NCBI GenBank assembly: GCA_001570385.1
Contig: BBYL01000009.1
Coordinates: forward strand, 1-64,000
Direction: 5' to 3'
Length of the DNA stretch: 64,000 bases
Source: Microtetraspora glauca
GTDB taxonomy: Bacteria; Actinomycetota; Actinomycetes; Streptosporangiales; Streptosporangiaceae
This document shows, in pieces, positions 1-64,000 of this stretch. Below the pieces are notes generated by a model that ran no database searches, was not told the origin of the DNA, and saw only the letters and a program-made list of their open reading frames with translations. How positions within the stretch are numbered: the first letter of the stretch is position 1; every line of letters starts with the position of its first letter. A program made the translations under genes and the position numbers.

Positions 1-466
1 CGGCCCGACGTCACTCGCTTGTGATCTTTTCCGGCCCCCTTGAAGGGATATCGACGGCCGGGGCGTGCCGCGCCCCGGCCGCGTGCTGGTGGGCACGCAC
101 CACCGTGGAGTCAGCGCTCACCGTCCAATCATCCCCCTCGGCCTCGTCACACCCCGCCCGCAGCTCATCCAGGATCCGTTCCCACGTTCCGTCCAATGAC
201 CAGCGGCGATGCCGGTTGTAGACCGTCTTCCAGTTCCCGTAACACGGCGGCAGATCCCGCCACACGGTTCCTGTCCGCGTCCGGTGGAAGATCCCGTTGA
301 GCACAGTCCGGTGGTCGTTCCACCGCGCGCCCCAGCCCGTGCTCACTGGTAGCAACGGCCCCAGCCGCGCCCACTCCTCATCGGTCAGATCGTGACGTTT
401 CAGGCGTTCCTCATCCACACTGATGATCTACACCAAACCGGCACCAAAGATCACGGGACACGCCCT
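1..466 (-). mobile_element. IS5-family insertion sequence, cut by the left edge of the window
   Basis: The element reads leftwards and runs out of the window. Its upstream end lies near 466: the minus strand begins AGGGCGTGTCCCGTGATC, the kind of terminal inverted repeat seen in actinobacterial IS5 elements, about 50 bp before the transposase start. The sequence at the edge is CCTAGG, consistent with insertion at a CTAG or TA target. The other end and second repeat are outside the window, so completeness cannot be judged. Confidence 0.7.
11..418 (-). CDS. IS5-family transposase, first frame (DUF4096-type N-terminal domain)
   Basis: This 135-residue frame carries the typical IS5 N-terminal region: LTDEEWARLGPLLP near the start, then the FHRTRTGTVWRDLPP segment and a TVSADSTVVRAHQHAAG segment containing the first DDE-region aspartate. 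It starts at a GTG at 418 and stops 11 bases from the window edge, before the second half of the catalytic domain. Many IS5 relatives use two overlapping frames joined by frameshifting, and an A-rich stretch lies close to the stop, so the rest is probably encoded beyond the edge in another frame. It could also simply be broken. Confidence 0.8.
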   Translation of the reverse strand: MDEERLKRHDLTDEEWARLGPLLPVSTGWGARWNDHRTVLNGIFHRTRTGTVWRDLPPCYGNWKTVYNRHRRWSLDGTWERILDELRAGCDEAEGDDWTVSADSTVVRAHQHAAGARHAPAVDIPSRGPEKITSE

Positions 467-1634
467 AGGGCTGGGGTGTCCACTTCTGTGATCTCACTCG
501 GGCGGTGAAGGCCTCGATGGCGTCGACGACCGCCTCGAAGCGGACCGAGTGGTACAGGTCGAAGGCGTGATTGCCGCCACGCAGCTCGGCGTAGACGACG
601 GGGGCGGCCGAGGTCGCGCGTAGCCGGTCGGCGAATTCCCTGGCCTCGGCCACGGGCACCAGCGGGTCCAGATCGCCATGGGCCACGAGGAACGGCGGCG
701 CGTCCGGTGCGATGTGGGCCAGCGGCGAGGACTCGGGGCCCTGGCCGAAGTAGGTGCCGTACCAGCCGTTCAGGTAGATGGCCCCGGTCACGGAGGTGTC
801 CGCGTCCTCGAAGCCAGGCTGGAAGGCGGGGTCGTTCTGGGTGAGCGCGGCCAGCGCCGCCATGTGCCCGCCCGCCGAGCTGCCCGCGACGAACAGCGTC
901 GAGGGGTCGGCGCCGTGCTCGTGGGCGTGCTCGCGTACCCAGGCGATGATTTTCTTGAGGTCGATCAGGTGGTCGGGGTGCTGGGCCTGGGGCCGGAGCC
1001 GGTAGTTGGCGCTGATGCACACCCAGCCCTGGCCGGCGAGGTGGTAGAGCAGGGGAAGCGACTGGCTGTTCTTGTGGCCGCCGGAGTAGGTGCCGCCGTG
1101 CAGGTGGATCATGACGGGCGCGCCCTGCGGGCGCGAGCGGTGGTGGTAGAGGTCGAGCAGGTTGCGGCGGCCGGCGTCGCCGTAGGAGAGGTTGGCCACG
1201 CGCCGGACGTCCATGCGGCGCTTGACGATGGGCAGGAACAGGATGCGGGCCCACGGCGGACGGCGGCGCAGCCCTTCGGCGAGGTCGGTGTCGATGGCGG
1301 CGCGCCACCCCGCGCCCAGGCCCGCGTCCATCGCGCGCTCGATCCTGGCCCGCTCGCCCAGGCCGCGGGAGGCGATGACCGCGAGCCCGATCGTGGTCAC
1401 GGCGGCCAGGGCGACGATCGCCCAGCCGCCCGCCGAGTGGATGTCACCCTCGGCGAACGCCAGCGCCGTCGGGGCCAGCAGCAGCCAGAAGAAGGCCGCG
1501 AACGGCAGTTCGTTGGCGGCCAGCCCGAAGAAGTAGCTCACCCGGCCGAGCGGGCTCCACCCCGGCACCGGCCGCAGCGCGAACAGCGTCCCGATCGCGA
1601 CGAGCGCCACAGGGATCAGATAACCGACAGGCAC
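465..1634 (-). CDS. membrane-anchored alpha/beta hydrolase (HSL-like esterase/lipase)
   Basis: A 389-residue protein. Three hydrophobic segments at about 4-22, 43-62 and 71-89 anchor it in the membrane, followed by a hormone-sensitive-lipase-type esterase domain. Visible landmarks are the oxyanion-hole HGG (179-181), the nucleophile motif GSSAG with Ser253, the acid in GDLDPLV (Asp323) and His356 in GGNHAFD. It should hydrolyse short or medium acyl esters at the membrane; the substrate is unknown. I chose the GTG at 1634 because GGAG precedes it by 5 bases; the open frame continues far upstream but runs antisense to the LysR gene. The TAG stop sits on the IS5 boundary, so the last few residues may have been altered by the insertion. 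Confidence 0.8.
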   Translation of the reverse strand: MPVGYLIPVALVAIGTLFALRPVPGWSPLGRVSYFFGLAANELPFAAFFWLLLAPTALAFAEGDIHSAGGWAIVALAAVTTIGLAVIASRGLGERARIERAMDAGLGAGWRAAIDTDLAEGLRRRPPWARILFLPIVKRRMDVRRVANLSYGDAGRRNLLDLYHHRSRPQGAPVMIHLHGGTYSGGHKNSQSLPLLYHLAGQGWVCISANYRLRPQAQHPDHLIDLKKIIAWVREHAHEHGADPSTLFVAGSSAGGHMAALAALTQNDPAFQPGFEDADTSVTGAIYLNGWYGTYFGQGPESSPLAHIAPDAPPFLVAHGDLDPLVPVAEAREFADRLRATSAAPVVYAELRGGNHAFDLYHSVRFEAVVDAIEAFTARVRSQKWTPQP

Positions 1635-1793
1635 CGAATCTCCAAAGTCGGCAGTTTTTCCTGCACTGCCTTCGAACACACCCACATTTGGGACGTTCTG
1701 CGCGCCCCAGCCTCCCCGACCCACCCGCGTCACATCAACGACGGATCCGATAACGTCTTTTAACTCTGAGGTGAAGAATTCGGAGGCCTGCCC

Positions 1794-2681
1794 ATGGAGA
1801 TGCGAGAGATCGAGATCTTTCTGACGGTGGCCGAAGAGCTGCACTTCAGCCGCACGGCCGAGCGGCTGGGCATCAGCCCGGCCCGCGTCAGCCAAACGAT
1901 CAAAAAGCAGGAGCGGCGCATCGGCGCGCCCCTGTTCGACCGCACCACCCGAGCCGTCCGCCTCTCCCCGCTCGGTGAGCAGCTGTACCAAGCGCTCAAG
2001 GGTGGCTACCGGCAGATCATGCAAGGGATCGCGACTGCTCAGGCCACCGCCAACGGCACCGCGGGAACGCTGACCCTCGGCACCCTCGGCCCGCAGTCCA
2101 CGCAGATCAAGAACGTTCTCGACCTGTTCCTGGCCCGCCACCCAAACGCCCGCCTCCAGCACCGCGAGATCCAGCCGGCCTCCCCTCTGGACCTGCTTAA
2201 GTCGGGCGAGCTGGACGTGGCGCACCTGTGGCTACCGATCCGCGAGCCCGAACTGACCATCAGACCGACCCCGTACACCTCCGACGTGCTGCTGATGGTC
2301 TCTGCCGACCACCCCTACGCGGAACGGGACACCATCTGCCTGGAGGACCTCGGCGACTGCACCGTGGTCGAAGGCCAGTCGATCCCCTCCTACATGGAGG
2401 AGATCTTCAACCCCCACCACACCCCTTCCGGCCGCCCCATCCGCCGCGGCCACAAAGTCACCACCTGGCATGAGACACTCAGCGCTGTCTCCTCAGGCCA
2501 GGCCACCGCCGGAGTCACCGCCGAGGCCGCAGCCTTCTACCCCTGGCCCAGCCTCGCCTTCGTCCCCATCCACGATGCCCCCCTGTGCCAGTGGGCCTTC
2601 GTCTGGCGTACATCGAGCGAGACCCCACTCATCCGCGCATTCGCCCAAGCAGCCGCCGACGCCCAGCAACCGACGGGGTAG
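1794..2681 (+). CDS. LysR-family transcriptional regulator
   Basis: A 295-residue LysR protein. The N-terminal winged helix-turn-helix (about residues 1-60, EIEIFLTVAEELHFSRTAE and an ARVSQTIKKQE recognition region) is followed by the periplasmic-binding-like effector domain. GGAGG lies 8 bases before the ATG. It is divergent from the membrane esterase with about 160 bp between the starts, the usual arrangement for a LysR protein controlling its neighbour, so the esterase is its likely target (inference). The effector cannot be told from sequence. Confidence 0.9.
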   Translation: MEMREIEIFLTVAEELHFSRTAERLGISPARVSQTIKKQERRIGAPLFDRTTRAVRLSPLGEQLYQALKGGYRQIMQGIATAQATANGTAGTLTLGTLGPQSTQIKNVLDLFLARHPNARLQHREIQPASPLDLLKSGELDVAHLWLPIREPELTIRPTPYTSDVLLMVSADHPYAERDTICLEDLGDCTVVEGQSIPSYMEEIFNPHHTPSGRPIRRGHKVTTWHETLSAVSSGQATAGVTAEAAAFYPWPSLAFVPIHDAPLCQWAFVWRTSSETPLIRAFAQAAADAQQPTG

Positions 2682-2837
2682 CATCCCCCAGGTAGCCGAT
2701 CCGTTGGCTTCGGCCCGGGCGCTGCGGATGTCGGGATTCGATGGTTCCCTACACACCCGACCTGGGCCCACAGACCCTCCGGAAGCCCGGGCATCGAGCG
2801 ACGAACGATCCCGTTGAGTAGCCGGTTCGGCATGTGA

Positions 2838-2970
2838 CCTCTTTCCGGTGTCCTGCAGTACCGCGTCGACCAACTCGAACGGTGGGTGCTGGGTCAGCTC
2901 TCCCAGATGGCCGGGTGCGAAGACTCCGCCGGCGACCGTGAGGGTGCGGGTGAGGGTGATCGAGGCAGAT
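2838..2970 (-). pseudogene. remnant of the N-terminus of an IS4-family transposase
   Basis: Read on the minus strand, this stretch encodes ITLTRTLTVAGGVFAPGHL followed by GELTQ and PFELVDAVL, the characteristic beginning of actinobacterial IS4-family transposases. The similarity stops near 2838 and no ends of the element are recognisable. It lies in the otherwise non-coding 2682-3106 interval; I see nothing else coding in that interval. Confidence 0.6.
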
Positions 2971-3049
2971 CCGGCGTGCGGCAGCCCCCTAGGGAATCCC
3001 GGGATCCACCGTGCGGAATCGACGAGTCAATGCGGCCGGCCGTGGGCGT

Positions 3050-3096
3050 TTGCCGGTTCATTCTAACGATGTTAGATTCTGTCTAACGATGTTAGA
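3050..3096 (+). promoter_or_regulatory. promoter with tandem palindromic TetR operators
   Basis: A -35 TTGCCG (3050-3055) and a -10 TAGATT (3073-3078) are separated by 17 bp. The 15-bp palindrome TCTAACGATGTTAGA occurs twice, at 3062-3076 and 3082-3096, exactly 20 bp apart; the first lies in the spacer and -10, the second covers the transcription start region. The ribosome binding site AAAGGAAGG follows directly. The downstream TetR protein almost certainly binds here and represses its own operon. Confidence 0.8.
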
Positions 3097-3106
3097 AAGG
3101 AAGGTC

Positions 3107-3682
3107 ATGAGCCCGGCCGCACGCCTCGACGCCGATTCGATCCTTGGTGCCGTGTTCGACATCCTCGACAAGGAAGGCATCGCCGCGCTCTCGATGCGCA
3201 CATTGGCCGCACGCCTCGACGTCAAGGCCGCGTCGCTCTACTACCACGTACCGAACAAGGCCGCGCTGCTCCAAATGGTCGCGGATCGGATCGCCACTCA
3301 GATCATGGCGACAATCACCCCCGGCCGGGCCTGGCGTGAGCTGTTGGACGGCATCGCACACGACCTGCGGGACATCTTGCGGGCCCACCCCGGCGCCGCC
3401 GCGGTCGCGGCCGTACAGAACGCGTCACCCCACGTGTTCGAGGAGGCCGTCCCCCTTCTGCTGTTCTCGATGCAGTCGGGCCTGCGCCTCACCGATGACG
3501 TGGCGCTTCACCTGGTGCAGTCGCTGTACGTCCTCGTCACCGGCCTCGCTCTCGCCGAGTTCGGCAATGCCCCGGAACCGCCGTACGCTCCGGCCGCCTA
3601 CTACGACGCCTGGTTCGACATCGCCGTCTCGACCTTCCTCGACGGGGTCCAGGCGCGGTACGGCACCGGCGACCACGACTGA
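3107..3682 (+). CDS. TetR-family regulator with a tetracycline-repressor-type C-terminal domain
   Basis: A 191-residue protein. Residues 1-55 form the helix-turn-helix domain (DADSILGAVFDILDKEG, then TLAARLDVKAASLYYHV), a pattern close to TetR itself. The C-terminal helical half is the ligand-binding/dimer domain. I chose the ATG at 3107 because a GGAAGG ribosome site precedes it and the longer open frame would begin upstream of the promoter. Two identical palindromes sit immediately upstream. The next gene, a small membrane protein, begins 30 bp downstream and is probably the regulated function. The inducer is unknown. Confidence 0.85.
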   Translation: MSPAARLDADSILGAVFDILDKEGIAALSMRTLAARLDVKAASLYYHVPNKAALLQMVADRIATQIMATITPGRAWRELLDGIAHDLRDILRAHPGAAAVAAVQNASPHVFEEAVPLLLFSMQSGLRLTDDVALHLVQSLYVLVTGLALAEFGNAPEPPYAPAAYYDAWFDIAVSTFLDGVQARYGTGDHD

Positions 3683-3712
3683 GATCCACAGAGAACCCGA
3701 GGAACCGAAAGC

Positions 3713-4183
3713 ATGCTCCCCGTCGCGCTCTTCCTGCTGATCCTCGCCGACGCCTACTTTCTCTTCACCACACTCGTGGACGTCTTCCCGCTCAACAACG
3801 TGCGGGAGGCGACGAGGTTGGAGAGACGCACGGAGGTGGCCATCAACGGGCCGGTCCTGCTCGTCCCGGCCGTGCTCCTCGCCGTGGCCGCCGCCGCGGA
3901 TCTGCCCGTTCTCGCCTACATCGGAGCGGCTGTCGAACTGCTCATCGTTTTGAGCGGCCTAGCGCTCTGGTGGCTCCCGTACCTGGTCGGGGTTACGGTC
4001 CCGTGGGCGACGGCGGGCACAAGCGAGAGCTGGGCGCAGCTGCACGCCCGGACCTACGCCAAAACGATCATCGTGCTTCCCCCTATCGCTGATCGGCCGC
4101 GCCCCAACGTCGAGCACATGATCCTCCACACGCTCATTCTCGTGGCCGCCATCTGCGCGTTCGTCGCCGCCGGCTCGTTGTAG
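3713..4183 (+). CDS. small multi-pass membrane protein of unknown function
   Basis: A 156-residue protein with about four hydrophobic helices: residues 1-26, two long segments between about 47 and 100, and 136-154. A charged stretch (ATRLERRTEVAING) separates helices one and two. I do not recognise the family. It follows a TetR gene by 30 bp, shares its doubly operated promoter and is closed by a strong terminator, so the pair forms one transcription unit. By context it could be an efflux or membrane-stress protein; nothing in the sequence proves transport. Confidence 0.7.
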   Translation: MLPVALFLLILADAYFLFTTLVDVFPLNNVREATRLERRTEVAINGPVLLVPAVLLAVAAAADLPVLAYIGAAVELLIVLSGLALWWLPYLVGVTVPWATAGTSESWAQLHARTYAKTIIVLPPIADRPRPNVEHMILHTLILVAAICAFVAAGSL

Positions 4184-4233
4184 AAGACCCTGGCCGTCTC
4201 GCCGCGCGCCGAACGCCCGGCCCCCAATCTCAG

Positions 4234-4276
4234 GCGAGACAGGCCCGCTGGAAGCTCCAGCGGGCCTGTCTCGCTT
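4234..4276 (+). terminator. strong hairpin terminator
   Basis: A perfect 19-bp stem (arms 4234-4252 and 4256-4274) with a 3-base loop, followed by a short T-containing run. It lies 50 bp after the small membrane protein gene and closes the TetR/membrane-protein unit. Confidence 0.85.
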
Positions 4277-4499
4277 GTCATGAACCGGGCGCTACGCAGG
4301 CCGAGGGGAGTGTTTCGGCGTTGCCGCCACGCGCCGGGCGGAACGGGCTCGTCATGGACACGCAACTCGCCCCGCGAGTGATGAGGTCTGAGTCCCTCTT
4401 CAGGCCGCTGGCGAAGCAGACAACCCCCTACTTGGAGCTGCCGGCCTCGCCCATGCCGCCTTCATCCCAGGATGGGCAGGAGAACGAGACGATGCCGCT

Positions 4500-4715
4500 G
4501 AACGCATGCGCGCCGCTCGTACCTACGCTCGCCGAGCCAACGCCCCTGCGGAATTTCTCGCCTGGTTGGACGCCGTGGAAGCCGAGTGTGAAACCCGATG
4601 CGGCAACACTAAGCGGGCGTTGCGCCTCATCGGAAACGCCGAGGACATCCTTGCTACTGGGGGCCGGCAGAAACGTTCCCGAATGGTTCGACTGGTTCTC
4701 GGCCACACGGTTGGG
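4500..4715 (+). pseudogene. fragment of a large HTH/TPR-type transcriptional regulator
   Basis: One frame encodes AEFLAWLDAVEAECETRCGN and the following RALRLIGNAEDILATGG, which is then continued one frame away by VPEWFDWFSATRL. This order is typical of the C-terminal repeat part of actinobacterial XRE-type regulators with tetratricopeptide-like repeats. Both ends and the DNA-binding domain are missing and a frameshift lies near 4660, so it is a decayed fragment. The rest of 4280-4960 shows no recognisable gene. Confidence 0.5.
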
Positions 4716-4967
4716 CAGTCACGCCGACGCCGGAGAACGCGAGAAGAGCCCCCAGGTAGTGCGGCGCCAGCGTTGGTCGTTGTCGGATCGACCGCGAACC
4801 CGGACCGGACAGTTCCACTTCTCCGGCCGACTCCCGTCCCGGACGGCGATCGATACGGAGCCTCTACGGGCCTGGCATGGATCTGTACGCGTTCTTGACA
4901 TCCCTCGCGACGGCGGCCGTTCGGCGGGAATCTCGGAAGCGCAGGCCAAAACTTTTAAATCAATTGA

Positions 4968-4996
4968 TTGACTTAAGCTGACTCGACGGATTTACT
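4968..4996 (+). promoter_or_regulatory. probable promoter of the TetR/P450 unit
   Basis: TTGACT (4968-4973) and TTTACT (4991-4996) are separated by 17 bp in an AT-rich patch that stands out from the GC-rich surroundings. It lies 37 bp upstream of the small leader frame at 5033 and is the nearest plausible promoter for the TetR-P450-ferredoxin genes. Confidence 0.45.
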
Positions 4997-5032
4997 TATC
5001 ACACATAAATGGTCAAATCGGGAGGGTTCCAG

Positions 5033-5092
5033 ATGAGTGAAGACGATGGCCTGATGGTCGGCGGGCCGCAGGACGTCCCGGAGCGGTGGTGA
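5033..5092 (+). CDS. possible 19-residue leader peptide ahead of TetR
   Basis: A 19-codon frame (MSEDDGLMVGGPQDVPERW) begins at an ATG preceded by GGGAGGG, the strongest ribosome site in this neighbourhood. Its TGA ends two bases before the likely ATG (5095) of the TetR gene, an arrangement suited to translational coupling. It has no recognisable family and could instead be the residue of an older, longer start of the regulator in a shifted frame. Confidence 0.4.
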   Translation: MSEDDGLMVGGPQDVPERW

Positions 5093-5094
5093 CC

Positions 5095-5766
5095 ATGGCG
5101 GTCCGGGCCGAGCGGGTCAGCGCGACCCGCGAGCAGATCCTCACGGCGGGGGAGCGGCTGTTCGCCGAACACGGGGTGTTCACCGTTTCCAACCGGCGGG
5201 TCAGCGAGGCTGCCGGGCAGGGCAACAACACCGCGGTCGGCTACCACTTCGGGACCAAGGCGGATCTGGTCCGCGCGATCGTGCGCGGGCACGCCGAGCG
5301 GATGGAGGTCGTCCGCCGCCGGATGCTTGCCGAGATCGACGGCTCCACCGAGGTGCGGGACTGGGTGGCCTGCCTGGTACGCCCGCTCACCGAACATCTG
5401 GCCGCGTTGGGGAACCCCACCTGGTTCGCCCGCTTCGGCGCCCAGGTGATGACCGACCCCGCGCTGCGCGAAATCATGATCGTCGAGGCGCTCACCTCGC
5501 CCACGCTGCTCCGGACCCTCGATGGGCTGAACGCCTGCCTGCCCAGGCTGCCGGTCGAGGTGCGGGCCGAGCGCGGCGAGATGACCAGCCAGTTGATGGT
5601 GCACATCTGCGCCGAGCGCGAGCGCGCCCTCGCCGAGGGACGGCCGACCCCCCGATCCACCTGGCACGACGCCGCGACCGGCCTGGTCGACGCGATCACC
5701 GGCCTGTGGGCGGCGCCCGTCACCCCGGGCGGGGAGACGCCCCGGAGCGGCCAGGTATCGACATGA
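5095..5766 (+). CDS. TetR-family regulator beside the P450 genes
   Basis: A 223-residue TetR protein. The N-terminal domain (VSATREQILTAGERLFAEHG, then AVGYHFGTKADLV) is the helix-turn-helix; the C-terminal part resembles TetR_C domains of large actinobacterial paralogue groups. Starts are ambiguous: GTG at 5086 and 5089 and ATG at 5095 are in frame, and I favour 5095 because a well-translated leader frame stops just before it. It is followed by a 12-codon frame, a P450 and a ferredoxin on the same strand and probably controls them. Confidence 0.8.
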   Translation: MAVRAERVSATREQILTAGERLFAEHGVFTVSNRRVSEAAGQGNNTAVGYHFGTKADLVRAIVRGHAERMEVVRRRMLAEIDGSTEVRDWVACLVRPLTEHLAALGNPTWFARFGAQVMTDPALREIMIVEALTSPTLLRTLDGLNACLPRLPVEVRAERGEMTSQLMVHICAERERALAEGRPTPRSTWHDAATGLVDAITGLWAAPVTPGGETPRSGQVST

Positions 5767-5801
5767 AGATCAGCGTGGACGAGGCAGCCGAGAGCGCCTG
5801 A
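5763..5801 (+). pseudogene. 12-codon remnant resembling the start of a ferredoxin gene
   Basis: An ATG overlaps the TetR stop (ATGA) and opens a frame reading MKISVDEAAESA before a stop. The first six residues match the usual beginning of P450-associated 3Fe-4S ferredoxins (compare MKIVID in the real ferredoxin at 7168), after which all cysteines are missing. It looks like a ferredoxin gene collapsed by an internal deletion, but it is too short for certainty. Confidence 0.35.
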
Positions 5802-5900
5802 GCGCTGCCTCCACCGCCGCGGGCGGACCGGAGCCATGCCGTCCGGCCTCGTTCCGTGCCGACCCCTTGTGAGCCGACCCGTTGTGAAAGGACGCAAGCG

Positions 5901-7118
5901 ATGACCGAAACCGTGAATCCGGCCGAGGTTCCGCAGTTCCCCGGCGCCCGGGCGGCGCGCTGCCCGTTCGACCCGCCGCCGGTCCTGCACGCGTTGCAGG
6001 AGCAGGGACCGCTGGCGAAGGTCAAGGTGTGGGACGGCAGCACGCCGTGGCTGGTGACCCGCTATGAAGAGCAGCGGGCGCTGCTCGCCGACCCGAGGGT
6101 CAGCGCCGACGTCACTCGCCCCGGCTACCCCAGATCGGCCCCGGTCGCGTCCAGGAACGGCTCGGCCATCAGCTTCATCCTGATGGACGATCCCGAGCAC
6201 GCCCGGCTGCGCCGCATGGTGCAGGCGCCGTTCACCGTCCGGCGGATCGAGACGCTGCGCCCGGCCGTGCAGAAGATCGTGGACGGCCTGATCGACGACA
6301 TGCTGGCCGGTCCGAGCCCGGTGGACCTGGTCGAGGCGTTCGCCCTGCCGGTGCCGTCCCTGGTGATCTGCGAGCTGCTCGGCGTCCCCTACGCCGACCA
6401 CGAGTTCTTCCAGGACAACAGCAAGATCCTCATCCGGCGTGAGGCCGACCCAGAGGAGCGCGCTGCCGCGTTCGCCCAGCTGGTCGGATACCTGGACGAC
6501 CTGGTCGGGCAGAAGCTCGACCATCCCGGCGAGGACCTGCTCTCCCGGCTGGCCGAGCGGATCAAGGCCGGCGAGCTGACCCGGCCGGAGGCCGCCCGGA
6601 TGGGCGTGCTGCTGCTGGTCGCCGGACACGAGACCACGGCGAACATGATCGCGCTCGGCACGCTCGCCCTGCTGGAGCACCCCGACCAACTCGACCTGCT
6701 CCGCCGTACGGACGATCCGAAGCTGATCGCCGGGGCGGCGGAGGAGCTGCTGCGCTACCTCAACATCACGCACAGCGGACGCCGCCGGGTCGCCCTGGAG
6801 GACATCGAGATCGGCGGCCAGGTCATCCGCGCCGGCGACGGGCTGATCCTGGCCAACGACATCGGCAATCGCGACCCCGCGGCCTTCCCGGACCCCGACC
6901 GCCTGGACCTGCGGCGCGACGCCCGCCGTCACGTCGCCTTCGGCTTCGGCGTTCACCAGTGCCTGGGCCAGCCGCTGGCCCGCATGGAGTTGCAGGTCGC
7001 CTACGGCACGCTCTACCGGCGCGTGCCCACGCTGCGGCTGGCCACGGAGCTGGAGCGGATCCCGTTCAAGCACGACGGCCAGGTCTACGGCGTCTACGAG
7101 CTCCCCGTGGCCTGGTGA
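5901..7118 (+). CDS. cytochrome P450, CYP105-like
   Basis: A 405-residue class I P450 monooxygenase. The I-helix oxygen-activation motif AGHETT is at 241-246, the K-helix ExxR pair at Glu282/Arg285, and the heme-binding region FGFGVHQCLG contains the proximal Cys354. The segment ISFILMDDPEHARLRR is typical of the CYP105 and related actinobacterial families that hydroxylate or demethylate varied small molecules. The ATG at 5901 is preceded by AAAGGA. A matching ferredoxin lies 49 bp downstream; the ferredoxin reductase must come from elsewhere. The substrate is not predictable. Confidence 0.93.
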   Translation: MTETVNPAEVPQFPGARAARCPFDPPPVLHALQEQGPLAKVKVWDGSTPWLVTRYEEQRALLADPRVSADVTRPGYPRSAPVASRNGSAISFILMDDPEHARLRRMVQAPFTVRRIETLRPAVQKIVDGLIDDMLAGPSPVDLVEAFALPVPSLVICELLGVPYADHEFFQDNSKILIRREADPEERAAAFAQLVGYLDDLVGQKLDHPGEDLLSRLAERIKAGELTRPEAARMGVLLLVAGHETTANMIALGTLALLEHPDQLDLLRRTDDPKLIAGAAEELLRYLNITHSGRRRVALEDIEIGGQVIRAGDGLILANDIGNRDPAAFPDPDRLDLRRDARRHVAFGFGVHQCLGQPLARMELQVAYGTLYRRVPTLRLATELERIPFKHDGQVYGVYELPVAW

Positions 7119-7167
7119 CCGACGTCACCGGCCCGGCATCCCCATCGGCGGAAGGTGAGAGGAACCC

Positions 7168-7362
7168 GTGAAGATAGTCATCGACCAGGACAGGTGCATC
7201 GCCTCCGGGCAGTGTGTGTCCGCCGTCGGCGAGGTGTTCGACCAGCGCGACGAGGACGGCGTCGTGGTGCTGCTCGACCCCACCCCGCCCGCCGACCTGG
7301 CCGCCGCCGTCCGGCAGGCCGCGGCCGTGTGCCCCGCGCGGGCCATCCGCGTCGAGGAGTAG
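7168..7362 (+). CDS. P450-partner ferredoxin, 3Fe-4S type
   Basis: A 64-residue ferredoxin. Cysteines at 10 and 16 (CIASGQC) and the late Cys in VCPARAI are the three ligands of a [3Fe-4S] cluster; the residue where a fourth cysteine would sit in 4Fe-4S proteins is not Cys. It starts at a GTG with GAGAGGA upstream and follows the P450 gene by 49 bp. It passes electrons from an NAD(P)H reductase to the P450. Confidence 0.92.
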   Translation: MKIVIDQDRCIASGQCVSAVGEVFDQRDEDGVVVLLDPTPPADLAAAVRQAAAVCPARAIRVEE

Positions 7363-7401
7363 GGGGCCACCGGCGGCGCGGCCGCGTCCGCGGCACAGGT
7401 G

Positions 7402-7719
7402 CTAACCGCGTGCCCGGCTCACGACGATGATGGCGAGGACGAAAAGGGCCGCCGAGATCAGGCCGTAAACGGTGGCGGCTATCCGTCTCCGGAATACGAG
7501 GGCCAGAACGCAGCTCACCGGCGGCGCACCCAGTCCGAGCACCATCGTGGCGATCGCGCACACCTCGGAGAGGCTCTTGTTCGCGGGCGTGGCTCCCATC
7601 AGGGCGAAGCCGTACGAGAACGTCAGGAGGGCCAGGACCGGCGTTCCGACCAGCCAGAGAAACGTCAGCGCGAACAGGGCTCCCCAACCCGGCCGTTCTT
7701 CGGGTGGCGTGGTCGGCAT
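7402..7719 (-). CDS. small membrane protein of unknown function
   Basis: A protein of about 105 residues with three hydrophobic stretches: GALFALTFLWLVGTPVLALL, a central VCAIATMVLGLGAPPVSCVL region and a C-terminal VYGLISAALFVLAIIVV helix. The N-terminus (PTTPPEERPGW) is polar and proline-rich. An in-frame ATG at 7752 would add 11 residues; neither start has a strong ribosome site. It converges on the ferredoxin gene with 39 bp between the stops. No family recognised. Confidence 0.6.
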   Translation of the reverse strand: MPTTPPEERPGWGALFALTFLWLVGTPVLALLTFSYGFALMGATPANKSLSEVCAIATMVLGLGAPPVSCVLALVFRRRIAATVYGLISAALFVLAIIVVSRARG

Positions 7720-8191
7720 GGTGCGCACATTCCCTTGCCCGATGGGGCGCATATGAGGGTGAGACGCGCTCTCTGGCGGAAATGTTCGGCGCGGGAAAAC
7801 TGGCTCTGGCACTAACTTCGTGATCTTCCGGCGGTCGGCGGCCAGCCTTGCTGATCATGCTGAGTGACGATCTCGGAGTTGCTCGCGGTTCCCCCACGGT
7901 GCGGGATGGTTTCGCGCCGAGTGCACAGCAGCTATGAGCGACGGGTGTGCGACACGGCGGTCAGCGGCCAGGAGACCGTTCTCCGCCTGCGTGTTCAAGG
8001 CCCCCTGCACTCGAACCGAGTACGTGGTCTTGGAGTTCAACCACAACCGCGGGCTCCTGACTGTCCACGGCATCCACACCTACAGCGACCTGAACCGCGA
8101 CGACGCGGTCGCCGACGCGCAGAAGGCGTCCACGTGCGTCAGCCCATGTCAGACCAAGTCTTCAACGCCGACTGACAGGACTGCCGCCTCA
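7720..8191. other. 472-bp interval without a recognised gene
   Basis: Both strands have short open frames here, for example plus-strand 7934-8215 and minus-strand 7855-8079, but neither has a convincing ribosome site, a recognisable family or clear third-position bias. I treat it as non-coding or decayed sequence. Confidence 0.4.
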
Positions 8192-8884
8192 TCACCGTCC
8201 ATGGCCGGAGTCTAGGCGCGCGCCGTCCCACCTCCCGATGTCGCGTGCCCAGCGGAGCAGACGGTAGGTCTTACGTCGAGAGCGCCACCCGCGATCGGGC
8301 AGCGTCTCCATCACCTTGGTGGCGATGTCCGCCGCGTCGAGTCCCGGGTGCACGAGCGCGCAGGCGACCGCATCATGGGCGTAATAGTGAGGGCCTTTCT
8401 TGTACGCCGCCTCGGCCTCCGTCATGACCGCCTCGGCGGGGTAGTCGCCCGCCTTCGCAAGCGCCAGCCGGGCGAGCTTCGTCGGCGTGCTCGGAAACAG
8501 ACCGTGTTCGACACGATCCCCCGGGCTCCCGAGGGCGATCTCTCGCAGCGGCGATAGCCATTCCGGCTCGACATCGGGGATCGGCGCGAGCGGCGGGAAC
8601 CAATCACTGAGATATTCCGTCAGCGCCAGGGCGGTCGCATCACCGTTCCACGCCGCCAGCACGGCAGGCCGAAGCACCGGCCCGGCCGGCCCGGACCTCA
8701 GACCGGCCAGCAGGCGGGAGCTCACCGAGGCCTGCGCCAGGGCGGGTGCCACCACCGCCGGGTCCGCCACGTCGATGCGGTATGCGTAAAAGACGCAGTC
8801 CCGGGGGCGCAGCGAGGACAACCAGCGCTGGACGGAGTCCAGGCCGTCGAGCGTGCGCTGTGACCAGGGATCGCTCATCATCAT
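8192..8884 (-). CDS. hypothetical protein, unknown family
   Basis: A soluble protein of about 230 residues beginning at one of three consecutive ATG codons (8884, 8881, 8878). It is rich in Trp, Leu and Ala with a helical look; no signal peptide or membrane segment is present. Segments such as RPAVLAAWNGDATALALTEY and YYAHDAVACALVHPG look like a folded enzyme or binding protein, but I do not recognise them. Codon use is like that of the neighbours. It stands alone, convergent with nothing and downstream of the transporter gene on the same strand by about 390 bp. Confidence 0.55.
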   Translation of the reverse strand: MMMSDPWSQRTLDGLDSVQRWLSSLRPRDCVFYAYRIDVADPAVVAPALAQASVSSRLLAGLRSGPAGPVLRPAVLAAWNGDATALALTEYLSDWFPPLAPIPDVEPEWLSPLREIALGSPGDRVEHGLFPSTPTKLARLALAKAGDYPAEAVMTEAEAAYKKGPHYYAHDAVACALVHPGLDAADIATKVMETLPDRGWRSRRKTYRLLRWARDIGRWDGARLDSGHGR

Positions 8885-9274
8885 GAGACGTCCAGTTCTC
8901 TTCGGATTCCGGAGCGCGGCGTGGCCGGCCACCTTTCCGGGCGCAGCGCTCGGCGAGTTCTTGTTCGGCGGCTGCAAGGCGGGCGAGTTCCTCGGGTGTG
9001 CCGTGCTGCCGGATGCCAGCACGGATGTGGTCGAGCAGGCGATTCACGGGCTCCGACCCGGCGACATTCGGTCCGCGGATCGCCCCGTACGTCAGCGGAG
9101 CTCCAGCCGCTCCGCCGAACCGACCGGGCAGACTCGGTCGCATGATAGACGGGAAGCCGCCAGCCTCGTTCCCCGGAGGAGCACGAGACCGGCGGCTTCC
9201 TCGTTTCCGGCGCCTGCCCGACGCTGCGGCAGTTGCCGTGATCTTCATCTGATGTCCGCCCGGACTCGACTTGA
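8885..9274 (-). other. 390-bp interval with a possible gene fragment
   Basis: The minus strand holds an open frame whose segment NRLLDHIRAGIRQHG followed by EELARLAAAEQELAERC looks like a genuine amphipathic helix pair, but the frame then runs out of phase through the start of the hypothetical gene at 8884. It may be a shifted 5' part of that gene or a separate remnant. Nothing else is recognisable here. Confidence 0.3.
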
Positions 9275-10639
9275 TCAGTCGGATGACAGGGCGATCTCGG
9301 GTGACAGATTGCTGGAACGCTTGCGCGTGACCGAGGTGAGATCTCGGGCGGCGGTCTCCGGCGCGAGGGCGACCGCGACAACGGCCACGAGTCCCAGGAA
9401 CGCGAGGTACAGAGCCACCGGCCACCAGGCATCCGCCCAGGCGAGAAGCGAGATCGCGATGAGAGGGGAGAGCCCGCCACCCACGACCGAGGCGATCTCG
9501 TGACCGAGCGCGACTCCGCTGTAGCGCACGTCGCCGGTGAAGAGCTCAGTGAAGAACGCTGGTTGGGTGCCGATCATTGCGCTGTGACAGATCGCGTTCG
9601 CGACGACGATGGAGAGAACGACCAGCGGGGTCTCCTTGGTGTTGATGAGCCAGAAGAAGGGTGCCGCCCAGAGAGCCACGCCTATCGCGCCCGCGATGTA
9701 GACCGGCCTACGGCCGACCCTGTCCGACAGCGCGCCCCATAGCGGCATGAGAAGCGCATCCAGGGCCATCGCGATCACGACCGAGGTCAGGGCCACGCTG
9801 CTGGAGATGCCGATCTGCGTGGCATAGGCCAGGACGAAGACGATGAAGATGTAGGAGGCCCCGCTCTCTGTCAGTCGGGCGCCGAACGTCACCAGCACGC
9901 TGCGCGGCTGCTCGCGAAGGGCCGTCCAGGCGGGGATGTGTTCGGCCCCGCTCTTCTCCTGGACCTCCTGGAACGCGGCCGTCTCCATGACGTGGGTACG
10001 GATGAACAGGCCCACCCCCATGATGAGGACACCGGCTATGAAGGGGACGCGCCATCCCCAGGCCATGAACTGGGCATTGGTGGTGACTGTCTGCATCACC
10101 GCGAACGCGAGTGCCGACAGGACGAAGCCGATGCCGACTCCGGTCTGGCTCAGCGCGCTCAGCATGCCGCGGCGGCGGGCGTCGACGTTCTCGCTGATGA
10201 GCAGTACGCCGCCGCCCCATTCGCCGCCGACGGCGATCCCCTGGAGCATCCGTACGACTGTCAGCAGGATGGGTGCCCAGATGCCGATGGATGCGTACGT
10301 GGGCAGGACGCCGATGAGGAACGTGGCCACGCCCATGAGGCTCAGCGTCAGGTAGAGCATCGTCCGCCGGCCGACCCGGTCTCCGAAGTGGCCGAAGAGG
10401 ATGCCGCCGATCGGGCGCGCGAGGAAGGCCACGGCCTGGGTGCCGAAGGCGCTGATCGTTCCCACCGTGGGATCGACGGTCGGGAAGAACAGGTGGTTGA
10501 AGATCAGGGCGGCGGCGGTTCCGTAGAGGAAGAAGTCGTACCACTCAAGGGCGTTGCCGACCAGGCTGGCGACGATGACCCGCCTGCTCGATGTCCGACC
10601 TCTTCCGCGGGGGTGCGCCACATCTGGGGTCTGCGGCAT
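9275..10639 (-). CDS. MFS transporter, metabolite:H+ symporter (MHS) family
   Basis: A 454-residue protein with 12 predicted helices. The N-terminal ASLVGNALEWYDFFLYGTAA signature and the loop GHFGDRVGRR define the MHS group (ShiA, ProP, KgtP and aromatic-acid importers); a second DRVGRR loop marks the start of the C-terminal half. It imports a carboxylate or similar metabolite with protons. GAGG precedes the ATG at 10639. It is divergent from the Rieske oxygenase genes, so it probably brings in the substrate of that pathway. Confidence 0.9.
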   Translation of the reverse strand: MPQTPDVAHPRGRGRTSSRRVIVASLVGNALEWYDFFLYGTAAALIFNHLFFPTVDPTVGTISAFGTQAVAFLARPIGGILFGHFGDRVGRRTMLYLTLSLMGVATFLIGVLPTYASIGIWAPILLTVVRMLQGIAVGGEWGGGVLLISENVDARRRGMLSALSQTGVGIGFVLSALAFAVMQTVTTNAQFMAWGWRVPFIAGVLIMGVGLFIRTHVMETAAFQEVQEKSGAEHIPAWTALREQPRSVLVTFGARLTESGASYIFIVFVLAYATQIGISSSVALTSVVIAMALDALLMPLWGALSDRVGRRPVYIAGAIGVALWAAPFFWLINTKETPLVVLSIVVANAICHSAMIGTQPAFFTELFTGDVRYSGVALGHEIASVVGGGLSPLIAISLLAWADAWWPVALYLAFLGLVAVVAVALAPETAARDLTSVTRKRSSNLSPEIALSSD

Positions 10640-10848
10640 GGGCCTCTCCTGTGACTTCGGCGGCGTGCTGCCGCCCGCTCGGTTGTTGTTGGCCTCTCAG
10701 TGTTCGGGAGCCGGAACCCTTTGCAAACGTTGACTTTCTTTGGTGGAAGATAAGTACAACTTCCTTCTCGGCCGGTGCATCCGCCGGTCGCCACTGAGTG
10801 GCGGGCGACGCTGCCGCCGCGCGCCGGCCGGGTGTTCTACTTCGGCCC
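10640..10848. promoter_or_regulatory. divergent promoter region between transporter and Rieske operon
   Basis: A 209-bp region, AT-rich around 10720-10765. A TTGACT (10730-10735) lies upstream of TAAGTA (10751-10756) but with only 15 bp spacing. An inverted repeat GGAAG-N10-CTTCC (10745-10749 and 10760-10764) overlaps it and could be a regulator site, perhaps for the IclR protein encoded at 14408. Confidence 0.35.
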
Positions 10849-11532
10849 ATGGCAGCAGGGAAGGACATCGGCCCCCGGCGACCGGCGCGTGACCGGGCGG
10901 AGCCGCGGGAGGACCTGGCGGAGCTGAGTCGGCGACTGCGGGTCCTGGAGGACGAGGCTGAGATCCGGCGTCTCGTGTCCAGGCGTCAGTGGCACGCGGA
11001 CGCGGGTCACGGCGGGCCCGGGGTGCCCTCGTGGCAGGAGAACGGTGCGGTAGAGACGCTCGGCTCCGATATCGAGGAGGCGCCGGGGCTGCGGAGCCGT
11101 GACCCGGGACGGTGGACCGGTGTCGGGCTTAGCGGCCACTTCGAAGGGCACACCCGGTCACACGGCCGGGATCGCTCGGCGTTCGCCAGGGATCGCCGGC
11201 GGTGGATGCCGCAGATGATGCATTTCCTCACCAACGAGTTCATCGAGGTCGAGTCCGCGGACGTCGCCGCCGGCAGGTGGTACTCGTGGGAGCCGGCCAC
11301 CGTCCTGGTCGACGGCCGGCTGATGTCGGTGTGGATCGCCGGCAGGTACGAGATGTCCTTCGTCAAGGAGGACGGTGCGTGGCGCATCGCGGAGATGTGC
11401 TTCCAGGAGATCTTCTCCACTTCCTACTCGTCCCGCGGCTGGGTGGAGTGCCCGCACGTCTCCTACGGCCCCGGCCAGATCGACCCCCAGAGCCAGCAGA
11501 ACCAGAGCCAGTCGTCGAGGAGCACACCATGA
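10849..11532 (+). CDS. NTF2-fold (SnoaL-like) protein of the first Rieske system
   Basis: About 227 residues. The N-terminus is charged, then LAELSRRLRVLEDEAEIRRLV is the usual first helix of the SnoaL-like/NTF2 superfamily, and HFLTNEFIEVESADVAAGRWYSW with YEMSFVKEDGAWRIAEM forms the curved sheet. Members include small dehydratases, isomerases and the beta subunits of ring-hydroxylating dioxygenases. The start is uncertain (GTG 10798 or ATG 10849; no clear ribosome site). Its stop overlaps the next ATG (ATGA), so it is coupled to the ferredoxin gene and likely works in the same oxygenase pathway. Confidence 0.75.
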   Translation: MAAGKDIGPRRPARDRAEPREDLAELSRRLRVLEDEAEIRRLVSRRQWHADAGHGGPGVPSWQENGAVETLGSDIEEAPGLRSRDPGRWTGVGLSGHFEGHTRSHGRDRSAFARDRRRWMPQMMHFLTNEFIEVESADVAAGRWYSWEPATVLVDGRLMSVWIAGRYEMSFVKEDGAWRIAEMCFQEIFSTSYSSRGWVECPHVSYGPGQIDPQSQQNQSQSSRSTP

Positions 11533-11726
11533 GGATCGAGTTGAACCAGCAGCTGTGTGAGGGACATTCGCAGTGCGAGATCATCGCGCCTCAGTACTTC
11601 GAGGTCCGCGAAGACGGAAAGGCGCACCTGCTGCGTACCGACCTGCCGCCCGAGGACCGCGGGCTGCTGGCCGAGGTGGTGCTGAGGTGTCCCGTCGTCG
11701 CGGTTCGCGTCGGTGAGGAAGGCTAG
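11529..11726 (+). CDS. ferredoxin, 3Fe-4S type, of the first Rieske system
   Basis: A 65-residue ferredoxin with Cys10 and Cys16 (CEGHSQC) and a late Cys in LRCPVVAV; the fourth position is not cysteine. Its ATG overlaps the stop of the upstream NTF2-fold gene, and the FAD reductase gene starts 9 bp after its stop. The trio order ferredoxin-reductase-oxygenase suggests it carries electrons to the Rieske oxygenase at 13033. Such 3Fe-4S ferredoxins more often serve P450s, so the partner assignment is by context. Confidence 0.9.
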   Translation: MRIELNQQLCEGHSQCEIIAPQYFEVREDGKAHLLRTDLPPEDRGLLAEVVLRCPVVAVRVGEEG

Positions 11727-11735
11727 GGGAGCGCG

Positions 11736-12944
11736 GTGCAGCGCATCGTCGTCGTCGGAGGCTCGGTCGCGGCCGCCCGCGTCCTCGATACTCTCGCCCG
11801 GCTGCGGACAGACGCGGATGTCGTGCTCATGACCGCGGGAGGCCGGTTCCCGGAGCATGACCCGCCCGCTCTGTCCAAGCAGGTTCTCTCGGGCGAATGG
11901 CAGCTCGACGAGGCTCTCATGCGCGTCGAACCGCCTCCGTTCACTCGGGTGCTCACGCAGACGACCGCAGTCGCAGTCGATCTCGCGGAACATGTGATCC
12001 GCACGGACCGGGGTGACTGTGTCGGATACGACAGGCTGGTCGTGGCCACGGGCAGCCGGCCGCGCCCGCATGGGCTGGTCCCCCGGGGGGTGCGCGGTGT
12101 GTACGAGCTCCGGACGGCGCATCACAGCCTCGCCCTGCGGGAGGAGCTGAGAGCGGGCCGCCGGCTGCTGGTCGTCGGTGGCGGCCTCATCGGCTGCGAG
12201 GTCGCCGCCACCGCCCGGGGCCGGGGCATGGACGTCACCGTCATCGACCCCGGTTCCCGTCCGCTGCTGCGGATGGTGGGTCCCGAGGCTGGCCGGTTCA
12301 TCGCGGGCGTGCACGAGGAGATGGGCGTCGACCTGCGGTTCGGCACCGGCGTCGAGAAGATCACCGGGGACGAGAGGGTCTCGGGTGTGCTACTCACGGA
12401 CGGCCGCCACATCCAGGGGGACGCGGTCGTGGTCGGGATCGGGGCGGTGCCCAACACCGAGCTGCTCTCCGGCACGGGCCTGTCGATCGACGACGGGGTG
12501 TCCTGCGACCAGACGTGCACCGCCCTCGGCGCACCCGACGTCATGGTCGCCGGCGACGCGTGCCGATGGCCGAGCGTCCTGTTCGGCCGCTCGATGCGCG
12601 TCGAGCACTGGACCAACGCCGTGGAGCAGGGCTCCCATGTCGGCCGCGCCATCACGCTCGACCACGCGCGACGCCCCACCTTCGACAGCGTTCCGTACGC
12701 CTGGTCCGACCAGTTCGGGATGAAGATCCAGGCCCTCGGAGTCATGGAGGGCACTTGGCGGGTGCTCGTCGACGACCGCGTGAATCGCAGGTTCCTGGCG
12801 CTGTGCGCCATCGACGACGTGGTGCGGGGAGTGGTCGCCGTCAACAACCCGCATCTCATCGCCAGGGCCCGCGCCGCGATCCTGCGCGGACGGCACGCGG
12901 GTACGCCGGACTGGGCCTGGGCCGGGGAACCGCTGGCCGGGTGA
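11736..12944 (+). CDS. FAD-dependent ferredoxin reductase
   Basis: A 402-residue pyridine nucleotide-disulfide-type reductase. The FAD motif is IVVVGGSVAAARVL at 4-17, the NAD(P)H motif LLVVGGGLIGCEVA in the middle, an ATG-type second FAD motif VVATGSRP, and the late VAGDACRW segment contacts FAD. It belongs to the class of reductases that serve ferredoxins of Rieske oxygenases and P450s (BphA4/CamA-like). It starts at a GTG 9 bp after the ferredoxin gene and oxidises NAD(P)H to reduce that ferredoxin. Confidence 0.92.
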   Translation: MQRIVVVGGSVAAARVLDTLARLRTDADVVLMTAGGRFPEHDPPALSKQVLSGEWQLDEALMRVEPPPFTRVLTQTTAVAVDLAEHVIRTDRGDCVGYDRLVVATGSRPRPHGLVPRGVRGVYELRTAHHSLALREELRAGRRLLVVGGGLIGCEVAATARGRGMDVTVIDPGSRPLLRMVGPEAGRFIAGVHEEMGVDLRFGTGVEKITGDERVSGVLLTDGRHIQGDAVVVGIGAVPNTELLSGTGLSIDDGVSCDQTCTALGAPDVMVAGDACRWPSVLFGRSMRVEHWTNAVEQGSHVGRAITLDHARRPTFDSVPYAWSDQFGMKIQALGVMEGTWRVLVDDRVNRRFLALCAIDDVVRGVVAVNNPHLIARARAAILRGRHAGTPDWAWAGEPLAG

Positions 12945-13032
12945 CCGTATGGAGTCGTCGCGCCGTCAGTCGACGAGTCCGCAAGTCAATGAATGAAACG
13001 AACAACACGAACACAAGGTAGGTGCGGTAAAA

Positions 13033-14394
13033 GTGGCCCAGCTGTTCACCGAAGCAGAGAACCGGCTCCTCACCCAGACCGGGCCCGGCACGCCGATGGG
13101 GGAGCTCATGCGACGTTACTGGATCCCGGCGTTCCTTTCGGAGCGTCTGCCCATGGAGAACTCGGAACCGTTCGAGATCACCCTCCTCGGCGAGAGCCTC
13201 GTGGCCTTCAGGGGGCGCAACGGGCAGGTAGGGCTCATGGACTCGAAGTGCCCCCACCGCCGGGCGTCGCTGGTGCTGGCCAGGGTGGAGGACGACTGCG
13301 CGCTGCGTTGCATCTACCACGGATGGAAGGTGGACGCGCAGGGCCAGGTACTTGAGACCCCGCCGGAGCCCCCGAACAGCCGATTCGCCCAGTCCATCAG
13401 GCACCGCGCCTACCCCACCAGGGAGGCCGGCGGGATCGTATGGACGTACATGGGGCCGGAGGAGGAGCGCCCGGAGTTCCCGATGTGGCCTTTCAACGGC
13501 CTGCCCGAGGGCCACGTATGGGCGAACCACTTCTACCAGCCGAGCAACTGGTTGCAGGGTCTGGAAGGCGATCTCGACGCCGCGCACGGCGGCTACCTGC
13601 ACTACTCGAAGGAAGAGTGGGACCGGCAGCGCAACAGCAACTCGCGGCTGGGCAAGTTCCTGTTCGACCCGCGCCCCCAGACGGCGGTGGAGCCCGCCCC
13701 TTGGGGCCTCCAGACGGCCTTCCGCTACCACCTGGAGGAGGAGAACGAGGCGGTCTTCTGGATCCACCCCCTGATCTCGCCGTTCTACACGATGTTCTCC
13801 CATGCCGAGGATGGTGCTCAGGGAGGCCTCTTCCATGCCTGGGTTCCCAGCACCGACGACTCGCACTACGTCTACTCGGTCGTCTGGCAGCGTGAAAGCC
13901 CGCTCACCGAGGACCGCAGGCAGGCCATCGACGCGACGCAGGGGTACACCGCAGTGGACAAGGCGAACGGGTACCTGTCGGTGAACTGGGATGGGAAGGG
14001 CTATCGGCAGGATCGGGAGAGCATGACAGAGGGGCTCTCCTTCTCCGGGTTCGAGGGCGTCCACCTGCAGGATCTGGCCATCCAGCACAGCATGGGGCCC
14101 GTCGTCGACCGATCGAAGGAGAACCTCTGCGCGGAGGACTTCCTCATCATCCAGGCGCGCCGGTTCTTCCTGGAAACCCTGGAGAAGCTCGCGAGGGGCG
14201 AGGAGCTTCCGGCCCTCCAACCGGGCATGGACTACTCGAGAATCGAGCACCGCTGGGTCTTCGCGCCGTCCTCGACGTCGCTGGCGGAGGTCCTCACGCG
14301 TAAGGACTGGGACTCCTCGACGGAGGAGAACACCCGGGACGTTAGTACCGTGAAGGCGGCCTGGTCCGCACTGGGCGTTGACGGCGCCGTCTAG
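13033..14394 (+). CDS. Rieske non-heme iron oxygenase, phthalate dioxygenase-like
   Basis: A 453-residue oxygenase subunit. The Rieske [2Fe-2S] ligands are Cys73-His75 (CPHR) and Cys93-His96 (CIYHGW); the mononuclear iron site is the segment GDLDAAHGGYLH with Asp182, His185 and His190. The spacing in the second motif resembles the homo-oligomeric phthalate/vanillate/dicamba type that lacks a beta subunit. It would hydroxylate or demethylate an aromatic compound. It starts with a GTG after an AGGTAGG stretch and is the fourth gene of the operon beginning at 10849. Confidence 0.92.
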   Translation: MAQLFTEAENRLLTQTGPGTPMGELMRRYWIPAFLSERLPMENSEPFEITLLGESLVAFRGRNGQVGLMDSKCPHRRASLVLARVEDDCALRCIYHGWKVDAQGQVLETPPEPPNSRFAQSIRHRAYPTREAGGIVWTYMGPEEERPEFPMWPFNGLPEGHVWANHFYQPSNWLQGLEGDLDAAHGGYLHYSKEEWDRQRNSNSRLGKFLFDPRPQTAVEPAPWGLQTAFRYHLEEENEAVFWIHPLISPFYTMFSHAEDGAQGGLFHAWVPSTDDSHYVYSVVWQRESPLTEDRRQAIDATQGYTAVDKANGYLSVNWDGKGYRQDRESMTEGLSFSGFEGVHLQDLAIQHSMGPVVDRSKENLCAEDFLIIQARRFFLETLEKLARGEELPALQPGMDYSRIEHRWVFAPSSTSLAEVLTRKDWDSSTEENTRDVSTVKAAWSALGVDGAV

Positions 14395-14407
14395 ATGGGA
14401 GCGCGGG

Positions 14408-15205
14408 GTGGCAGGCAACGGTCGCGACCCGGGACGCTCGGTCGCCAGCAAGATCTTCGCGATCCTGGGTGCTCTCGGCCGGTCGGCCCAGAGCTACTCG
14501 GCGGCGGAGCTGTCCCGCGCGACCGCCCTGCCCGCCACGACTGTGCTGCGCCTGCTGCGAGAGATGGAAGCGCTCAACGTGGTACGCCGTACCGCCGCCG
14601 GCCGGTACGAGATAGGGCTGGACGTCTGGCGGTGGGGCGTCCGGGTGCCACAGATCGACCTGATCCGTCGCGCGGCACGCCCCCTGATGGACGACCTTCA
14701 GCGCGCCACGCGGGAGAACGTCACGCTGGCCGTTCTCGACGGGCACGGTTCGGCCATCGCCGTCGAGAAGGTGAGCGGTGGACAGTCGTGGAAGGTCGTC
14801 GGCGAGATGGGCGCGGAGGTGCCCCTGCACGCGACGGCCGCGGGGAAGGTGCTCCTGGCCTACTCCTCACCGGCGGAGATCCGCCGGGTCCTGGCCCGGC
14901 CCCTTCCCCGGCACACGCCATTCACCGTGGTCAATCCCTCGCTGCTCGACAAGCAGCTGAGCGAGATCCGGCGAACCGGGGTCGGGTACGCCGGCGAGGA
15001 GATGAACCTCGGATCCGTGTCCATCGCCGCGCCAATCTGGCTCCACGGGGACGTGGTCGGGGCGCTGTCGCTGGTGGGGCACTACCGGACGGCCGACGTC
15101 AAGAGCCTGTCGGTCGCGGTGAAGAAGGTCACCCGCGAAATCTCCGACAACATCGCCAAGCAGTTGGCCGAAGAGTCGGCGCCGCCGTCAGGGCATCTCC
15201 GGTGA
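14408..15205 (+). CDS. IclR-family transcriptional regulator
   Basis: A 265-residue IclR protein: N-terminal winged helix (ASKIFAILGALGRSAQSYSA, then ALPATTVLRLLREME) and C-terminal effector-binding domain (LDGHGSAIAVEKV, PLHATAAGKVLLAY). I chose GTG 14408 because GGGAG lies 6 bases upstream; an in-frame TTG at 14378 would overlap the oxygenase gene. It is 13 bp after the Rieske gene and probably controls that operon and the divergent transporter. IclR proteins of this sort often respond to aromatic acids such as protocatechuate or 4-hydroxybenzoate. Confidence 0.9.
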   Translation: MAGNGRDPGRSVASKIFAILGALGRSAQSYSAAELSRATALPATTVLRLLREMEALNVVRRTAAGRYEIGLDVWRWGVRVPQIDLIRRAARPLMDDLQRATRENVTLAVLDGHGSAIAVEKVSGGQSWKVVGEMGAEVPLHATAAGKVLLAYSSPAEIRRVLARPLPRHTPFTVVNPSLLDKQLSEIRRTGVGYAGEEMNLGSVSIAAPIWLHGDVVGALSLVGHYRTADVKSLSVAVKKVTREISDNIAKQLAEESAPPSGHLR

Positions 15206-16126
15206 CGGCGTCCGTGCGTCGGGGTCAGCGCCGAACGCCGAGGCGCAGTACCGTGCCACGAGCTCCACGCGGAACGTCTGCCGTACGCCGGCGGCGCGGG
15301 CGAGCACCACGCGGGTCGACGGCACCGGGTCGGCGATCGGCCTGCAGACCAGCGGACGGCCTTCGAAACTCTCGTCGGTCGGCCATCGTTGCACGAGGAT
15401 CGCGTATCCCAGCGCCCTCCCCACCGAAGCTCTCACGACCTCCATGCTGCTGCTCCGCAGAGCCACGTGCGGGCTGAGCCCGACAGAGCGCAGCACGGCT
15501 TCGCTGTCGTACGAGCCGGGGGACGTGATAGGCGTGATGAGAGGCTCCTCCGCCAGATCAGCCAGGCGGACGGCCTTCCTGCGCGCCAGCCGATGCCCTC
15601 TGGGCAGCAGGACGTAGGGCTGTAGTTCCGACAGCGTCTGACAGTTCAACCCGGTCATGTCCTGCTCCGCGTACATCAGCGCGATGTCGCACTCGCCGTT
15701 GATCAGTGCCTGCCGCAACGTCTCCGCCGGGCCTTCCACCACGGAGAAGGTCAGGCCGGGATGCCTGCGGCCGAAATCATCCAGGAGCCGCGGCACGACG
15801 ACAGGCGCCAACGTGGCGGTGCATCCGAATGTCAGGTGTCCCCGGACCTCGTCCGCCTCCGTGCGTGCGTCGGCCTGGAGTTGCTCGGCAAGGCTGATCA
15901 GCTCCCTGGCTTCCGCGAGGACCCGCGCCCCGGCTTTGGTCAGTGCCACGCCCTTGGCCTTGCGCCGGACGAAGAGCTGGACACCCAGATGGCGCTCGAG
16001 CTCGGCGATGCCCAGCGAGACCGCGGTCTGAGAGGTGGAACACCTGTTCGCCGCGGCACTGATCGTCCCCAGCGTCGCCGCGTGGACGAAGTACTCCACC
16101 TGCCGAAACGAGTAGTCCACCGGCAC
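15188..16126 (-). CDS. LysR-family transcriptional regulator
   Basis: A 312-residue LysR protein. The helix-turn-helix region FRQVEYFVHAATLGTISAAA and TSQTAVSLGIAELERHLG is followed by the effector domain (VRGHLTFGCTATLAP, GECDIALMY). I chose GTG 16126, with GAGGAG 7 bases upstream. Its last 18 bases overlap the end of the convergent IclR gene, and it is divergent from the carbon-nitrogen hydrolase at 16414. It resembles CatR/BenM-type regulators in size and layout and is a candidate activator of the hydrolase or the cat operon. Confidence 0.9.
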   Translation of the reverse strand: MPVDYSFRQVEYFVHAATLGTISAAANRCSTSQTAVSLGIAELERHLGVQLFVRRKAKGVALTKAGARVLAEARELISLAEQLQADARTEADEVRGHLTFGCTATLAPVVVPRLLDDFGRRHPGLTFSVVEGPAETLRQALINGECDIALMYAEQDMTGLNCQTLSELQPYVLLPRGHRLARRKAVRLADLAEEPLITPITSPGSYDSEAVLRSVGLSPHVALRSSSMEVVRASVGRALGYAILVQRWPTDESFEGRPLVCRPIADPVPSTRVVLARAAGVRQTFRVELVARYCASAFGADPDARTPSPEMP

Positions 16127-16413
16127 GACCGAACTCCTCAACGAGGCTCTCACCCAAGGGGTATAGCCCGGGCGCGCGCCCGAACGGGACCGCCCGAAAA
16201 CGAGTTAAAACACAGTTCTTCATAGGTGTAACACAAATAAAACCTAATTTACAGACGAAAGGGATTCGTCGAACACTCGGGGAGGCCGGCGGTCCTCGCG
16301 CGGTCATGCCACGGGCGTCACGTTGCCGATTCGTCCCCGGCCGGTCGGCGGTCGCCGCGACGACGCCGATCGCCAGCGGCCGACAAGTCGCCTACGAGAA
16401 AGCGTGAAACGCT
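16127..16413. promoter_or_regulatory. divergent LysR control region
   Basis: A 287-bp interval between LysR and the C-N hydrolase. The part 16200-16260 is AT-rich with imperfect dyads (for example ACACAGTTCTTC and GGTGTAACACA), the sort of place where a LysR protein binds and where both promoters should lie. I cannot define the box exactly. Confidence 0.4.
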
Positions 16414-17253
16414 GTGAGAGACATCAACGTCGCACTCATCCAGATGGCCACCTCGCTCGACGTCGACGCGAACATCGGCGTCGCCTTGTCCAGGCTGGAC
16501 GGCCTCGTGGCGTCCGGCGCGCGCCCCGACCTGGTCTGCCTGCCGGAGATGTTCACGTTCCGCGCCCTGGGCAGCAGGCGGATCTCCGAGGTCGGCGTCC
16601 ACGCCGGAATCGGGCTGGTGGCCGAGCTGGCGGCTCGCGCGAGGCGACTCGGCAGCTACCTCGTCGGCACGTGGATCGTCGACGAAGGCGGCGGGGTGTA
16701 CACGAACAGGTGCCACGTGTTCTCCCGCGGCGGAGACCTGGTCGGCGGTCATCGCAAGACGCACCTGTTCGACGCCCCCGGCCACGCCGAGTCGGCATAC
16801 GTCACAGCGGGGGACCGGCTCAGCGTGGTCGAAGCGGACTTCGGGACCTTCGGCATCGTCGTGTGCTACGAACTGCGCTTCCCGGAGGTCGCGCGAACAC
16901 TCGCCCTCGCCGGCGCCGAGTGCCTCGTCGTTCCGAACTCCTGGCCCAGGGACGGAGCGGGACGCGGGCGAGAGGAACTGGGTGTCCTTCTCGCGGCCGC
17001 GGCCGTGCAGAACCAGGCCTATGTCGTGCACGCCAATCAGACGGGCGTGGTAGCAGATCTGGAGCTGGTGGGCGGAAGTTGTGTGATCGATCCGAGTGGG
17101 CGTCTCGTGGCGTCCGCCGGGGAGAGGGACCGGGATCTGCTCGCCAGGCTCGACGGCACCCTCGTCGATGAGGTGCGCGCCCGGCGGCTGGTCTTCGCGC
17201 ATCGACGGCCGGAGCTGTACGAGCCGGCTTCCGTGGTCCGCCTGAAGGGCTGA
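16414..17253 (+). CDS. carbon-nitrogen hydrolase (nitrilase superfamily amidase)
   Basis: A 279-residue protein with the complete Glu-Lys-Cys triad: Glu45 in LPEMF, Lys115 in HRKTHLFD and Cys151 in VCYELRFPE. The sequence is closest in style to the Nit/omega-amidase branch, which hydrolyses amides rather than nitriles. It starts at a GTG at 16414 and has its own promoter region shared with LysR and a palindromic terminator after it. Placed between two Rieske oxygenase sets, it could release an aromatic acid from an amide or remove an amide side chain; the substrate is an inference. Confidence 0.88.
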   Translation: MRDINVALIQMATSLDVDANIGVALSRLDGLVASGARPDLVCLPEMFTFRALGSRRISEVGVHAGIGLVAELAARARRLGSYLVGTWIVDEGGGVYTNRCHVFSRGGDLVGGHRKTHLFDAPGHAESAYVTAGDRLSVVEADFGTFGIVVCYELRFPEVARTLALAGAECLVVPNSWPRDGAGRGREELGVLLAAAAVQNQAYVVHANQTGVVADLELVGGSCVIDPSGRLVASAGERDRDLLARLDGTLVDEVRARRLVFAHRRPELYEPASVVRLKG

Positions 17254-17266
17254 TGTCACGGTCGTC

Positions 17267-17288
17267 CGTCTCCGCCGCGGCGGAGACG
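17267..17288. terminator. 22-bp perfect palindrome, probable terminator
   Basis: A perfect GC-rich palindrome centred at 17277/17278 lies 13 bp after the hydrolase stop. As RNA it would fold into a stable short hairpin. There is no U tract, common for actinobacterial terminators. Confidence 0.6.
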
Positions 17289-17454
17289 CTCAGGTGTGAC
17301 CCGCCATGCCGTCGCAGGCGGATACCAAACCTCTGCTTATAGATATGCCATGAAAGATGTGTTTTACATGCGTAGTTCGGGTCGGCCAGGCTTGCACCAT
17401 CAAGAAGCCGATCACGGCGGTCTTCCAGGTCCGACGATGAGGGTGAGGTGAGCG

Positions 17455-17946
17455 ATGCGCGCTGAGCACGCGCTGGCCGGAGCCGCAACGGTGACGCTGC
17501 GGCGGTACATGGAGCTGTGTGACGTCCCCGCGGCCGGCTACAGCCGCCAGGAGCTTGAGGGGCTCTTCACGCGTGACGCGGTGTGGCAGGGCGTCGGAAG
17601 CTGGAACGCTGAGCGCTTCGGCCAGGTGACAACCCCGCCCCGCATCGCCGACATGCTCGAGAGCTATCTGTCGCCGGGATCCCATTTCACGGTGAACATG
17701 CACATGCTCGGCCGGGGAGCCGTCAGCGTCCGCGACGGGGGAGTCGAGGGCTGCTGGCCGATGGTGCGGCTGTCCGCGTACGTGGCCGGAGGGTCGGACA
17801 TCACCCTGACGCGGCTGCGGGTGCGGTTCCAGACCGAGGACGATCGCGTCCTGATTTCGAGGTACGAGCCGCGGCGGCTGTGGGCGAAGGCACTGGACCC
17901 CGAGCAGGTCATGGCTTTGGCCGTGTGGTGGGAGAGGGCCGCATGA
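17455..17946 (+). CDS. NTF2-fold (SnoaL-like) protein of the second Rieske system
   Basis: A 163-residue single-domain protein. LRRYMELCDVPAAGYSRQEL begins a helix typical of SnoaL-like proteins and FTRDAVWQGVG, GSHFTVNMHMLG and LTRLRVRFQTEDDRVLISRYE form the sheet. The ATG at 17455 has GGGTGAGGTG upstream. The Rieske alpha gene starts 25 bp after it, so it is the first gene of a plus-strand operon running to catC. It is separate from the true beta subunit at 19248 and may be an extra dehydratase, isomerase or accessory subunit. Confidence 0.75.
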   Translation: MRAEHALAGAATVTLRRYMELCDVPAAGYSRQELEGLFTRDAVWQGVGSWNAERFGQVTTPPRIADMLESYLSPGSHFTVNMHMLGRGAVSVRDGGVEGCWPMVRLSAYVAGGSDITLTRLRVRFQTEDDRVLISRYEPRRLWAKALDPEQVMALAVWWERAA

Positions 17947-17971
17947 AGGCAGGGAAGAGCAGGAGGACGAG

Positions 17972-19258
17972 GTGAGCATTGACGTCGCGGGCCGTACCGG
18001 CTCGGACTGGGGGTCGCTCGTTGCGGCCGATCGGGTCAGCGCGAGGGTCTACCTGGACCCGGAGATCTACGAAGCCGAGCTGGAGAGGATCTTCTACAAG
18101 ACCTGGAACTGCGTGGGGCACGAGAGCGAGTTCCCGGAGCGGGGATCCTTCAAGACTCGGGCGGTCGGGCGACGCCCCGTCATCGTCTGCCGGGACCGGA
18201 ATGACCAGATCAATGTGCTGTTGAACAGGTGCCGCCACCGCGGTGCGCTGTTGTGCGAGAAGCCGGACGGGGCAGTGGCGGGCGGATTCACGTGCCCGTA
18301 CCACAGTTGGTCCTACGCCCTGGACGGCCGGCTGCGCGGCATTCCCTACCCCGACGGGTATCCCCGGGACATCGACAAGTCGCGACTCGGGTTGCGGCGG
18401 CTTCGCGTGGAGACCTACGCCGGGCTGATCTTCGCGACCTTCGACGAGAACGCGGAACCGCTCGCCGGTTTCCTGGGGTCCGCGCGCAGGTGGATCGACC
18501 TCTTCATGAAGCAGGGGGCAGGCTACCCGGTCAAGGTCCAGGGGGCCTTCAAGTTCAGGTACCAGGCCAACTGGAAGATCCAGCTGGAGAACGTGACGGA
18601 CGGATACCACTTCCCGCTGGTCCACCGCTCCTGGATGGCGAACGTCGACGCGCAGACCGCCGAGATGCTGTCCTTCATGAAGGACCCCGAGGCCGTCACG
18701 TACGGACTTGAGAACGGTCACTCCGTCGGCATCTTCGTCCCGGAGCACGTCGACCTCAACGAGGATGATGGGACGGAAGCTCTGCAGGACCGTTTCGGCG
18801 ATCTGGTCGCCGACCTCCAGCCGGGCCTGCCGCCGGAGAGGCTGCGCCGACTCGTGCGCTCCCTCCACGGAGCGGGGTTCAACCTCAACGTCTTCCCCAA
18901 CCTCGCCCTGTCCATGGGCTTCATCAGACTGCTGAACCCCGTCGCGGTGGACGCCACGGACAACGAGCACATGGTGCTCGGCTACGAGGGCGGCCCCGAG
19001 GGTGCCAACAGGGAACGGCTCCGGATCCACGAGCACTTCCAGGGGCCGTTCGGGTTCGGTACCCCGGACGACTCGGAGGTCTGGGCGCGGGTCCAGCGCG
19101 GCGCGGCCGCGGACCCCGACATGCCGATTCTGATCGATCGCGGCCTCAACCGGGAGGAGATGTCGGATGAGGGGCACCCCCGGTCCCACGTGACCGACGA
19201 GACAGGGATGCGGGAGGCATACCGGATGTGGAAGCGGTTGATGACCGATGCAGGCTGA
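17972..19258 (+). CDS. aromatic ring-hydroxylating dioxygenase, alpha subunit
   Basis: A 428-residue alpha subunit. Rieske ligands are Cys87-His89 (CRHRG) and Cys108-His111 (CPYHSW); the catalytic iron ligand segment is DGYHFPLVH with Asp210, His213 and His218. The ENVTDGYHF context and presence of a beta subunit place it with benzoate/anthranilate/salicylate/halobenzoate-type dioxygenases. GTG start with AGGAGG upstream. With catBAC downstream, the expected product is catechol, formed by dihydroxylation with loss of CO2, NH3 or halide, but the true substrate is unknown. No reductase is encoded next to it. Confidence 0.93.
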   Translation: MSIDVAGRTGSDWGSLVAADRVSARVYLDPEIYEAELERIFYKTWNCVGHESEFPERGSFKTRAVGRRPVIVCRDRNDQINVLLNRCRHRGALLCEKPDGAVAGGFTCPYHSWSYALDGRLRGIPYPDGYPRDIDKSRLGLRRLRVETYAGLIFATFDENAEPLAGFLGSARRWIDLFMKQGAGYPVKVQGAFKFRYQANWKIQLENVTDGYHFPLVHRSWMANVDAQTAEMLSFMKDPEAVTYGLENGHSVGIFVPEHVDLNEDDGTEALQDRFGDLVADLQPGLPPERLRRLVRSLHGAGFNLNVFPNLALSMGFIRLLNPVAVDATDNEHMVLGYEGGPEGANRERLRIHEHFQGPFGFGTPDDSEVWARVQRGAAADPDMPILIDRGLNREEMSDEGHPRSHVTDETGMREAYRMWKRLMTDAG

Positions 19259-19769
19259 GGCGTGGGCGGACGCCGAGCGAAAGCTGGCGCTGGCGGATCC
19301 GGTGGCGTTGTCCGCGATCGAGCTGATCTATCGGGAGGCGCGGCTCCTCGACGACCAGAGGTACCGCGACTGGGACGAGTTGTGGGCCGAAGGAGAGACC
19401 CGCTACGTCGTCCCGATGCGCCGCGAGGTCGTCGACTACGACGCCACCCTGAACTTCATCAACGATGACTCGCCCATGCGACGCCGGCGCGTGGACCGGA
19501 TGACGAGCGGGCACGCCGGCGCCGTGAACGCTGTGGGCCGGACCGTGCGCACCGTTTCGCGATTTGCCGTCGACCGGATCGGCGACCACGAGCTGCGCGT
19601 CACCTCCACCGAGATCGTGGTGGCGTACAAGCAGGGCGACCATCAGGTATGGGCGGCCGAACTGACGCACCACATCCTGAGCGCGGACGATCGCCCGTGC
19701 ATCAGAGCCAAGATCGTGCATCTCGTGGACGCGGAACACACCGTACGGACCTGCGGATTCCTCCTTTAG
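19248..19769 (+). CDS. aromatic ring-hydroxylating dioxygenase, beta subunit
   Basis: A 173-residue NTF2-fold beta subunit (IELIYREARLLDDQRYRDWDEL at the start, DDSPMRRRRVDRM in the middle, which is the hallmark of benzoate/anthranilate-type beta subunits). It overlaps the alpha gene by 11 bp, so the two are translationally coupled. It has a structural role in the alpha3beta3 hexamer and contributes to specificity. Confidence 0.92.
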   Translation: MQAEAWADAERKLALADPVALSAIELIYREARLLDDQRYRDWDELWAEGETRYVVPMRREVVDYDATLNFINDDSPMRRRRVDRMTSGHAGAVNAVGRTVRTVSRFAVDRIGDHELRVTSTEIVVAYKQGDHQVWAAELTHHILSADDRPCIRAKIVHLVDAEHTVRTCGFLL

Positions 19770-19874
19770 CCCGCCGCCCGGGCAGTGTGCCCCCCGGGCG
19801 CGACGGCTCGGCGCGGGCCTGCTGGATCACACTGCGGCGCCCGGCACGCCTGGGTGTCCAGAGAGGTCAGCTTC

Positions 19875-20224
19875 TTGAACCACCGAATCGTCCTCATGTG
19901 CTACGACGACACTTTTCGCTACGGATGGCCGCATGTGGATTTGTTCGTATACGACGAGTACGGCCGGGAGATCAACTGGGTTCACTGGGCGACGGAGGGG
20001 AACGGACCCGGTGCCGCGGACCGCGCCACCGCCGTCGAGGAGCCCTCGATCAGGCGATTGACCGAGTGGGAGCGGGCCGTCAGCGCGAGCGGCGGCGTCT
20101 ACTGGACGGCCGAGGCCGCATGGACGCCCTGGGCGCCGGAGAAAACCGCGCCGCCGTCTTCGCGGGCTCACCCACGCATCGCATCCACGGGTGGTCACGA
20201 CCACTCCACCTCCGAGGAGCGACC

Positions 20225-20228
<4 letters not shown>
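19875..20228 (+). CDS. small protein of unknown function between dioxygenase and catB
   Basis: About 117 residues starting at a TTG with GAGAGG eight bases upstream (alternatives GTG 19854 and ATG 19896). The middle, RIVLMCYDDTFRYGWPHVDLF then VYDEYGREINWVHWATEG, is rich in aromatic and acidic residues and looks like a compact soluble domain; the C-terminal third is low complexity. Its stop overlaps the catB start (ATGA). I do not recognise the family. The tight coupling on one side and the placement inside an otherwise standard pathway make it a likely accessory enzyme or binding protein. Confidence 0.6.
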
Positions 20229-22211
<1,983 letters not shown>

Positions 22212-22247
22212 GACCGACAAAGCCCGCACACGAGAGGAGACCGGCCC

Positions 22248-22532
22248 GTGCTGTTCGCCGTGACGATGGACGTCGCCATCCCGCCCGCGATGGATCCGGG
22301 CGAGAAGGCCACCTTGATCGATCGTGAGAGGAGCTACTCCCGCGAACTCCAGGCGTCCGGCGAGTGGCTGCACATCTGGCGGCGGGTGGGCCGGTACTCC
22401 AACCTGAGCATCTTCGACGTGTCCGGCAACGAGCGGTTGCACCAGATCCTCTGGAACCTGCCACTCTTCCCGTACATGACCATCGAGATCACCCCGCTGG
22501 CGACTCATCCGTCGGACATCCGGGTCGCCTGA
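22248..22532 (+). CDS. catC: muconolactone Delta-isomerase
   Basis: A 94-residue protein with the CatC pattern: LFAVTMDVAIPPAMD at the start, LHIWRRVGRYSNLSIFDV in the middle and LPLFPYMTIEITPLATHPS at the end. It converts muconolactone to 3-oxoadipate enol-lactone. GTG start with GAGAGGAG upstream, 36 bp after catA. It is the last gene of the operon; the enol-lactone hydrolase (catD/pcaD) is not in this window. Confidence 0.95.
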   Translation: MLFAVTMDVAIPPAMDPGEKATLIDRERSYSRELQASGEWLHIWRRVGRYSNLSIFDVSGNERLHQILWNLPLFPYMTIEITPLATHPSDIRVA

Positions 22533-23002
22533 GCCCGGTCGGCACAGCTGCCGAGGAGCCTCTCCAGGGCGGCGGAGTAGGTCAGCTGGTCGGCCTGTAC
22601 GTCGCCTATATGCGGGTCGGCTCCTCCCCGCCGATTGGTAGATCCGCGTCATCCTCGACGAGACAGGCCCGGCGGCGTGCTGCACGAGTACTCACATGCG
22701 GCTTGAACTGCATGGATGAGGCTTTCGGCAGGCGCATGGCTGCCAGCCTGCCGCTCTCGCACTCCACCGGAGCCTGTACTCCCATCACGGCGACTGATCA
22801 TTTCCCGTGCCAGGTGTGTGCCTTCGCCGTCTCCTCGCTCAGCCCGATAGTGCGTCTTCTGCGGAGGGCTCGAACGTCGTGGCCGTCGACGATGCCGCGC
22901 CCTTGCGCATCGATGTTCCCGCCTCTAAAGTTCCCGAATACTCGTTATTCGGGAGTCTCCGCGTGTGCCGCGGCGGTGCCCGAATCAGGTAGGAGGTGCG
23001 GC
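22533..23002. other. 470-bp interval after catC
   Basis: No convincing gene. Short frames on both strands lack ribosome sites and family features. The end of the interval holds a 9-bp inverted repeat (listed separately) and a good AGGAGG ribosome site for the next gene. Confidence 0.5.
22932..22954. promoter_or_regulatory. inverted repeat, probable operator upstream of the YkvI-like gene
   Basis: TCCCGAATA-CTCGT-TATTCGGGA forms a perfect 9-bp inverted repeat with a 5-bp centre, 49 bp before the transporter start. It is moderately AT-rich in GC-rich surroundings. It may be the binding site of the TetR protein encoded at 24621, or a short hairpin. Confidence 0.5.
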
Positions 23003-24190
23003 ATGGCGACTTCATCGTCCAGTCCAAACGATGCTGGCCGGGCGGGTGCCGGCCTGCGCGGGGTGCTGGTCCCGGCGCTCATGTTTCAGGCGGTGGCCAT
23101 CGGGGGCGCCTACGCGACGGGCCGGGAGATCATCGAGTTCGGCGCGGGTCACGGAGCGTTGGGCTGGGCCGCCGGCCTGGCGATGGCGATCACCGGGTCC
23201 CTGCTCTCATACCTCGTTTACGAGATGGCTCGCCGCCACCGGCTGTTCGACTACCGGAGTCTGCTCCGCCACCTCATCAACAAGCTCTACTGGCTCTTCG
23301 ACGCGGTCTACATCCCGCTGGCGATCGCAATCATCGCGGTGCTGGCCTCGGCCACCGGCAACATCCTCAAGGACACCCTGGGGCTCAACTACTGGGCCGG
23401 TGTCGCGGTCATCATCGTGGTCACCGGGTTCGTGACCTTTCGGGGGACCGAGGTCGTCGAGCGGTTCAACGGCATCGGCACGATCCTGCTGATGGCCGGC
23501 TACATCGTCTTCGCCTTACTCGTCATCCCGTCCCATTGGGAGCGCATCGGGCAGGTCATGTCGGCGGGCGACCACTCGCTCCGGCCCGGCGCGACGTTCT
23601 GGGACGCGGCGCTCCTGGGCATGACCTACGTGGGCATGGGCTTCGTCGTCTTCCCGTCCACCCTCATGACGGTCCGCCACCTGCGCTCGCGCCGCGACGC
23701 CGCCAAGGCCGCGGCGCTCACCGGCGGCCTGTACGTCGTGCCGTGGTTCCTGACCTACGCCGCCCTCATGGGCTTCTACCCGGACCCGAAGATCTTCGAC
23801 GCCCCGGTCCCGTGGCTCAAGATGCTCGAGGGCAAGGGGACCTGGGTGGTCGTCGTGTACGGACTTCTCGTCGGCTGGACTCTCGTCGCGACGGCGGTCG
23901 GTCTGATCCAGGCGATCGTGCTGCGTGTCGACCAGAACCTGGTGGACGCCGGTCGCCCCGTGATGACGTCCCGGGTCCGCGTCGGCATCACCCTGGCGGT
24001 GCTCCTGCTCGGAGCTGCCCTCGCCCAGTTCGGGATCATCGACCTGATCGCTGTCGGCTACCTTGTCGGGGCCGTCGCGCTCATCCTGGTGTTCGGGGTG
24101 CCGCTCATCGCCCGCGGCGCCAAGCTCTTCCTGCCCCGCAGCGACGTCCCGGTGGTGACCCAGGGGCAGGAACCGGCGGCGGAGTCATGA
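23003..24190 (+). CDS. YkvI-family membrane transporter (APC/LeuT-like)
   Basis: A 395-residue protein with about 10 to 11 hydrophobic helices. The first helix contains AVAIGGAYATGREIIEFG, the signature of the YkvI family, whose members are distant relatives of LeuT-fold amino-acid symporters with unknown substrates. AGGAGG precedes the ATG. Its stop overlaps the start of the thioesterase (ATGA). As first gene of a unit with an acyl-CoA ligase and carboxylase, it probably imports or exports the small acid or amino compound handled there. Confidence 0.8.
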   Translation: MATSSSSPNDAGRAGAGLRGVLVPALMFQAVAIGGAYATGREIIEFGAGHGALGWAAGLAMAITGSLLSYLVYEMARRHRLFDYRSLLRHLINKLYWLFDAVYIPLAIAIIAVLASATGNILKDTLGLNYWAGVAVIIVVTGFVTFRGTEVVERFNGIGTILLMAGYIVFALLVIPSHWERIGQVMSAGDHSLRPGATFWDAALLGMTYVGMGFVVFPSTLMTVRHLRSRRDAAKAAALTGGLYVVPWFLTYAALMGFYPDPKIFDAPVPWLKMLEGKGTWVVVVYGLLVGWTLVATAVGLIQAIVLRVDQNLVDAGRPVMTSRVRVGITLAVLLLGAALAQFGIIDLIAVGYLVGAVALILVFGVPLIARGAKLFLPRSDVPVVTQGQEPAAES

Positions 24191-24582
24191 TGAGCGCTCA
24201 CCCGGCCTGGCGCACGACGTTCCACCTCCGCTTCCGGGACTTCGACTACCTGGGCCACATGACCGCGACGTCCTACCTCGCGTTCTTCGAGGAGGCGCGG
24301 GTCGCGTGGCTCACCGAGGGCACCGGCGCCCGGCAGCCCGCGTACGTCGTGGCCAGGCAGGAAATCGACTTCGAGCGAGAGGTGCTCCCAGGCGACGGAC
24401 CGCTCACGCTGACGATCGAGCCGATCGGCCGCGGCGCGCGCCGGGTCGACGTACGCGAGGAACTGCGCGGAGCGGACGGGACGCTGAGGGCGCGCTCCAC
24501 GGCGACGCTCGTCATGTGGGACCGCGAGGCCCGCCGTCCCCGGGCGGTTTCCGATGCGGAGAGCCGACTGTTCGGTGGGTAG
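24187..24582 (+). CDS. hotdog-fold acyl-CoA thioesterase
   Basis: A 131-residue 4-hydroxybenzoyl-CoA-thioesterase-type protein. The motif RFRDFDYLGHMTATSYLAFFEEAR contains the catalytic-region Asp (FRDFD) and the long helix typical of this hotdog family. It hydrolyses an acyl-CoA to the free acid and CoA. It overlaps the transporter stop, and TetR follows 38 bp later. In a pathway that begins with a ligase it could recycle CoA or release a final product. Confidence 0.85.
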   Translation: MMSAHPAWRTTFHLRFRDFDYLGHMTATSYLAFFEEARVAWLTEGTGARQPAYVVARQEIDFEREVLPGDGPLTLTIEPIGRGARRVDVREELRGADGTLRARSTATLVMWDREARRPRAVSDAESRLFGG

Positions 24583-24620
24583 GTTCGCGCGAGGAATCAA
24601 CCCGTGATCGAGAGGATGAC

Positions 24621-25250
24621 ATGGCACCGGAGAGCACGTCCGACGTCGACATGAAGGCGGAGATCCTCGCGGCCGCCGCCGAACTGTTCCAGCGTGACGG
24701 CTACAGCAGGACCAAGGTCGCCGCCATCGCCCGCGCGGTGGGGATCACCCCGCCCACGCTCTACTGGCATTTCGAGTCCAAGGAGGACATCCTCTTCGAG
24801 TTCCTGCGCACCAGCCTCCAGGAATTCCTGAACCGCATCGAGGCCGCCATCGCGGGGCTCACCGATCCGGTCGAGACGCTGCGGGCTTTCGCCGTCGCGC
24901 ACACCCGTGCCCAGCTGTCCCAGCTTGAGCAGGCGCAGACGTTCCTGTCGATGACCTACTCGCGGACGCAACTGGCGTCCTCGCTGCCGAAGGAGCGATA
25001 CGAGCTCATCCGGGAGCTGCACCGACGCCACCTGGACAGCGCGCGCGACATCCTGCGGAAGGGCGCCGAGCAGGGGGTGTTCGACGTACCCGACCTCAAC
25101 GCCACCGCCTTCGCGATCCTCAACATCTGCGAGTACAGCGCTCTGTGGTTCCAGCCCGGAGGGCCCCTCACCGTCGAACAGGTCGCCGAGATGAACGGCG
25201 AGTTCGCGCTCCGCATCGCCGCGTCCCCGCACGAACCCAGGAAGGAATGA
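24621..25250 (+). CDS. TetR-family regulator
   Basis: A 209-residue TetR protein: helix-turn-helix in residues 8-58 (MKAEILAAAAELFQRDGYSR, ITPPTLYWHFESKEDI) and a helical ligand domain of the TetR_C type found beside fatty-acid and acyl-CoA genes. GAGAGGA precedes the ATG. The acyl-CoA ligase starts only 4 bp after its stop, so regulator and pathway are co-transcribed. An acyl-CoA ester is the likely inducer (inference). Confidence 0.88.
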   Translation: MAPESTSDVDMKAEILAAAAELFQRDGYSRTKVAAIARAVGITPPTLYWHFESKEDILFEFLRTSLQEFLNRIEAAIAGLTDPVETLRAFAVAHTRAQLSQLEQAQTFLSMTYSRTQLASSLPKERYELIRELHRRHLDSARDILRKGAEQGVFDVPDLNATAFAILNICEYSALWFQPGGPLTVEQVAEMNGEFALRIAASPHEPRKE

Positions 25251-25254
25251 CGGC

Positions 25255-26826
25255 ATGATCACAGGTCGACTCCTCGACGGAGTGGCGCTCGGTCGTACCG
25301 GGCCGCTCGCCGACCTCGAAGCCGCCCAGAGGCGGTGGCCGGACCAGCCGCTGCTGCGGTGGGCCGAGGGTGAGTGGACCGTTTCCCGGTTCGCATCCGC
25401 TGTCCGTTCTGCCGCCGCCGAACTCCACGACCTGGGGGTGCGGCCCGGTGAACGGGTCGCGATCATGGCCGCCAACAGCGCTCGGATGCTCGCGGCGCAG
25501 TTCGCCGTGTGGGCTTCGGGCGCGGTGGAGGTCGCCGTCAACAGTGAGTCGCGGGGCTGGTTCCTGCAGCACGTCCTCACTGACAGCGAGCCCAGCGTCG
25601 TCGTGGCGGACGCACGCTTCCACGAACTGCTGACCGGCTGCGTCGCCCCGGAGCGGATCGTCGACCTCGCGAGCGTGCGCATCGACCGGGACCACGAGGC
25701 CGACGCGGAGGGCGGGCCGGTCCCGGCGCCGGGAGATCTGGCCTCACTGCTCTACACGTCCGGGACCACCGGGCCGTCCAAGGGGGTGATGCTTCCGCAC
25801 GGCTACTTCTCCAACTTCGGTGCCGTCCTATCGAGGGTGCTCGACGTGGGGCCTGGTGACACCGGCTTCTTCACGATGCCGTTCTTCCACGTGGACGCCC
25901 ACATCGCCCTTCCGTTGTGCCTGCAAACCGGCTCCACGCTCGCCTTCGCCCCCCGGTTCAGCGTCAGCAGCTTCTGGGAGGACGCCGATCGGTTCGGTGC
26001 CACCTGGTTCGGTGCCGTCGGCTCCATGTTGTCCGCGCTCATCACGCGGGGGCGGCCGCCGGCGCCGGTCCTGCGGCGCATCCGGACGATCCTCGCCGCA
26101 CCCATCCCCGACGAGGCCTACGAGTTCTTCGAGGACGAACTCGGGGTTCCGCTCCTGCAGATGTACGGCCAGACCGAGGCCAACGGCCCTCTCTACTCCA
26201 CCGCCGAGCGCCGGCGGCGCGGGGCCGTGGGCTGGAGTTGTGCCGGCTTCGACGTCCGGGTCGCGGCCCCGGACGGGACCGAGGCCGGGGCCGGAGAACT
26301 CGGGGAGCTCCAGACGCGGCCCCGGCATCCGCACATGCTCACCCTCGGGTACTGGCGGCGCCCAGAGGCCACCGCCGAGGCATTTCGCGACCTGTGGTTC
26401 CACACCGGGGATCTGGTGATGCAGGACACCGACGGGTTCATCTGGTACGGCGGCCGCCTGACCGACAGCCTGCGCAAACGCGGCGAGAACATCTCCGCGT
26501 TCGATCTTGAGCACGTGGTCCGCCGCGCACCCGGCGTCCGCGAGTGCGCGGCGCTCGCCGTCCGTGACGAACTCGGCGGCGAGGACGACATCAAGCTGGT
26601 GCTGGTGCTCGACGATGACGCGCCCTTCGATCCCGTGTCCTTCCGCGACCACTGCACACGATCACTACCGCGCTTCGCGGTGCCGAGGTACGTCGAGATC
26701 GTCGTGGAATCGGCTCTCGTCCGGGGACCGGGCACCGGTGCGATCCAGAAGCATCTCCTTCCGGCGGGGATCACCGCCGACACGATCGACCTCATGGAAG
26801 CGGCCGCACCGGCGGCTGCGGACTGA
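25255..26826 (+). CDS. AMP-forming acyl-CoA ligase
   Basis: A 523-residue adenylate-forming enzyme. The ATP loop LLYTSGTTGPSKG is at 165-177, the YGQTEANG motif follows the middle, FHTGDLV contains the ribose-binding Asp, and the late GTGAIQKHLL carries the catalytic Lys499. The overall style resembles CaiC/crotonobetaine-CoA ligase-like members. It activates a carboxylic acid to its CoA thioester, the first committed step of this unit. It lies 4 bp after TetR and 49 bp before the saccharopine-dehydrogenase-like gene. Confidence 0.9.
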   Translation: MITGRLLDGVALGRTGPLADLEAAQRRWPDQPLLRWAEGEWTVSRFASAVRSAAAELHDLGVRPGERVAIMAANSARMLAAQFAVWASGAVEVAVNSESRGWFLQHVLTDSEPSVVVADARFHELLTGCVAPERIVDLASVRIDRDHEADAEGGPVPAPGDLASLLYTSGTTGPSKGVMLPHGYFSNFGAVLSRVLDVGPGDTGFFTMPFFHVDAHIALPLCLQTGSTLAFAPRFSVSSFWEDADRFGATWFGAVGSMLSALITRGRPPAPVLRRIRTILAAPIPDEAYEFFEDELGVPLLQMYGQTEANGPLYSTAERRRRGAVGWSCAGFDVRVAAPDGTEAGAGELGELQTRPRHPHMLTLGYWRRPEATAEAFRDLWFHTGDLVMQDTDGFIWYGGRLTDSLRKRGENISAFDLEHVVRRAPGVRECAALAVRDELGGEDDIKLVLVLDDDAPFDPVSFRDHCTRSLPRFAVPRYVEIVVESALVRGPGTGAIQKHLLPAGITADTIDLMEAAAPAAAD

Positions 26827-26875
26827 CCTCAGCGTCCGAATCGCAAACGTGGACCCCAACCCGAAAGGAAAGAAC

Positions 26876-28045
26876 ATGAACGTCCTGGTCATCGGGGGAG
26901 CCGGACGGGTGGGAAGGCGCGTCGTGGCCGAACTCGCCGAACACTCCGACCACGACATCACTATCGCCGACCGCGTGGCGCCCGGCGGTGCGACGGCCGC
27001 CTTCGTCGAGCTGGACCTTGCCGACGACGTCGCCCTGGCCCGCGCCCTCGCCGACGCCGACGCGGTGGTCAACACGGCGGGACCGTTCGACCTGTGGGGC
27101 GCCAAGGTGCTCGACGCCGCCATCGAGCACGGCGTCGACTACATCGACGTTTGCGACGACCCGGCCGCGACCCAGGAGCTCATGAAGCGCGACCCCGCCG
27201 CTCGCGCATTCGGTGTCCGCGCCGTCGTGGGGCTCGGCGTGAGCCCGGGTCTCACCAACTATCTCGGTGTGATCGCCGCGCGCGACCTCGATGAGGTCGA
27301 CAGCGTCGCCACCTTCTGGGGAGACTCCCGCGAAGGCATGGACCTGGACGAGGCCACCCGGCACGCCGACGCCCTCGCCGCGTCGTTCACCGCCGGCCGG
27401 GCCGCCTACACCCACCTCATCCTGCAGACCGCGGCCGAGGTGCCGGTCTGGCGCAACGGTGAACCGGTCAACGAGCGGGCCTGGAGAACGGCCTACCGGG
27501 TGCGTACCTCCAACGGCGAGACCGGCGTCTACCGCGTGATCGGCCACCCCGAGCCCGTCACCATGCCCCAGGCGATCACGCTCCGCAACTGCGTTAACAT
27601 CGGCACTGTCAACGTCGGGACCGACCGGCTCATGCTGCCGGTCCTCGATCGGGTCGCCGCCGGTGAGCTGACGCCCGAGGAGGCCATCGCCGACATCGCC
27701 GCCCGGCTCACCGAGCACCCCGAGGACCTGGTGTCCGAATCCCGAGGCCCGCGCCTGCCCAGGCTGATCGGAGCGGTGGCCACCGGCACCGCCGGCGGCA
27801 GGGAACAGGGGATCATCGTCTTCCCCGGTGGACCGGTCGACGGCTCGATGAGCCTGGAGACGGCACGCCCGGCGGTCGTGGGCGTCCTGCGTATCGAGCA
27901 GGCCCCCGTCGGCGTCCACGCGCCGGAGGGCGCCTTCGACGCCGACGCCTTCCTCGAGCACTACGCCGCGATCTACTGGGACGGCGGCGAGACCTTCCTC
28001 AAGGATGTCGCCGGCCCCACGGCCCTCACCGTCGAGGAGAGCTGA
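26876..28045 (+). CDS. saccharopine dehydrogenase-like oxidoreductase (first copy)
   Basis: A 389-residue protein. The Rossmann motif GGAGRVG is at residues 7-13, followed by a NAD(P)-binding domain with VNTAGPFDLWGAKVL and HGVDYIDVCDDPAATQ, the pattern of the saccharopine dehydrogenase NADP-binding family. The second half (GLGVSPGLTNYLGV, GHPEPVTMPQAITL, GVHAPEGAFDAD) matches the paralogue at 34950. True saccharopine dehydrogenases act on lysine; this branch is uncharacterised to my knowledge. It is in the middle of an operon with a ligase and a biotin carboxylase, so it probably reduces or oxidises the same carbon skeleton. Confidence 0.82.
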   Translation: MNVLVIGGAGRVGRRVVAELAEHSDHDITIADRVAPGGATAAFVELDLADDVALARALADADAVVNTAGPFDLWGAKVLDAAIEHGVDYIDVCDDPAATQELMKRDPAARAFGVRAVVGLGVSPGLTNYLGVIAARDLDEVDSVATFWGDSREGMDLDEATRHADALAASFTAGRAAYTHLILQTAAEVPVWRNGEPVNERAWRTAYRVRTSNGETGVYRVIGHPEPVTMPQAITLRNCVNIGTVNVGTDRLMLPVLDRVAAGELTPEEAIADIAARLTEHPEDLVSESRGPRLPRLIGAVATGTAGGREQGIIVFPGGPVDGSMSLETARPAVVGVLRIEQAPVGVHAPEGAFDADAFLEHYAAIYWDGGETFLKDVAGPTALTVEES

Positions 28046-28046
28046 G

Positions 28047-29615
28047 ATGGCCTTCACCTGGGAATCAGCCCTGGAGGAACTGCGGCGGCGCCACGAGGAG
28101 GCGCGCCGACTCGGCGGCGCCGAACGCGTCGAACGCCAGCACGCCCAGGGCCGCCAGACCATCCGGGAACGCATCGGCCAGATAGCCGACGACTTCACCG
28201 AGGTCGGCGAGTTCGCCACGTTCCCGATCCGTGACGCGGCCGGAACGGAAGTCGGCACGCTGCCGTCGAGCTACGTCTGCGGCCTCGGGACGGTCGACGG
28301 GCGCCAGGTCGCCATCGGCGGCGAGGACTTCACCGTCCGCGCCGGGGCGCCGCAGACCTACCTCGACCGGTGGAAGGGCGGCATGGGCGGCTTCGTGGAG
28401 GACCTCGCCCACGAGTACCGCATCCCCCTCATCCTGTTCATGGAGGGCATCGGCGGTGACGTCTCCGCTCAGGACGAGAAGGGCCACTCCTACCTCGTCA
28501 GCTCGATGAGCTGGCGGCGCAGCTTCGAGCTGATGTCGCAGGTGCCGGTCCTGGTCGCCGTGCTCGGCTCGGCCGCGGGAGGCACCGCGGGGCGCGCGGT
28601 GGTCAGCCACTTCAGCGTGATCAGCAAGGGCAGCGTGCTCTTCGCCGGCGGGCCGCCCGTCGTCCGGCGAGCCCTCGGCCAGACCGTCGACAAGCACGAA
28701 CTCGGCGGCGCCGAGATGCACACGAGCGTCTCCGGGGCCATGGACAACCTGGCCGAGGACGAGGCCGACGCCATCGACCAGCTGCGCCGCGTGCTGTCCT
28801 ACCTTCCGCAGAACGTGTGGGAACTCCCGGCCCGAGGTGACCGGAGCGACCCGGTGGACCGCTCCTGCGACGAGCTTTTGAAGATCATCCCAGAGAACCG
28901 GCGGCGCCCCTACAAGATGCGCGAGGTGATGCGCACCATCGTCGACCAGGACTCGCTCTTTGAGATAGGTCCCGGCTGGGGCCGGGCCGTCATCACCGCC
29001 TTCGCCCGTATCGACGGCATCCCGGTCGGGGTCATCGGCAACAATCCCATGCACCTCGCGGGCGCCCTGGACGGCGCGGCCGCCGAGAAGCAGATCCGCT
29101 TCGTCGATCTGTGCAGCACCTTCCACCTCCCGATCGTCTACCTCGTCGACGTGCCCGGGTTCATGGTCGGCCCCGAGGCCGAGCGCCGCGGGGTTGTACG
29201 CATGGGCATGCGGGCGATCCAGTCGATCATCGAGGCCGAGGTGCCGGTCGTCACCGTCCACGTCCGCAAGGCGTACGGCATGGCGGTCTCGGCGACCTCC
29301 AACCCGGACGCGCTGGGTCTGCGCATCGCCTGGCCCAGCGTCGAGTGGGGCGACATGCCGATCGAAGGAGGCGTGGAAGCCGGCTTTCGCCGCGAGATCG
29401 AGCGGGCCGATGACCCGGAGGTGTTCCGCAGGCAGGCCGAGGAACGCCTGCTCGCCCTCGCCGATCCGTGGAAGACGGTCGAGGCGTTCGGCATGGAGAT
29501 GATGATCGATCCCCGCCAGACCCGGAAGGTCGTCGCCGATTTCCTCAACGCCGGCCTGCACGCGATGCGGTCCCGCGTCGGTCCCAGTGACCGCCGCTGG
29601 AGCATGCGCCCCTGA
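28047..29615 (+). CDS. acyl-CoA carboxylase, carboxyltransferase (beta) subunit
   Basis: A 522-residue biotin-dependent carboxyltransferase. The two crotonase-like halves are visible: GGTAGRAVVSHFSVI with a glycine-rich oxyanion region in the first, and IGNNPMHLAGALDGAAAEKQ with PIVYLVDVPGFMVG in the second. It transfers CO2 from carboxybiotin to an acyl-CoA. ATG 28047 starts one base after the preceding stop, with GAGGAG upstream. The substrate residue pattern does not let me say acetyl, propionyl or methylcrotonyl; the neighbours suggest a special acyl-CoA. Confidence 0.9.
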   Translation: MAFTWESALEELRRRHEEARRLGGAERVERQHAQGRQTIRERIGQIADDFTEVGEFATFPIRDAAGTEVGTLPSSYVCGLGTVDGRQVAIGGEDFTVRAGAPQTYLDRWKGGMGGFVEDLAHEYRIPLILFMEGIGGDVSAQDEKGHSYLVSSMSWRRSFELMSQVPVLVAVLGSAAGGTAGRAVVSHFSVISKGSVLFAGGPPVVRRALGQTVDKHELGGAEMHTSVSGAMDNLAEDEADAIDQLRRVLSYLPQNVWELPARGDRSDPVDRSCDELLKIIPENRRRPYKMREVMRTIVDQDSLFEIGPGWGRAVITAFARIDGIPVGVIGNNPMHLAGALDGAAAEKQIRFVDLCSTFHLPIVYLVDVPGFMVGPEAERRGVVRMGMRAIQSIIEAEVPVVTVHVRKAYGMAVSATSNPDALGLRIAWPSVEWGDMPIEGGVEAGFRREIERADDPEVFRRQAEERLLALADPWKTVEAFGMEMMIDPRQTRKVVADFLNAGLHAMRSRVGPSDRRWSMRP

Positions 29616-29643
29616 ACGCCGCGACTGATTGGAAGCAGTAATC

Positions 29644-29862
29644 ATGCATGAAGTACGCACCGAGCTGACCGCCAGCGTCTGGAAGATCGTCGTCCCGGTC
29701 GGGGCCTCCGTCCGTCAGGGGGACGAGATCGCGATCCTCGAGTCGATGAAGATGGAGATCCCGATCGAGGCGCCGGTGAGCGGAGTCGTCACCGAGTTCC
29801 TCGTCGAGGAGGGCGCGGCCGTCCAGGAGGGCGACCTCCTCGCCCGCATCAGCGCCGACTGA
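29644..29862 (+). CDS. biotin carboxyl carrier protein, stand-alone
   Basis: A 72-residue biotinyl domain. The biotinylation motif ESMKMEIP puts biotin on Lys36, with the usual mirror-image halves (VPVGASVRQGDEI and VEEGAAVQEGDLL). It is a minimal free carrier rather than the fused domain normal in actinobacterial acyl-CoA carboxylase alpha chains. It lies between the carboxyltransferase and biotin carboxylase genes, 18 bp before the latter. Confidence 0.93.
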   Translation: MHEVRTELTASVWKIVVPVGASVRQGDEIAILESMKMEIPIEAPVSGVVTEFLVEEGAAVQEGDLLARISAD

Positions 29863-29880
29863 CCGTTAACAGGAGTTTCG

Positions 29881-31218
29881 ATGTTCAACTCCCTCCTGAT
29901 CGCGAACCGGGGCGAGATCGCCGTACGCGTCATCAGGACCGCGAAGCGGCTCGGCATCCGGACGGTAGCGGTCTTCTCCGACGCCGACGCGAGCGCCCGG
30001 CACGTCGAAGAGGCCGACACGGCCGTCCGGATCGGCCCGGCGCCCGTCGCCCGGTCCTACCTCGACGTGGACGCGATCCTCGCCGCCGCGTCCGCAAGCG
30101 GCGCGGACGCCATCCACCCCGGCTACGGGTTCCTCTCCGAGAACGCCGATTTCGCCCGCCGGGTCCAGGCGGCGGGCCTGGCCTGGATCGGCCCGAGTCC
30201 CGACCGCATCGCCGAGATGGGCGACAAGATCAGGGCCCGTAACCTCATGGCGTCCTATGGCGTGCCCGTCTCGCGCGGCACGTCACAGGCCCTGGCCGAC
30301 GCGGCCGCGGCACGTGCCGAAGCGACGCGCATCGGCTACCCCCTGATGGTGAAGGCCGCCGGCGGTGGAGGTGGGATCGGCATGACGGTCGTCCGGCACG
30401 AGGCGGATCTCGACTCCGCCTTTCAGACCGCCCGGGGCCGGGCCGAGCGGATGTTCGGCTCCGCGGACATCCTGCTGGAGCAGTACATCGAGCCCGCCCG
30501 CCACGTCGAGGTGCAGATCCTCGGCCTGAACGACGGCCGGGTCCTCGTGCTCGGCGAACGCGACTGCTCGATGCAGCGCCGGTTCCAGAAGGTCATCGAG
30601 GAGACACCCTGCCGGGGCATCTCCGACGACCTGAGGGAACGGATGCTGGCCGCCAGCCGTCGCGCGGGGGAGAGCCTCGGCTACCGCGGGGCCGGCACGC
30701 TCGAATACCTCGTCGACCCGCGGACCGAGCAGTTCGTCTTCCTTGAGATGAACACCCGGCTGCAGGTCGAGCACCCGGTCACCGAACTCGTCACCGGGAT
30801 GGACCTCGTCGAGGCCCAGTTGCTCGTGGCCGCCCACGAAGACGGCGAACTCGCGGAACCCGCTCGCGAGAACCATGCGATCGAGCTCAGGATCTACGCC
30901 GAGGACCCCGTCAGGATGCTGCCCTCACCTGGGCGCCTCGAACAATGGAAGGAACCCGTCGGCGAGCACATCCGCATCGACTCCGGCTATCGCGCCGGTG
31001 ACGAGGTGAGTCCCTACTATGACCCCCTCCTGGCCAAGCTGTGCACGGTCGCGGCGAGCAGGGCAGCAGCGATCAAGCGCGCCCGGCAAGCCGTCGGCGA
31101 ATTCTCGGTCACAGGGGTGAAGACCAACCTGCCGCTACTGCATCGTGTACTCGAGGATGATGCCTTCATGAGAGGAGACTTCGACACGCGGACCCTGGCG
31201 CGCATCGCGGAAGGGTGA
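29881..31218 (+). CDS. biotin carboxylase subunit
   Basis: A 445-residue AccC-type ATP-grasp enzyme. The N-terminus LLIANRGEIAVRVIRTAKRLG is the canonical biotin carboxylase start; the glycine-rich ATP loop KAAGGGGGIGM and the catalytic region EMNTRLQVEHPVTE are intact. It carboxylates biotin on the neighbouring carrier with ATP and bicarbonate. AGGAG lies 7 bases before the ATG. It ends without a fused carrier domain, in line with the separate carrier gene upstream. Confidence 0.94.
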   Translation: MFNSLLIANRGEIAVRVIRTAKRLGIRTVAVFSDADASARHVEEADTAVRIGPAPVARSYLDVDAILAAASASGADAIHPGYGFLSENADFARRVQAAGLAWIGPSPDRIAEMGDKIRARNLMASYGVPVSRGTSQALADAAAARAEATRIGYPLMVKAAGGGGGIGMTVVRHEADLDSAFQTARGRAERMFGSADILLEQYIEPARHVEVQILGLNDGRVLVLGERDCSMQRRFQKVIEETPCRGISDDLRERMLAASRRAGESLGYRGAGTLEYLVDPRTEQFVFLEMNTRLQVEHPVTELVTGMDLVEAQLLVAAHEDGELAEPARENHAIELRIYAEDPVRMLPSPGRLEQWKEPVGEHIRIDSGYRAGDEVSPYYDPLLAKLCTVAASRAAAIKRARQAVGEFSVTGVKTNLPLLHRVLEDDAFMRGDFDTRTLARIAEG

Positions 31219-31225
31219 ACCCGCA

Positions 31226-31251
31226 GGAGCGGAGCATTCATGAACCGCTCC
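31226..31251 (+). terminator. possible terminator after the carboxylase genes
   Basis: GGAGCGG and CCGCTCC form a 7-bp stem with a 12-base loop, 8 bp after the biotin carboxylase stop. There is no U tract. The stem touches the edge of the decayed kinase gene. Confidence 0.4.
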
Positions 31252-31278
31252 GGCTGGTTGCGTCCATTCGCCATTCGC

Positions 31279-32015
31279 GGCCAGTCGGTCTCATCCGGGT
31301 ACATGAGCGCTTCCTCGATCTGCGCGCGTATGGCGGTCAGCGGGCTGCGCAGGTCGTGGGAGGCGTCGGAGGCGAATCGGAGTTGCTGTTCGACCGCCGA
31401 CTGGGCCCGGTCCAGGGTCCGGTTCGCGATCTCGGCGAGGTCTCGGAGCTCGTCTCGGTATTTCGGTACCGGCACCCTGTGGCCGAGGTCGCTCGCGGTG
31501 ATCTGGGCGAGCTTGCCGCTGATGGCGCTCACCGCAGGGTCTTGCCGACGGTGCGGTAGGTGCCCGCCGCGGTCGCGCCGACGAGCAGGAGCCAGCCGAC
31601 GGCGAGCGGGATCAGCAGCCGAGGGCCCACATACCAGGGGACGTCGGCGACGGCCATGTCGAGCCGCCAGACGCCGTTGTCCCGATGGAAGGGATACTCG
31701 ATAATGATCTTGCACCGCCCGGGGAACACCGGCCCGTCACACCGCCTCTCGGTCGCGAAGGCGTCGACGTCGGGCTGCAGGTTCGTCATCGGCGGCTTGC
31801 CCGCCATATCCGGGGTGGCGGCGACAATCGTCCCGACCTGATCGAACAGCTGAACCGCCGTGCCTGACCGGCCCGCCGCCAGGTGGGGGGATACCCCGCC
31901 GCGTACCTGCTTGGCCACGTTCACCGCGTGGGCGACGAGCTGCTTCGTCCGGTACTCGATCGCGGCCTCCCGCACCGCCACCAGGACCAACGCCGCGACG
32001 GCGGTGCAGATCAGC
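31279..32015 (-). pseudogene. truncated, frameshifted sensor histidine kinase
   Basis: The minus strand encodes the end of a membrane segment (ALVLVAVREAAIEYRT), a periplasmic sensor region, a second membrane helix (LLIPLAVGWLLLVGATA), then, one frame away, a HAMP-like linker and the phospho-acceptor domain (QLRFASDASHDLRSPLTAIR with the His). The frame breaks near 31530 between GKTLR and AISGKLAQ, and the gene stops dead at about 31279 before any ATPase domain. The N-terminus is also missing. It is a dead remnant. Confidence 0.75.
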
Positions 32016-32546
32016 TCTACGGGGGTTCCCCGGGGAGGACCCTACTACGGCAGCTCCACCCCATCCCGGACCGATCGGCGGTCGGTGCGCCCAGCCCGCC
32101 CATCCCGGCTGGCCATGAGACGGCAGGCGAGATCCGAGACGGTTCCCATGTTCACTGTGACTCGCTCGACGAAGGAGGCGCCCGACTTTGTCCCAGCGGC
32201 AGCGCCATGAGTACGCCGCAGTCCTTCCTCATGGCCTCCCGGTCGCCATCGGCAAGCCACCCAGGAGTTCCCCACCCTGACAAAGCAGGGCGGGTGCGCA
32301 CCGCCTCCGGACCTGATCCGCCAGGTTCGAGCCGGTGTACTTTTGAGGGATGTAACGACGCCGGTTCCTCGCGTGCTCCTCTCCATCCCGCTACCGGACC
32401 CGCACCATCTGGCAGTACTGGCACGTCCCGGCTTTGTCAGGACTGCTCCCACCCTCCGACCCGGATCAGGTGGCCCCCAGCTCCAACTCCCTGCTACGAC
32501 AGGGCAGGCGGCGAAGGTCTTTCACCTCCACTCGAATCACAGCGCC
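32016..32546. other. 531-bp interval without a recognised gene
   Basis: Short frames exist on both strands but none has a ribosome site, family pattern or stable codon bias. Given the broken kinase beside it, this is probably more decayed sequence. Confidence 0.4.
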
Positions 32547-33215
32547 TCAGGGCGCAGACCGTTCGACGGCACCGGAACTCGTGGTTGCGTGTCCCGGAGC
32601 AGCGTGCAGGCTGCTGGTGGTGAGAGGTTCGGCCAGGGTGGCGAGGTGGGCGGCGAATTGGTCGATCACGGCCAAGGCGGCTGCGGAGTCGTGGTCGGTG
32701 AGCCAGCTGAGGCCGAGGCCGTCGATGACGGTGACGAGCAGGCGGGCGAGTATGGGGACCGGGACCGTCCAGCGGACCCCGGCCTGCTCGGCCCATGCGG
32801 TCAAGGACCGGTTGGCGGCGTGGAGGTAGCCCGCGTACTGCTGCCGTGCCAGGTCGGCCAGCTCCGGGTTGCGTAGGGCGTAGGTCGTGATCTCGTACAG
32901 GACGAGCTGCTTGTCGGGCGGGTCGATGATCGCCTTCCACAGGGCGTGCAGGCCCGCGCGTACGCTCTGCTCGATGTCGGGGAGCGGATGAGTCGGCAGT
33001 TCGGCACGGTCCGCCAGCTCCGCGACGGTGACCGTGATGAGCTCACGCAGCAGCTCGTCCTTGGAGCGGAAACAGTAGTGGAACACGCTCTGCGGCATGC
33101 CCGCCTCGGCGGTGATGGCTCGAGTCGTGGCCTCGGCGATCCCGTCTCGCGCGATCACGCGTAGCGCGGCGTCCAGCAGCATCGCTCGGCGGTCGGCCGC
33201 CGCCAGCCTGGTCAC
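32547..33215 (-). CDS. TetR-family regulator
   Basis: A 222-residue TetR protein: DNA-binding domain ADRRAMLLDAALRVIARDGI followed by GMPQSVFHYCFRSKDELL, then a TetR_C domain with many alanines and a C-terminal tail of low complexity. I prefer GTG 33215, which gives the normal short N-terminal arm, although an ATG at 33269 is in frame. It is divergent from the APC permease and the palindrome GTCAATTGAC lies between them, so it likely represses the permease and the saccharopine-dehydrogenase-like gene. Confidence 0.82.
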   Translation of the reverse strand: MTRLAAADRRAMLLDAALRVIARDGIAEATTRAITAEAGMPQSVFHYCFRSKDELLRELITVTVAELADRAELPTHPLPDIEQSVRAGLHALWKAIIDPPDKQLVLYEITTYALRNPELADLARQQYAGYLHAANRSLTAWAEQAGVRWTVPVPILARLLVTVIDGLGLSWLTDHDSAAALAVIDQFAAHLATLAEPLTTSSLHAAPGHATTSSGAVERSAP

Positions 33216-33277
33216 TTCTCCTCGCCTCGCTCCCTGCAGATCATTCCTAGGCAGGATGCTATCAGGCATCCGACTTG

Positions 33278-33289
33278 GTCAATTGACAT
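33278..33289. promoter_or_regulatory. palindromic operator overlapping a -35 box
   Basis: The perfect 10-bp palindrome GTCAATTGAC (33278-33287) overlaps a consensus -35 TTGACA (33284-33289) directed at the APC permease. No good -10 is visible at 17 bp. The position between divergent genes points to binding by the TetR protein. Confidence 0.5.
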
Positions 33290-33379
33290 ATTCGGGTGAC
33301 CAATACACACTGGCGCTCACTCCCTGCGGTGACCGGCGTCACAGTCCGGCCCCACCGCTGTCCTGAGAGGCGGCCGCGC

Positions 33380-34906
33380 ATGTCGCAACCCGAGTCTCGT
33401 CCGCAGAGCCCATCCCCGACGCTCCGGGCGAACCTGAGCGTGTCGAAGATCGTCTTTTTCGTGATCGCGGCGTCCGCCCCACTCGCCGCGATGATCGGAG
33501 TGCTGCCGCTGTCGTTCGCGCTCGGGGGCGGCGCGGCGACGCCGGTGATGTACGTGGTCACGGGCGTGATCCTGCTGTGCTTCGCCGTCGGATACGCGAC
33601 GATGAGCCGTCACGTCACCAGCAGTGGGGCGCTGTACGCGTACATCCGCGCCGGGCTGGGCCGCCGGTCGGCCGTGGCCGCCGCGCTCATCGCGCTGCTC
33701 TCCTATAACGCGCTGGCCGTGATGCTCGTGGGGGCGTTCGGCTACTTCACGCGGCTGATCCTGCAGATCGGGTTCGGCTTCACCGCGCCGTGGGCGGTGT
33801 ACGCCGGGATCGCCATCGCAGTCGTGGGGGTACTCGGATACCGCAACATCGACATCAGTGCCAAAGTGCTCGGGCTGCTGATGGCCGCCGAACTGTTCAT
33901 CCTGCTCGTGTTCGACCTCTGCGTGGTCGGGAACAAGGGCGTCCAGGCATTTCCGCTCGCCTCGCTGGACGTGTCGACCCTGAGCCAGGGGGCGATCGGG
34001 CTCGGCCTGATGTTCGCGTTCAGTTCGTTCCTGGGCTTCGAGGCCACCGCAGTCTACGGCGAGGAGACCCGTGACCCGCAGCGGACCGTACCCGTCGCGA
34101 CCTACACCGCCGTCGCCGTCGTCGCCGTCTTCTACGGCCTGACGAGCTGGATCTCGGTCGGCGCGATCGGCCCGAACCACGTACGGTCGGCGGCCGAGCA
34201 GGAGCTGGGCAACCTGTTCTTCACGATGGCTGAGCAGTACGCCGGCAAGACCGTGTCCGACGTGATGACGCTGTTTTTCCTGACCAGCCTGCTCGCGTCG
34301 CTGCTGGCCGCGCACAACTCGGTAAACCGCTACATGTTCGCGCTCGGCCGCGAGCGCATCCTGCCGAGCCGGTTCGGCAGCCCGCACCCCAAGCACGGGT
34401 CGCCCGCGCGGGCCAGTCTGGTCCAGACCATGATCAACATCGTCGTTGTGGGCGGCTTCGCCGTCGCCGGACTCGACCCGTACCTCACCCTCTCGGTCAG
34501 CATGTCGGCGCTCGGCACCCTCGGTGCCGTGCTGCTCCAGGCGGCCGCGGCCGCCGCAGTGCTCGGCTTCTTCTGGAACCGGCCCGACCGGCACTGGTGG
34601 AAGACCGGCCTCGCGCCCGTGCTCGCCCTGCTCGGCCTGGCCACCGCAGTCGTGCTGATCGTCGCGAACTACGCCGAGCTGACGGGCGTGCACAGCGTCG
34701 TCATCAACTCGCTGCCGTTGCTGTTCCCGGTGGTGGCCGTCGCGGGCTGGCTGTACGCGCTCTGGCTGCGCCGCGAGCGGCCCGAGGTGTACGCCGTCAT
34801 CGGGCGCTCCGTACCCCGTCGGCCCCCGGAACCGGCCGACATCACCGACGGCGCACCCCGATTCCCGTCGGCGGCGAGCGCGAGTGAGCCGACCCGACCC
34901 GAGTGA
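33380..34906 (+). CDS. APC-family amino-acid/polyamine permease
   Basis: A 508-residue permease with 12 hydrophobic helices. The first helix region VSKIVFFVIAASAPLAAMIG, the loop SSFLGFEATAVYGEETRDPQRTVP (helix 6 region, a hallmark of APC permeases) and HNSVNRYMFALGRERILP are all typical. GAGAGG lies 9 bases before ATG 33380. It imports an amino acid or amine. The saccharopine-dehydrogenase-like gene starts 43 bp later and probably acts on the imported compound. Confidence 0.9.
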   Translation: MSQPESRPQSPSPTLRANLSVSKIVFFVIAASAPLAAMIGVLPLSFALGGGAATPVMYVVTGVILLCFAVGYATMSRHVTSSGALYAYIRAGLGRRSAVAAALIALLSYNALAVMLVGAFGYFTRLILQIGFGFTAPWAVYAGIAIAVVGVLGYRNIDISAKVLGLLMAAELFILLVFDLCVVGNKGVQAFPLASLDVSTLSQGAIGLGLMFAFSSFLGFEATAVYGEETRDPQRTVPVATYTAVAVVAVFYGLTSWISVGAIGPNHVRSAAEQELGNLFFTMAEQYAGKTVSDVMTLFFLTSLLASLLAAHNSVNRYMFALGRERILPSRFGSPHPKHGSPARASLVQTMINIVVVGGFAVAGLDPYLTLSVSMSALGTLGAVLLQAAAAAAVLGFFWNRPDRHWWKTGLAPVLALLGLATAVVLIVANYAELTGVHSVVINSLPLLFPVVAVAGWLYALWLRRERPEVYAVIGRSVPRRPPEPADITDGAPRFPSAASASEPTRPE

Positions 34907-34949
34907 CCTCGTCCCGACCGTCACACTCATCCTCGGCCAAGGAGCAACC

Positions 34950-36137
34950 ATGCAACACACCGCAGGCGATCCGCTGACCGTCCTCGTCGTCGGAGGCGCG
35001 GGAGCGATGGGGCGGCACACCGTCCGCACCCTCGCCCAACTCGGCTCGGCCAAGCACCTCGTCGTCGCCGACCTCGACATCGAACGCGCCGCGCGACTCG
35101 CCGACGAGATCGGCCCGGTCGGAGAGGCCCTGGCCCTAGACGCGACCGACCCCGAGGCGATGCGCCGCGCTTTCGCGGGCTGCGACGTCGTCGTGAACAC
35201 GATGGGGCCGTTCGCGCACTTCGGGACCCCGGTCCTGCGCGCCGCACTCCAATCCGGCTGCGACTATGTGGACATCGACGACGACTGGGAGGCCACCCTC
35301 GAGGCCTTCGAGCTCGACGACCTCGCGCGTGCCAACGGCTGCCGCGCGGTGATCGGAATGGGCGCGAGCCCCGGAACGTCCAACCTGTGCGCGGTGCTCG
35401 CCGCCGCCCGACTCGACACGGTGGAGGACCTGTTCACCGGCTGGCAGCTCAGCTCGGCGGTCGTGGAGCCGGAGCCGGACTACCCGCCGTCCGGGAACGC
35501 GGCCGCGGCCGCCCAGCACTGGCTGCTCCAGTGCAGCGGCACCATCCGGGTATGGGAGGGGGGCGCGCCCGCCGAGGTCAAGCCGCTCGACCGCGTCGAC
35601 TTCCGCTTCCCCGGCGTGGGCGACGTGCACGCCTTCACCATGGGGCATCCGGAGGCGATCACGCTGCCCCGTGCGGTCGGCGGCCTGCGCCGCTGCCTCA
35701 ACCTCCAAGCGGGGCCGACCGAGTTGTTCGACCATGTCCGGCCGATCGTCGAGGCGTACGAAGCTGGGCGGATCACGCTCGCCGAGGGCGCGCACCTCGT
35801 GGAGAGCCGACCCGACATGGAGGGCATCGGCACAGACGCCCCGCTGCCCGACATCTGGGCGCTCGCCCGTGGCACCCGCGCTGGTCGGCCGACGTCGGTC
35901 GCCGTGTACCCCCACGCCAAGCTGCCGGGCAGGATGGGAGGGCACACCGGCATCCCGCTGGCCCTCGCGGTCGAACTGCTGTGGCAGGGCCGGATCGACC
36001 AGGTCGGCGTGCACACTCCCGAGACCGCGATCGACCCGGAGGACTTCTTCGGGCTCTACGCGCGGCTCACCCAGCCACCGGTCGGTTCGGTCGACGAGGT
36101 CCTGACGATCGTCGAGGAGTCCACGGACGGAGCTTGA
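34950..36137 (+). CDS. saccharopine dehydrogenase-like oxidoreductase (second copy)
   Basis: A 395-residue paralogue of the protein at 26876. The Rossmann motif GGAGAMG is near residue 15, then VVNTMGPFAHFGTPVL, SGCDYVDIDDDWEATLE, GMGASPGTSNLCAVLAAARL and, late, GVHTPETAIDPEDFFGLYA, each matching the first copy. AAGGAG lies 5 bases before ATG 34950. Here it is paired with an APC permease instead of the ligase/carboxylase genes. Function unknown; an amino-acid or imine oxidoreductase is the simplest guess. Confidence 0.82.
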   Translation: MQHTAGDPLTVLVVGGAGAMGRHTVRTLAQLGSAKHLVVADLDIERAARLADEIGPVGEALALDATDPEAMRRAFAGCDVVVNTMGPFAHFGTPVLRAALQSGCDYVDIDDDWEATLEAFELDDLARANGCRAVIGMGASPGTSNLCAVLAAARLDTVEDLFTGWQLSSAVVEPEPDYPPSGNAAAAAQHWLLQCSGTIRVWEGGAPAEVKPLDRVDFRFPGVGDVHAFTMGHPEAITLPRAVGGLRRCLNLQAGPTELFDHVRPIVEAYEAGRITLAEGAHLVESRPDMEGIGTDAPLPDIWALARGTRAGRPTSVAVYPHAKLPGRMGGHTGIPLALAVELLWQGRIDQVGVHTPETAIDPEDFFGLYARLTQPPVGSVDEVLTIVEESTDGA

Positions 36138-36163
36138 CGCTCGCCTATCTCCGACCGGCGTCA

Positions 36164-36655
36164 GCGCCGCAATTTGGGCAAGTCTGACCCGCTGGACGCC
36201 TACGCCGCAGCCGACGCCATGCTGGCCGGCCGAGCGCGCGCACTGCCCAAGGGCGGCGACGGGATCGCCGAGTCGATCCGGGCCGTGCACCTGGCCCGCT
36301 CAGGCGCGATCAAGGCCCGCACCGCCTGCATAACGAGCTGCGCAGCCTGCTGGTCACCGCACCCACCGAACTGCGCGAGCGGATGGCCGGCACGTCAGCC
36401 CAAGCGCTGGCCGCGGCCTGCGCGCGGCTGCGCCCGGCCGCAGAACTCGCCGATCCCATCCAGGGCACCAAGCTTGCCCTGCGCAGCCTGGCCCACCCGC
36501 TACCAGGCCCTGACCGCCGAGATCGAAGATCTCGATGCCCACCTGGCGGCCCTGGTCGCTCAGGCCCGCCCCGAGCTTTTGGCCGTGCACGGAGTCGGGC
36601 CCGAGACCGCTGCCCAGCTACTGATCACCTGCGGCGACAACCCCGACCGGCTCCC
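36164..36655 (+). pseudogene. degraded IS110-family transposase
   Basis: Pieces of an IS110 transposase in order but in changing frames: GKSDPLDAYAAADAMLAGRA, then (shifted) LVTAPTELRERMAGTSAQAL, then (shifted back) YQALTAEIEDLDAHLAALVA and LLAVHGVGPETAAQLLITCG. The N-terminal catalytic aspartate region and the C-terminal part after DNPDRL are absent. At least two frameshifts make it inactive. Confidence 0.8.
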
Positions 36656-36663
36656 TCCTCCCG

Positions 36664-36685
36664 CCCATACGGCCAGCGCGTTGAG
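36664..36685 (+). repeat. 22-bp direct repeat, left copy
   Basis: GCCCATACGGCCAGCGCGTT followed by GA. It matches 37684-37705 at 21 of 22 positions in the same orientation, 1,020 bp apart. The left copy sits just where the IS110 similarity ends. Confidence 0.6.
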
Positions 36686-36844
36686 GAGGCCGGGGAAGCG
36701 GGTGTCGAGGTCGGCGCGGCGCAGCGTGACGGCCTTGTACCCGTCGTCGGCATCATGGCTGCGGCGGCCAAGGACACCGCCGGCGGCCCCTACGTCGCGT
36801 ACAGCGGCATCTCGATGGACGCCGCCTACGTGACGGGGGCTGCC

Positions 36845-37040
36845 GCGACCAGTTGCGTGATTCGTCGGCGAAGTTGCTCTTCACTGTCGAGGCACTCCTT
36901 CCGCAGGCACGTTCGCCGGCGCACCTGGTCGGAATGAACCATGAGCGGGTGATCGTGCTGGATCCGGTTCCCGGCCATCCATCGCTCCAGGAAACACACG
37001 GAGGGGGGACCTCGGCGAGCCTGGCGGCCGCCGAGGTGAG
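36845..37040 (+). pseudogene. fragment of an AMP-forming acyl-CoA ligase
   Basis: One plus-strand frame reads CRDQLRDSSAKLLFTVEALL and on through VIVLDPVPGHPSLQE, which matches the N-terminal region of 4-coumarate-CoA-ligase-like enzymes (the stretch before the ATP loop). Everything before and after is missing. It is a gene scrap between the IS110 remnant and the TetR gene. Confidence 0.5.
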
Positions 37041-37045
37041 TACGT

Positions 37046-37654
37046 CTACGCGCGTGCCCCGACGATGCGAAGGGCCAGCTCGCAGTAGTGGTCAGCGATG
37101 TCGTGGTCGCTCCATTCGCCGTCGTCGCGGTACCAGCGGGCGACGTCGACGCCGAGTGACAGCAGCGCGAGCGCGGTCATGCGCGGGTTGGCGGTGTGGA
37201 ACACGCCGCGCGCGATGCCGGCCTCCACGATCTGGCGCATCTCCTGATCGATGGCCCGCCGGACGGCCCGGATCTCCGCGTAGTGCTCCGCGCTGAGGGC
37301 GGAGAGCTCGTAGTTGACGATGCGTGCGCTCGTGTGGCTGCGGGCGTGAAACGTGACGAACTCCCGGACGGCGGTGAGGAGCTGCTCCGCCGGGTCGTCC
37401 GAGCTCGCCCTGCTCTCTCGCAGGAGCCGCAGCGTGGCCTCATGTCCCGACCGGGAGATCCGGTAGAGCAGCTCCTCCTTGGATTTGTAGTGCACGTAGA
37501 GGGCGGCGGGGCTCATCCCGGCCGCCGAGGCGATGTCGCGGGTGGTCGTGCCGTGGAACCCCTTGGCGGCGAAGGCCTCCACGCCGGCGGCGATCAGCCG
37601 GTCGCGGGCGCTCTCGGGGCGGCTCTCCCTCGTCTTCGGGTGGGCGTCCGGCAC
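37046..37654 (-). CDS. TetR-family regulator of the acyl-CoA dehydrogenase operon
   Basis: About 202 residues. The DNA-binding domain ARDRLIAAGVEAFAAKGFHG with GMSPAALYVHYKSKEELL is followed by a TetR_C domain of the FadR/KstR-like acyl-CoA-responsive kind (HARSHTSARIVNYELSAL). GTG 37654 is the likely start, but ribosome-site support is weak and TTG 37708 is possible. It is divergent from the acyl-CoA dehydrogenase gene with two identical operators between, so it probably represses that operon until an acyl-CoA ligand appears. Confidence 0.82.
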   Translation of the reverse strand: MPDAHPKTRESRPESARDRLIAAGVEAFAAKGFHGTTTRDIASAAGMSPAALYVHYKSKEELLYRISRSGHEATLRLLRESRASSDDPAEQLLTAVREFVTFHARSHTSARIVNYELSALSAEHYAEIRAVRRAIDQEMRQIVEAGIARGVFHTANPRMTALALLSLGVDVARWYRDDGEWSDHDIADHYCELALRIVGARA

Positions 37655-37683
37655 GTTTTCGCTTTCTATGATCTTCCTTTTCG

Positions 37684-37705
37684 GCCCATACGGCCAGGGC
37701 GTTGA
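37684..37705 (+). repeat. 22-bp direct repeat, right copy
   Basis: GCCCATACGGCCAGGGCGTT followed by GA; partner of 36664-36685 with one mismatch. It lies just upstream of the TetR start and ends in a TTGACA that could be a -35 box. Confidence 0.6.
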
Positions 37706-37729
37706 CAAGGATGTCGCAATTGGGGAACG

Positions 37730-37763
37730 CTAAGCAAGCGCTTAGCGGTAAGCAAGCGCTTAG
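37730..37763. promoter_or_regulatory. tandem TetR operators TAAGCAAGCGCTTA
   Basis: The 14-bp dyad TAAGCAAGCGCTTA occurs at 37731-37744 and 37749-37762, 18 bp apart, each flanked by G on the right. It lies between the divergent TetR and acyl-CoA dehydrogenase genes, 20 bp before the latter. TAAGC/GCTTA half-sites are common for actinobacterial TetR proteins that control acyl-CoA genes. Confidence 0.82.
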
Positions 37764-37781
37764 TTACTCTTTTCGTGCGAG

Positions 37782-38933
37782 GTGCCGGTGAGACGCAGCA
37801 TTTACGACTCCGACCACGAGGCGTTCCGTGGTTCGGTCAGGGAGTTCCTCGGCCGGCACGTGGTCTCGCACACGGACCGGTTCGTCGAGGAGAGGGGATT
37901 CCCACGGGAGCTGTGGATCGAGGCCGGCAAGCAGGGCTTTCTCGGCCTTGAGGTCCCGGAGGAGTACGGGGGCTCGGCGGCGGGGGACTACCGCTACAAC
38001 GCCGTCCTCGCCGAGGAACTCGCCGGGGTCACGGCGGCGCTGGCGTCCTGCCTCGGCATTCACTACGACGTCGTGGCGCCGTACCTGGTGGAGCTCACCG
38101 ACGAGGAGCAGAGGCGGCGGTGGCTGCCCGGGTTCTGCTCCGGAGAGCTGGTCACGGCCATCGGCATGACCGAGGTCGGCGGCGGGTCAGACCTGGCCGC
38201 GTTGCGCACCACGGCGGTGCGCGACGGGGACGCCTGGGTGCTCAATGGGTCGAAGACCTTCATCACCAACGGCTACTCGGCGGACCTGATCATCGTGGCC
38301 GCGCGCACCAGCCCGGAAAAGAGGGCCAAGGGGATCACGCTCTTCGCCGTCGAGGCCGGGATGGAGGGCTTCACCCGCGGCCGGAAGCTCGACAAGGTCG
38401 GCCAGACGGAGTCCGACACCGCGGAGCTGTTCTTCGACGACGTCCGGGTGCCCGACGCGAACGTCATCGGCGAGATCGACCGTGGCTTCGCCCACATGAT
38501 GGAGCGCCTGCCGCAGGAGCGCCTCGGCGCGGCGGTCGGCAACATCGCCCACGCCGCGCAGATCCTCAAGGAGACCATCGAGTACGCCAAGGAACGCAAG
38601 GCGTTCGGACAGCCCGTGGGTTCCTTCCAGCACAACAAGTTCCTGCTCGCCGAGCTGGTCACGCGGATCGAGGTGTCCCAGGCGTACGTTGACCAGGCGG
38701 TGATGGCGCACGTCGAGGGACGGCTCACGGCGGTGGACGCGGCCAAGGCGAAGTGGTGGTCGGCGCAAGTGCAGAACGACGTGCTCGACGCCTGCGTCCA
38801 GCTGTACGGCGGCTACGGCTACATGAACGAGTACCGCGTGGCCCGCGCCTGGCGCGACGCCCGCGTCACGAAGATCTGGGCCGGCTCCAACGAGATCATG
38901 AAAGAGCTCATCGGCCGGGACCTCGGTCTCTGA
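37782..38933 (+). CDS. acyl-CoA dehydrogenase
   Basis: A 383-residue FAD-dependent dehydrogenase. N-terminal helical domain, central AIGMTEVGGGSDLAALRTTA (FAD/substrate signature) and C-terminal QLYGGYGYMNEYRVARAWRD are intact. The late motif is KIWAGSNEI, without the glutamate of short/medium-chain enzymes, while LPQERL (Glu246) matches the catalytic-base position of long-chain and isovaleryl types. It makes the first oxidation of a beta-oxidation-like path. GTG starts at 37782 and 37788 are both possible. The operators lie directly upstream. Confidence 0.92.
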   Translation: MPVRRSIYDSDHEAFRGSVREFLGRHVVSHTDRFVEERGFPRELWIEAGKQGFLGLEVPEEYGGSAAGDYRYNAVLAEELAGVTAALASCLGIHYDVVAPYLVELTDEEQRRRWLPGFCSGELVTAIGMTEVGGGSDLAALRTTAVRDGDAWVLNGSKTFITNGYSADLIIVAARTSPEKRAKGITLFAVEAGMEGFTRGRKLDKVGQTESDTAELFFDDVRVPDANVIGEIDRGFAHMMERLPQERLGAAVGNIAHAAQILKETIEYAKERKAFGQPVGSFQHNKFLLAELVTRIEVSQAYVDQAVMAHVEGRLTAVDAAKAKWWSAQVQNDVLDACVQLYGGYGYMNEYRVARAWRDARVTKIWAGSNEIMKELIGRDLGL

Positions 38934-38970
38934 CCGTCGACACGAACCCGGAAAGCAGAGGGAAACACCC

Positions 38971-40188
38971 ATGCCCGAAGCAGTCATCGTCGCCACCGCC
39001 CGGTCGCCGATCGGCCGCGCCGTCAAGGGATCGCTGAAGGAGATGCGGCCGGACGATCTCGCCGCCCGGATGGTGCGCGCGGCACTGGACAAGGTGCCCG
39101 AGCTGGACCCGGCCGACATCGACGACCTGATCCTGGGGTGCGGCCAGCCGGGAGGCGAGTCCGGGTTCAACATGGGCCGCGCCGTCGCGGTCCTGCTCGG
39201 CCTGGACGGCGTCCCCGGTACAACGGTCAACCGGTACTGCTCGTCGAGTCTGCAGAGCACCCGGATGGCGATGCACGCGATCAAGGCAGGCGAGGGGGAC
39301 GTGTTCGTCTCCGCCGGTGTCGAGACCGTCAGCCGATTCTTCAAGGGCAACGCCGACGGACTCCCGGACACCGAGAATCCCGTGTTCGCCGAGGCCGTGG
39401 CGCGTACCAGGCGGTTCGCCGAGGGCGGCCGGACCTGGTCCGACCCCCGGGAGAGGGGCGATCTGCCGGACGTCTACATCGCGATGGGACAGACCGCGGA
39501 GAACGTCGCCCAGCTCAAGGGGATCAGCCGGGCCGAGCAGGACGAGTTCGGCGTCCGCAGCCAGAACCTGGCCGAGAAGGCCATCGCCAATGGGTTCTGG
39601 GCGAGCGACATCACCCCCGTGATGCTCCCGGCCGGCACCGTGGTCAGCAAGGACGACGGCCCGCGGGCGGGCGTGACCATGGAGGCCGTCGCCCGGTTGC
39701 AGCCGGTGTTCCGGCCCGACGGGACCGTGACCGCGGGCAACTGCTGCCCGCTCAACGACGGAGCCGCCGCGGTGGTCGTGATGAGCGACACCAAGGCGCG
39801 GCAGCTCGGGCTCACCCCGCTCGCCCGCATCGTGGCGACGGGCGTCTCCGGGCTCTCGCCGGAGATCATGGGGCTCGGCCCGGTGGAGGCGTCCCGACGG
39901 GCGCTCGCCCGCGCCGGGATGACCATCGACGACATCGACCTGGTGGAGATCAACGAGGCGTTCGCCGCCCAGGTGATCCCCTCCGCCCGCGAACTGGGCG
40001 TCGACGTCGACAAGCTCAACGTCAACGGCGGCGCGATCGCGGTCGGCCACCCCTTCGGCATGACGGGTGCCCGGATCACCAGCACGCTCATCAACTCCCT
40101 CCGGTTCCACGACAAGCAGTTCGGCCTGGAGACGATGTGCGTGGGCGGCGGCCAGGGGATGGCCATGATCCTTGAGCGGCTGAGCTGA
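38971..40188 (+). CDS. thiolase (acetyl-CoA acyltransferase)
   Basis: A 405-residue thiolase with the nucleophile Cys90 in NRYCSSSLQS, the NEAFAAQ motif, the catalytic His in AIAVGHPFGMTGAR, and the second Cys in CVGGGQGMA. It cleaves 3-oxoacyl-CoA to acetyl-CoA and a shortened acyl-CoA. It is 37 bp after the dehydrogenase. The chain-length specificity cannot be read from sequence. Confidence 0.94.
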   Translation: MPEAVIVATARSPIGRAVKGSLKEMRPDDLAARMVRAALDKVPELDPADIDDLILGCGQPGGESGFNMGRAVAVLLGLDGVPGTTVNRYCSSSLQSTRMAMHAIKAGEGDVFVSAGVETVSRFFKGNADGLPDTENPVFAEAVARTRRFAEGGRTWSDPRERGDLPDVYIAMGQTAENVAQLKGISRAEQDEFGVRSQNLAEKAIANGFWASDITPVMLPAGTVVSKDDGPRAGVTMEAVARLQPVFRPDGTVTAGNCCPLNDGAAAVVVMSDTKARQLGLTPLARIVATGVSGLSPEIMGLGPVEASRRALARAGMTIDDIDLVEINEAFAAQVIPSARELGVDVDKLNVNGGAIAVGHPFGMTGARITSTLINSLRFHDKQFGLETMCVGGGQGMAMILERLS

Positions 40189-40236
40189 GAGCGCGATCCG
40201 AGTGAACGGCCGGAGGAGAGACGGGGATAGACGGAG

Positions 40237-40992
40237 ATGACGAGAAGGTTCGAGGGCAAGACGGCGATCGTGACGGGCGCGAGCCGCGGCATCGGTTTCG
40301 CCATCGCGGAGCGGCTGGTCGCCGAGGGGGCGCGGGTCTGCGTCACTGCCCGCAAACAGGAGGCGCTGGACGAGGCGGTCAAGGCGCTCGGCGGCCCCGG
40401 TCACGCGATTGCGTCCGCCGGAAGGAGCGACGACGTCGAGCACCAAGAGCAGACGGTCCGGCGCACCCTGGAGACGTTCGGCAGCGTCGACATGCTGGTG
40501 AACAACACCGGCATCAACCCCGTCTACGGACCGATGGTCGAGCTCGACCTCGCCGCCGCGCGTAAGATCTTCGAGGTCAACTGCCTCGCCGCCCTGTCGT
40601 GGATCCAGCAGGCGCACCGTGCCTGGATGGGGGAGCACGGGGGAGCGGTCGTGAACGTGTCGTCCGTCGCCGGCGTCAAACCGGCGCCGGGCATCGGCTT
40701 CTACGGCGCGACCAAGGCGATGCTGACCTACATCACCCAGGATCTCGCGGTCGAGCTCGCCCCCGGGGTCCGCGTCAACGCCGTCGCGCCGGCGGTGGTG
40801 AAGACCAGGTTCGCAGCCGCTCTGTACGAGGGGCGGGAGGAGCAGGTCGCGTCGGAGTATCCGCTGAAGCGGCTCGGCGTCCCGGAGGACATCGGCGGCG
40901 TCACGGCCTTCCTACTCTCGGAGGAGGCGGCCTGGCTCACCGGTCAGGTCGTCGTGGTCGACGGAGGGCTGACCCTCACCGGAGGTGTGTGA
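40237..40992 (+). CDS. short-chain dehydrogenase/reductase of the beta-oxidation operon
   Basis: A 251-residue SDR: TGASRGIG cofactor motif at about 14-21, NNTG, Ser in NVSSVAGV and the YxxxK pair in FYGATKAML. The C-terminal VVVDGGLTL is standard. The Asp/Asn pattern fits NAD(P)-dependent 3-oxoacyl reductases or hydroxyacyl dehydrogenases. It follows the thiolase by 48 bp and likely oxidises the 3-hydroxyacyl intermediate. Confidence 0.9.
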   Translation: MTRRFEGKTAIVTGASRGIGFAIAERLVAEGARVCVTARKQEALDEAVKALGGPGHAIASAGRSDDVEHQEQTVRRTLETFGSVDMLVNNTGINPVYGPMVELDLAAARKIFEVNCLAALSWIQQAHRAWMGEHGGAVVNVSSVAGVKPAPGIGFYGATKAMLTYITQDLAVELAPGVRVNAVAPAVVKTRFAAALYEGREEQVASEYPLKRLGVPEDIGGVTAFLLSEEAAWLTGQVVVVDGGLTLTGGV

Positions 40993-41059
40993 CCCGCGCC
41001 ACGCGACAGGCCGGCAGCACGGCTTTCAGGCGCTGCTGCCGCTCGGTCCCGGCGGCTGA

Positions 41060-41160
41060 GTTTTGCTCTCCAACGGGCAGGCGTGGCGCTTGTTGATCCA
41101 CGTGGAGGACATCGCAGACGCGTTCGTCGCACTACTCGACAGGGCGGTCGGCGTCCCGTC
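41060..41160 (+). pseudogene. fragment of an NAD-dependent epimerase/dehydratase
   Basis: One frame reads SNGQAWRLLIHVEDIADAFV and then ALLDRAVGVPS, matching the WRPLVHVEDIARA region in the C-terminal part of sugar-nucleotide epimerases. About 100 bp remain, with no start or other domain. It is a remnant between the SDR gene and the pseudogenes on the other strand. Confidence 0.5.
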
Positions 41161-41169
41161 GCGGGACGG

Positions 41170-41615
41170 TCAGTCGCCGCGGTAGACGGCGGGGCGCCGC
41201 TCCATGAAGGACCGGACGCCTTCGAGCACGTCCCGGCCGCGCAGGCAGGCCAGCAGCCCCTCGGTCTCCAGGTCGAGCACCTCTTCCAGGTCCAGCTCCC
41301 AGACCCGCTGCATGGCCTCCTTGATCACGACCAGGCGGGGCAGCGAGTACAGCACCCCGTTGCTCGGGAACAGGCCGCGGTGCACCTCCTTGAAGGCGAA
41401 CGAGGCGGCGTGGCCGGCCAGTCGCAGGTCGCTGGCGATGGCCAGCTCCACGCCGACACCGACCGCGATCCCGTTGACCGCCGAGATGATCACCTTGGGG
41501 TGGCCGATGAAGCGGCGGGTGAGGTCCTGGAGCGCGGCGGTCCGTTCGACCAGGGCCGATCGAAGGCGACCACCAGGGCCGAGCCGGCGCGGCGCACCCG
41601 CAGATCGGTGCTCAT
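41170..41615 (-). pseudogene. enoyl-CoA hydratase with internal deletions
   Basis: A start reading MSTDLRVRRAGSALVVAFDR lies at 41615 in one frame; from about 41550 the sequence continues in another frame as IISAVNGIAVGVGVELAIAS and on to PSNGVLYSLPRLV, then jumps straight to LDLETEGLLACLRGRDVLEG and RRPAVYRGD, skipping the roughly 50 residues normally between. So a crotonase gene has lost its catalytic N-terminal half and part of its C-terminal half. It is joined in frame to the ligase remnant upstream. Confidence 0.7.
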
Positions 41616-41631
41616 CCTGAACGAACGCCTT

Positions 41632-42610
41632 GACCTCCTCGCCCAACAGTTCGTCGGGCACCGGGACCACGGCGGCGGCGCGCACGGCCGGGTGGTCGGC
41701 CAGGACCGCCTCCACCTCGGCGGCGGCGATGTTCTCGCTGCCGCGCCGGATCATCTCCTTGAGCCGCCCGACCAAGTGGTAGTGGCCGCGCGGGTCCCGG
41801 TAGCCGAGGTCGCCCATGGGGTACCAGCCGTCGCGTAGCAGCGGCTCGTCCCGGTTCCAGTAGCCGGTCAGCATCGGCTCGCCGCGTACCACGATCTCGC
41901 CGACCTCACCGTCTGCGGCGTCGGATCCGTCCTCTCGAACGACCTTGGCCTCCTTGCCGGGGACGGGCCGTCCCATCGTGCCGGTGCCAACGCATGCGGT
42001 GTCCTCGGGCCGGACGGCCAGCACGACCCCAGCCTCGGTGCTGCCGTACGCTTCCCGCCAGGGCGCGCCCCAACGCTCCTCGATCGCGGCGTGCAGGGCG
42101 GGCGTGATGCCCGAGCACAGGACGAGCCGAACGCGGTGGGCCCGGTCCAGTTCAGGGTCGGGCGGCTGCTTGAGCAGCAGCAGTGGCATCGTGCCGAGGA
42201 CGTAGAAGAAGGTGACGCCGTGGTCGCGGACCGACGGCCAGAAGCCCGAGGCGGAGAAGCGCGGCAGGATCACCAGCGGGATGCCGGTCAGCAGGCACAG
42301 CACCGTGTTCCACTGCGGGTCCATGTAGTAGAAGGGCTGCGCGGTGAGGTCCACGTCGTCCGGTGTGACGGCGGCGACGTCGGCGGGGTCGAGCAGCCCG
42401 ACCTCGCCGAAGTCCAGCGCCGGCAGCGCCTCGGCTGCGGCGGCCGAGCCGGCCAGGGCCAGCACCGCGCCGGAGTCCGTGACGACGTGGGCCAGGTCGG
42501 CGCTGCGGTAGCCGGGGTTCACCGGGACGATCACCGCGCCGAGCTTGGCGATCGCCAGCCAGGCGACCGGGAAGCCGACGCCGTTGCCCAGCATCACCGC
42601 GACCCGGTCG
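41632..42610 (-). pseudogene. acyl-CoA ligase lacking its ATP-binding loop and both ends
   Basis: The frame begins inside the N-terminal domain (DRVAVMLGNGVGFPVAWLAI, out of phase with anything upstream), continues to DPADVAAV, and then directly to TPDDVDLTAQPFYYMDPQWN. The roughly 50 residues that should carry the YTSGTTG-type ATP loop are missing. Later motifs (YGSTEAGV, YPMGDLGY, RRGSENI) are intact, but the protein stops at EEVKAFV where the hydratase remnant begins, before the C-terminal catalytic lysine. It cannot be an active ligase. Confidence 0.75.
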
Positions 42611-42745
42611 CCGCGTCACGATCTCGCCCGCTTCTGGGTGGTCCAACGTCGCACGGGTACGGCCACAGCCCCTTCACCGGTCGGGAGCGTGGCCGTGCCC
42701 GAGGATCCGCGCCGCGGGGGAGTGACCTCCAGGTATGTTCGTGGG

Positions 42746-43699
42746 TCAGGCCCCGGCGTCGACGGGCAGGACCGTGGTAACGCCGAAGCCGGCGATCAGT
42801 TCCGGGATCGGGCGGTAGTAGGAGAACGTCGAGCGGTACTCGCCGACCGCCGCCTTCATCGCGTTGTGCGAGGCCACCCAGGTACGGACCTCGTGGCAGG
42901 ACTTTCCGGCCTCGGCGGCCATCTCCTCTGCCGTCCAGTCGTCGAGCCGGTCGAGCTGCCCGGAGGACAGGATGGACATGAACTCGCGGTCCCACTCCGG
43001 GTTGAGGTCCCGGATGTTCGCCTCGCCCCTGGCGAACGCCTTGGCCGCGTCGATGACACGCTGCTGGCGTGCGGCACGTGCGGCGGCGGTCGGGTGGCGG
43101 CCATTGAGGAGCAGCTTGCGCTGCTCCTCGGTGGCGGTAACGATCTGCGGGACCGGTGGGTCGTGGGACAGCCCGCCGGAGCCGATAAGCAGCACGCGGG
43201 CGTCCAGATCCCTGAGGAAGTTCCCCACGGCCCTTCCGAACGCGCCGACCCTCCGCATCGGAGCGAACGGCGGCGCCACGCAGTTGACGAAGATGGGGAT
43301 CACCGGCTTCGCGGTGATGCCGCCGAAGAGGATCTCCAGCGGCTGGACGGCGCCGTGGTCTACCTCCATCTTCAGCGAGATCGCGCAGTCCACGCCGTCG
43401 ACGAGCACCGACGCCGCGAGCCGCTGGGCGATCTCGGTGGGCACGTCGAGCGGGCCCGCCTCGCTGTCGTAGTCCCCGACACCCGTGGCCTCGTAGCCGA
43501 TGCAGAACTGCGGCATGAGTTCGTAGAAGAACCCGTTGTAGTGGTCCGGCGCGAACAGGACGATCAGATCGGGGTCGAAGTCCGCCGCGAACCGCCGTGC
43601 GGCTCCGAACGCCCCGTCGAGATCGTCGAGCACTTCACGCGACGCCTCGGAGAACTGCAGCAGCGGACTGTGCGACATGTTCACCAGTGCGAGCGTCAT
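42746..43699 (-). CDS. class III extradiol dioxygenase, MhpB-like
   Basis: A 317-residue protein of the LigB superfamily that lines up with E. coli MhpB: His10 (MSHSP), His53 (APDHYNG), His115 (EVDHGA) and His179 (GGLSHD); His115 and His179 are the catalytic pair in MhpB with the same numbering. It performs Fe(II)-dependent meta-cleavage of a 2,3-dihydroxyphenyl acid such as 2,3-dihydroxyphenylpropionate. GGAG lies upstream of ATG 43699. It is the distal gene of the minus-strand operon, 71 bp after the hydrolase. Confidence 0.92.
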   Translation of the reverse strand: MTLALVNMSHSPLLQFSEASREVLDDLDGAFGAARRFAADFDPDLIVLFAPDHYNGFFYELMPQFCIGYEATGVGDYDSEAGPLDVPTEIAQRLAASVLVDGVDCAISLKMEVDHGAVQPLEILFGGITAKPVIPIFVNCVAPPFAPMRRVGAFGRAVGNFLRDLDARVLLIGSGGLSHDPPVPQIVTATEEQRKLLLNGRHPTAAARAARQQRVIDAAKAFARGEANIRDLNPEWDREFMSILSSGQLDRLDDWTAEEMAAEAGKSCHEVRTWVASHNAMKAAVGEYRSTFSYYRPIPELIAGFGVTTVLPVDAGA

Positions 43700-43770
43700 C
43701 GTTCCTCTCCTTCTCCTTGAGCTCTTCGAGTTTTCCAGCGGTCTCCACGCGCAGGTCACCGCGTGGCTGC

Positions 43771-44640
43771 TCAGCGACCGAGCAGGAAGTCCAGGTGGAT
43801 CCGGTTGAAGGTCTCGGCGTCCTCGTACTGCGGCCAGTGACCGCAGTTGTCCATGATGGCGAGGGCCGAGCCGGGGATAAGAGAGGCGATGCGCTCGGCC
43901 TCTGCGACCGGGCCGGAGGGGTCCTTGGTGGTCCACAGCACCAGCGCGGGAGCCTTGATCGACGCCAGTTCCTCGTCGGTGACCATGTTGCGCCTGCGGA
44001 TCTCCAGGTCCTGCAGGGCCATGTTCGCCGTGCAGGCGGCCAGCCAGTCGGGCTGCTCGAAGATGGCCTGGCGGGTACGGATGAGGTCGTCGGTGACCAT
44101 CGCCGGGTCCGCCATCAGCCACTCCAGTCGGGCCTTGACCCGCTCCCAGCTCGGGTCCTTCGCGGCCGCCATGGACAGCGTGTACAGGCGCTCCATGACC
44201 CGCGGGTTGGCCATCGTGCCGCCCATGGTGTTCAGCGCGATGCGCTCCACCCGGTCGGGGTGGTGCGCGGCCATCTTCGCGGTGACCCACCCGCCGAGCG
44301 ACTCGCCGGTGAGATATGCCCTCTCCACGCCCAGGGTGTCAAGCACGTGCTGGAGTTGGTCGATGTAGTGCTCGATCTCCAGCGGGTGCCGCGGCTTGGC
44401 GCTGTAGCCGTGCCCGACGAAGTCGATGGCGTAGGTGTTGAAGTGCTCGCCGTGCGCGGCCAGGTTGCGCACGTACGCCTCGGCGTGGCCGGTGATGCCG
44501 TGCAGCATGAGCAGTGTCGGCTTGGACTCGTCGCCGGCGCGCAGATACCGAGTGCGGTACGGGCCGGCCTGGAGGAAGCCCTGGCTGAACTCCACCTCCC
44601 GCAGGTCGGACCAGACGCTCGTGTATGAACGGTTGCTCAT
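43771..44640 (-). CDS. meta-cleavage product hydrolase, MhpC-like
   Basis: A 289-residue alpha/beta hydrolase with Ser114 in GESLGG, Asp240 in TTKDP and His268 in CGHWPQ. The MLHGITGHAEAY oxyanion region and DFVGHGYS follow the pattern of C-C bond hydrolases of meta pathways (MhpC, BphD). It should cleave the ring-fission product of the dioxygenase encoded just downstream. The ATG at 44640 lies 32 bp after the SDR stop. Confidence 0.9.
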   Translation of the reverse strand: MSNRSYTSVWSDLREVEFSQGFLQAGPYRTRYLRAGDESKPTLLMLHGITGHAEAYVRNLAAHGEHFNTYAIDFVGHGYSAKPRHPLEIEHYIDQLQHVLDTLGVERAYLTGESLGGWVTAKMAAHHPDRVERIALNTMGGTMANPRVMERLYTLSMAAAKDPSWERVKARLEWLMADPAMVTDDLIRTRQAIFEQPDWLAACTANMALQDLEIRRRNMVTDEELASIKAPALVLWTTKDPSGPVAEAERIASLIPGSALAIMDNCGHWPQYEDAETFNRIHLDFLLGR

Positions 44641-44672
44641 GCGGTTTCCTTCTCTCGTGGCGGTTGACGTGG

Positions 44673-45476
44673 TCACTGCAGGACGATCCCGCCGTCGACC
44701 ATGATCAGCTGGCCGGTGATGTAGTCGGAGTCGTCGCTGGCCAGGAAGATCGCGGTGGGCGCGACGTCGCCGGGGGTGCCGACCCGGCCGAGCAGGATGG
44801 TCGGGGTGTAGTCGTCCAGAGCGGCCAGGGAGTCGGCGGCCCTGGCCGAGCCGGTCTCGTCCCGGTGCATCTGCGACCACAGGTCGGTCTGGATGATCCC
44901 CGGCCCGATCCCGTTGACCGTGATGCCGTACGGGGCGAGCGCGCGGGCGCTGGAGTGGGTGAGCGAGAGGACGGCGGCCTTGCTCGCGGCGTACGCGGCG
45001 AAGTGCGCGCTGGGGCTGCGCGAGGACGTCGAGCAGGTGTTGATCACCTTGCCCCGGCCCCTGGCGATGAAGTGCCTGGCGACCTCCTGCGTGCACAGCA
45101 GCACGCCGAGGCCGTTGACGTCCAGGACCTTCTGCCACTGCTGCTCGGTTGTGCTCAGGTACGGCTCCTTGAGCAGGATGCCGGCATTGTTGAAGAGAAC
45201 GTCGATATCGCCGAACTCGGCGAGCACCGCCGACACCATTGCCCGGACCGACGCGCGATCGGTGACGTCCACCGGTACAGCGAGGCCGCGGCCACCCCGC
45301 TCCCGGATGGCGGAGACGACCTGCTCGGCCGCGCCGCCGTCGATGTCGACCACCGCGACCGAGGCCCCCTCGGCCGCGAGGGCGGTGGCGAATCCGGCGC
45401 CGATGCCGTTGCCCGCCCCGGTGACGATCACCACCTTGCCGTCCAGCCGTCCGCCCCGGACATCGTCGCCGGTCAT
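44673..45476 (-). CDS. short-chain dehydrogenase/reductase (first of three in the operon)
   Basis: A 267-residue SDR. TGAGNGIG cofactor motif, VVDIDG (an acidic residue after the second strand suggests NAD), NNAG, STSSRS with the Ser and YAASK with Tyr/Lys are all present. It closely resembles the SDR at 48157, with the same C-terminal MVDGGIVL, so the two are recent paralogues. Its start overlaps the preceding stop by 4 bases. Likely oxidises a dihydrodiol or secondary alcohol in the pathway. Confidence 0.88.
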   Translation of the reverse strand: MTGDDVRGGRLDGKVVIVTGAGNGIGAGFATALAAEGASVAVVDIDGGAAEQVVSAIRERGGRGLAVPVDVTDRASVRAMVSAVLAEFGDIDVLFNNAGILLKEPYLSTTEQQWQKVLDVNGLGVLLCTQEVARHFIARGRGKVINTCSTSSRSPSAHFAAYAASKAAVLSLTHSSARALAPYGITVNGIGPGIIQTDLWSQMHRDETGSARAADSLAALDDYTPTILLGRVGTPGDVAPTAIFLASDDSDYITGQLIMVDGGIVLQ

Positions 45477-46267
45477 CGGTTTGCTCCCTTTCGTGACGTC
45501 CTGCTCATGAGCCTGGCGAAGCCGGTCCGGACCCAGCGGCGGGGCAGCAGACGGCTGATCGCGTACGCGGTGCGCCAGGCCGGGCCGGGGATGACCAGGG
45601 GAGTGCCCCGCTCGAAGCCGCGTACGGCCGCCTCGGCCACCACCGGGGGCGTCAGCCACAGCCAGTCCGGCAGGTGCGCGGTGGATACCCCGGAGCGCTG
45701 GTGGAACTCGCTGCGCACGAAGCCCGGTGCGACCGTCGTGCTGGTCACGCCAGAGCCACGCAACAGGTGGTGCAGCCCCTCGCCGAAGGTGGTCGCCCAC
45801 GCCTTGGACGCTGAGTAAGTGATCGCCGGGGTGCCAGGGGCGAAGCCTGCGATGGAGGAGACCGTGATGAGGCCGCCGCGCCGGCGTGCCGTCATCCCAG
45901 GCAAGGCCGCGTGGGTCAGGCGCAGCACGCTGTCCACGTTGATCCGGTTCAGCGTCATCGACGCCTGCACCGGGTTGCCGAGGTAACCGCCCGGCGGCAG
46001 CCCGATGCCGGCGTTGTTGACGAGCACGTCCACCGGGTCGCGCTCGGCGGTCAGCCGCGCCTCCACGGCGGCCAGGCCGTCCTCAGCGGCGAGGTCCGCC
46101 GGGAGCACCTCGCAGGTCACGCGGCGGGCGGCGCGGATCTCCTCCGCCGTGGTCGCCAGCCGGTCCGCGTCCCGAGCGACGAGGATCAGGTCGTATCCGC
46201 GGGTGGCCAGGCGATCGGCCAGGGCCCGGCCGATGCCCGAGGTGGCCCCGGTCACCAGTGCTCTCAT
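45473..46267 (-). CDS. short-chain dehydrogenase/reductase (second, more distant)
   Basis: A 264-residue SDR with TGATSGIG, LVARDADR (Arg after strand two suggests NADP), NNAG, SSIAG and YSASKAW. The C-terminal 40 residues are basic and hydrophobic (WRTAYAISRLLPRRWVRTGF), as in DltE/YqjQ-like membrane-associated members. It overlaps the flanking genes by 4 bases on both sides. Confidence 0.88.
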   Translation of the reverse strand: MRALVTGATSGIGRALADRLATRGYDLILVARDADRLATTAEEIRAARRVTCEVLPADLAAEDGLAAVEARLTAERDPVDVLVNNAGIGLPPGGYLGNPVQASMTLNRINVDSVLRLTHAALPGMTARRRGGLITVSSIAGFAPGTPAITYSASKAWATTFGEGLHHLLRGSGVTSTTVAPGFVRSEFHQRSGVSTAHLPDWLWLTPPVVAEAAVRGFERGTPLVIPGPAWRTAYAISRLLPRRWVRTGFARLMSRTSRKGANR

Positions 46268-47121
46268 GGGTGTGCCTCCTCAAGCAGCAGGGTCATCCGC
46301 CGGGCGGCCTCGGCGAGGAAGCCCTCGGCGCCGCGCTCCCGCAGGGCATGGAAGTTGGGCGCCTCAAGCGCGAGCAGCGTCTGATCCGGCAGGGCGCGTA
46401 CCACGTCCGCGAGTGGCAGCGCGCCCTCGCCGGGCAGGAGCCGGCCGACCCGGGCCTCCCACTGCAGCGGTGGCACGTCGGCGGACTGGCCGCGCGCGGC
46501 GATCGCGTCCCCCCGCACTGTGGTGACCTGGGCGGTCGCGTCGCAGAGCTGAGCCACGGGTAGCAGCGCCGGATCCGTCGCGGCCACGTCGGCGGGAGTC
46601 CCGCCCGATCGCAGCAGGTGGAGCGAGTCCACCAGAACGCCCCCGCCACCCGAGCGGGAGACCACCGCGACCGCGGTCGCGAGATCGCGCACGGGCCGGT
46701 AGGCCATCGGCTCGATGACCGGCCTGATCCGGTATGTCAGTGCGAGCCGGGTGAGCTCGGCGAAGCGGTCGGCGAGCCGGTCCAGGTCGGGGTCCTGGCC
46801 GACCACATACAGCAGGTGGGCGCCCAGCTCGGCGCCGGCGTGCAGGTACGGTTCGACGGCGGCGATGTCGGCGTGCTCGTCGAGCAGGAGGACCTCGATG
46901 ACAGGGACGCGGATCCCGGTGTCGTCACGGCGGGCGACGGTCTCCGCGAGCATGGGGGAGCCCGGCGCCATCGGCCAGGACCGTTCGGTGGGGTCCATCG
47001 GGTGGATCCGCAGCCCGACGTGGGCGAATCCGGCCGCGGCGGCCAGGCCGACCAGCTCCGGCGGCGAGGTGTCGAGCATGGTGAGGTGGTCGACCCCGAA
47101 GGGGCGGCCGGTGCCGGTCAT
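46264..47121 (-). CDS. sugar phosphate isomerase/epimerase-like TIM-barrel protein
   Basis: A 285-residue AP-endonuclease-2/xylose-isomerase-type barrel. GFAHVGLRIHPMDP opens the barrel, VPVIEVLLLDEHAD, RIRPVIEPMAYRP and GVLVDSLHLLRSGG carry Glu, Asp and His metal-ligand candidates. Family members include sugar epimerases, inosose dehydratase and 3-dehydroshikimate dehydratase. It overlaps both neighbours by 4 bases, so it belongs to this operon; a dehydratase or isomerase feeding an aromatic diol is attractive but unproven. Confidence 0.8.
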   Translation of the reverse strand: MTGTGRPFGVDHLTMLDTSPPELVGLAAAAGFAHVGLRIHPMDPTERSWPMAPGSPMLAETVARRDDTGIRVPVIEVLLLDEHADIAAVEPYLHAGAELGAHLLYVVGQDPDLDRLADRFAELTRLALTYRIRPVIEPMAYRPVRDLATAVAVVSRSGGGGVLVDSLHLLRSGGTPADVAATDPALLPVAQLCDATAQVTTVRGDAIAARGQSADVPPLQWEARVGRLLPGEGALPLADVVRALPDQTLLALEAPNFHALRERGAEGFLAEAARRMTLLLEEAHP

Positions 47122-48104
47122 GCGGCGCCTCCTTCGGCGAGAGTGATGACGGTCTTGCCCGGCACGGAGGACGCGGCGGTGAACGCTTCCTGCGCCTGCT
47201 CCAGCGGGTAGGACGCGGCGACGACGATTCCCGGCGTGATCGAGTCTCTCGCGACCGCGTCGATCGTGGCCCGGTAGTCGCGAGGGTGGTCGTAGATCAT
47301 CGATCCGAGCACGGTGAGGCCGCGGCGGACCGCGATCCTGGTGTCCAGCGGGATGGGGTCGGAGCCCACGCCGACGAGGACGAGACGGCCCTGCGGCGCC
47401 AGCCGGGCCAGGGCGGCTTCGCCGCCGGCGGCGGTTCCGGAGGTCTCGAAGGCGACTGGGAACTCCGTGCCGTCCGGCGCGTGGGCGGCGCCCAGGGCCA
47501 CGGCCCTGGCCCGCCGCTCGGGGTGCGGTTCGAGCACGGCGACGGGGTGCCCGGCGGAGCGGAGGGCGTGCACAAGCAGCAGCCCTAGCGCGCCCGCGCC
47601 CACCACCAGGCACGACGCCGTGCCGGTCAGGGCGGCACGGCGTACCGCGGCCAGGGCGACGGCGAGGGGTTCGACGCACACCGCGTCCTGGTCGGCCAGG
47701 CCGGCGGGCAGCGTCCAGGCGTGCCGGGCCGGTACCTCGACCCGCTCGGCGAGCATGCCGGGAAGGTTCAGCGCGGGGCTGCCCCGCCGCAGGCACAGCG
47801 CGGGAGCGCCGTTCTGGCAGGGGGCACACGCCTGGCACGGGTAGTTGGGCTCGATCGCGACGCGCTCGCCGATCCGGGAGGGGGGTATGCCCGCCCCGAC
47901 CTCGACGATCCTGCCGTGCGCCTCGTGGCCGATGACCCACGGCAGGTGGGGCACCGTCCGGCTGCCGTCGAACAGCCCGAGGTCGGTGCCGCAGATCCCC
48001 ACGTCGCGTATCGCGACGATGACGTGGTCTGGGCGGCATACCGGATCGGGCCAGTCGTCCACGACGGCGAGGCGGCCCGGCGTGGTGAGCACCGCTGCCC
48101 GCAT
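47118..48104 (-). CDS. zinc-dependent alcohol dehydrogenase (MDR family)
   Basis: A 328-residue medium-chain dehydrogenase. VGICGTDLGLFDG holds the first zinc-ligand Cys, GHEAHGRIVEVG the His/Glu, and PCQACAPCQNGAPALC the four structural-zinc cysteines. The Rossmann motif is VVGAGALGLLLVHAL. It resembles threonine/sorbitol dehydrogenase-like enzymes. The start is ATG 48104 or GTG 48107; AAGGAAGG lies upstream. Its stop overlaps the TIM-barrel gene. Confidence 0.9.
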   Translation of the reverse strand: MRAAVLTTPGRLAVVDDWPDPVCRPDHVIVAIRDVGICGTDLGLFDGSRTVPHLPWVIGHEAHGRIVEVGAGIPPSRIGERVAIEPNYPCQACAPCQNGAPALCLRRGSPALNLPGMLAERVEVPARHAWTLPAGLADQDAVCVEPLAVALAAVRRAALTGTASCLVVGAGALGLLLVHALRSAGHPVAVLEPHPERRARAVALGAAHAPDGTEFPVAFETSGTAAGGEAALARLAPQGRLVLVGVGSDPIPLDTRIAVRRGLTVLGSMIYDHPRDYRATIDAVARDSITPGIVVAASYPLEQAQEAFTAASSVPGKTVITLAEGGAA

Positions 48105-48156
48105 CACTGTTCCTTCCTTCGTTACCGCTGGGGGTGGCCGGTCATGGTCGTCGGGG

Positions 48157-48924
48157 TCAGACCAGCACCATGCCGCCGTCGACCATGACGACCTGGCCGG
48201 TCATGTAGTCAGAGCCCGGCCCGGCGAGGAACACGGCGGTGGGGCCGAGGTCCTCGGGGACGGAGACCCGGCCGAGCAGGATCCGCTCGCCGTAGCCGGC
48301 CTCCCGCGCCGCGCGGGCCTCCGCGTCGGCTTCCACGCCCTCCCACATCTCGGTCCGCACGATCCCGGGCGCGAAGCCCATGACCGTGATGCCGTACGGG
48401 GCCAGCGCGCGTGCGCCGGACTGGATGAGCGAGGAGACGACCGCCTTGCTCGCCGCGTAGTGGGCGAATGTGGCGTTCGCCTGCCTGGCCGCGATCGAGG
48501 TGGTGTTCACGATCTTCCCGCCGCGGCTCTGGGCGATCATGATGCGCGCCGCCTCCTGGGTGCACATCAGGGTGCCCAGGCCGTTGACGGTCATCAGCTG
48601 CCGCCAGTCGTCCTCGGTCACCTCGAGGAAGGGGTTCTCCCGCAGGATCCCCGCGTTGTTGAACAGCACGTCCAGGTGCCCGTACCGGTCGACCGCGGCG
48701 GACAGACCCGCGACGACGGACGACCGGTCCGAGACGTCCATCGTCACCGCGATCGCGTCGCCGCCGGCGGCGAGGATCCGGTCGCGTACCGCCTCGGCGC
48801 TCGCGCCGTCCAGGTCGGTGGCGATCACCGAGGCGCCCGCGCGGGCGAGCGCCTCAGTGATCGCGGAGCCGATCCCGCGGCCGGCGCCGGTGATGACGAC
48901 CACCTTGCCGGTGAGCTGGGTCAT
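48157..48924 (-). CDS. short-chain dehydrogenase/reductase (third in the operon)
   Basis: A 255-residue SDR: TGAGRGIG, ATDLDG, NNAG, TSIAARQ and YAASKAVV. It is highly similar in pattern to the protein at 44673 (both have RALAPYGITV and a final VMVDGG). It is the gene next to the transporter genes, 10 bp after the binding-protein stop. Probably an NAD-dependent dehydrogenase of a pathway alcohol or dihydrodiol. Confidence 0.9.
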   Translation of the reverse strand: MTQLTGKVVVITGAGRGIGSAITEALARAGASVIATDLDGASAEAVRDRILAAGGDAIAVTMDVSDRSSVVAGLSAAVDRYGHLDVLFNNAGILRENPFLEVTEDDWRQLMTVNGLGTLMCTQEAARIMIAQSRGGKIVNTTSIAARQANATFAHYAASKAVVSSLIQSGARALAPYGITVMGFAPGIVRTEMWEGVEADAEARAAREAGYGERILLGRVSVPEDLGPTAVFLAGPGSDYMTGQVVMVDGGMVLV

Positions 48925-48934
48925 GAGGTCACGC

Positions 48935-49942
48935 TCACTTCAGCTCGATGCCGAACTTGGCCAGGGCGGCCTTGGTGGTCTCGCCGGTGGTCTTCAGCCC
49001 GGCGTACCAGTTCAGCTCGTTGTCGCCTTCGAGACGCGGCATGTAGTTCTTCTCGGTGAAAGTGACGAACTCGGCGTCCTGGGCGGCCGCGAGGGTGGCC
49101 TCGCGCAGCTTCTTGACCACCTCGTCCGGCGTCCCGGCCGGTACGGCGACGCCCCACACCGACGACGTCATGCTGGAGACGTCCACGCCGGCCTCCTGGA
49201 GCGTGGGGGCGTTGACATAGTCGAGCTCCTTGCCGTCCGGGGTGAAGACGGCGAGCGGGACAAGGTCGCCGCTGGTCACGAAGGGCATGGTGACCGACGC
49301 GTCGAGCATCCCGACGTCGGTCTGGTTGCCGACCAGCGCCTGCACGGCGGGGCCGGCGCCGTCGTACGGCACGGCCGTCGCCTTGACGCCGAGCCCGTCG
49401 AAGAGCATCGCGGTGTTGAGGTGGGTGGGGGTGCCGACGCCGGAGACCGCGTAGGTGAGGTCCTTGCCCTTGGCCAGGTCGGCGAACGACGTGAGACCGG
49501 ACTTGGCGGACGCCACCAGCAGGTACGGCTGGGAGATGACGCCGGCCACCGGAGTGAAGCTGTCGAAGTTGTACGGCGCGGTGCGGATGGTGGACTGCAC
49601 GAACGCGTCACCCGTGTTGTAGAGGATCGTGTAGCCGTCCTTCTTCGAGCCGGTCGCCACTTCGGAGGTGCCAGTGATGCCGGAGGCGCCGGGCCGGTTG
49701 ACCACGATCGCGTTGACGCCGAGTGACTTCTTCAGGCCCTTGGCCAGGGCGCGGGCGGAGATGTCGGTGGGGCCGCCGGCCGCGTACGGGACGACCATCT
49801 CGACGACCTTGGACGGGTAGGAGGAGGCGTCACCGCCGCCGTCCGAGCCGCGGGCGGACGAGCACGCGGTCAGCGACAGGGCAGCGACCAGCGCCGCGGC
49901 CACGCCTGCGGACTTCCTGGACCGGGTCAGTGAGAAACCCAT
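48935..49942 (-). CDS. tripartite tricarboxylate transporter substrate-binding lipoprotein (TctC-type)
   Basis: A 335-residue extracytoplasmic binding protein. A twin-charge N-terminus, hydrophobic core and lipobox LTAC predict a lipoprotein anchored through the Cys. VVPYAAGGPTDISARALAKG and VVNRPGASG are the Bug/TctC family signature. It captures a carboxylate and delivers it to TctAB. I chose ATG 49942, with AAGG 6 bases upstream; ATG 49960 is in frame. The permease gene follows in the usual order upstream. Confidence 0.92.
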   Translation of the reverse strand: MGFSLTRSRKSAGVAAALVAALSLTACSSARGSDGGGDASSYPSKVVEMVVPYAAGGPTDISARALAKGLKKSLGVNAIVVNRPGASGITGTSEVATGSKKDGYTILYNTGDAFVQSTIRTAPYNFDSFTPVAGVISQPYLLVASAKSGLTSFADLAKGKDLTYAVSGVGTPTHLNTAMLFDGLGVKATAVPYDGAGPAVQALVGNQTDVGMLDASVTMPFVTSGDLVPLAVFTPDGKELDYVNAPTLQEAGVDVSSMTSSVWGVAVPAGTPDEVVKKLREATLAAAQDAEFVTFTEKNYMPRLEGDNELNWYAGLKTTGETTKAALAKFGIELK

Positions 49943-50028
49943 TTCTGGCCTTACTTTCATCGGGGGTGGTTGGTGGTGAAGCGATCAGGGGTCTGCGGTC
50001 CGTACGGGGACCGCCGGTTCGGGCCGGT

Positions 50029-51579
50029 TCAGCCGGTCGGGGCCGGCTCGTCCACCTGCTCGGCGGCCCTGGCGTGCCGGGTCTCTTCGATGAACTTCCG
50101 CCTTGTGGCGCTGCGCAGCCGGGCGATCACCTGGAAGACCACCAGCACGCCGAGCGCGATCACGATGATCAGTGACACCGGACGCTGGACGAAGATCCCG
50201 AGGGATCCGCCGGACATGAGCAGGGACTGCCGGAACGAGGTCTCCAGCAGCGGCCCGAGGATCACGGCGAGCGCGAGCGGTCCCGGGTCGTACCCGGTCT
50301 TGCGCATGGCGTACCCGACGACACCGAAGGCGAGCATGATCCACATGTCGAAGGTGCTGTTGGAGATGGAGTAGACGCCGACCATGGTGACCACGACGAT
50401 CACCGTGGACAGGATCCCGATCGGGACCCTGATCAGGTTCACGAAGACCTTGACCAGGGGCATGCTCAGCACCAGCAGCATGAGGTTGCCCACCAGCATC
50501 GAGGCGAGCACGCCCCAGAAGATCTCCGGGTGGGTGGTGACGAGCTGAGGGCCCGGGGTGATCCCCTGGATCAGCAGCGCGCCGAAGATCAGGGCGAGCA
50601 CGACGTTGGACGGGATGCCGAGTGAGAGCAGCGGCAGGAACGAGGACGTGGAGCCCGCGTTGTTGGCGGTCTCGGGCCCGGCGACGCCGGCGATGGCCCC
50701 GCGCCCGAACTCCTCGGGGTGCTTGGAGACCTTCTTCTCGGTGGCGTACGAGGCGAGCGAGGCGACGACCCCGCCACCGCCGGGCAGCAGGCCGAGCAGG
50801 AAACCGATGACCGAGCCGCGGCCGATGGCCCCGGCGGAGTCCTTCATGTCCTGCCTGGTGGGCAGGACTCGGCCCAGCTTGCCCTCGATCCGGGCGTTGC
50901 GGGCCTTCTGCTCCAGGTCGTACAGCACGTCGCCGAGCCCGTACAGGCCCATGGCGACGGCGACGAAGTCGATGCCGCGCAGCAACTCGGTCGAGCCGGC
51001 GGTGAACCGGGCGACGCCGGTGATGGCGTCGATGCCGACAGCGGCGATGAGCAGGCCGAGGCAGGCGACGATGATGTTCTTCAGCATCCGGGCCTGGCCC
51101 AGGGTGGAGACCATGAGCAGGCCGCCCACCGCCAGCATGCCGTACTCGGGTGGGCCGAGGGTGAGCGCGAAGCCCGCGATCACCGGGGAGAGGAAGAGCA
51201 GGCCGACCACCGAGACCGTGCCGCCGATGAAGGAGCCGATCGCCGAGATGCCGAGCGCGGGCCCGGCGCGGCCTTTCAGCGCCATCTGGTGCCCGTCGTA
51301 TACGGTGACGACGCTGGCGGCCTCGCCCGGCAGGCGGAGCAGCACCGACGTGATCGTGCCGCCGTAGTACGCCCCGTAGTAGATGCCGGCGAGCATCAGC
51401 ACCGCGCCGGCGGGCGGTAGGACGTAGGTCAGCGGGAGCATGAGGGCGATCGTCGGCGCGGGGCCGAGGCCGGGCAGGATGCCCACCACCATGCCGACGA
51501 CGACGCCGATGAAGACGTAGAACAGGTTTTCGGGTTGGAGGGCGACCTCGAAACCGAGAAGGAGATCACCAAAGTTCAT
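50029..51579 (-). CDS. tripartite tricarboxylate transporter large permease (TctA)
   Basis: A 516-residue membrane protein with about 12 helices. VGMVVGILPGLGPAPTIALMLP near the start and IGFLLGLLPGGGGVVASLASY in the middle are the two glycine/proline-rich repeats that define TctA. It forms the translocation path driven by an ion gradient. It starts 10 bp after the small permease stop and is followed by the binding protein. Confidence 0.94.
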   Translation of the reverse strand: MNFGDLLLGFEVALQPENLFYVFIGVVVGMVVGILPGLGPAPTIALMLPLTYVLPPAGAVLMLAGIYYGAYYGGTITSVLLRLPGEAASVVTVYDGHQMALKGRAGPALGISAIGSFIGGTVSVVGLLFLSPVIAGFALTLGPPEYGMLAVGGLLMVSTLGQARMLKNIIVACLGLLIAAVGIDAITGVARFTAGSTELLRGIDFVAVAMGLYGLGDVLYDLEQKARNARIEGKLGRVLPTRQDMKDSAGAIGRGSVIGFLLGLLPGGGGVVASLASYATEKKVSKHPEEFGRGAIAGVAGPETANNAGSTSSFLPLLSLGIPSNVVLALIFGALLIQGITPGPQLVTTHPEIFWGVLASMLVGNLMLLVLSMPLVKVFVNLIRVPIGILSTVIVVVTMVGVYSISNSTFDMWIMLAFGVVGYAMRKTGYDPGPLALAVILGPLLETSFRQSLLMSGGSLGIFVQRPVSLIIVIALGVLVVFQVIARLRSATRRKFIEETRHARAAEQVDEPAPTG

Positions 51580-51589
51580 AGTTCGCCCC

Positions 51590-52039
51590 TCACAGGACAC
51601 TCAGTACGTCGTGCGGCATGGGGATGCCGAGCAGGACGGAGAAGGTGAGAACGGCGATCGCGGTCAGGGCGATCGACAGAACCAGGCTCGTGCGCCACCG
51701 GTACTCGGCCATGAAGCGCAGCCAGACGAGGCACATCAAAAAGGACGCCAGGGTCAGGCCGGCGATCGAGAAGATCACGATGAACGCGCCCATCAACCCG
51801 AAACCGGCGACGATGATCCACGTCCGCCGGGTCAGCGGTTCGTAGTCGCCGTCGTCGCGCTCGCCGACCAGCAGGCCCAGGGCCGCCAGGGCCATGACGA
51901 CGGAGACGGCCAGCGGCCACATCCCCGCGCCGGGCTGTTGCAGATCGCCGAGAGGCAGCGAGAGCGCGTAGGCCATCACACCCAGTGCGAACAGCATGAC
52001 CACCAGGCTGTTGAGCCGGTAGAGGCGAATCTTCGTCAT
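51590..52039 (-). CDS. tripartite tricarboxylate transporter small permease (TctB)
   Basis: A 149-residue protein with four hydrophobic helices (LVVMLFALGVMAYALSL, MWPLAVSVVMALAALGLLVG, WIIVAGFGLMGAFIVIFSIAG, LVLSIALTAIAVLTFSVLLG), the TctB pattern. It is the first gene of the minus-strand operon. ATG 52039 has GGAGG 10 bases upstream. Confidence 0.9.
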   Translation of the reverse strand: MTKIRLYRLNSLVVMLFALGVMAYALSLPLGDLQQPGAGMWPLAVSVVMALAALGLLVGERDDGDYEPLTRRTWIIVAGFGLMGAFIVIFSIAGLTLASFLMCLVWLRFMAEYRWRTSLVLSIALTAIAVLTFSVLLGIPMPHDVLSVL

Positions 52040-52094
52040 CGGCGGCGACCTCCGCGTAACACCTGCGTAACCGGCAGGACATCCGGCGGGAGGG

Positions 52095-52139
52095 ACGCTA
52101 GCCAGGCAATAGTGCATTCGTCAATAGAGAATGCATTCT
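52095..52139 (-). promoter_or_regulatory. promoter of the tct/meta-cleavage operon with a GntR operator
   Basis: On the minus strand, -35 TTGACG (52119-52124) and -10 TAGCGT (52095-52100) are 18 bp apart. The 12-bp palindrome AGAATGCATTCT (52128-52139) lies just upstream of the -35 box and a half-copy GTGCATTC (52113-52120 region) lies within the spacer. The divergent GntR protein is the obvious ligand. Confidence 0.65.
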
Positions 52140-52153
52140 TGTCGGACGGTCGC

Positions 52154-52159
52154 TATGAT
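52154..52159 (+). promoter_or_regulatory. -10 box of a probably leaderless gntR transcript
   Basis: TATGAT, one base from consensus, ends 6 bases before the GntR ATG, so transcription should begin at or next to the A of the start codon. No ribosome site is present. The palindrome at 52128-52139 covers the expected -35 position. Confidence 0.55.
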
Positions 52160-52165
52160 CGCGGC

Positions 52166-52852
52166 ATGGTTCGACAGAAGGGGGCAAGCACCCTTGCCGC
52201 GCACTTCCACGAAGTCGTCAGAGGCGAGATCATGCAGGGCAAGCTGCCGCCGGGAACCCACCTCAAGCCCGTGGAGCTCGCGAGCAGGCACTCGACCAGC
52301 ACGACGGTGATCCGTGAGGCGCTGGTCCGCCTCACCCAGGAAAAGCTCGTGGTGGCCCGGCCCAACCAGGGCTTCTTCGTCCCGAGCCTCTCGTTGAAGG
52401 AGCTGGAGGACCTCACCCGGGTGCGCACGCACTGCGACACGCTCGCGCTGAGGCTCGCCATCGAGAGAGGCGACCTCGCCTGGGAGACCTCGGTGCTGAC
52501 GGCGTTCCACGTGCTGAGCCGAACGCCGCGGCGCACGCCCGAGGACCCGGAGCACACGACGGAAGCGTGGTCGCGCGCTCACCGGGCGTTCCACCTGGCT
52601 CTGGTCGAGGCGTGCGGGATCCCCATGCTCATGACCATCGCCGAAACCGCCTTTGACTCGACGGAGCTGTACCGCCGGTGGTCCGCCCCGTCGCCCGCCG
52701 CGTCCACCCGATGCGTGGCCCAGGAGCACGAGTCGATCCTCGACGCGACGCTCCAGCGAAACACCGAAAAGGCGACCGCCCTGCTGGCGGAGCACTACGA
52801 GCGGTCACTGCAGGTGATGCTCGCCAGCGGGCTTATCGACGGTGATCAATGA
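52166..52852 (+). CDS. GntR-family (FCD-type) regulator
   Basis: A 228-residue GntR protein: winged helix at about 8-75 (HFHEVVRGEIMQGKLPPGTHL, TVIREALVRLTQEKL) and an all-helical FCD ligand domain with Asp/His residues (RAHRAFHLAL, CVAQEHESIL) placed as in metal-binding FadR/LldR relatives. It is divergent from the TctB-started operon and likely represses it until the imported acid is present. It also appears to be translated from a leaderless message. Confidence 0.92.
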   Translation: MVRQKGASTLAAHFHEVVRGEIMQGKLPPGTHLKPVELASRHSTSTTVIREALVRLTQEKLVVARPNQGFFVPSLSLKELEDLTRVRTHCDTLALRLAIERGDLAWETSVLTAFHVLSRTPRRTPEDPEHTTEAWSRAHRAFHLALVEACGIPMLMTIAETAFDSTELYRRWSAPSPAASTRCVAQEHESILDATLQRNTEKATALLAEHYERSLQVMLASGLIDGDQ

Positions 52853-53039
52853 AGGCGCGGATGGTCACCTCCGCCCGCGCCCCGGAGATCTGGGTCGCGC
52901 TGCCCGCACCGTCCGGCGCCCCGTACGGCACTGCCCGTGTGGAGGCGACCACCGCGCCGCGCGAGATCGACGGAGAGGAGGAGCCCGGTGGCGCGCACGC
53001 CGCGTCTGACGTCTGAGGGCGAAGTGCGCCGGCGTGAAG

Positions 53040-53215
53040 ACCGCGTACTCCACGAAGATCCCGTCGGCGAACAGCGCCTTGCGTCCGTTCCGGTCGTCGG
53101 CGAAGCTGTACGTCACCGGGCAAGGTGCCTGCAACCAGTCGATGGACTCCAGGTAACGGGGCTTGGCGGCGTCCTCGACGACGAGGAAGAAGTCCAGCGG
53201 TCGCCGGCTCGGGGC
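53040..53215 (-). pseudogene. fragment of an unrecognised (nucleotidyltransferase-like) gene
   Basis: The minus strand has a short well-formed stretch, PLDFFLVVEDAAKPRYLESI followed by PVTYSFADDRNGRKALFADG and FVEYAVFTP, that looks like part of a folded enzyme; the DFFLVVED strand with acidic residues is reminiscent of streptomycin-adenylyltransferase-like nucleotidyltransferases. The sequence on both sides is low-complexity and unlike protein. I take it as a remnant; the family is a guess. Confidence 0.35.
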
Positions 53216-53374
53216 TCGGCCTCGTTCCGGCCGACGCGTCCACGATGCCGCCGACGCGAGCTTCCGGCCCAGCCGCCGCGGAGCCGCCGGAGTCGCCGGT
53301 GCCGTCCCTGATCGCCGAGGCCGCCGACGCGGCCGCCGTTGACGACCGGGGATGCGACGGCCTCGGCCGACCAG

Positions 53375-53673
53375 GATCGGTGAGAACGTGGGGTAGACGT
53401 CGGAGGTCTGGCCGCCGACGCCGTAGAAGCTGGAGCCGGTCGACCAGGTGCTGTCGTTGATCAGCGGCTTGACTGGAACTGCTGCCCGGAGGGGATGCCC
53501 GTGATCGAGCACTCCCAGAGGTCGGCCGCCTTGTTGACGCAGTCCTGCCCACTGCTCCAGCTCAGGGGTGAGGTGTCGCCGCGGATGGTGATCCGGTTGC
53601 CCCAGCCCACGTTGTAGTGGACGCGCACCGTCGTCGTGACGGATGCCGGTGTGGACGAGGTAATGATCGCCAA
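53375..53673 (-). pseudogene. frameshifted carbohydrate-binding module remnant
   Basis: One frame reads VRVHYNVGWGNRITIRGDTS and on to LWECSITGIPSGQQFQ; one frame away the domain goes on with VKPLINDSTWSTGSSFYGVG and TSDVYPTF. This is the pattern of starch-binding-like beta-sandwich modules at the end of secreted actinobacterial enzymes. The frame break is near 53470, and no catalytic domain or signal peptide remains. Confidence 0.55.
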
Positions 53674-53762
53674 CGACAGCGTTCGGCTATGGGCCGGCCG
53701 GACCGGAGCGTTCCCTCACCGCCTTCGTGTTCCAGTCGTTCTCCGGACGGGTCCGCAAGCCG

Positions 53763-56555
53763 TCAAAGTGCCGAGGCTACGGAAGAAAGAGGCTGTTCCG
53801 TCCAGATGACCTTGCCGCTCGCGGTGTGGCGGGTGCCCCAGCGCTGGGCGAGTTGGGCGACGAGGAACAGGCCGCGTCCCCCTTCGTCGGTGGTGGCGGC
53901 GCGACGCAGTCGTGGAGAGGTGCCGCTGCCGTCGGAGACCTCGCAGATAAGTGTACGGTCGCGGAGCAGGCGCACCTGGATGGGGGCACCTGCGTGCCGG
54001 ATGGCGTTGGTGACCAGCTCACTGATCATCAACTCGGTGGAGAAAGTCAGTTCCTCTATGTCCCAGTCGGCCAGTTGCCGGGTGACCGCCGCGCGTATGC
54101 CGGAGACGGCCGCCGGATCGGCGGGCACGTCCCACTGAGCGACCTGCTGGGCGTTCAAGGCGCGGGTACGGGCGACGAGCAGGGCGACGTCGTCGCCCGG
54201 CTGGGCGGGAAGCAGGGCTCCGAGCAGCGCGTCGCAGGTCTCCTCCGGCGCGCGGTCGAGGTGGGTGAGAACGCGCCGCAACTGGTCGATCGCGATGTCG
54301 ATGTCGCGGTCGCGGTGTTCGATGAGCCCGTCGGTGTAGAGAACCAACTGGCTGCCCTCGGGCATCGCGATGTCGACGGTCTCAAAGGGCGCGCAGCCGA
54401 GGCCGAGGGGTGGTCCTGCGGGCACCTCGGGAAGTTCGACCACGCCGTCGGGAAGGACGAGCGCCGGCGCGGGGTGGCCCGCGCGGGCCATGGTGCAGCG
54501 TTGGGAGACCGGGTCGTAGACCGCGTACAGGCAGGTGGCGCCGATGATCCCGGCTCCGACCGCTCTGTCCGGGTCCTCGTCGAGGTCGAGTCGGCCGACG
54601 AGGTCGTCGAGGTGGGCTAGGACCTCGTCCACGGGCATGTCGAGGGCGGAGAAGTTCTGGACGGCGGTGCGCAGGCGGCCCATGGTAGCGGAGGCGTGGA
54701 GGCCGTGGCCGACGACGTCGCCGACGACCAGCGCCACGCGGGCGCCAGAGAGCGGGATGATGTCGAACCAGTCCCCGCCCACGCCGGCCTGCGCGGGCAG
54801 GTAGCGGTGCGCGGCCTCGACGGCGTTCTGCTCGGGCAGGCCGTGCGGCAGCAGGCTGCGTTGCAGAGTCAGGGCCGTCGTGCGTTCGAGGGTGTAGCGG
54901 CGGGCGTTGTCGATGCACACCGCGGCGCGGCCAGCCAATTCCTCAGCGAGGGATAGATCGTCCTCTTCGAAGGGCCCCCGGTGCTCCAGCCGGTAGAAGC
55001 TCGCCACGCCGAGAACGACGCCCCGGGCGAGCAGCGGAACGGCGATGGCCGAGTGGATTCCGCCCGCGCGGACCTTCTCGGCGCGTACGGGATCCTCGGG
55101 CAGCCATGCCGACCCGTGGGCCGGTAGTGGTGAGAGCACGGACTGGCCGGTCGCCAGGCACCGTGCCTGCGGCGTCGCCGGGACGAACGTGACCAGATCG
55201 CCGACCGAGTACAGGTGGGAGCCCTCGCTGACGGCGCCGAGCGCCACCCGGCGCAACACTCCGTGGACACTGGTCGGCTCCTCCCCCGTCAGCACGGCGT
55301 CCGGCAGATCGACGGTGACGAAGTCCGCGAGCCGCGGGATCGCGACCTCGGTCAGCTCCTCCGCGGTCCGGGTCACGTCGAGGGTGGTGCCTATGCGGAC
55401 GCCGGCTTCGGTGAGCAGTTCCAGACGCTGCCGGGCCAGCAGGGCGAGCCGGCCAACTCCCGGCTCGCCTACGGCGATCAGCCACTTGTCCGTGACACTG
55501 GGCGGCTCAGCGACGGCGGATCCCTCCGGAGAGGCGGTCGTGTACGGCGGCGACAGGGTGACCTGGCTCGGTGTGACGTTCTCGTCCGGCAGGGCGGGGG
55601 GAGCGGTGGTGGCCAGGCGCCGGAGCGCGCCGCCGGGCAGGACCGCCTCGACCGCGACACCGGTTTCCCCGGAGGGACTCGTCACCGGCCGGCTCAAAAG
55701 TGTGGCCGCCCGGCCGTGCGGGAGGGGCACCTCGACGATGGCCGCGTGTCCCAAGGAGATCAGCTCGGCGGCCTTCCCCTGCAGGATGAGCCGCTCGTGC
55801 CGGTTCAGCAGGTCGCCGCCCGACGCTCCCGGCGCCGGGAGCTCTCCTGCCTCCGACAGGAAGAGGGAGGCTGCACGAGCGCCGCCTGCCGCGCGGCGGG
55901 CCTGGAAGAACGTCTGGAGCAGGGCGCGCTCTCGGTCCGCGATCTGATCGAGCAGGCGCCGCTCGATGTTGCGGGCCGCCTCGCGGACGAGGGCCAGCAT
56001 CGCCGGATCGGCATCCTCACGTAGGCAGGTCAGGTCCAGCAGACCTCGGCTCTGCCCGCTGAGGGGGTCGCGGATGGGACTGCCCGCGCAGGTGAATATC
56101 TGCAGGGCTTCGACGTAGTGCTCGTGGCCGTGGATGAAGGCGGGCTTCCGCTCGACCAGCGCGGTGCCGATTCCGTTGGTGCCTGCGAACTGCTCGGCGT
56201 ATCCGAAGCCGGGGGCGAGCCCTCGCATGTTGAGCACTCTGTTCAGTGACGGGTTGGCGGTTCGGCGCGCGAGGATCCGCCCCTGCTCATCGCATAGGAG
56301 CACGCTCACCCGCATGCCGGAGAGAGTCGATTTCATCTGATCAAGCACGAGCCCGGCGGCGTGGATGAGATCGCTTTCTAGATCCAGATCCTGGTGGTAA
56401 GGGATGTCCACGTGGTCGGCCCGTATGCCCATGCTTTGGCAGCGCTGCCACGAGGTCAGAACCGATGTCCGCACGCCTGCGCCGGAGTGCCTACCCGTGA
56501 GGCGGCGCTCGAGGGCGTCGGTGAGAGCGTCGGTGTCATTCCATCCGGCCTTCAC
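53763..56555 (-). CDS. multi-domain SpoIIE/RsbU-type serine phosphatase with kinase-like ATPase domain
   Basis: A 930-residue signalling protein. Residues about 10-210 resemble the N-terminal sensor of AcoR-type activators (SWQRCQSMGI, FAGTNGIGTALVE, FTCAGSPIRDP). A GAF domain follows at about 395-560, then a PP2C-type SpoIIE domain at about 575-785 (AGVGGDWFDIIPL and GDVVGHGLHASATM with metal-binding Asp residues; LVLYTDGLIEHRD), then an anti-sigma-like HATPase at about 805-920 (ISELVTNAIRHAGAPI, GGRGLFLVAQLAQRWG). GTG 56555 is chosen with GGGGAG 8 bases upstream. It probably controls a sigma factor through an anti-anti-sigma partner encoded elsewhere. Confidence 0.88.
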   Translation of the reverse strand: MKAGWNDTDALTDALERRLTGRHSGAGVRTSVLTSWQRCQSMGIRADHVDIPYHQDLDLESDLIHAAGLVLDQMKSTLSGMRVSVLLCDEQGRILARRTANPSLNRVLNMRGLAPGFGYAEQFAGTNGIGTALVERKPAFIHGHEHYVEALQIFTCAGSPIRDPLSGQSRGLLDLTCLREDADPAMLALVREAARNIERRLLDQIADRERALLQTFFQARRAAGGARAASLFLSEAGELPAPGASGGDLLNRHERLILQGKAAELISLGHAAIVEVPLPHGRAATLLSRPVTSPSGETGVAVEAVLPGGALRRLATTAPPALPDENVTPSQVTLSPPYTTASPEGSAVAEPPSVTDKWLIAVGEPGVGRLALLARQRLELLTEAGVRIGTTLDVTRTAEELTEVAIPRLADFVTVDLPDAVLTGEEPTSVHGVLRRVALGAVSEGSHLYSVGDLVTFVPATPQARCLATGQSVLSPLPAHGSAWLPEDPVRAEKVRAGGIHSAIAVPLLARGVVLGVASFYRLEHRGPFEEDDLSLAEELAGRAAVCIDNARRYTLERTTALTLQRSLLPHGLPEQNAVEAAHRYLPAQAGVGGDWFDIIPLSGARVALVVGDVVGHGLHASATMGRLRTAVQNFSALDMPVDEVLAHLDDLVGRLDLDEDPDRAVGAGIIGATCLYAVYDPVSQRCTMARAGHPAPALVLPDGVVELPEVPAGPPLGLGCAPFETVDIAMPEGSQLVLYTDGLIEHRDRDIDIAIDQLRRVLTHLDRAPEETCDALLGALLPAQPGDDVALLVARTRALNAQQVAQWDVPADPAAVSGIRAAVTRQLADWDIEELTFSTELMISELVTNAIRHAGAPIQVRLLRDRTLICEVSDGSGTSPRLRRAATTDEGGRGLFLVAQLAQRWGTRHTASGKVIWTEQPLSSVASAL

Positions 56556-56804
56556 TTCGACCACTCCCCTCAAATGGTGGCGCCTGGATCATGACGCGGA
56601 GAATCCATTTGGACGTAACAGCATTCAAACGATTTGTTCACATAGGTGAAGTGTATTTATGCTGCGCAAAGCGGGGGGAGATACCTGCACTGGATTTCAT
56701 CGGCTTTCGCCAAAACGACAGGGTGTGTACGGACCCGTAAAACCCAGACTGATCACACCATTCACGCCCGGGCGCGAGCGCCGCCACCGGTGACACGGGC
56801 CAGC

Positions 56805-56879
56805 GGCCATGAGTCCCTCTGCGACCATCCGCACCGCGCGCTTACGCAGCTCTGCGGGATAGGGAGACTTGGCTGCCAT
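56805..56879 (-). pseudogene. first 25 codons of an IS3-family OrfA
   Basis: MAAKSPYPAELRKRAVRMVAEG is the standard start of IS3-family OrfA transposase proteins; after it the frame continues with unrelated residues to 56697. The remaining OrfA and OrfB are gone. The region upstream of this start is interrupted by the IS4-like element at 56944-58228. Confidence 0.65.
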
Positions 56880-56933
56880 GACTCGATCCTCTCAAGGGAA
56901 CGAGCCTCCATCGAAGCCGGAGAGCTTCACATG

Positions 56934-56943
56934 GGGCTTGATT
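56934..56943 (+). repeat. 10-bp target site duplication, left copy
   Basis: GGGCTTGATT abuts the left terminal repeat of the IS4-like element and is repeated exactly at 58229-58238 beside the right terminal repeat. Confidence 0.85.
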
Positions 56944-57099
56944 CAAGGCCGGGTAGTTAAGGCGCTCGTGGCGCTATCAAGAACGTGATTTCCCCAGACA
57001 GGGGAACGGCGATCCACTAGACAGGTGATCTTCCACAACCATCCGTCGAAGAACTGGATCTCCGTTGATCCGCCCAGGACGTCGACGGGTATCGGAGCG

Positions 57100-57991
57100 A
57101 GACCGGCCGCCGGCCGGACATCACCGGCGCCCGCGGTCTTCGGCCCCACCAGCGAAGGCGAGACCGGCTATGCCCGGCGCCTGCTGTATCTGCTGAAGCC
57201 GGACATGCTGGTGTTATGGGATAAGGGCTTCGACAGCAACGCCTTCCTCGCCCAGGTCGCCGCCACCGGCGCGCAGATCCTCGGCCGGCTGCGCAGCAAC
57301 CGGCGCACCCCCGTCCTGACCCTGTTCGCCGACGGCTCCTACCTCACGACGGTCGGCACCCTCCAGATACGCGTCGTCGAGGCCCAAGTGACCGTGACTT
57401 GCGCAGACGGCACCATCTTCACCGGCTCCTACCGGCCGGCCACTACATTGACCGACGCACGCCGCTATCCAGCCGCCGCCCTCGTCCAAGCTCCACCATC
57501 AGCGATGGGAACACGAGTCGGCCTGCTACGCGCTGCGTCACACCATCATGCAGGGGCGAGCGCTGCCCTCAGGTGATGCCGCCGGGCTGGAGCAGAAGAT
57601 GTGGTCGGTGCTCACGCTCTACCAACTCCTTCGTACGGTGATGGTCGACGCCGCCGAGTCCCGGCCCGGCACCGACCCGGACCGCTGCGGCTTCTCCATC
57701 GCCCTGCGCACCGCGCGCGATCTGGTCGTTCAAGCCGCAGGCCTCCCCGACCGCGGCACCAACCTGGTCGGAGTCATCGGGCGCCGTATCCTGGCCCATC
57801 TGCTTCCGTCCCGCCGCCCGCGGGTGAGCACCCGCAAGGTCAAGTCACCGATCTCTCGCTACAACGAACGACGCGACGATGGCCGACCCGACCGCAGCCA
57901 GCCCGTCACCGCTCTCACCATCACCGTCCTTGCAGCGCCTACGGAACCCCCGCTTCCATGGCGTCCCGAGACGACCGGCTCACCGCACTGA
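57100..57991 (+). pseudogene. IS4-family transposase, N-terminally deleted and frameshifted
   Basis: Readable segments are ARRLLYLLKPDMLVLWDKGF with DSNAFLAQVAATGAQILGRL, and, one frame on, HHQRWEHESACYALRHTIMQ and AGLEQKMWSVLTLYQLLRT. The second carries the YREK-like region with the catalytic Glu of IS4 enzymes (RWEHE). The frame changes near 57490. The VFAPGHLGELTQ start typical of the family is absent here. Inactive. Confidence 0.75.
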
Positions 57992-58215
57992 CCGACCGCC
58001 GTCGGGAAAAGGTCCTGGCCCTGCTTCAGGAAGACCCCGGCCGGTCCTGGCGCCCCCGGGACATCGCCCGCTACCTGGGCGACATCACCCTCGCCACCAT
58101 GTATCGACAGCTCTCACGATGGGCCGAAAACGGCCTCATCCTCAAGATCGATTCTGGCCTCTACACCGCCGCGACACATTCGCTAGTTGCCTTGCCAAAG
58201 CCGCAGAAACGCTAA
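57958..58215 (+). CDS. small helix-turn-helix protein carried inside the IS4-like element
   Basis: An 85-residue protein: MASRDDRLTALTDRRREKVL, then GRSWRPRDIARYLGDITLAT and MYRQLSRWAENGLILKIDSG. The layout is a winged-helix DNA-binding domain (three helices and a wing ending at LYTA). Its ATG overlaps the transposase remnant by 34 bp in another frame and its TAA is the first three bases of the right terminal repeat, so it belongs wholly to the element. It might regulate transposase expression or bind the ends. Confidence 0.55.
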   Translation: MASRDDRLTALTDRRREKVLALLQEDPGRSWRPRDIARYLGDITLATMYRQLSRWAENGLILKIDSGLYTAATHSLVALPKPQKR

Positions 58216-58228
58216 CTACCCGGCCTTG

Positions 58229-58238
58229 GGGCTTGATT
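58229..58238 (+). repeat. 10-bp target site duplication, right copy
   Basis: GGGCTTGATT directly follows the right terminal repeat and equals 56934-56943. Joining the two flanks restores the upstream region of the IS3 OrfA remnant. Confidence 0.85.
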
Positions 58239-58352
58239 CGGTTTGACGGACACCCGAGATCAGGGGTTCGCCCCAGGAAGGACGTCCGTCATGGAGGACG
58301 TGAGGAAGAAGCGCTGCCGAGAGGAGCGTGGGAGACACCGACACCACGGCGG

Positions 58353-60716
58353 TCAGGAAGCGCCGGCCCGCTGCTTCTCGGCGGAGCGTTTCTGCTCTTC
58401 CACCCACACCGCGATCTGGGTACGCGAGTTGAACCCGAGCTTGCCCAGGATGTGCTCGATGTGCCCCTCCGCGGTGCGCTGCGCGATCACCAGCGTGGTC
58501 GCGATCTCCTTGTTGCTCATGCCCTGGGCGACGAGCTGGGCGATCTCCGTCTCTCGCCGCGTCAGCGGCGACGCCTCCGCTGGAGGTTCCGCACGCTCCT
58601 TCTTCGGCGCCGCCTCCTCCAGGGCGTAGGCGATCGCGTCCTCGGAGGAGAGCTTGGCGCCCTGTGCGAGCGCGCCGCGGAACGCGGCCTCTCCGATAGC
58701 CGCACGTGTCAGCGCTTCACATTCGTCGTGGTAGCGCATCAGGTACGCGTAGCTGCCCATGGGGATGCCCATCTCGCCCCAGATGTTCTGCAGGGCGCCC
58801 AGCAACAGGCCCGCCCTCTGATGCCGCTTCTCCGTGGCGGCGATCCAGGACAGCACCTCGCAGCTCAGCCCGACACCGAGCAGGTTGTTGTACGACGTGT
58901 TGGACCGGAGGCCTTTCTTCTCCAGGTCGGCGGCTCGGGCGGTGTCGCCCCGGCGCCAGTACTCGATCCCGAGCGCTATCTCCGCGTAAGACCTGAGCCA
59001 GTGTTCCTTGTAGGCGTCGCACAGCTCGATACACCGCCTGGCGTACGCCATCGTCGCGGAGGAGTCCCCCAGAACCGAGCAGGCGACGCAGAGCCGGACA
59101 AGCGTCAGCGCCTCGCCCAACGGATCACCGGCCGACCGGAGACGATCGAGGGCCTCCCCGTAGCAGGCGAGTGCCTTCTCCGAGTCTCCCCGGAACAGGG
59201 CGATACCTCCCAAGAAGATCGAGGCGTACCCGAGGACCCGGTCCAGCCCCAGCCGCTCGCCGATGGCGCGGCTCTCGGTCAGCATCGCGTCCGCACAGTC
59301 GATCTTGCCCTGGATGATGGCCAGCCAGGCGTTGGCGCTCAGCGCCATGGCGCGTCCCCCGGTCGGCTCGCGCTCCGCGGTGAGGCCCCTGTCCAGCCAG
59401 TGGCGTCCCTCCTTCATGAAGTAGCCGTTGAGCCAGTGGTTGCGGAGATCAGTCGCCATCCGCAGGCCGATGTCGGTATCGCCCTCGGCGAAGCAGTACT
59501 CCAGGGCGGCCCGAAGGTTGGCGTGTTCGCGCTGGAGCCGCAGGAAGCACGCCGTCTCTTCCGGGCCGAACAACCGCCGGTCCATTTCCGCCGCGAGGTT
59601 TCGGTAGTAGTCCCGGTGCCGGCGCCGCACCGCGGCCTCCTGGCCCGAGGCGGCCAGCTGCTCCCTTCCGTAGTGACGGATCGTGTCCAGCAGGCGGTAG
59701 CGCATCGGCGAGACATCGTCGTCGGCGACCAGGATCGACTTGTCGACCAGCCTGATCACCAGGTCGATGACGTCGTCCCTGGCGATGTCCTCCCCTGAGC
59801 AGACCTCCTCGGCCGCGTCGAGATCGAGGCCCCCGGAAAAGACCGAGACGCGTGCCCACAGCGACCGCTCCTGCTCGGTGCACAGGTCATAGCTCCAGTC
59901 GATCAGCGCGCGCAGCGTCCTGTGGCGGGGGAGTGCCGTCCGGGACCCGGAGGTGAGCAGCCGGAAGCGCTGGTCCAGCCGATCGAGCAGCTGGTCGAGC
60001 GACAGCGCCCGCAGCCGTACAGCGGCCAGCTCGATCGCGAGCGGTATGCCGTCCAGCCTGCGGCAGATCCGCTCGACCGTCTCCTGGTTGTCCTCGGTGA
60101 CGGTGAACGTGGGGACGACGGAGACGGCGCGCTCGGCGAACAGCCGCACCGCGTCGTACTCCGCCACCGACTGCGGCGGCGGGGGCCGGTCACCCATGTC
60201 GGGAAGCGCCATTGTGGGCACGGGGAAGACCTGCTCGCCCGTGACCCTCAACGGCTGCCTGCTGGTGGCGAGGACGCGCAGATCCGACGTCTCCCGTGTG
60301 AGGGTCGCCACCAGAACGGCGCACGCCTGCAACAAGTGCTCGCAGTTGTCCAGGACGATCAGCATCTGCTTGTTCCTGAGACGTTCGGCGAGCACCTCCA
60401 AGGATGGCTTCGACGACCAGTCCCGCACGTCCAGGGCCTCGGCCACGGTCTGGCTCAGCACGCCGGGATCGTCCAGCGCCGCCAGGTCGACCACCCACAC
60501 ACCGTCCGGGAACGCCCGGTGCACCTCGGCCGCGACCCGCAGGGCGAGGCGTGTCTTGCCCACCCCTCCCGGCCCCGTCAAGGTGACGACGCGCGACTGG
60601 GACAGCAGCCTCTTGGCCTCGGCCAACTCGTGCCGCCGCCCCACGAAACTCGTCATCTCGGTGGGCAGCCCGCCGAGACGCGATCGCCTTGAACCCTGGG
60701 ATGTCACCGCCGCCAT
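58353..60716 (-). CDS. AAA ATPase-type LuxR-family regulator
   Basis: A 787-residue protein. TSFVGRRHELAEAKRLL leads into an NTPase domain with Walker A GPGGVGKT at 48-55 and MLIVLDNCEHLL as Walker B; a winged and TPR-like central part with repeated helices (DTARAADLEKKG, RAGLLLGALQNIWGEMG) follows, and a LuxR helix-turn-helix closes the protein (LTRRETEIAQLVAQGMSNKE, RTAEGHIEHILGKLGF) at about 720-775. It is of the AfsR/LAL-like kind that binds ATP and activates transcription. It stands alone, so its targets are unknown. Confidence 0.9.
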   Translation of the reverse strand: MAAVTSQGSRRSRLGGLPTEMTSFVGRRHELAEAKRLLSQSRVVTLTGPGGVGKTRLALRVAAEVHRAFPDGVWVVDLAALDDPGVLSQTVAEALDVRDWSSKPSLEVLAERLRNKQMLIVLDNCEHLLQACAVLVATLTRETSDLRVLATSRQPLRVTGEQVFPVPTMALPDMGDRPPPPQSVAEYDAVRLFAERAVSVVPTFTVTEDNQETVERICRRLDGIPLAIELAAVRLRALSLDQLLDRLDQRFRLLTSGSRTALPRHRTLRALIDWSYDLCTEQERSLWARVSVFSGGLDLDAAEEVCSGEDIARDDVIDLVIRLVDKSILVADDDVSPMRYRLLDTIRHYGREQLAASGQEAAVRRRHRDYYRNLAAEMDRRLFGPEETACFLRLQREHANLRAALEYCFAEGDTDIGLRMATDLRNHWLNGYFMKEGRHWLDRGLTAEREPTGGRAMALSANAWLAIIQGKIDCADAMLTESRAIGERLGLDRVLGYASIFLGGIALFRGDSEKALACYGEALDRLRSAGDPLGEALTLVRLCVACSVLGDSSATMAYARRCIELCDAYKEHWLRSYAEIALGIEYWRRGDTARAADLEKKGLRSNTSYNNLLGVGLSCEVLSWIAATEKRHQRAGLLLGALQNIWGEMGIPMGSYAYLMRYHDECEALTRAAIGEAAFRGALAQGAKLSSEDAIAYALEEAAPKKERAEPPAEASPLTRRETEIAQLVAQGMSNKEIATTLVIAQRTAEGHIEHILGKLGFNSRTQIAVWVEEQKRSAEKQRAGAS

Positions 60717-61590
60717 GGAATGCCTCGCGGATCGCCGAGAACGGAGTCGGACCCGACTAAATCCAGGCTATGCCCTTCTTTGTGCGTTTGCGGACCGGAT
60801 CAGGCGGGCGCGGACGGCCTCTCCTCCACTTCCATCACTTCGTCGCCTCGGAGACGAAGAGATGTACGGTGACCCGAGCCGCACCTGTACCGCTTCAAAA
60901 CTCGTCGTATGGGGCTTGCACGGGAGTTCTCCGGAGCGGCTACGCGGCTCGGTGGTGCTCGTTGATCAGCGCGCCGAGCACCTTCCGACGTTCGAATCCT
61001 CTTGATGTCGAGCCGGCCATGTCTCGCGAGACCAGCCCTCATAATCGCACGCCGCCGACGGTCCTTGGCATTGTCTACGTCGATCGTGCACACACCACTC
61101 GGCGCAGGAGTTACGTCAGCGCGCCGAGACAGTTTCGGATGCACGGTGGCTACAACTCCGGCGACGTCGCCGACCGGGGTCGCGGCCCGTCGGGCTCGGC
61201 CGGCGTCGCATCCGCGCACCCTACAGGAGCGATCGGCGGCCAACCGACTCGCGTCCGAGCCGAGCGCCGAGGGCAGTCTCGTAGAGCGAACCGCTGTATG
61301 GCGATGTGCGGGTGCGGGATCGATGTCCCAGCAGCGATCAACTCTCTCGACGGCCGACAGGGGCACGATGAGCGTGGGATGTACGATCTACACCTCCGAC
61401 TCGCACCTCGGTCTTCGGCTGCCGAGGTATGCCGAGCATCTTCCGACAACGCTGCCCCGATGTTGAGGGAGCTGTCGTCGGCCTGAGAATCTTGTCAGCC
61501 GGCCTACGCCTCCGTGCTGCTGGGGCCAGCTACCACCTACGCCGCTGACCGCCGCGCACCTCCCCTGAGAAACAGAATCAAGGAGACGAC
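60717..61590. other. 874-bp interval with no intact gene
   Basis: Several overlapping frames exist on the plus strand, but none has a ribosome site or known family. A short part near 61380-61440 may be the start of a lost amidohydrolase (listed separately). The last 30 bp carry the AAGGAG ribosome site of the SDR gene. Confidence 0.45.
61367..61460 (+). pseudogene. possible amidohydrolase N-terminal scrap
   Basis: The frame reads TMSVGCTIYTSDSHLGLRLP then RYAEHLP. The TSDSHLG part resembles the ISSDSHxG start of amidohydrolase-2 proteins, whose Asp/His bind metal, followed by a YxxYL segment. A stop follows within 20 codons. Weak evidence. Confidence 0.25.
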
Positions 61591-62352
61591 ATGAGCAACA
61601 CCAACGGCCGTATCGCGATCGTCACCGGGGCCGCCCGCGGAATCGGTGCCGCCATCGCACAGCGACTTGCCGCAGACGGCCTTGCCGTGGCTGTGCTCGA
61701 CCTCGACGAGGCTTCCTCCAAGTCGGTCGTCGACGTGATCGAGTCCGCCGGCGGTCGTGCGCTGCCGGTCGGCGTTGACGTCTCTGACGCGGCCAGTGTC
61801 GATGCCGCGGTGACCCGGGTGGCCGAAGAGCTCGGCGACCCGACCGTGCTGGTCAACAACGCTGGCGTCACCCGCGACAACCTGCTCTTCAAGATGAGCG
61901 ACGAGGACTGGGACTCAGTGATGAACGTCCATCTGCGCGGGTCGTTCCTCATGAGCCGTGCCGTTCAGCGCTACATGACCGCTCACAAGTGGGGTCGCAT
62001 CGTCAACCTCTCCAGCACCTCCGCGCTGGGTAACCGCGGTCAGGCCAACTACTCCGCGGCCAAGGCCGGTATCCAGGGCTTCACCAAGACCCTGGCCATC
62101 GAGCTCGGGAAGTTCGGCGTCACCGTGAACGCGATCGCCCCGGGCTTCATCGAGACCGAGATGACCGCCGCGACCGCCGAGCGGGTCGGCGTCACGTTCG
62201 AGGAGTTCAAGGCCGCGGCCGCCGCGCAGATCCCGGTAGGCCGCACCGGCAAGCCGGAGGACATCGCCCACACGGTGTCGTTCTTCGTCAGCGAAGGGGC
62301 GGCCTTCGTCTCCGGCCAGGTCATATACGTCGCCGGCGGCCCCCGCGCCTGA
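61591..62352 (+). CDS. 3-oxoacyl-[acyl-carrier-protein]/acyl-CoA reductase, FabG-like SDR
   Basis: A 253-residue SDR with TGAARGIG (about 13-20), NNAGVTRDNLLFKM, Ser in NLSSTSALG and YSAAKAG with Tyr/Lys, the classic FabG/PhaB pattern. The DLDE segment after strand two suggests NAD preference. AAGGAG lies 8 bases before the ATG. A MaoC-type hydratase follows 22 bp later, an actinobacterial pairing used in acyl-chain reduction or beta-oxidation. Confidence 0.92.
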   Translation: MSNTNGRIAIVTGAARGIGAAIAQRLAADGLAVAVLDLDEASSKSVVDVIESAGGRALPVGVDVSDAASVDAAVTRVAEELGDPTVLVNNAGVTRDNLLFKMSDEDWDSVMNVHLRGSFLMSRAVQRYMTAHKWGRIVNLSSTSALGNRGQANYSAAKAGIQGFTKTLAIELGKFGVTVNAIAPGFIETEMTAATAERVGVTFEEFKAAAAAQIPVGRTGKPEDIAHTVSFFVSEGAAFVSGQVIYVAGGPRA

Positions 62353-62374
62353 GCGTGCGCCACGCAGGAGAGGA

Positions 62375-62833
62375 GTGACCGTGAAGGTCTTCCAGGGCAT
62401 CGAGGAGTTCGAGAAGGCGGTCGGCGTCCACTTGGGGTACAGCGACTGGCACGCCCTCAGCCAGGATCAGATCGACCTGTTCGCTGACGCGACGGGTGAC
62501 CATCAGTGGATCCACGTCGATCAGGAGAAGGCGGCGCAGGGCCCGTTCGGCACCACCATCGCGCACGGCTACTTGACGCTGTCGCTCGTGCCGAAGCTGG
62601 TCGGACAGGTCTACCGGATCGAAGGTCTGAAGATGGGGATCAACTACGGGTGCGACAAGGTTCGGTTCCCTTCTCCGGTTCCGGTCGGCTCTCGTGTCCG
62701 CGCGGGCGTCAAACTGGTGTCGCTGATCCCCGGCCCGAGCGGCGTGCGGGCCGTCGCCCGCGTCAGCGTCGAGCGCGAGGGGTCGGACAAGCCGGCCTGC
62801 GTGGTCGAGACGGTCACCCTCTTGGTGCCCTGA
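62375..62833 (+). CDS. MaoC-like (R)-specific enoyl-CoA hydratase
   Basis: A 152-residue hotdog protein. The hydratase-2 motif is QIDLFADATGDHQWIHVDQE with Asp and His as the catalytic pair, followed by GTTIAHGYLTLSLVP. It hydrates or dehydrates an acyl-CoA. GTG at 62375 and 62381 are both acceptable starts with AGGAG sites. It is co-transcribed with the FabG-like gene. Confidence 0.93.
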   Translation: MTVKVFQGIEEFEKAVGVHLGYSDWHALSQDQIDLFADATGDHQWIHVDQEKAAQGPFGTTIAHGYLTLSLVPKLVGQVYRIEGLKMGINYGCDKVRFPSPVPVGSRVRAGVKLVSLIPGPSGVRAVARVSVEREGSDKPACVVETVTLLVP

Positions 62834-63179
62834 TCGCGCAAGGGACCGAAGGCTCGGGAACGCCTGCTCTCGATCCCAGTTCGGCACCTGTCATGGCCGG
62901 GCCGCACAAGGCGGCGAGGCGCCCGGCCTGGTACGTGAACGTAGCGGCCTGGCCTGCGACGTCTCAGCCCCCTTCAATGTCATGCCCTTGGCGACCTTGT
63001 CGGGGGCTCTGCCACCGAGTGCGCCGTGGCCTGGAGTTCGCGGTGCCCCATCCGCGTACCCGAAGTCGGAGCCCGGATGGACAAAGGGAGTGTCGGGCTC
63101 GTTCGCTCTCGACATGTGTCCGATGACAGGCCTGGCGACCCGCCAGTACTTCTTGAACGGACTCAGGACGAGGAGCGGA
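62834..63179. other. 346-bp interval before the enoyl-CoA hydratase
   Basis: An open plus-strand frame runs through into the hydratase gene but lacks a start site and family pattern before 63180. I see no hairpin or clear promoter. Confidence 0.45.
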
Positions 63180-63986
63180 ATGAAGAGTCATCAAGATCGG
63201 GAACCGGGATCGACGATTGAGTACGTGGCCCGGAACGGGGTGGCGCGGATCGCCCTCAACCGCCCGAGTCGGCTGAACGCCGTCACCCCGCAGTTGGTAC
63301 GCGACCTGCTGGAGGCGATCGAGCAGGCGGATCGTGACCAGGCGCGGGTCATCGTGATCAGCGGACGGGGTCGTTCGTTCTGCTCCGGCTACGACCTTAA
63401 GCACGAGATGGTCGGAAGTCCGCCGGCCGACGAGCGCGTCGAACGGCTGCGCCGTATCCAGGCGCTCACCACGAGGTTGCGCGGGTCGGCCGGCTGCGTC
63501 ATCGCCCAGGTTCACGGATACGCGTTGGGGGCGGGCGCTGAACTCGCGTTCGCCGCCGATTTCGTCGTCGCGGCGGAGGACGCGGTGTTCGGGTTCCCCG
63601 AGGTGGAGGCCGGTCTGAGCGTGACCGGCGGCATCTCGGCCATCCTCCCTCGGCTGGTCGGACCGGCCCGGGCCCGGAGGCTGATGATCCTGGGGGAGCG
63701 GGTCGATGGGAAGCAGGCATACGAGATGGGCCTGGTCAGCCATGCGGCCGCCGACGGCGACGTTCCAGCAGTCGTGGATTCGCTGGCCGAGACGGTGCTG
63801 AGCCGGCCGAGGGTGGCCGTCGAGGGCGCGAAGCGACTCCTCGAACAGGGGACCTGGGCGGATCTGGACGGTGCGCTCGACGCAGAGGTGGGGTTCGCCC
63901 TCCGGGCGCAGGACTCCGGCGAGGCCCGTACCGCGCAGCAGAGTTTCGCCGCAGGTCGCGGCCTTCGAGTGGCGGGAGACGAGTGA
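63180..63986 (+). CDS. enoyl-CoA hydratase/isomerase (crotonase family)
   Basis: A 268-residue crotonase. VARIALNRPSRLNAV opens the fold; GRSFCSGYDLKHE is the first oxyanion-hole loop and VHGYALGAGAELAFAADF the second; PEVEAGLSVTGGIS covers the acid/base region. The position of the usual first catalytic Glu is taken by an alanine/glutamate stretch (GAGAELA), so hydratase, isomerase or hydrolase activity are all possible. ATG 63180 has GAGGAG 5 bases upstream. Confidence 0.9.
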   Translation: MKSHQDREPGSTIEYVARNGVARIALNRPSRLNAVTPQLVRDLLEAIEQADRDQARVIVISGRGRSFCSGYDLKHEMVGSPPADERVERLRRIQALTTRLRGSAGCVIAQVHGYALGAGAELAFAADFVVAAEDAVFGFPEVEAGLSVTGGISAILPRLVGPARARRLMILGERVDGKQAYEMGLVSHAAADGDVPAVVDSLAETVLSRPRVAVEGAKRLLEQGTWADLDGALDAEVGFALRAQDSGEARTAQQSFAAGRGLRVAGDE

Positions 63987-64000
63987 TGACGGGGACCAGC
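63986..64000 (+). CDS. start of a gene running off the right edge
   Basis: An ATG overlaps the hydratase stop (TGATG) and reads MTGTS to the end of the window. The overlap suggests a coupled downstream gene, but five codons identify nothing. Confidence 0.35.

Follow-up and report, generated by a model that had tools for sequence, protein, structure and literature searches.

The window analysed here, a 64,000-nucleotide stretch of Microtetraspora glauca DNA, carries at 23003–31218 on its forward strand a block of eight genes with intergenic gaps of −4 to 49 bp (−4, 38, 4, 49, 1, 28 and 18 bp in succession). They encode a permease, a thioesterase, a TetR-family regulator, an acyl-CoA ligase, an oxidoreductase (SDH1) and the carboxyltransferase (CT), biotin carboxyl carrier protein (BCCP) and biotin carboxylase (BC) of a carboxylase (Table 1; some Pfam scans of these genes were run on the longer open frame). 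A preliminary description of this DNA had announced the same eight adjoining genes, and we find all of them where it placed them, no two more than 49 bp apart. The block is real, but that description stopped short of a companion cassette at 32547–36137, made up of a regulator gene (TetR2), an amino-acid permease gene (APC) and the gene of a second SDH-like enzyme (SDH2).

Table 1. Genes and sites of the operon and its companion cassette (positions in the window)
Feature	Position	Strand	Remarks
Palindromic operator, TCCCGAATA-N5-TATTCGGGA (probable)	22932..22954	.	perfect 9-bp arms; 48 bp upstream of transporter start
LeuT-fold (APC superfamily) permease (fold predicted)	23003..24190	+	395 aa; ATG start, AGGAGG upstream
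4HBT-type acyl-CoA thioesterase	24187..24582	+	131 aa; PF13279 2.9e-12
TetR-family regulator	24621..25250	+	209 aa; PF00440 6.5e-18, PF17932
AMP-forming acyl-CoA ligase	25255..26826	+	PF00501 6.3e-63
SDH1, saccharopine-dehydrogenase-fold oxidoreductase (fold predicted)	26876..28045	+	389 aa; PF03435 6.4e-16
CT, both crotonase halves on one chain	28047..29615	+	522 aa; PF01039 2.8e-96
Free BCCP	29644..29862	+	72 aa; PF00364 6.5e-19; ESMKM motif
Stand-alone BC	29881..31218	+	445 aa; PF00289, PF02786, PF02785
TetR2, companion-cassette regulator	32547..33215	-	PF00440 2.7e-13; longest frame starts 33269
Palindrome GTCAATTGAC in the TetR2–APC interval; possible, weak operator	33278..33287	.	chance expectation 0.82 per window at <=1 mismatch
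APC-family amino-acid permease	33380..34906	+	PF13520 5e-33; 59% to TG-1; longest frame starts 33296
SDH2, second SDH-like enzyme	34950..36137	+	395 aa; 35% identical to SDH1

Relatives of the block were compared as a clade of 10 genomes or records, found among the sampled genomes, whose CT is at least 66% identical to that of the window (L048 and L165, being one and the same A. circi contig, count as a single locus; the CT tree omits L048 as a duplicate and L179, whose CT is partial). The ligase, CT, BCCP and BC genes stay together in all 10 loci. The separation of the genes in most genomes, which the preliminary description had named as the outcome that would speak against it, was thus not seen, and a chance neighbourhood is rejected, since the gene set recurs across genera. 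The SDH-like enzyme, which it had counted in the same syntenic set, is not a fixed part: an SDH1 orthologue (61–65% identity) occurs in five of the ten loci and an SDH paralogue (40–41%) in two, and the remaining three carry MaoC, SDR and thiolase genes and no SDH, beside a related permease (41–45%), ligase and carboxylase. The substrate of the carboxylase, therefore, need not contain nitrogen. SDH was also absent from all 13 loci whose CTs are further removed (39–51%). A 550-aa VOC–ECH protein in the sibling locus L164, considered for a possible methylmalonyl-CoA epimerase domain, scores 30.8 bits against Glyoxalase_3 (cut-off 25.1) and 24.2 against Glyoxalase_4, below the cut-off of 27. One copy of the operon lies among transposases on a 592-kb Rhodococcus plasmid, and a phage capsid gene lies near the Leucobacter copy; the operon appears to have spread horizontally and to be mobile between actinobacteria.

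The palindrome in front of the permease gene is probably the TetR site. Three loci match its pattern exactly, and the 9.27-Mb genome holds a single site for it at up to two mismatches. In Rhodococcus TG-1, Nocardia africana and Leucobacter an equivalent site lies 11–15 bp upstream of the transporter start, the Leucobacter copy being weak (four mismatches). The clade locus L160 has such a site with three mismatches upstream of SDH1, but within its 20 kb nothing homologous to the block TetR was found. At up to four mismatches the operator was not found in L161–L165, which are all five clade loci lacking SDH1. The operon seems to be TetR-controlled and self-regulated.

The permease model (AF2; moderate, with pLDDT 63, and built from three sequences) was matched to AdiC, AgcS, LeuT, CHT1 and NRAMP, with a best Z of 29.1 over 353 residues; the score against PF01235 was below the cut-off. 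By its predicted model the permease is a LeuT-fold (APC superfamily) transporter, a fold that carries other cargo too, as the matches to NRAMP, NIS and CodB show. The earlier proposal that the block imports an acid can be narrowed: the LeuT fold, together with the amino-acid permease of the companion cassette, makes an amino-carboxylate likelier. For the ligase, the best NCBIfam model is PRK06155 'ATP-dependent acyl-CoA ligase' (NF004808; 394.7 bits, cut-off 722), and the carnitine/crotonobetaine-CoA ligase model PRK08008 (CaiC) gives 179.8 bits (cut-off 651); both scores are under the curated cut-offs, and we rejected the ligase as an equivalog of either.

SDH1 contains the PF03435 Rossmann domain (59.3 bits, curated cut-off 25.1), and its AF2 model (pLDDT 95.2) matches the two-domain fold of amine- and imine-acting dehydrogenases over nearly its whole length: carboxyspermidine dehydrogenase (Z 32.4), lysine 6-dehydrogenase (30.5), homospermidine synthase (25.3) and saccharopine reductase (24.8). 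Of the first 28 structural matches (Z of at least 22.3), 26 carry the name of an enzyme acting on amines or imines; the other two, 4ina and 4rl6, name no function. The C-terminal domain PF16653 gave no match to SDH1 at E 1e-3, though the fold match spans that part, and identity to solved saccharopine dehydrogenases is 12–18%. Domain and predicted fold together place SDH1 in the saccharopine dehydrogenase superfamily. We know of no trans-acting enoyl reductase among solved structures, so SDH1 could not be compared with that function.

An acidic residue at the end of β2 is usually a sign of NAD; all 67 aligned SDH homologues have Asp (65) or Glu (2) at this place, and SDH1 is probably an NAD+-dependent amine-type dehydrogenase. 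H180, H224 and E226 are invariant in the same 67, homologues associated with amine metabolism among them. The homologues were collected by scanning for the motifs DYxDxxDD and xxVxNTxGP, so that the invariance of Y89, D91, D94, D95, N66, G69 and P70 is partly due to selection. The alignment (A3; 65 rows from loci and two from the window) was drawn from 88 listed SDH places plus the window copies, and L039, which came from another collection, was excluded from structure alignments A3 and A4. SDH1 makes up a separate, deeply branching clade (inner branch 1.43). The alternatives of reduction or oxidation left by the preliminary description are, given the fold, most likely to be settled as oxidation at a C–N bond. 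Its order of ligase, carboxylase and then SDH found no support; in Leucobacter chinensis, the ligase and SDH1 share a single 906-aa frame (one draft genome), which suggests that SDH1 acts beside the ligase. An ATG inside this frame still has a ribosome-binding-like AAAGGA, and the frame may not be one protein.

The TetR2–APC–SDH2 cassette accompanies SDH1 in three of the five SDH1-bearing loci and is flanked by mobile-type DNA. The start of TetR2 was taken from the alignment with TG-1 (56% identity from window residue 19 on). The palindrome beside it is without clear conservation in the orthologous intergenic regions, and was rejected as a conserved TetR2 operator. A 417-aa frame of SDH2 (34884–36137) matches PF03435 (2.1e-14) and also PF16653 (7.2e-9; 36.6 bits, cut-off 31). 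No Rfam family exceeded its gathering score in the window, and none appeared up to E = 1 at 32000–32620; a group II intron remnant at 32042–32559 is an idea taken solely from the RHA1 and pNit context. A thiolase encoded downstream (38971–40188) is 57–59% identical to the thiolases of L162–L164; it was dropped as the missing step, two other thiolases of the genome being equally close (59% and 57%). Elsewhere, relatives lie beside amine enzymes, in favour of an amine substrate: a flavin amine oxidase in A. circi and L161, and an imine-reductase-like protein, an amine oxidase and a DAO in the L047 cluster. For this DAO a solved relative was looked for at 1e-15 and none was found.

BC, BCCP and CT are complete, with Pfam domains above cut-off (BCCP scores 85.6 bits against NF004547, cut-off 75) and with Gly-Gly kept at the first oxyanion site of CT. 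Judged by sequence, they form a three-part biotin-dependent acyl-CoA carboxylase. The BC C-terminal domain has six places in the genome, five in open frames of 681–1851 aa and the block BC, alone of unfused length, in a frame of 451 aa; the split layout is real and, for this genome, unusual, the other five domains all sitting in frames of fused length. The window CT shares only 31–37% identity with the other clear CoA-type CTs of the genome, five in number. Its pocket has Trp156 and Ser415, a pair found in 10 of 10 clade CTs, whereas both PCC-type paralogues of the genome have Phe/Asp. The pair is not a private mark of the clade, since L166 (CT 44%) carries it too, and Trp alone occurs at its position in 10 of the 13 more distant CTs (39–51%). 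The Phe/Asp pair and the fused BC–BCCP alpha chain of a housekeeping PCC or ACC are both absent, and a housekeeping enzyme is ruled out by the identity to the paralogues, by the pocket residues and by the layout of BC; the dedicated carboxylase of the preliminary description is borne out. The medium-chain MccB type does not fit either: 10 of 10 clade CTs have Trp, not Gly, at the position of MccB Gly161, as mapped via PccB (Tyr156/Phe160 against MccB Tyr157/Gly161) and not on MccB's own sequence. A urea or guanidine carboxylase was rejected, CT being of the CoA type; the BC scores are nearly equal for the urea-carboxylase model (546.3 bits) and the accC subfamily model (546.7). CT itself scores highest against the best PCC-type chains (250–279 bits, compared with 172 for MCC and 159 for GCC), which favours alpha-carboxylation.

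We propose, with a probability of roughly 45%, that the block is a TetR-controlled, horizontally spread catabolic operon dedicated to a carboxylate that most likely bears an amino group. The amino-carboxylate is made probable by the fold of SDH1, that of amine- and imine-acting dehydrogenases. Beginning with what the sequence provides (gene content, conservation of the core, non-PCC pocket residues, the predicted SDH1 fold and the common operator), we infer the class of substrate, the direction, the sequence of steps, the product and the regulation as follows. The permease would take up the compound and the ligase would form its CoA thioester. SDH1 would then act on this thioester, or on the compound that directly precedes it, oxidizing the C–N bond to give an oxo compound, and CT–BCCP–BC would carboxylate the resulting short acyl-CoA at the alpha carbon, giving an alkylmalonyl-CoA that could enter central metabolism. 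The thioesterase may free CoA from dead-end thioesters, and the companion cassette may supply a second, related amino compound. L160, which also has an amino-acid permease, adds a GMC oxidoreductase and an ALDH to its SDH1, ligase and carboxylase, a combination to be expected if the route there starts one stage earlier, at the amino alcohol that corresponds to the acid. A more specific version seems to us quite doubtful: SDH1 might be a CoA-thioester amine dehydrogenase (for example, a β-aminoacyl-CoA dehydrogenase) acting on the ligase product, so that oxidative deamination, rather than hydration and dehydrogenation, would yield the oxoacyl-CoA and the private carboxylase would dispose of the short acyl-CoA. 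The enzyme families are known; their combination is apparently undescribed: judged by title or start of abstract, none of the full-text literature matches listed, from a collection with few subscription journals and no preprints, describes this gene set.

The three sibling loci with MaoC, SDR and thiolase, and the deep separation of the SDH1 clade, raise a rather unlikely nitrogen-free route, in which SDH1, having drifted from the amine reaction, would be a hydroxyacyl- or enoyl-CoA oxidoreductase replacing their MaoC and SDR, and a short or branched carboxylate would be degraded. Against this, the fold of SDH1 matches amine and imine enzymes over nearly its whole length, H180, H224 and E226 are shared with amine-associated homologues, and both the companion cassette and L160 contain amino-acid permeases. 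It is likewise improbable that the carboxylase is an ordinary end-of-pathway enzyme, acting as an accessory carboxylase of propionyl- or butyryl-CoA for adjoining feeder genes with no new chemistry. The PCC-type CT scores, the recurrence of the same carboxylase beside differing feeder modules and the aromatic character of Trp, at a position held by Phe in chains known for acyl groups of no more than four carbons, are consistent with such a role; the invariant Trp/Ser pair, the five other CoA-type CTs already available to the host and the retention of free BCCP and BC beside CT in 10 of 10 loci argue against it.

SDH-fold enzymes such as carboxyspermidine dehydrogenase run in the condensing direction, which would suit a biosynthetic operon that supplies secondary metabolism with an unusual alkylmalonyl-CoA or an opine-like metabolite. 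A ligase with a non-housekeeping CT is also the known stambomycin arrangement (PMC5187497), but a biosynthetic role is very improbable: MccB there has Gly where the window CT has Trp, no polyketide synthase was found among the selected window and neighbouring genes scanned, and neighbouring genes look catabolic and vary between hosts.

If the catabolic reading of an amino-bearing substrate is true, a large and mostly uncharacterized actinobacterial branch of the saccharopine dehydrogenase fold can be assigned to catabolism, in connection with CoA chemistry and with an acyl-CoA carboxylase whose layout and pocket are both unusual. Since the operon is small and portable and seems to regulate itself, growth screens can be used to look for its substrate; a carboxylase made of three parts, with a pocket as unfamiliar as this, may also serve to make unusual malonyl-CoA building blocks.

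Among known systems, plasmid clusters of proteobacteria (Cupriavidus, Variovorax, Sinorhizobium and Diaphorobacter) share a CT (40–51%) with BC, and with BCCP either free or fused to BC. They differ in having a CoA-transferase or ligase, a tripartite tricarboxylate or ABC transporter, and MaoC, SDR or thiolase, with SDH absent in the four of four examined. Actinobacterial PCC/ACC (S. coelicolor PccB, 1xnv/3ibb) has a CT of the same family (279 bits; 34.5% identical where the two align); in the window, however, BC and BCCP are unfused, and Phe160/Asp422 of PccB are replaced by Trp156/Ser415. In the stambomycin route (PMC5187497), the ligase SamR0482 and MccB (5inf/5ini) make an unusual alkylmalonyl-CoA, likewise pairing a ligase with a non-housekeeping carboxylase beta subunit; MccB uses the primary alpha subunit and has Gly161, whereas the window operon encodes its own BC and BCCP and has Trp and an SDH. 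Finally, carboxyspermidine dehydrogenase (8h52, 8deb), lysine 6-dehydrogenase (3abi) and saccharopine reductase (1ff9) resemble the predicted SDH1 fold over nearly its whole length, but SDH1 is only 14–19% identical to them and is associated with a CoA ligase and with a carboxylase.

The eight genes of the block, from the permease to the biotin carboxylase, were all found as the preliminary description had claimed, with matching start codons and gaps, and lie on the forward strand; the intergenic distances are, in order, −4, 38, 4, 49, 1, 28 and 18 bp. A gene group for aromatic ortho-cleavage (17972-22532; ring-hydroxylating dioxygenase alpha and beta, CatB-like, CatA and a CatC-like gene with 73% DNA identity to Tsukamurella catC) stops about 470 bp 5′ of the block. 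A second aromatic catabolic group in the window (42746-51579, reverse strand) encodes a LigB-type extradiol dioxygenase, SDRs and a tripartite tricarboxylate transporter (TctA). At 41170-42597, also on the reverse strand, a single frame running from the C-terminal half of an AMP ligase into an enoyl-CoA hydratase fragment seems to be the product of gene decay or rearrangement.

Genes of the block (SDH1, saccharopine-dehydrogenase-like enzyme; CT, carboxyltransferase; BCCP, biotin carrier; BC, biotin carboxylase)
Gene	Positions	Strand	Remark
Permease	23003-24190	+	coding span
Thioesterase	24187-24582	+	coding span
TetR	24621-25250	+	coding span
Ligase	25255-26826	+	coding span; Pfam domain present
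SDH1	26876-28045	+	coding span
CT	28047-29615	+	coding span; Pfam domain present
BCCP	29644-29862	+	coding span; Pfam domain; ESMKM biotin site
BC	29881-31218	+	coding span; Pfam domain present

The carboxylase proved to be distinct from the housekeeping enzymes. Within the host genome (9.27 Mb, 62 contigs), the block CT is 31-37% identical to the five other clear CoA-type CTs and 25-33% identical to three weaker matches, and the BC C-terminal domains found elsewhere (n=5) lie in frames of 681-1851 aa, versus 451 aa in the block; an extract of PMC3199775 describes carboxylase parts as occurring either fused or separate. Against solved structures the CT scored highest with the best PCC-type chains (250-279 bits; a methylcrotonyl-CoA carboxylase 172, a geranyl-CoA carboxylase 159 bits), so that a saturated acyl-CoA carboxylated at its alpha carbon is the favoured reaction. 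According to extracts of PMC5187497, changing a PccB Asp to Ala lets longer chains be accepted, and every beta subunit known to act on acyl groups of up to four carbons has Phe at the position of MccB Gly161. We placed this position at PccB Phe160 by the MccB Tyr157-Gly161 spacing, which corresponds to Tyr156-Phe160 in PccB, not from the MccB sequence itself. The two pocket positions are Trp and Ser in all ten CTs of the clade described below; PccB and the two PCC-type paralogues in the host genome have Phe and Asp there. Among 13 more distant CTs the Phe160-equivalent residue is Trp in ten, Phe in two and Thr in one; one of the 13 (L166) also has the Trp/Ser pair. Judged by these residues, the block CT has neither the housekeeping nor the MccB signature, and a short acyl group is hinted at.

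Ten loci, each genome or record counted once, have a CT at least 66% identical to that of the block: the window, a Rhodococcus qingshengii TG-1 plasmid (L039), Leucobacter chinensis (L044), Nocardia africana (L045), A. circi (L165, the same contig as L048) and five further loci (L160-L164). They form one clade of the CT tree (support 100/99), and ligase, CT, BCCP and BC adjoin in 10/10, so the ligase-carboxylase set is indeed kept together; ligase identity to that of the window is 42-61%. A related permease is present in seven and a thioesterase match in eight. The SDH-like gene, which had been counted as part of the set, holds its place less strictly: an SDH-fold enzyme is present in seven loci (an SDH1 orthologue of 61-65% identity clustered in five, a paralogue of 40-41% in two), but three have no SDH. 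Loci with CTs of 39-51% identity gave no SDH match (0/13).

CT searches (E <= 1e-110 or 1e-120, in samples from larger groups, counts including the own or centre genome) gave 2 of 394 genomes in the class, the other one at 41%, and 5 of 401, 14 of 249 and 1 of 299 in the families of the N. africana, A. circi and Leucobacter genomes, respectively. SDH1 is rare: its best-scoring match outside its own genome was 38% identical in 150 sampled genomes of the same family, and the class search (394 genomes, own included) returned nine matches at E <= 1e-30, the eight others at 34-38%. Among 72,556 plasmid records a CT above 60% identity occurred in one, the 592-kb TG-1 plasmid, where all eight genes keep their order and are joined by the companion cassette found 3′ of the block (TetR2-APC permease-SDH2), at identities of 53-78%. 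An SDH motif scan of an 84,980-species collection gave 333 stretches, 165 of them confirmed; the best 80 of these 165, at 77 loci, included two further SDH1 orthologues, in L. chinensis and N. africana, and the remaining 75 loci reached no more than 38% identity to SDH1. A second ligase lies between BCCP and BC in the TG-1 plasmid (L039, 19818-21368) and in L. chinensis (L044, 12990-14546), the two being 60% identical; none is present there in the window or N. africana.

SDH1 was modelled with high confidence by AlphaFold2 (pLDDT 95.2, pTM 0.93, 67 sequences). Its best solved match is carboxyspermidine dehydrogenase (Z 32.4, 336 residues, 3.5 Å), with lysine 6-dehydrogenase at Z 30.5 (326 residues, 3.6 Å), homospermidine synthase at 25.3 and saccharopine reductase at 24.8; among the first 28 structural matches, 26 are labelled as enzymes acting on amines or imines and two are listed without a function. 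In Rossmann folds, Asp or Glu at the end of beta-2 favours NAD+ and hence oxidation. At the corresponding SDH1 residue, 32, 65 of 67 homologues have Asp and the other two Glu, which favours use of NAD+ and thus an oxidizing role. In L. chinensis (one draft genome), ligase and SDH1 share a single 906-aa open frame; the SDH1 start retains an ATG preceded by AAAGGA, so the frame may reflect either stop codon loss or a true fusion. The common frame favours action of SDH1 on a thioester.

In the SDH tree, SDH1 forms a clade of five, each beside the block-type carboxylase. SDH2 falls beside SDH genes from clusters in Streptomyces, Amycolatopsis and elsewhere; the one of these clusters tested in detail (L047) encodes a P450, an imine-reductase-like protein, an amine oxidase, a DAO and a ligase. 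Five such loci from Streptomyces, Amycolatopsis and Streptacidiphilus (L046, L047, L049, L051, L055) have imine-reductase-like genes, a ligase and two to three SDH-like enzymes in common, with P450 and DAO genes each in 4/5 (Pfam mainly on L047). At a Nocardia pseudovaccinii locus (L054, 10031-16560), an SDH-like gene is directly followed by a ligase, 55% identical to the second TG-1 ligase, and then by hydantoinase/oxoprolinase A and B.

The cassette also occurs without the block. A 3.56-kb copy with 96.7% DNA identity to 32563-36120 is found in Microtetraspora malaysiensis, and Rhodococcus sp. 1168 likewise carries it; no close carboxylase relative was found in either genome (best CTs 35% and 37%). 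Between block and cassette, a 518-bp stretch (about 32042-32559) has matches in 72 plasmid records, with 77-80% identity among the eight listed; in three contexts examined, a group II intron maturase gene lies beside two and transposase genes near all three. This mobile-type DNA abuts the cassette, ending where the M. malaysiensis-like copy starts, and homology stops sharply on both sides. An IS110-like stretch (68% identity) follows 3′ at about 36177-36654.

A palindrome, TCCCKAATA-N5-TATTMGGGA, lies 5′ of the permease and is exact at the three loci from which the pattern was derived (window, TG-1 and N. africana). It recurs in Leucobacter at the same place with 4 mismatches, and in L160 5′ of SDH1 with 3. 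The 9.27-Mb genome holds it at a single place when up to 2 mismatches are allowed. Across 93 other loci (1.70 Mb), up to 3 mismatches gave no matches and 4 gave nine, so position is what supports the Leucobacter site. The palindrome was not found at up to 4 mismatches in L161-L165, which are the clade members lacking SDH1; this links it with the SDH1 version rather than with the carboxylase itself. The block TetR would bind this candidate operator.

Neighbouring genes vary around the carboxylase. In A. circi they encode a MAO-like amine oxidase, an FMO-like protein, a GMC oxidoreductase and an aldehyde dehydrogenase; L161 also encodes the amine oxidase, together with GMC (89%) and aldehyde dehydrogenase (83%). 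In L160, SDH1 is clustered behind GMC and a small gene (76% and 57% identical to those of A. circi; aldehyde dehydrogenase 69%), with an amino-acid permease and a PucR-type regulator in addition. L162-L164 have no SDH; MaoC, SDR, thiolase and VOC-ECH genes (assigned by Pfam for L164, by homology for L162 and L163) stand beside related permease, ligase and carboxylase genes. The VOC (Glyoxalase_3) region, fused to enoyl-CoA hydratase (L164, 12434-14086; also L162 and L163), adjoins BC and may serve as an epimerase-hydratase acting on the carboxylated thioester.

The preliminary description had proposed import of an acid, formation of its CoA ester, carboxylation and an SDH reaction. The CoA-ligase and carboxylase genes of that scheme stand. 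The analysis directly shows only which genes the block holds, how far they are conserved, the residues, the operator motif and the fold predicted for SDH1; the substrate, direction and order of steps we infer as follows. The core would be CoA activation and carboxylation of a short acyl-CoA, served by feeder modules that can be swapped: in the window type SDH1 would deaminate oxidatively, in the L160/A. circi type an SDH would be combined with oxidation of alcohol and aldehyde, and the L162 type would use classical beta-oxidation. In the window type, the likeliest start compound would be an amino-carboxylate, oxidized by SDH1 as thioester or free amine; a host thiolase or similar enzyme would then cleave it to a short acyl-CoA, which the private carboxylase would convert to an alkylmalonyl-CoA. 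The finding is real, non-housekeeping, and both wider spread and better bounded than first described; each enzyme of the block belongs to a known family, and their combination appears to be new to the literature searchable here.
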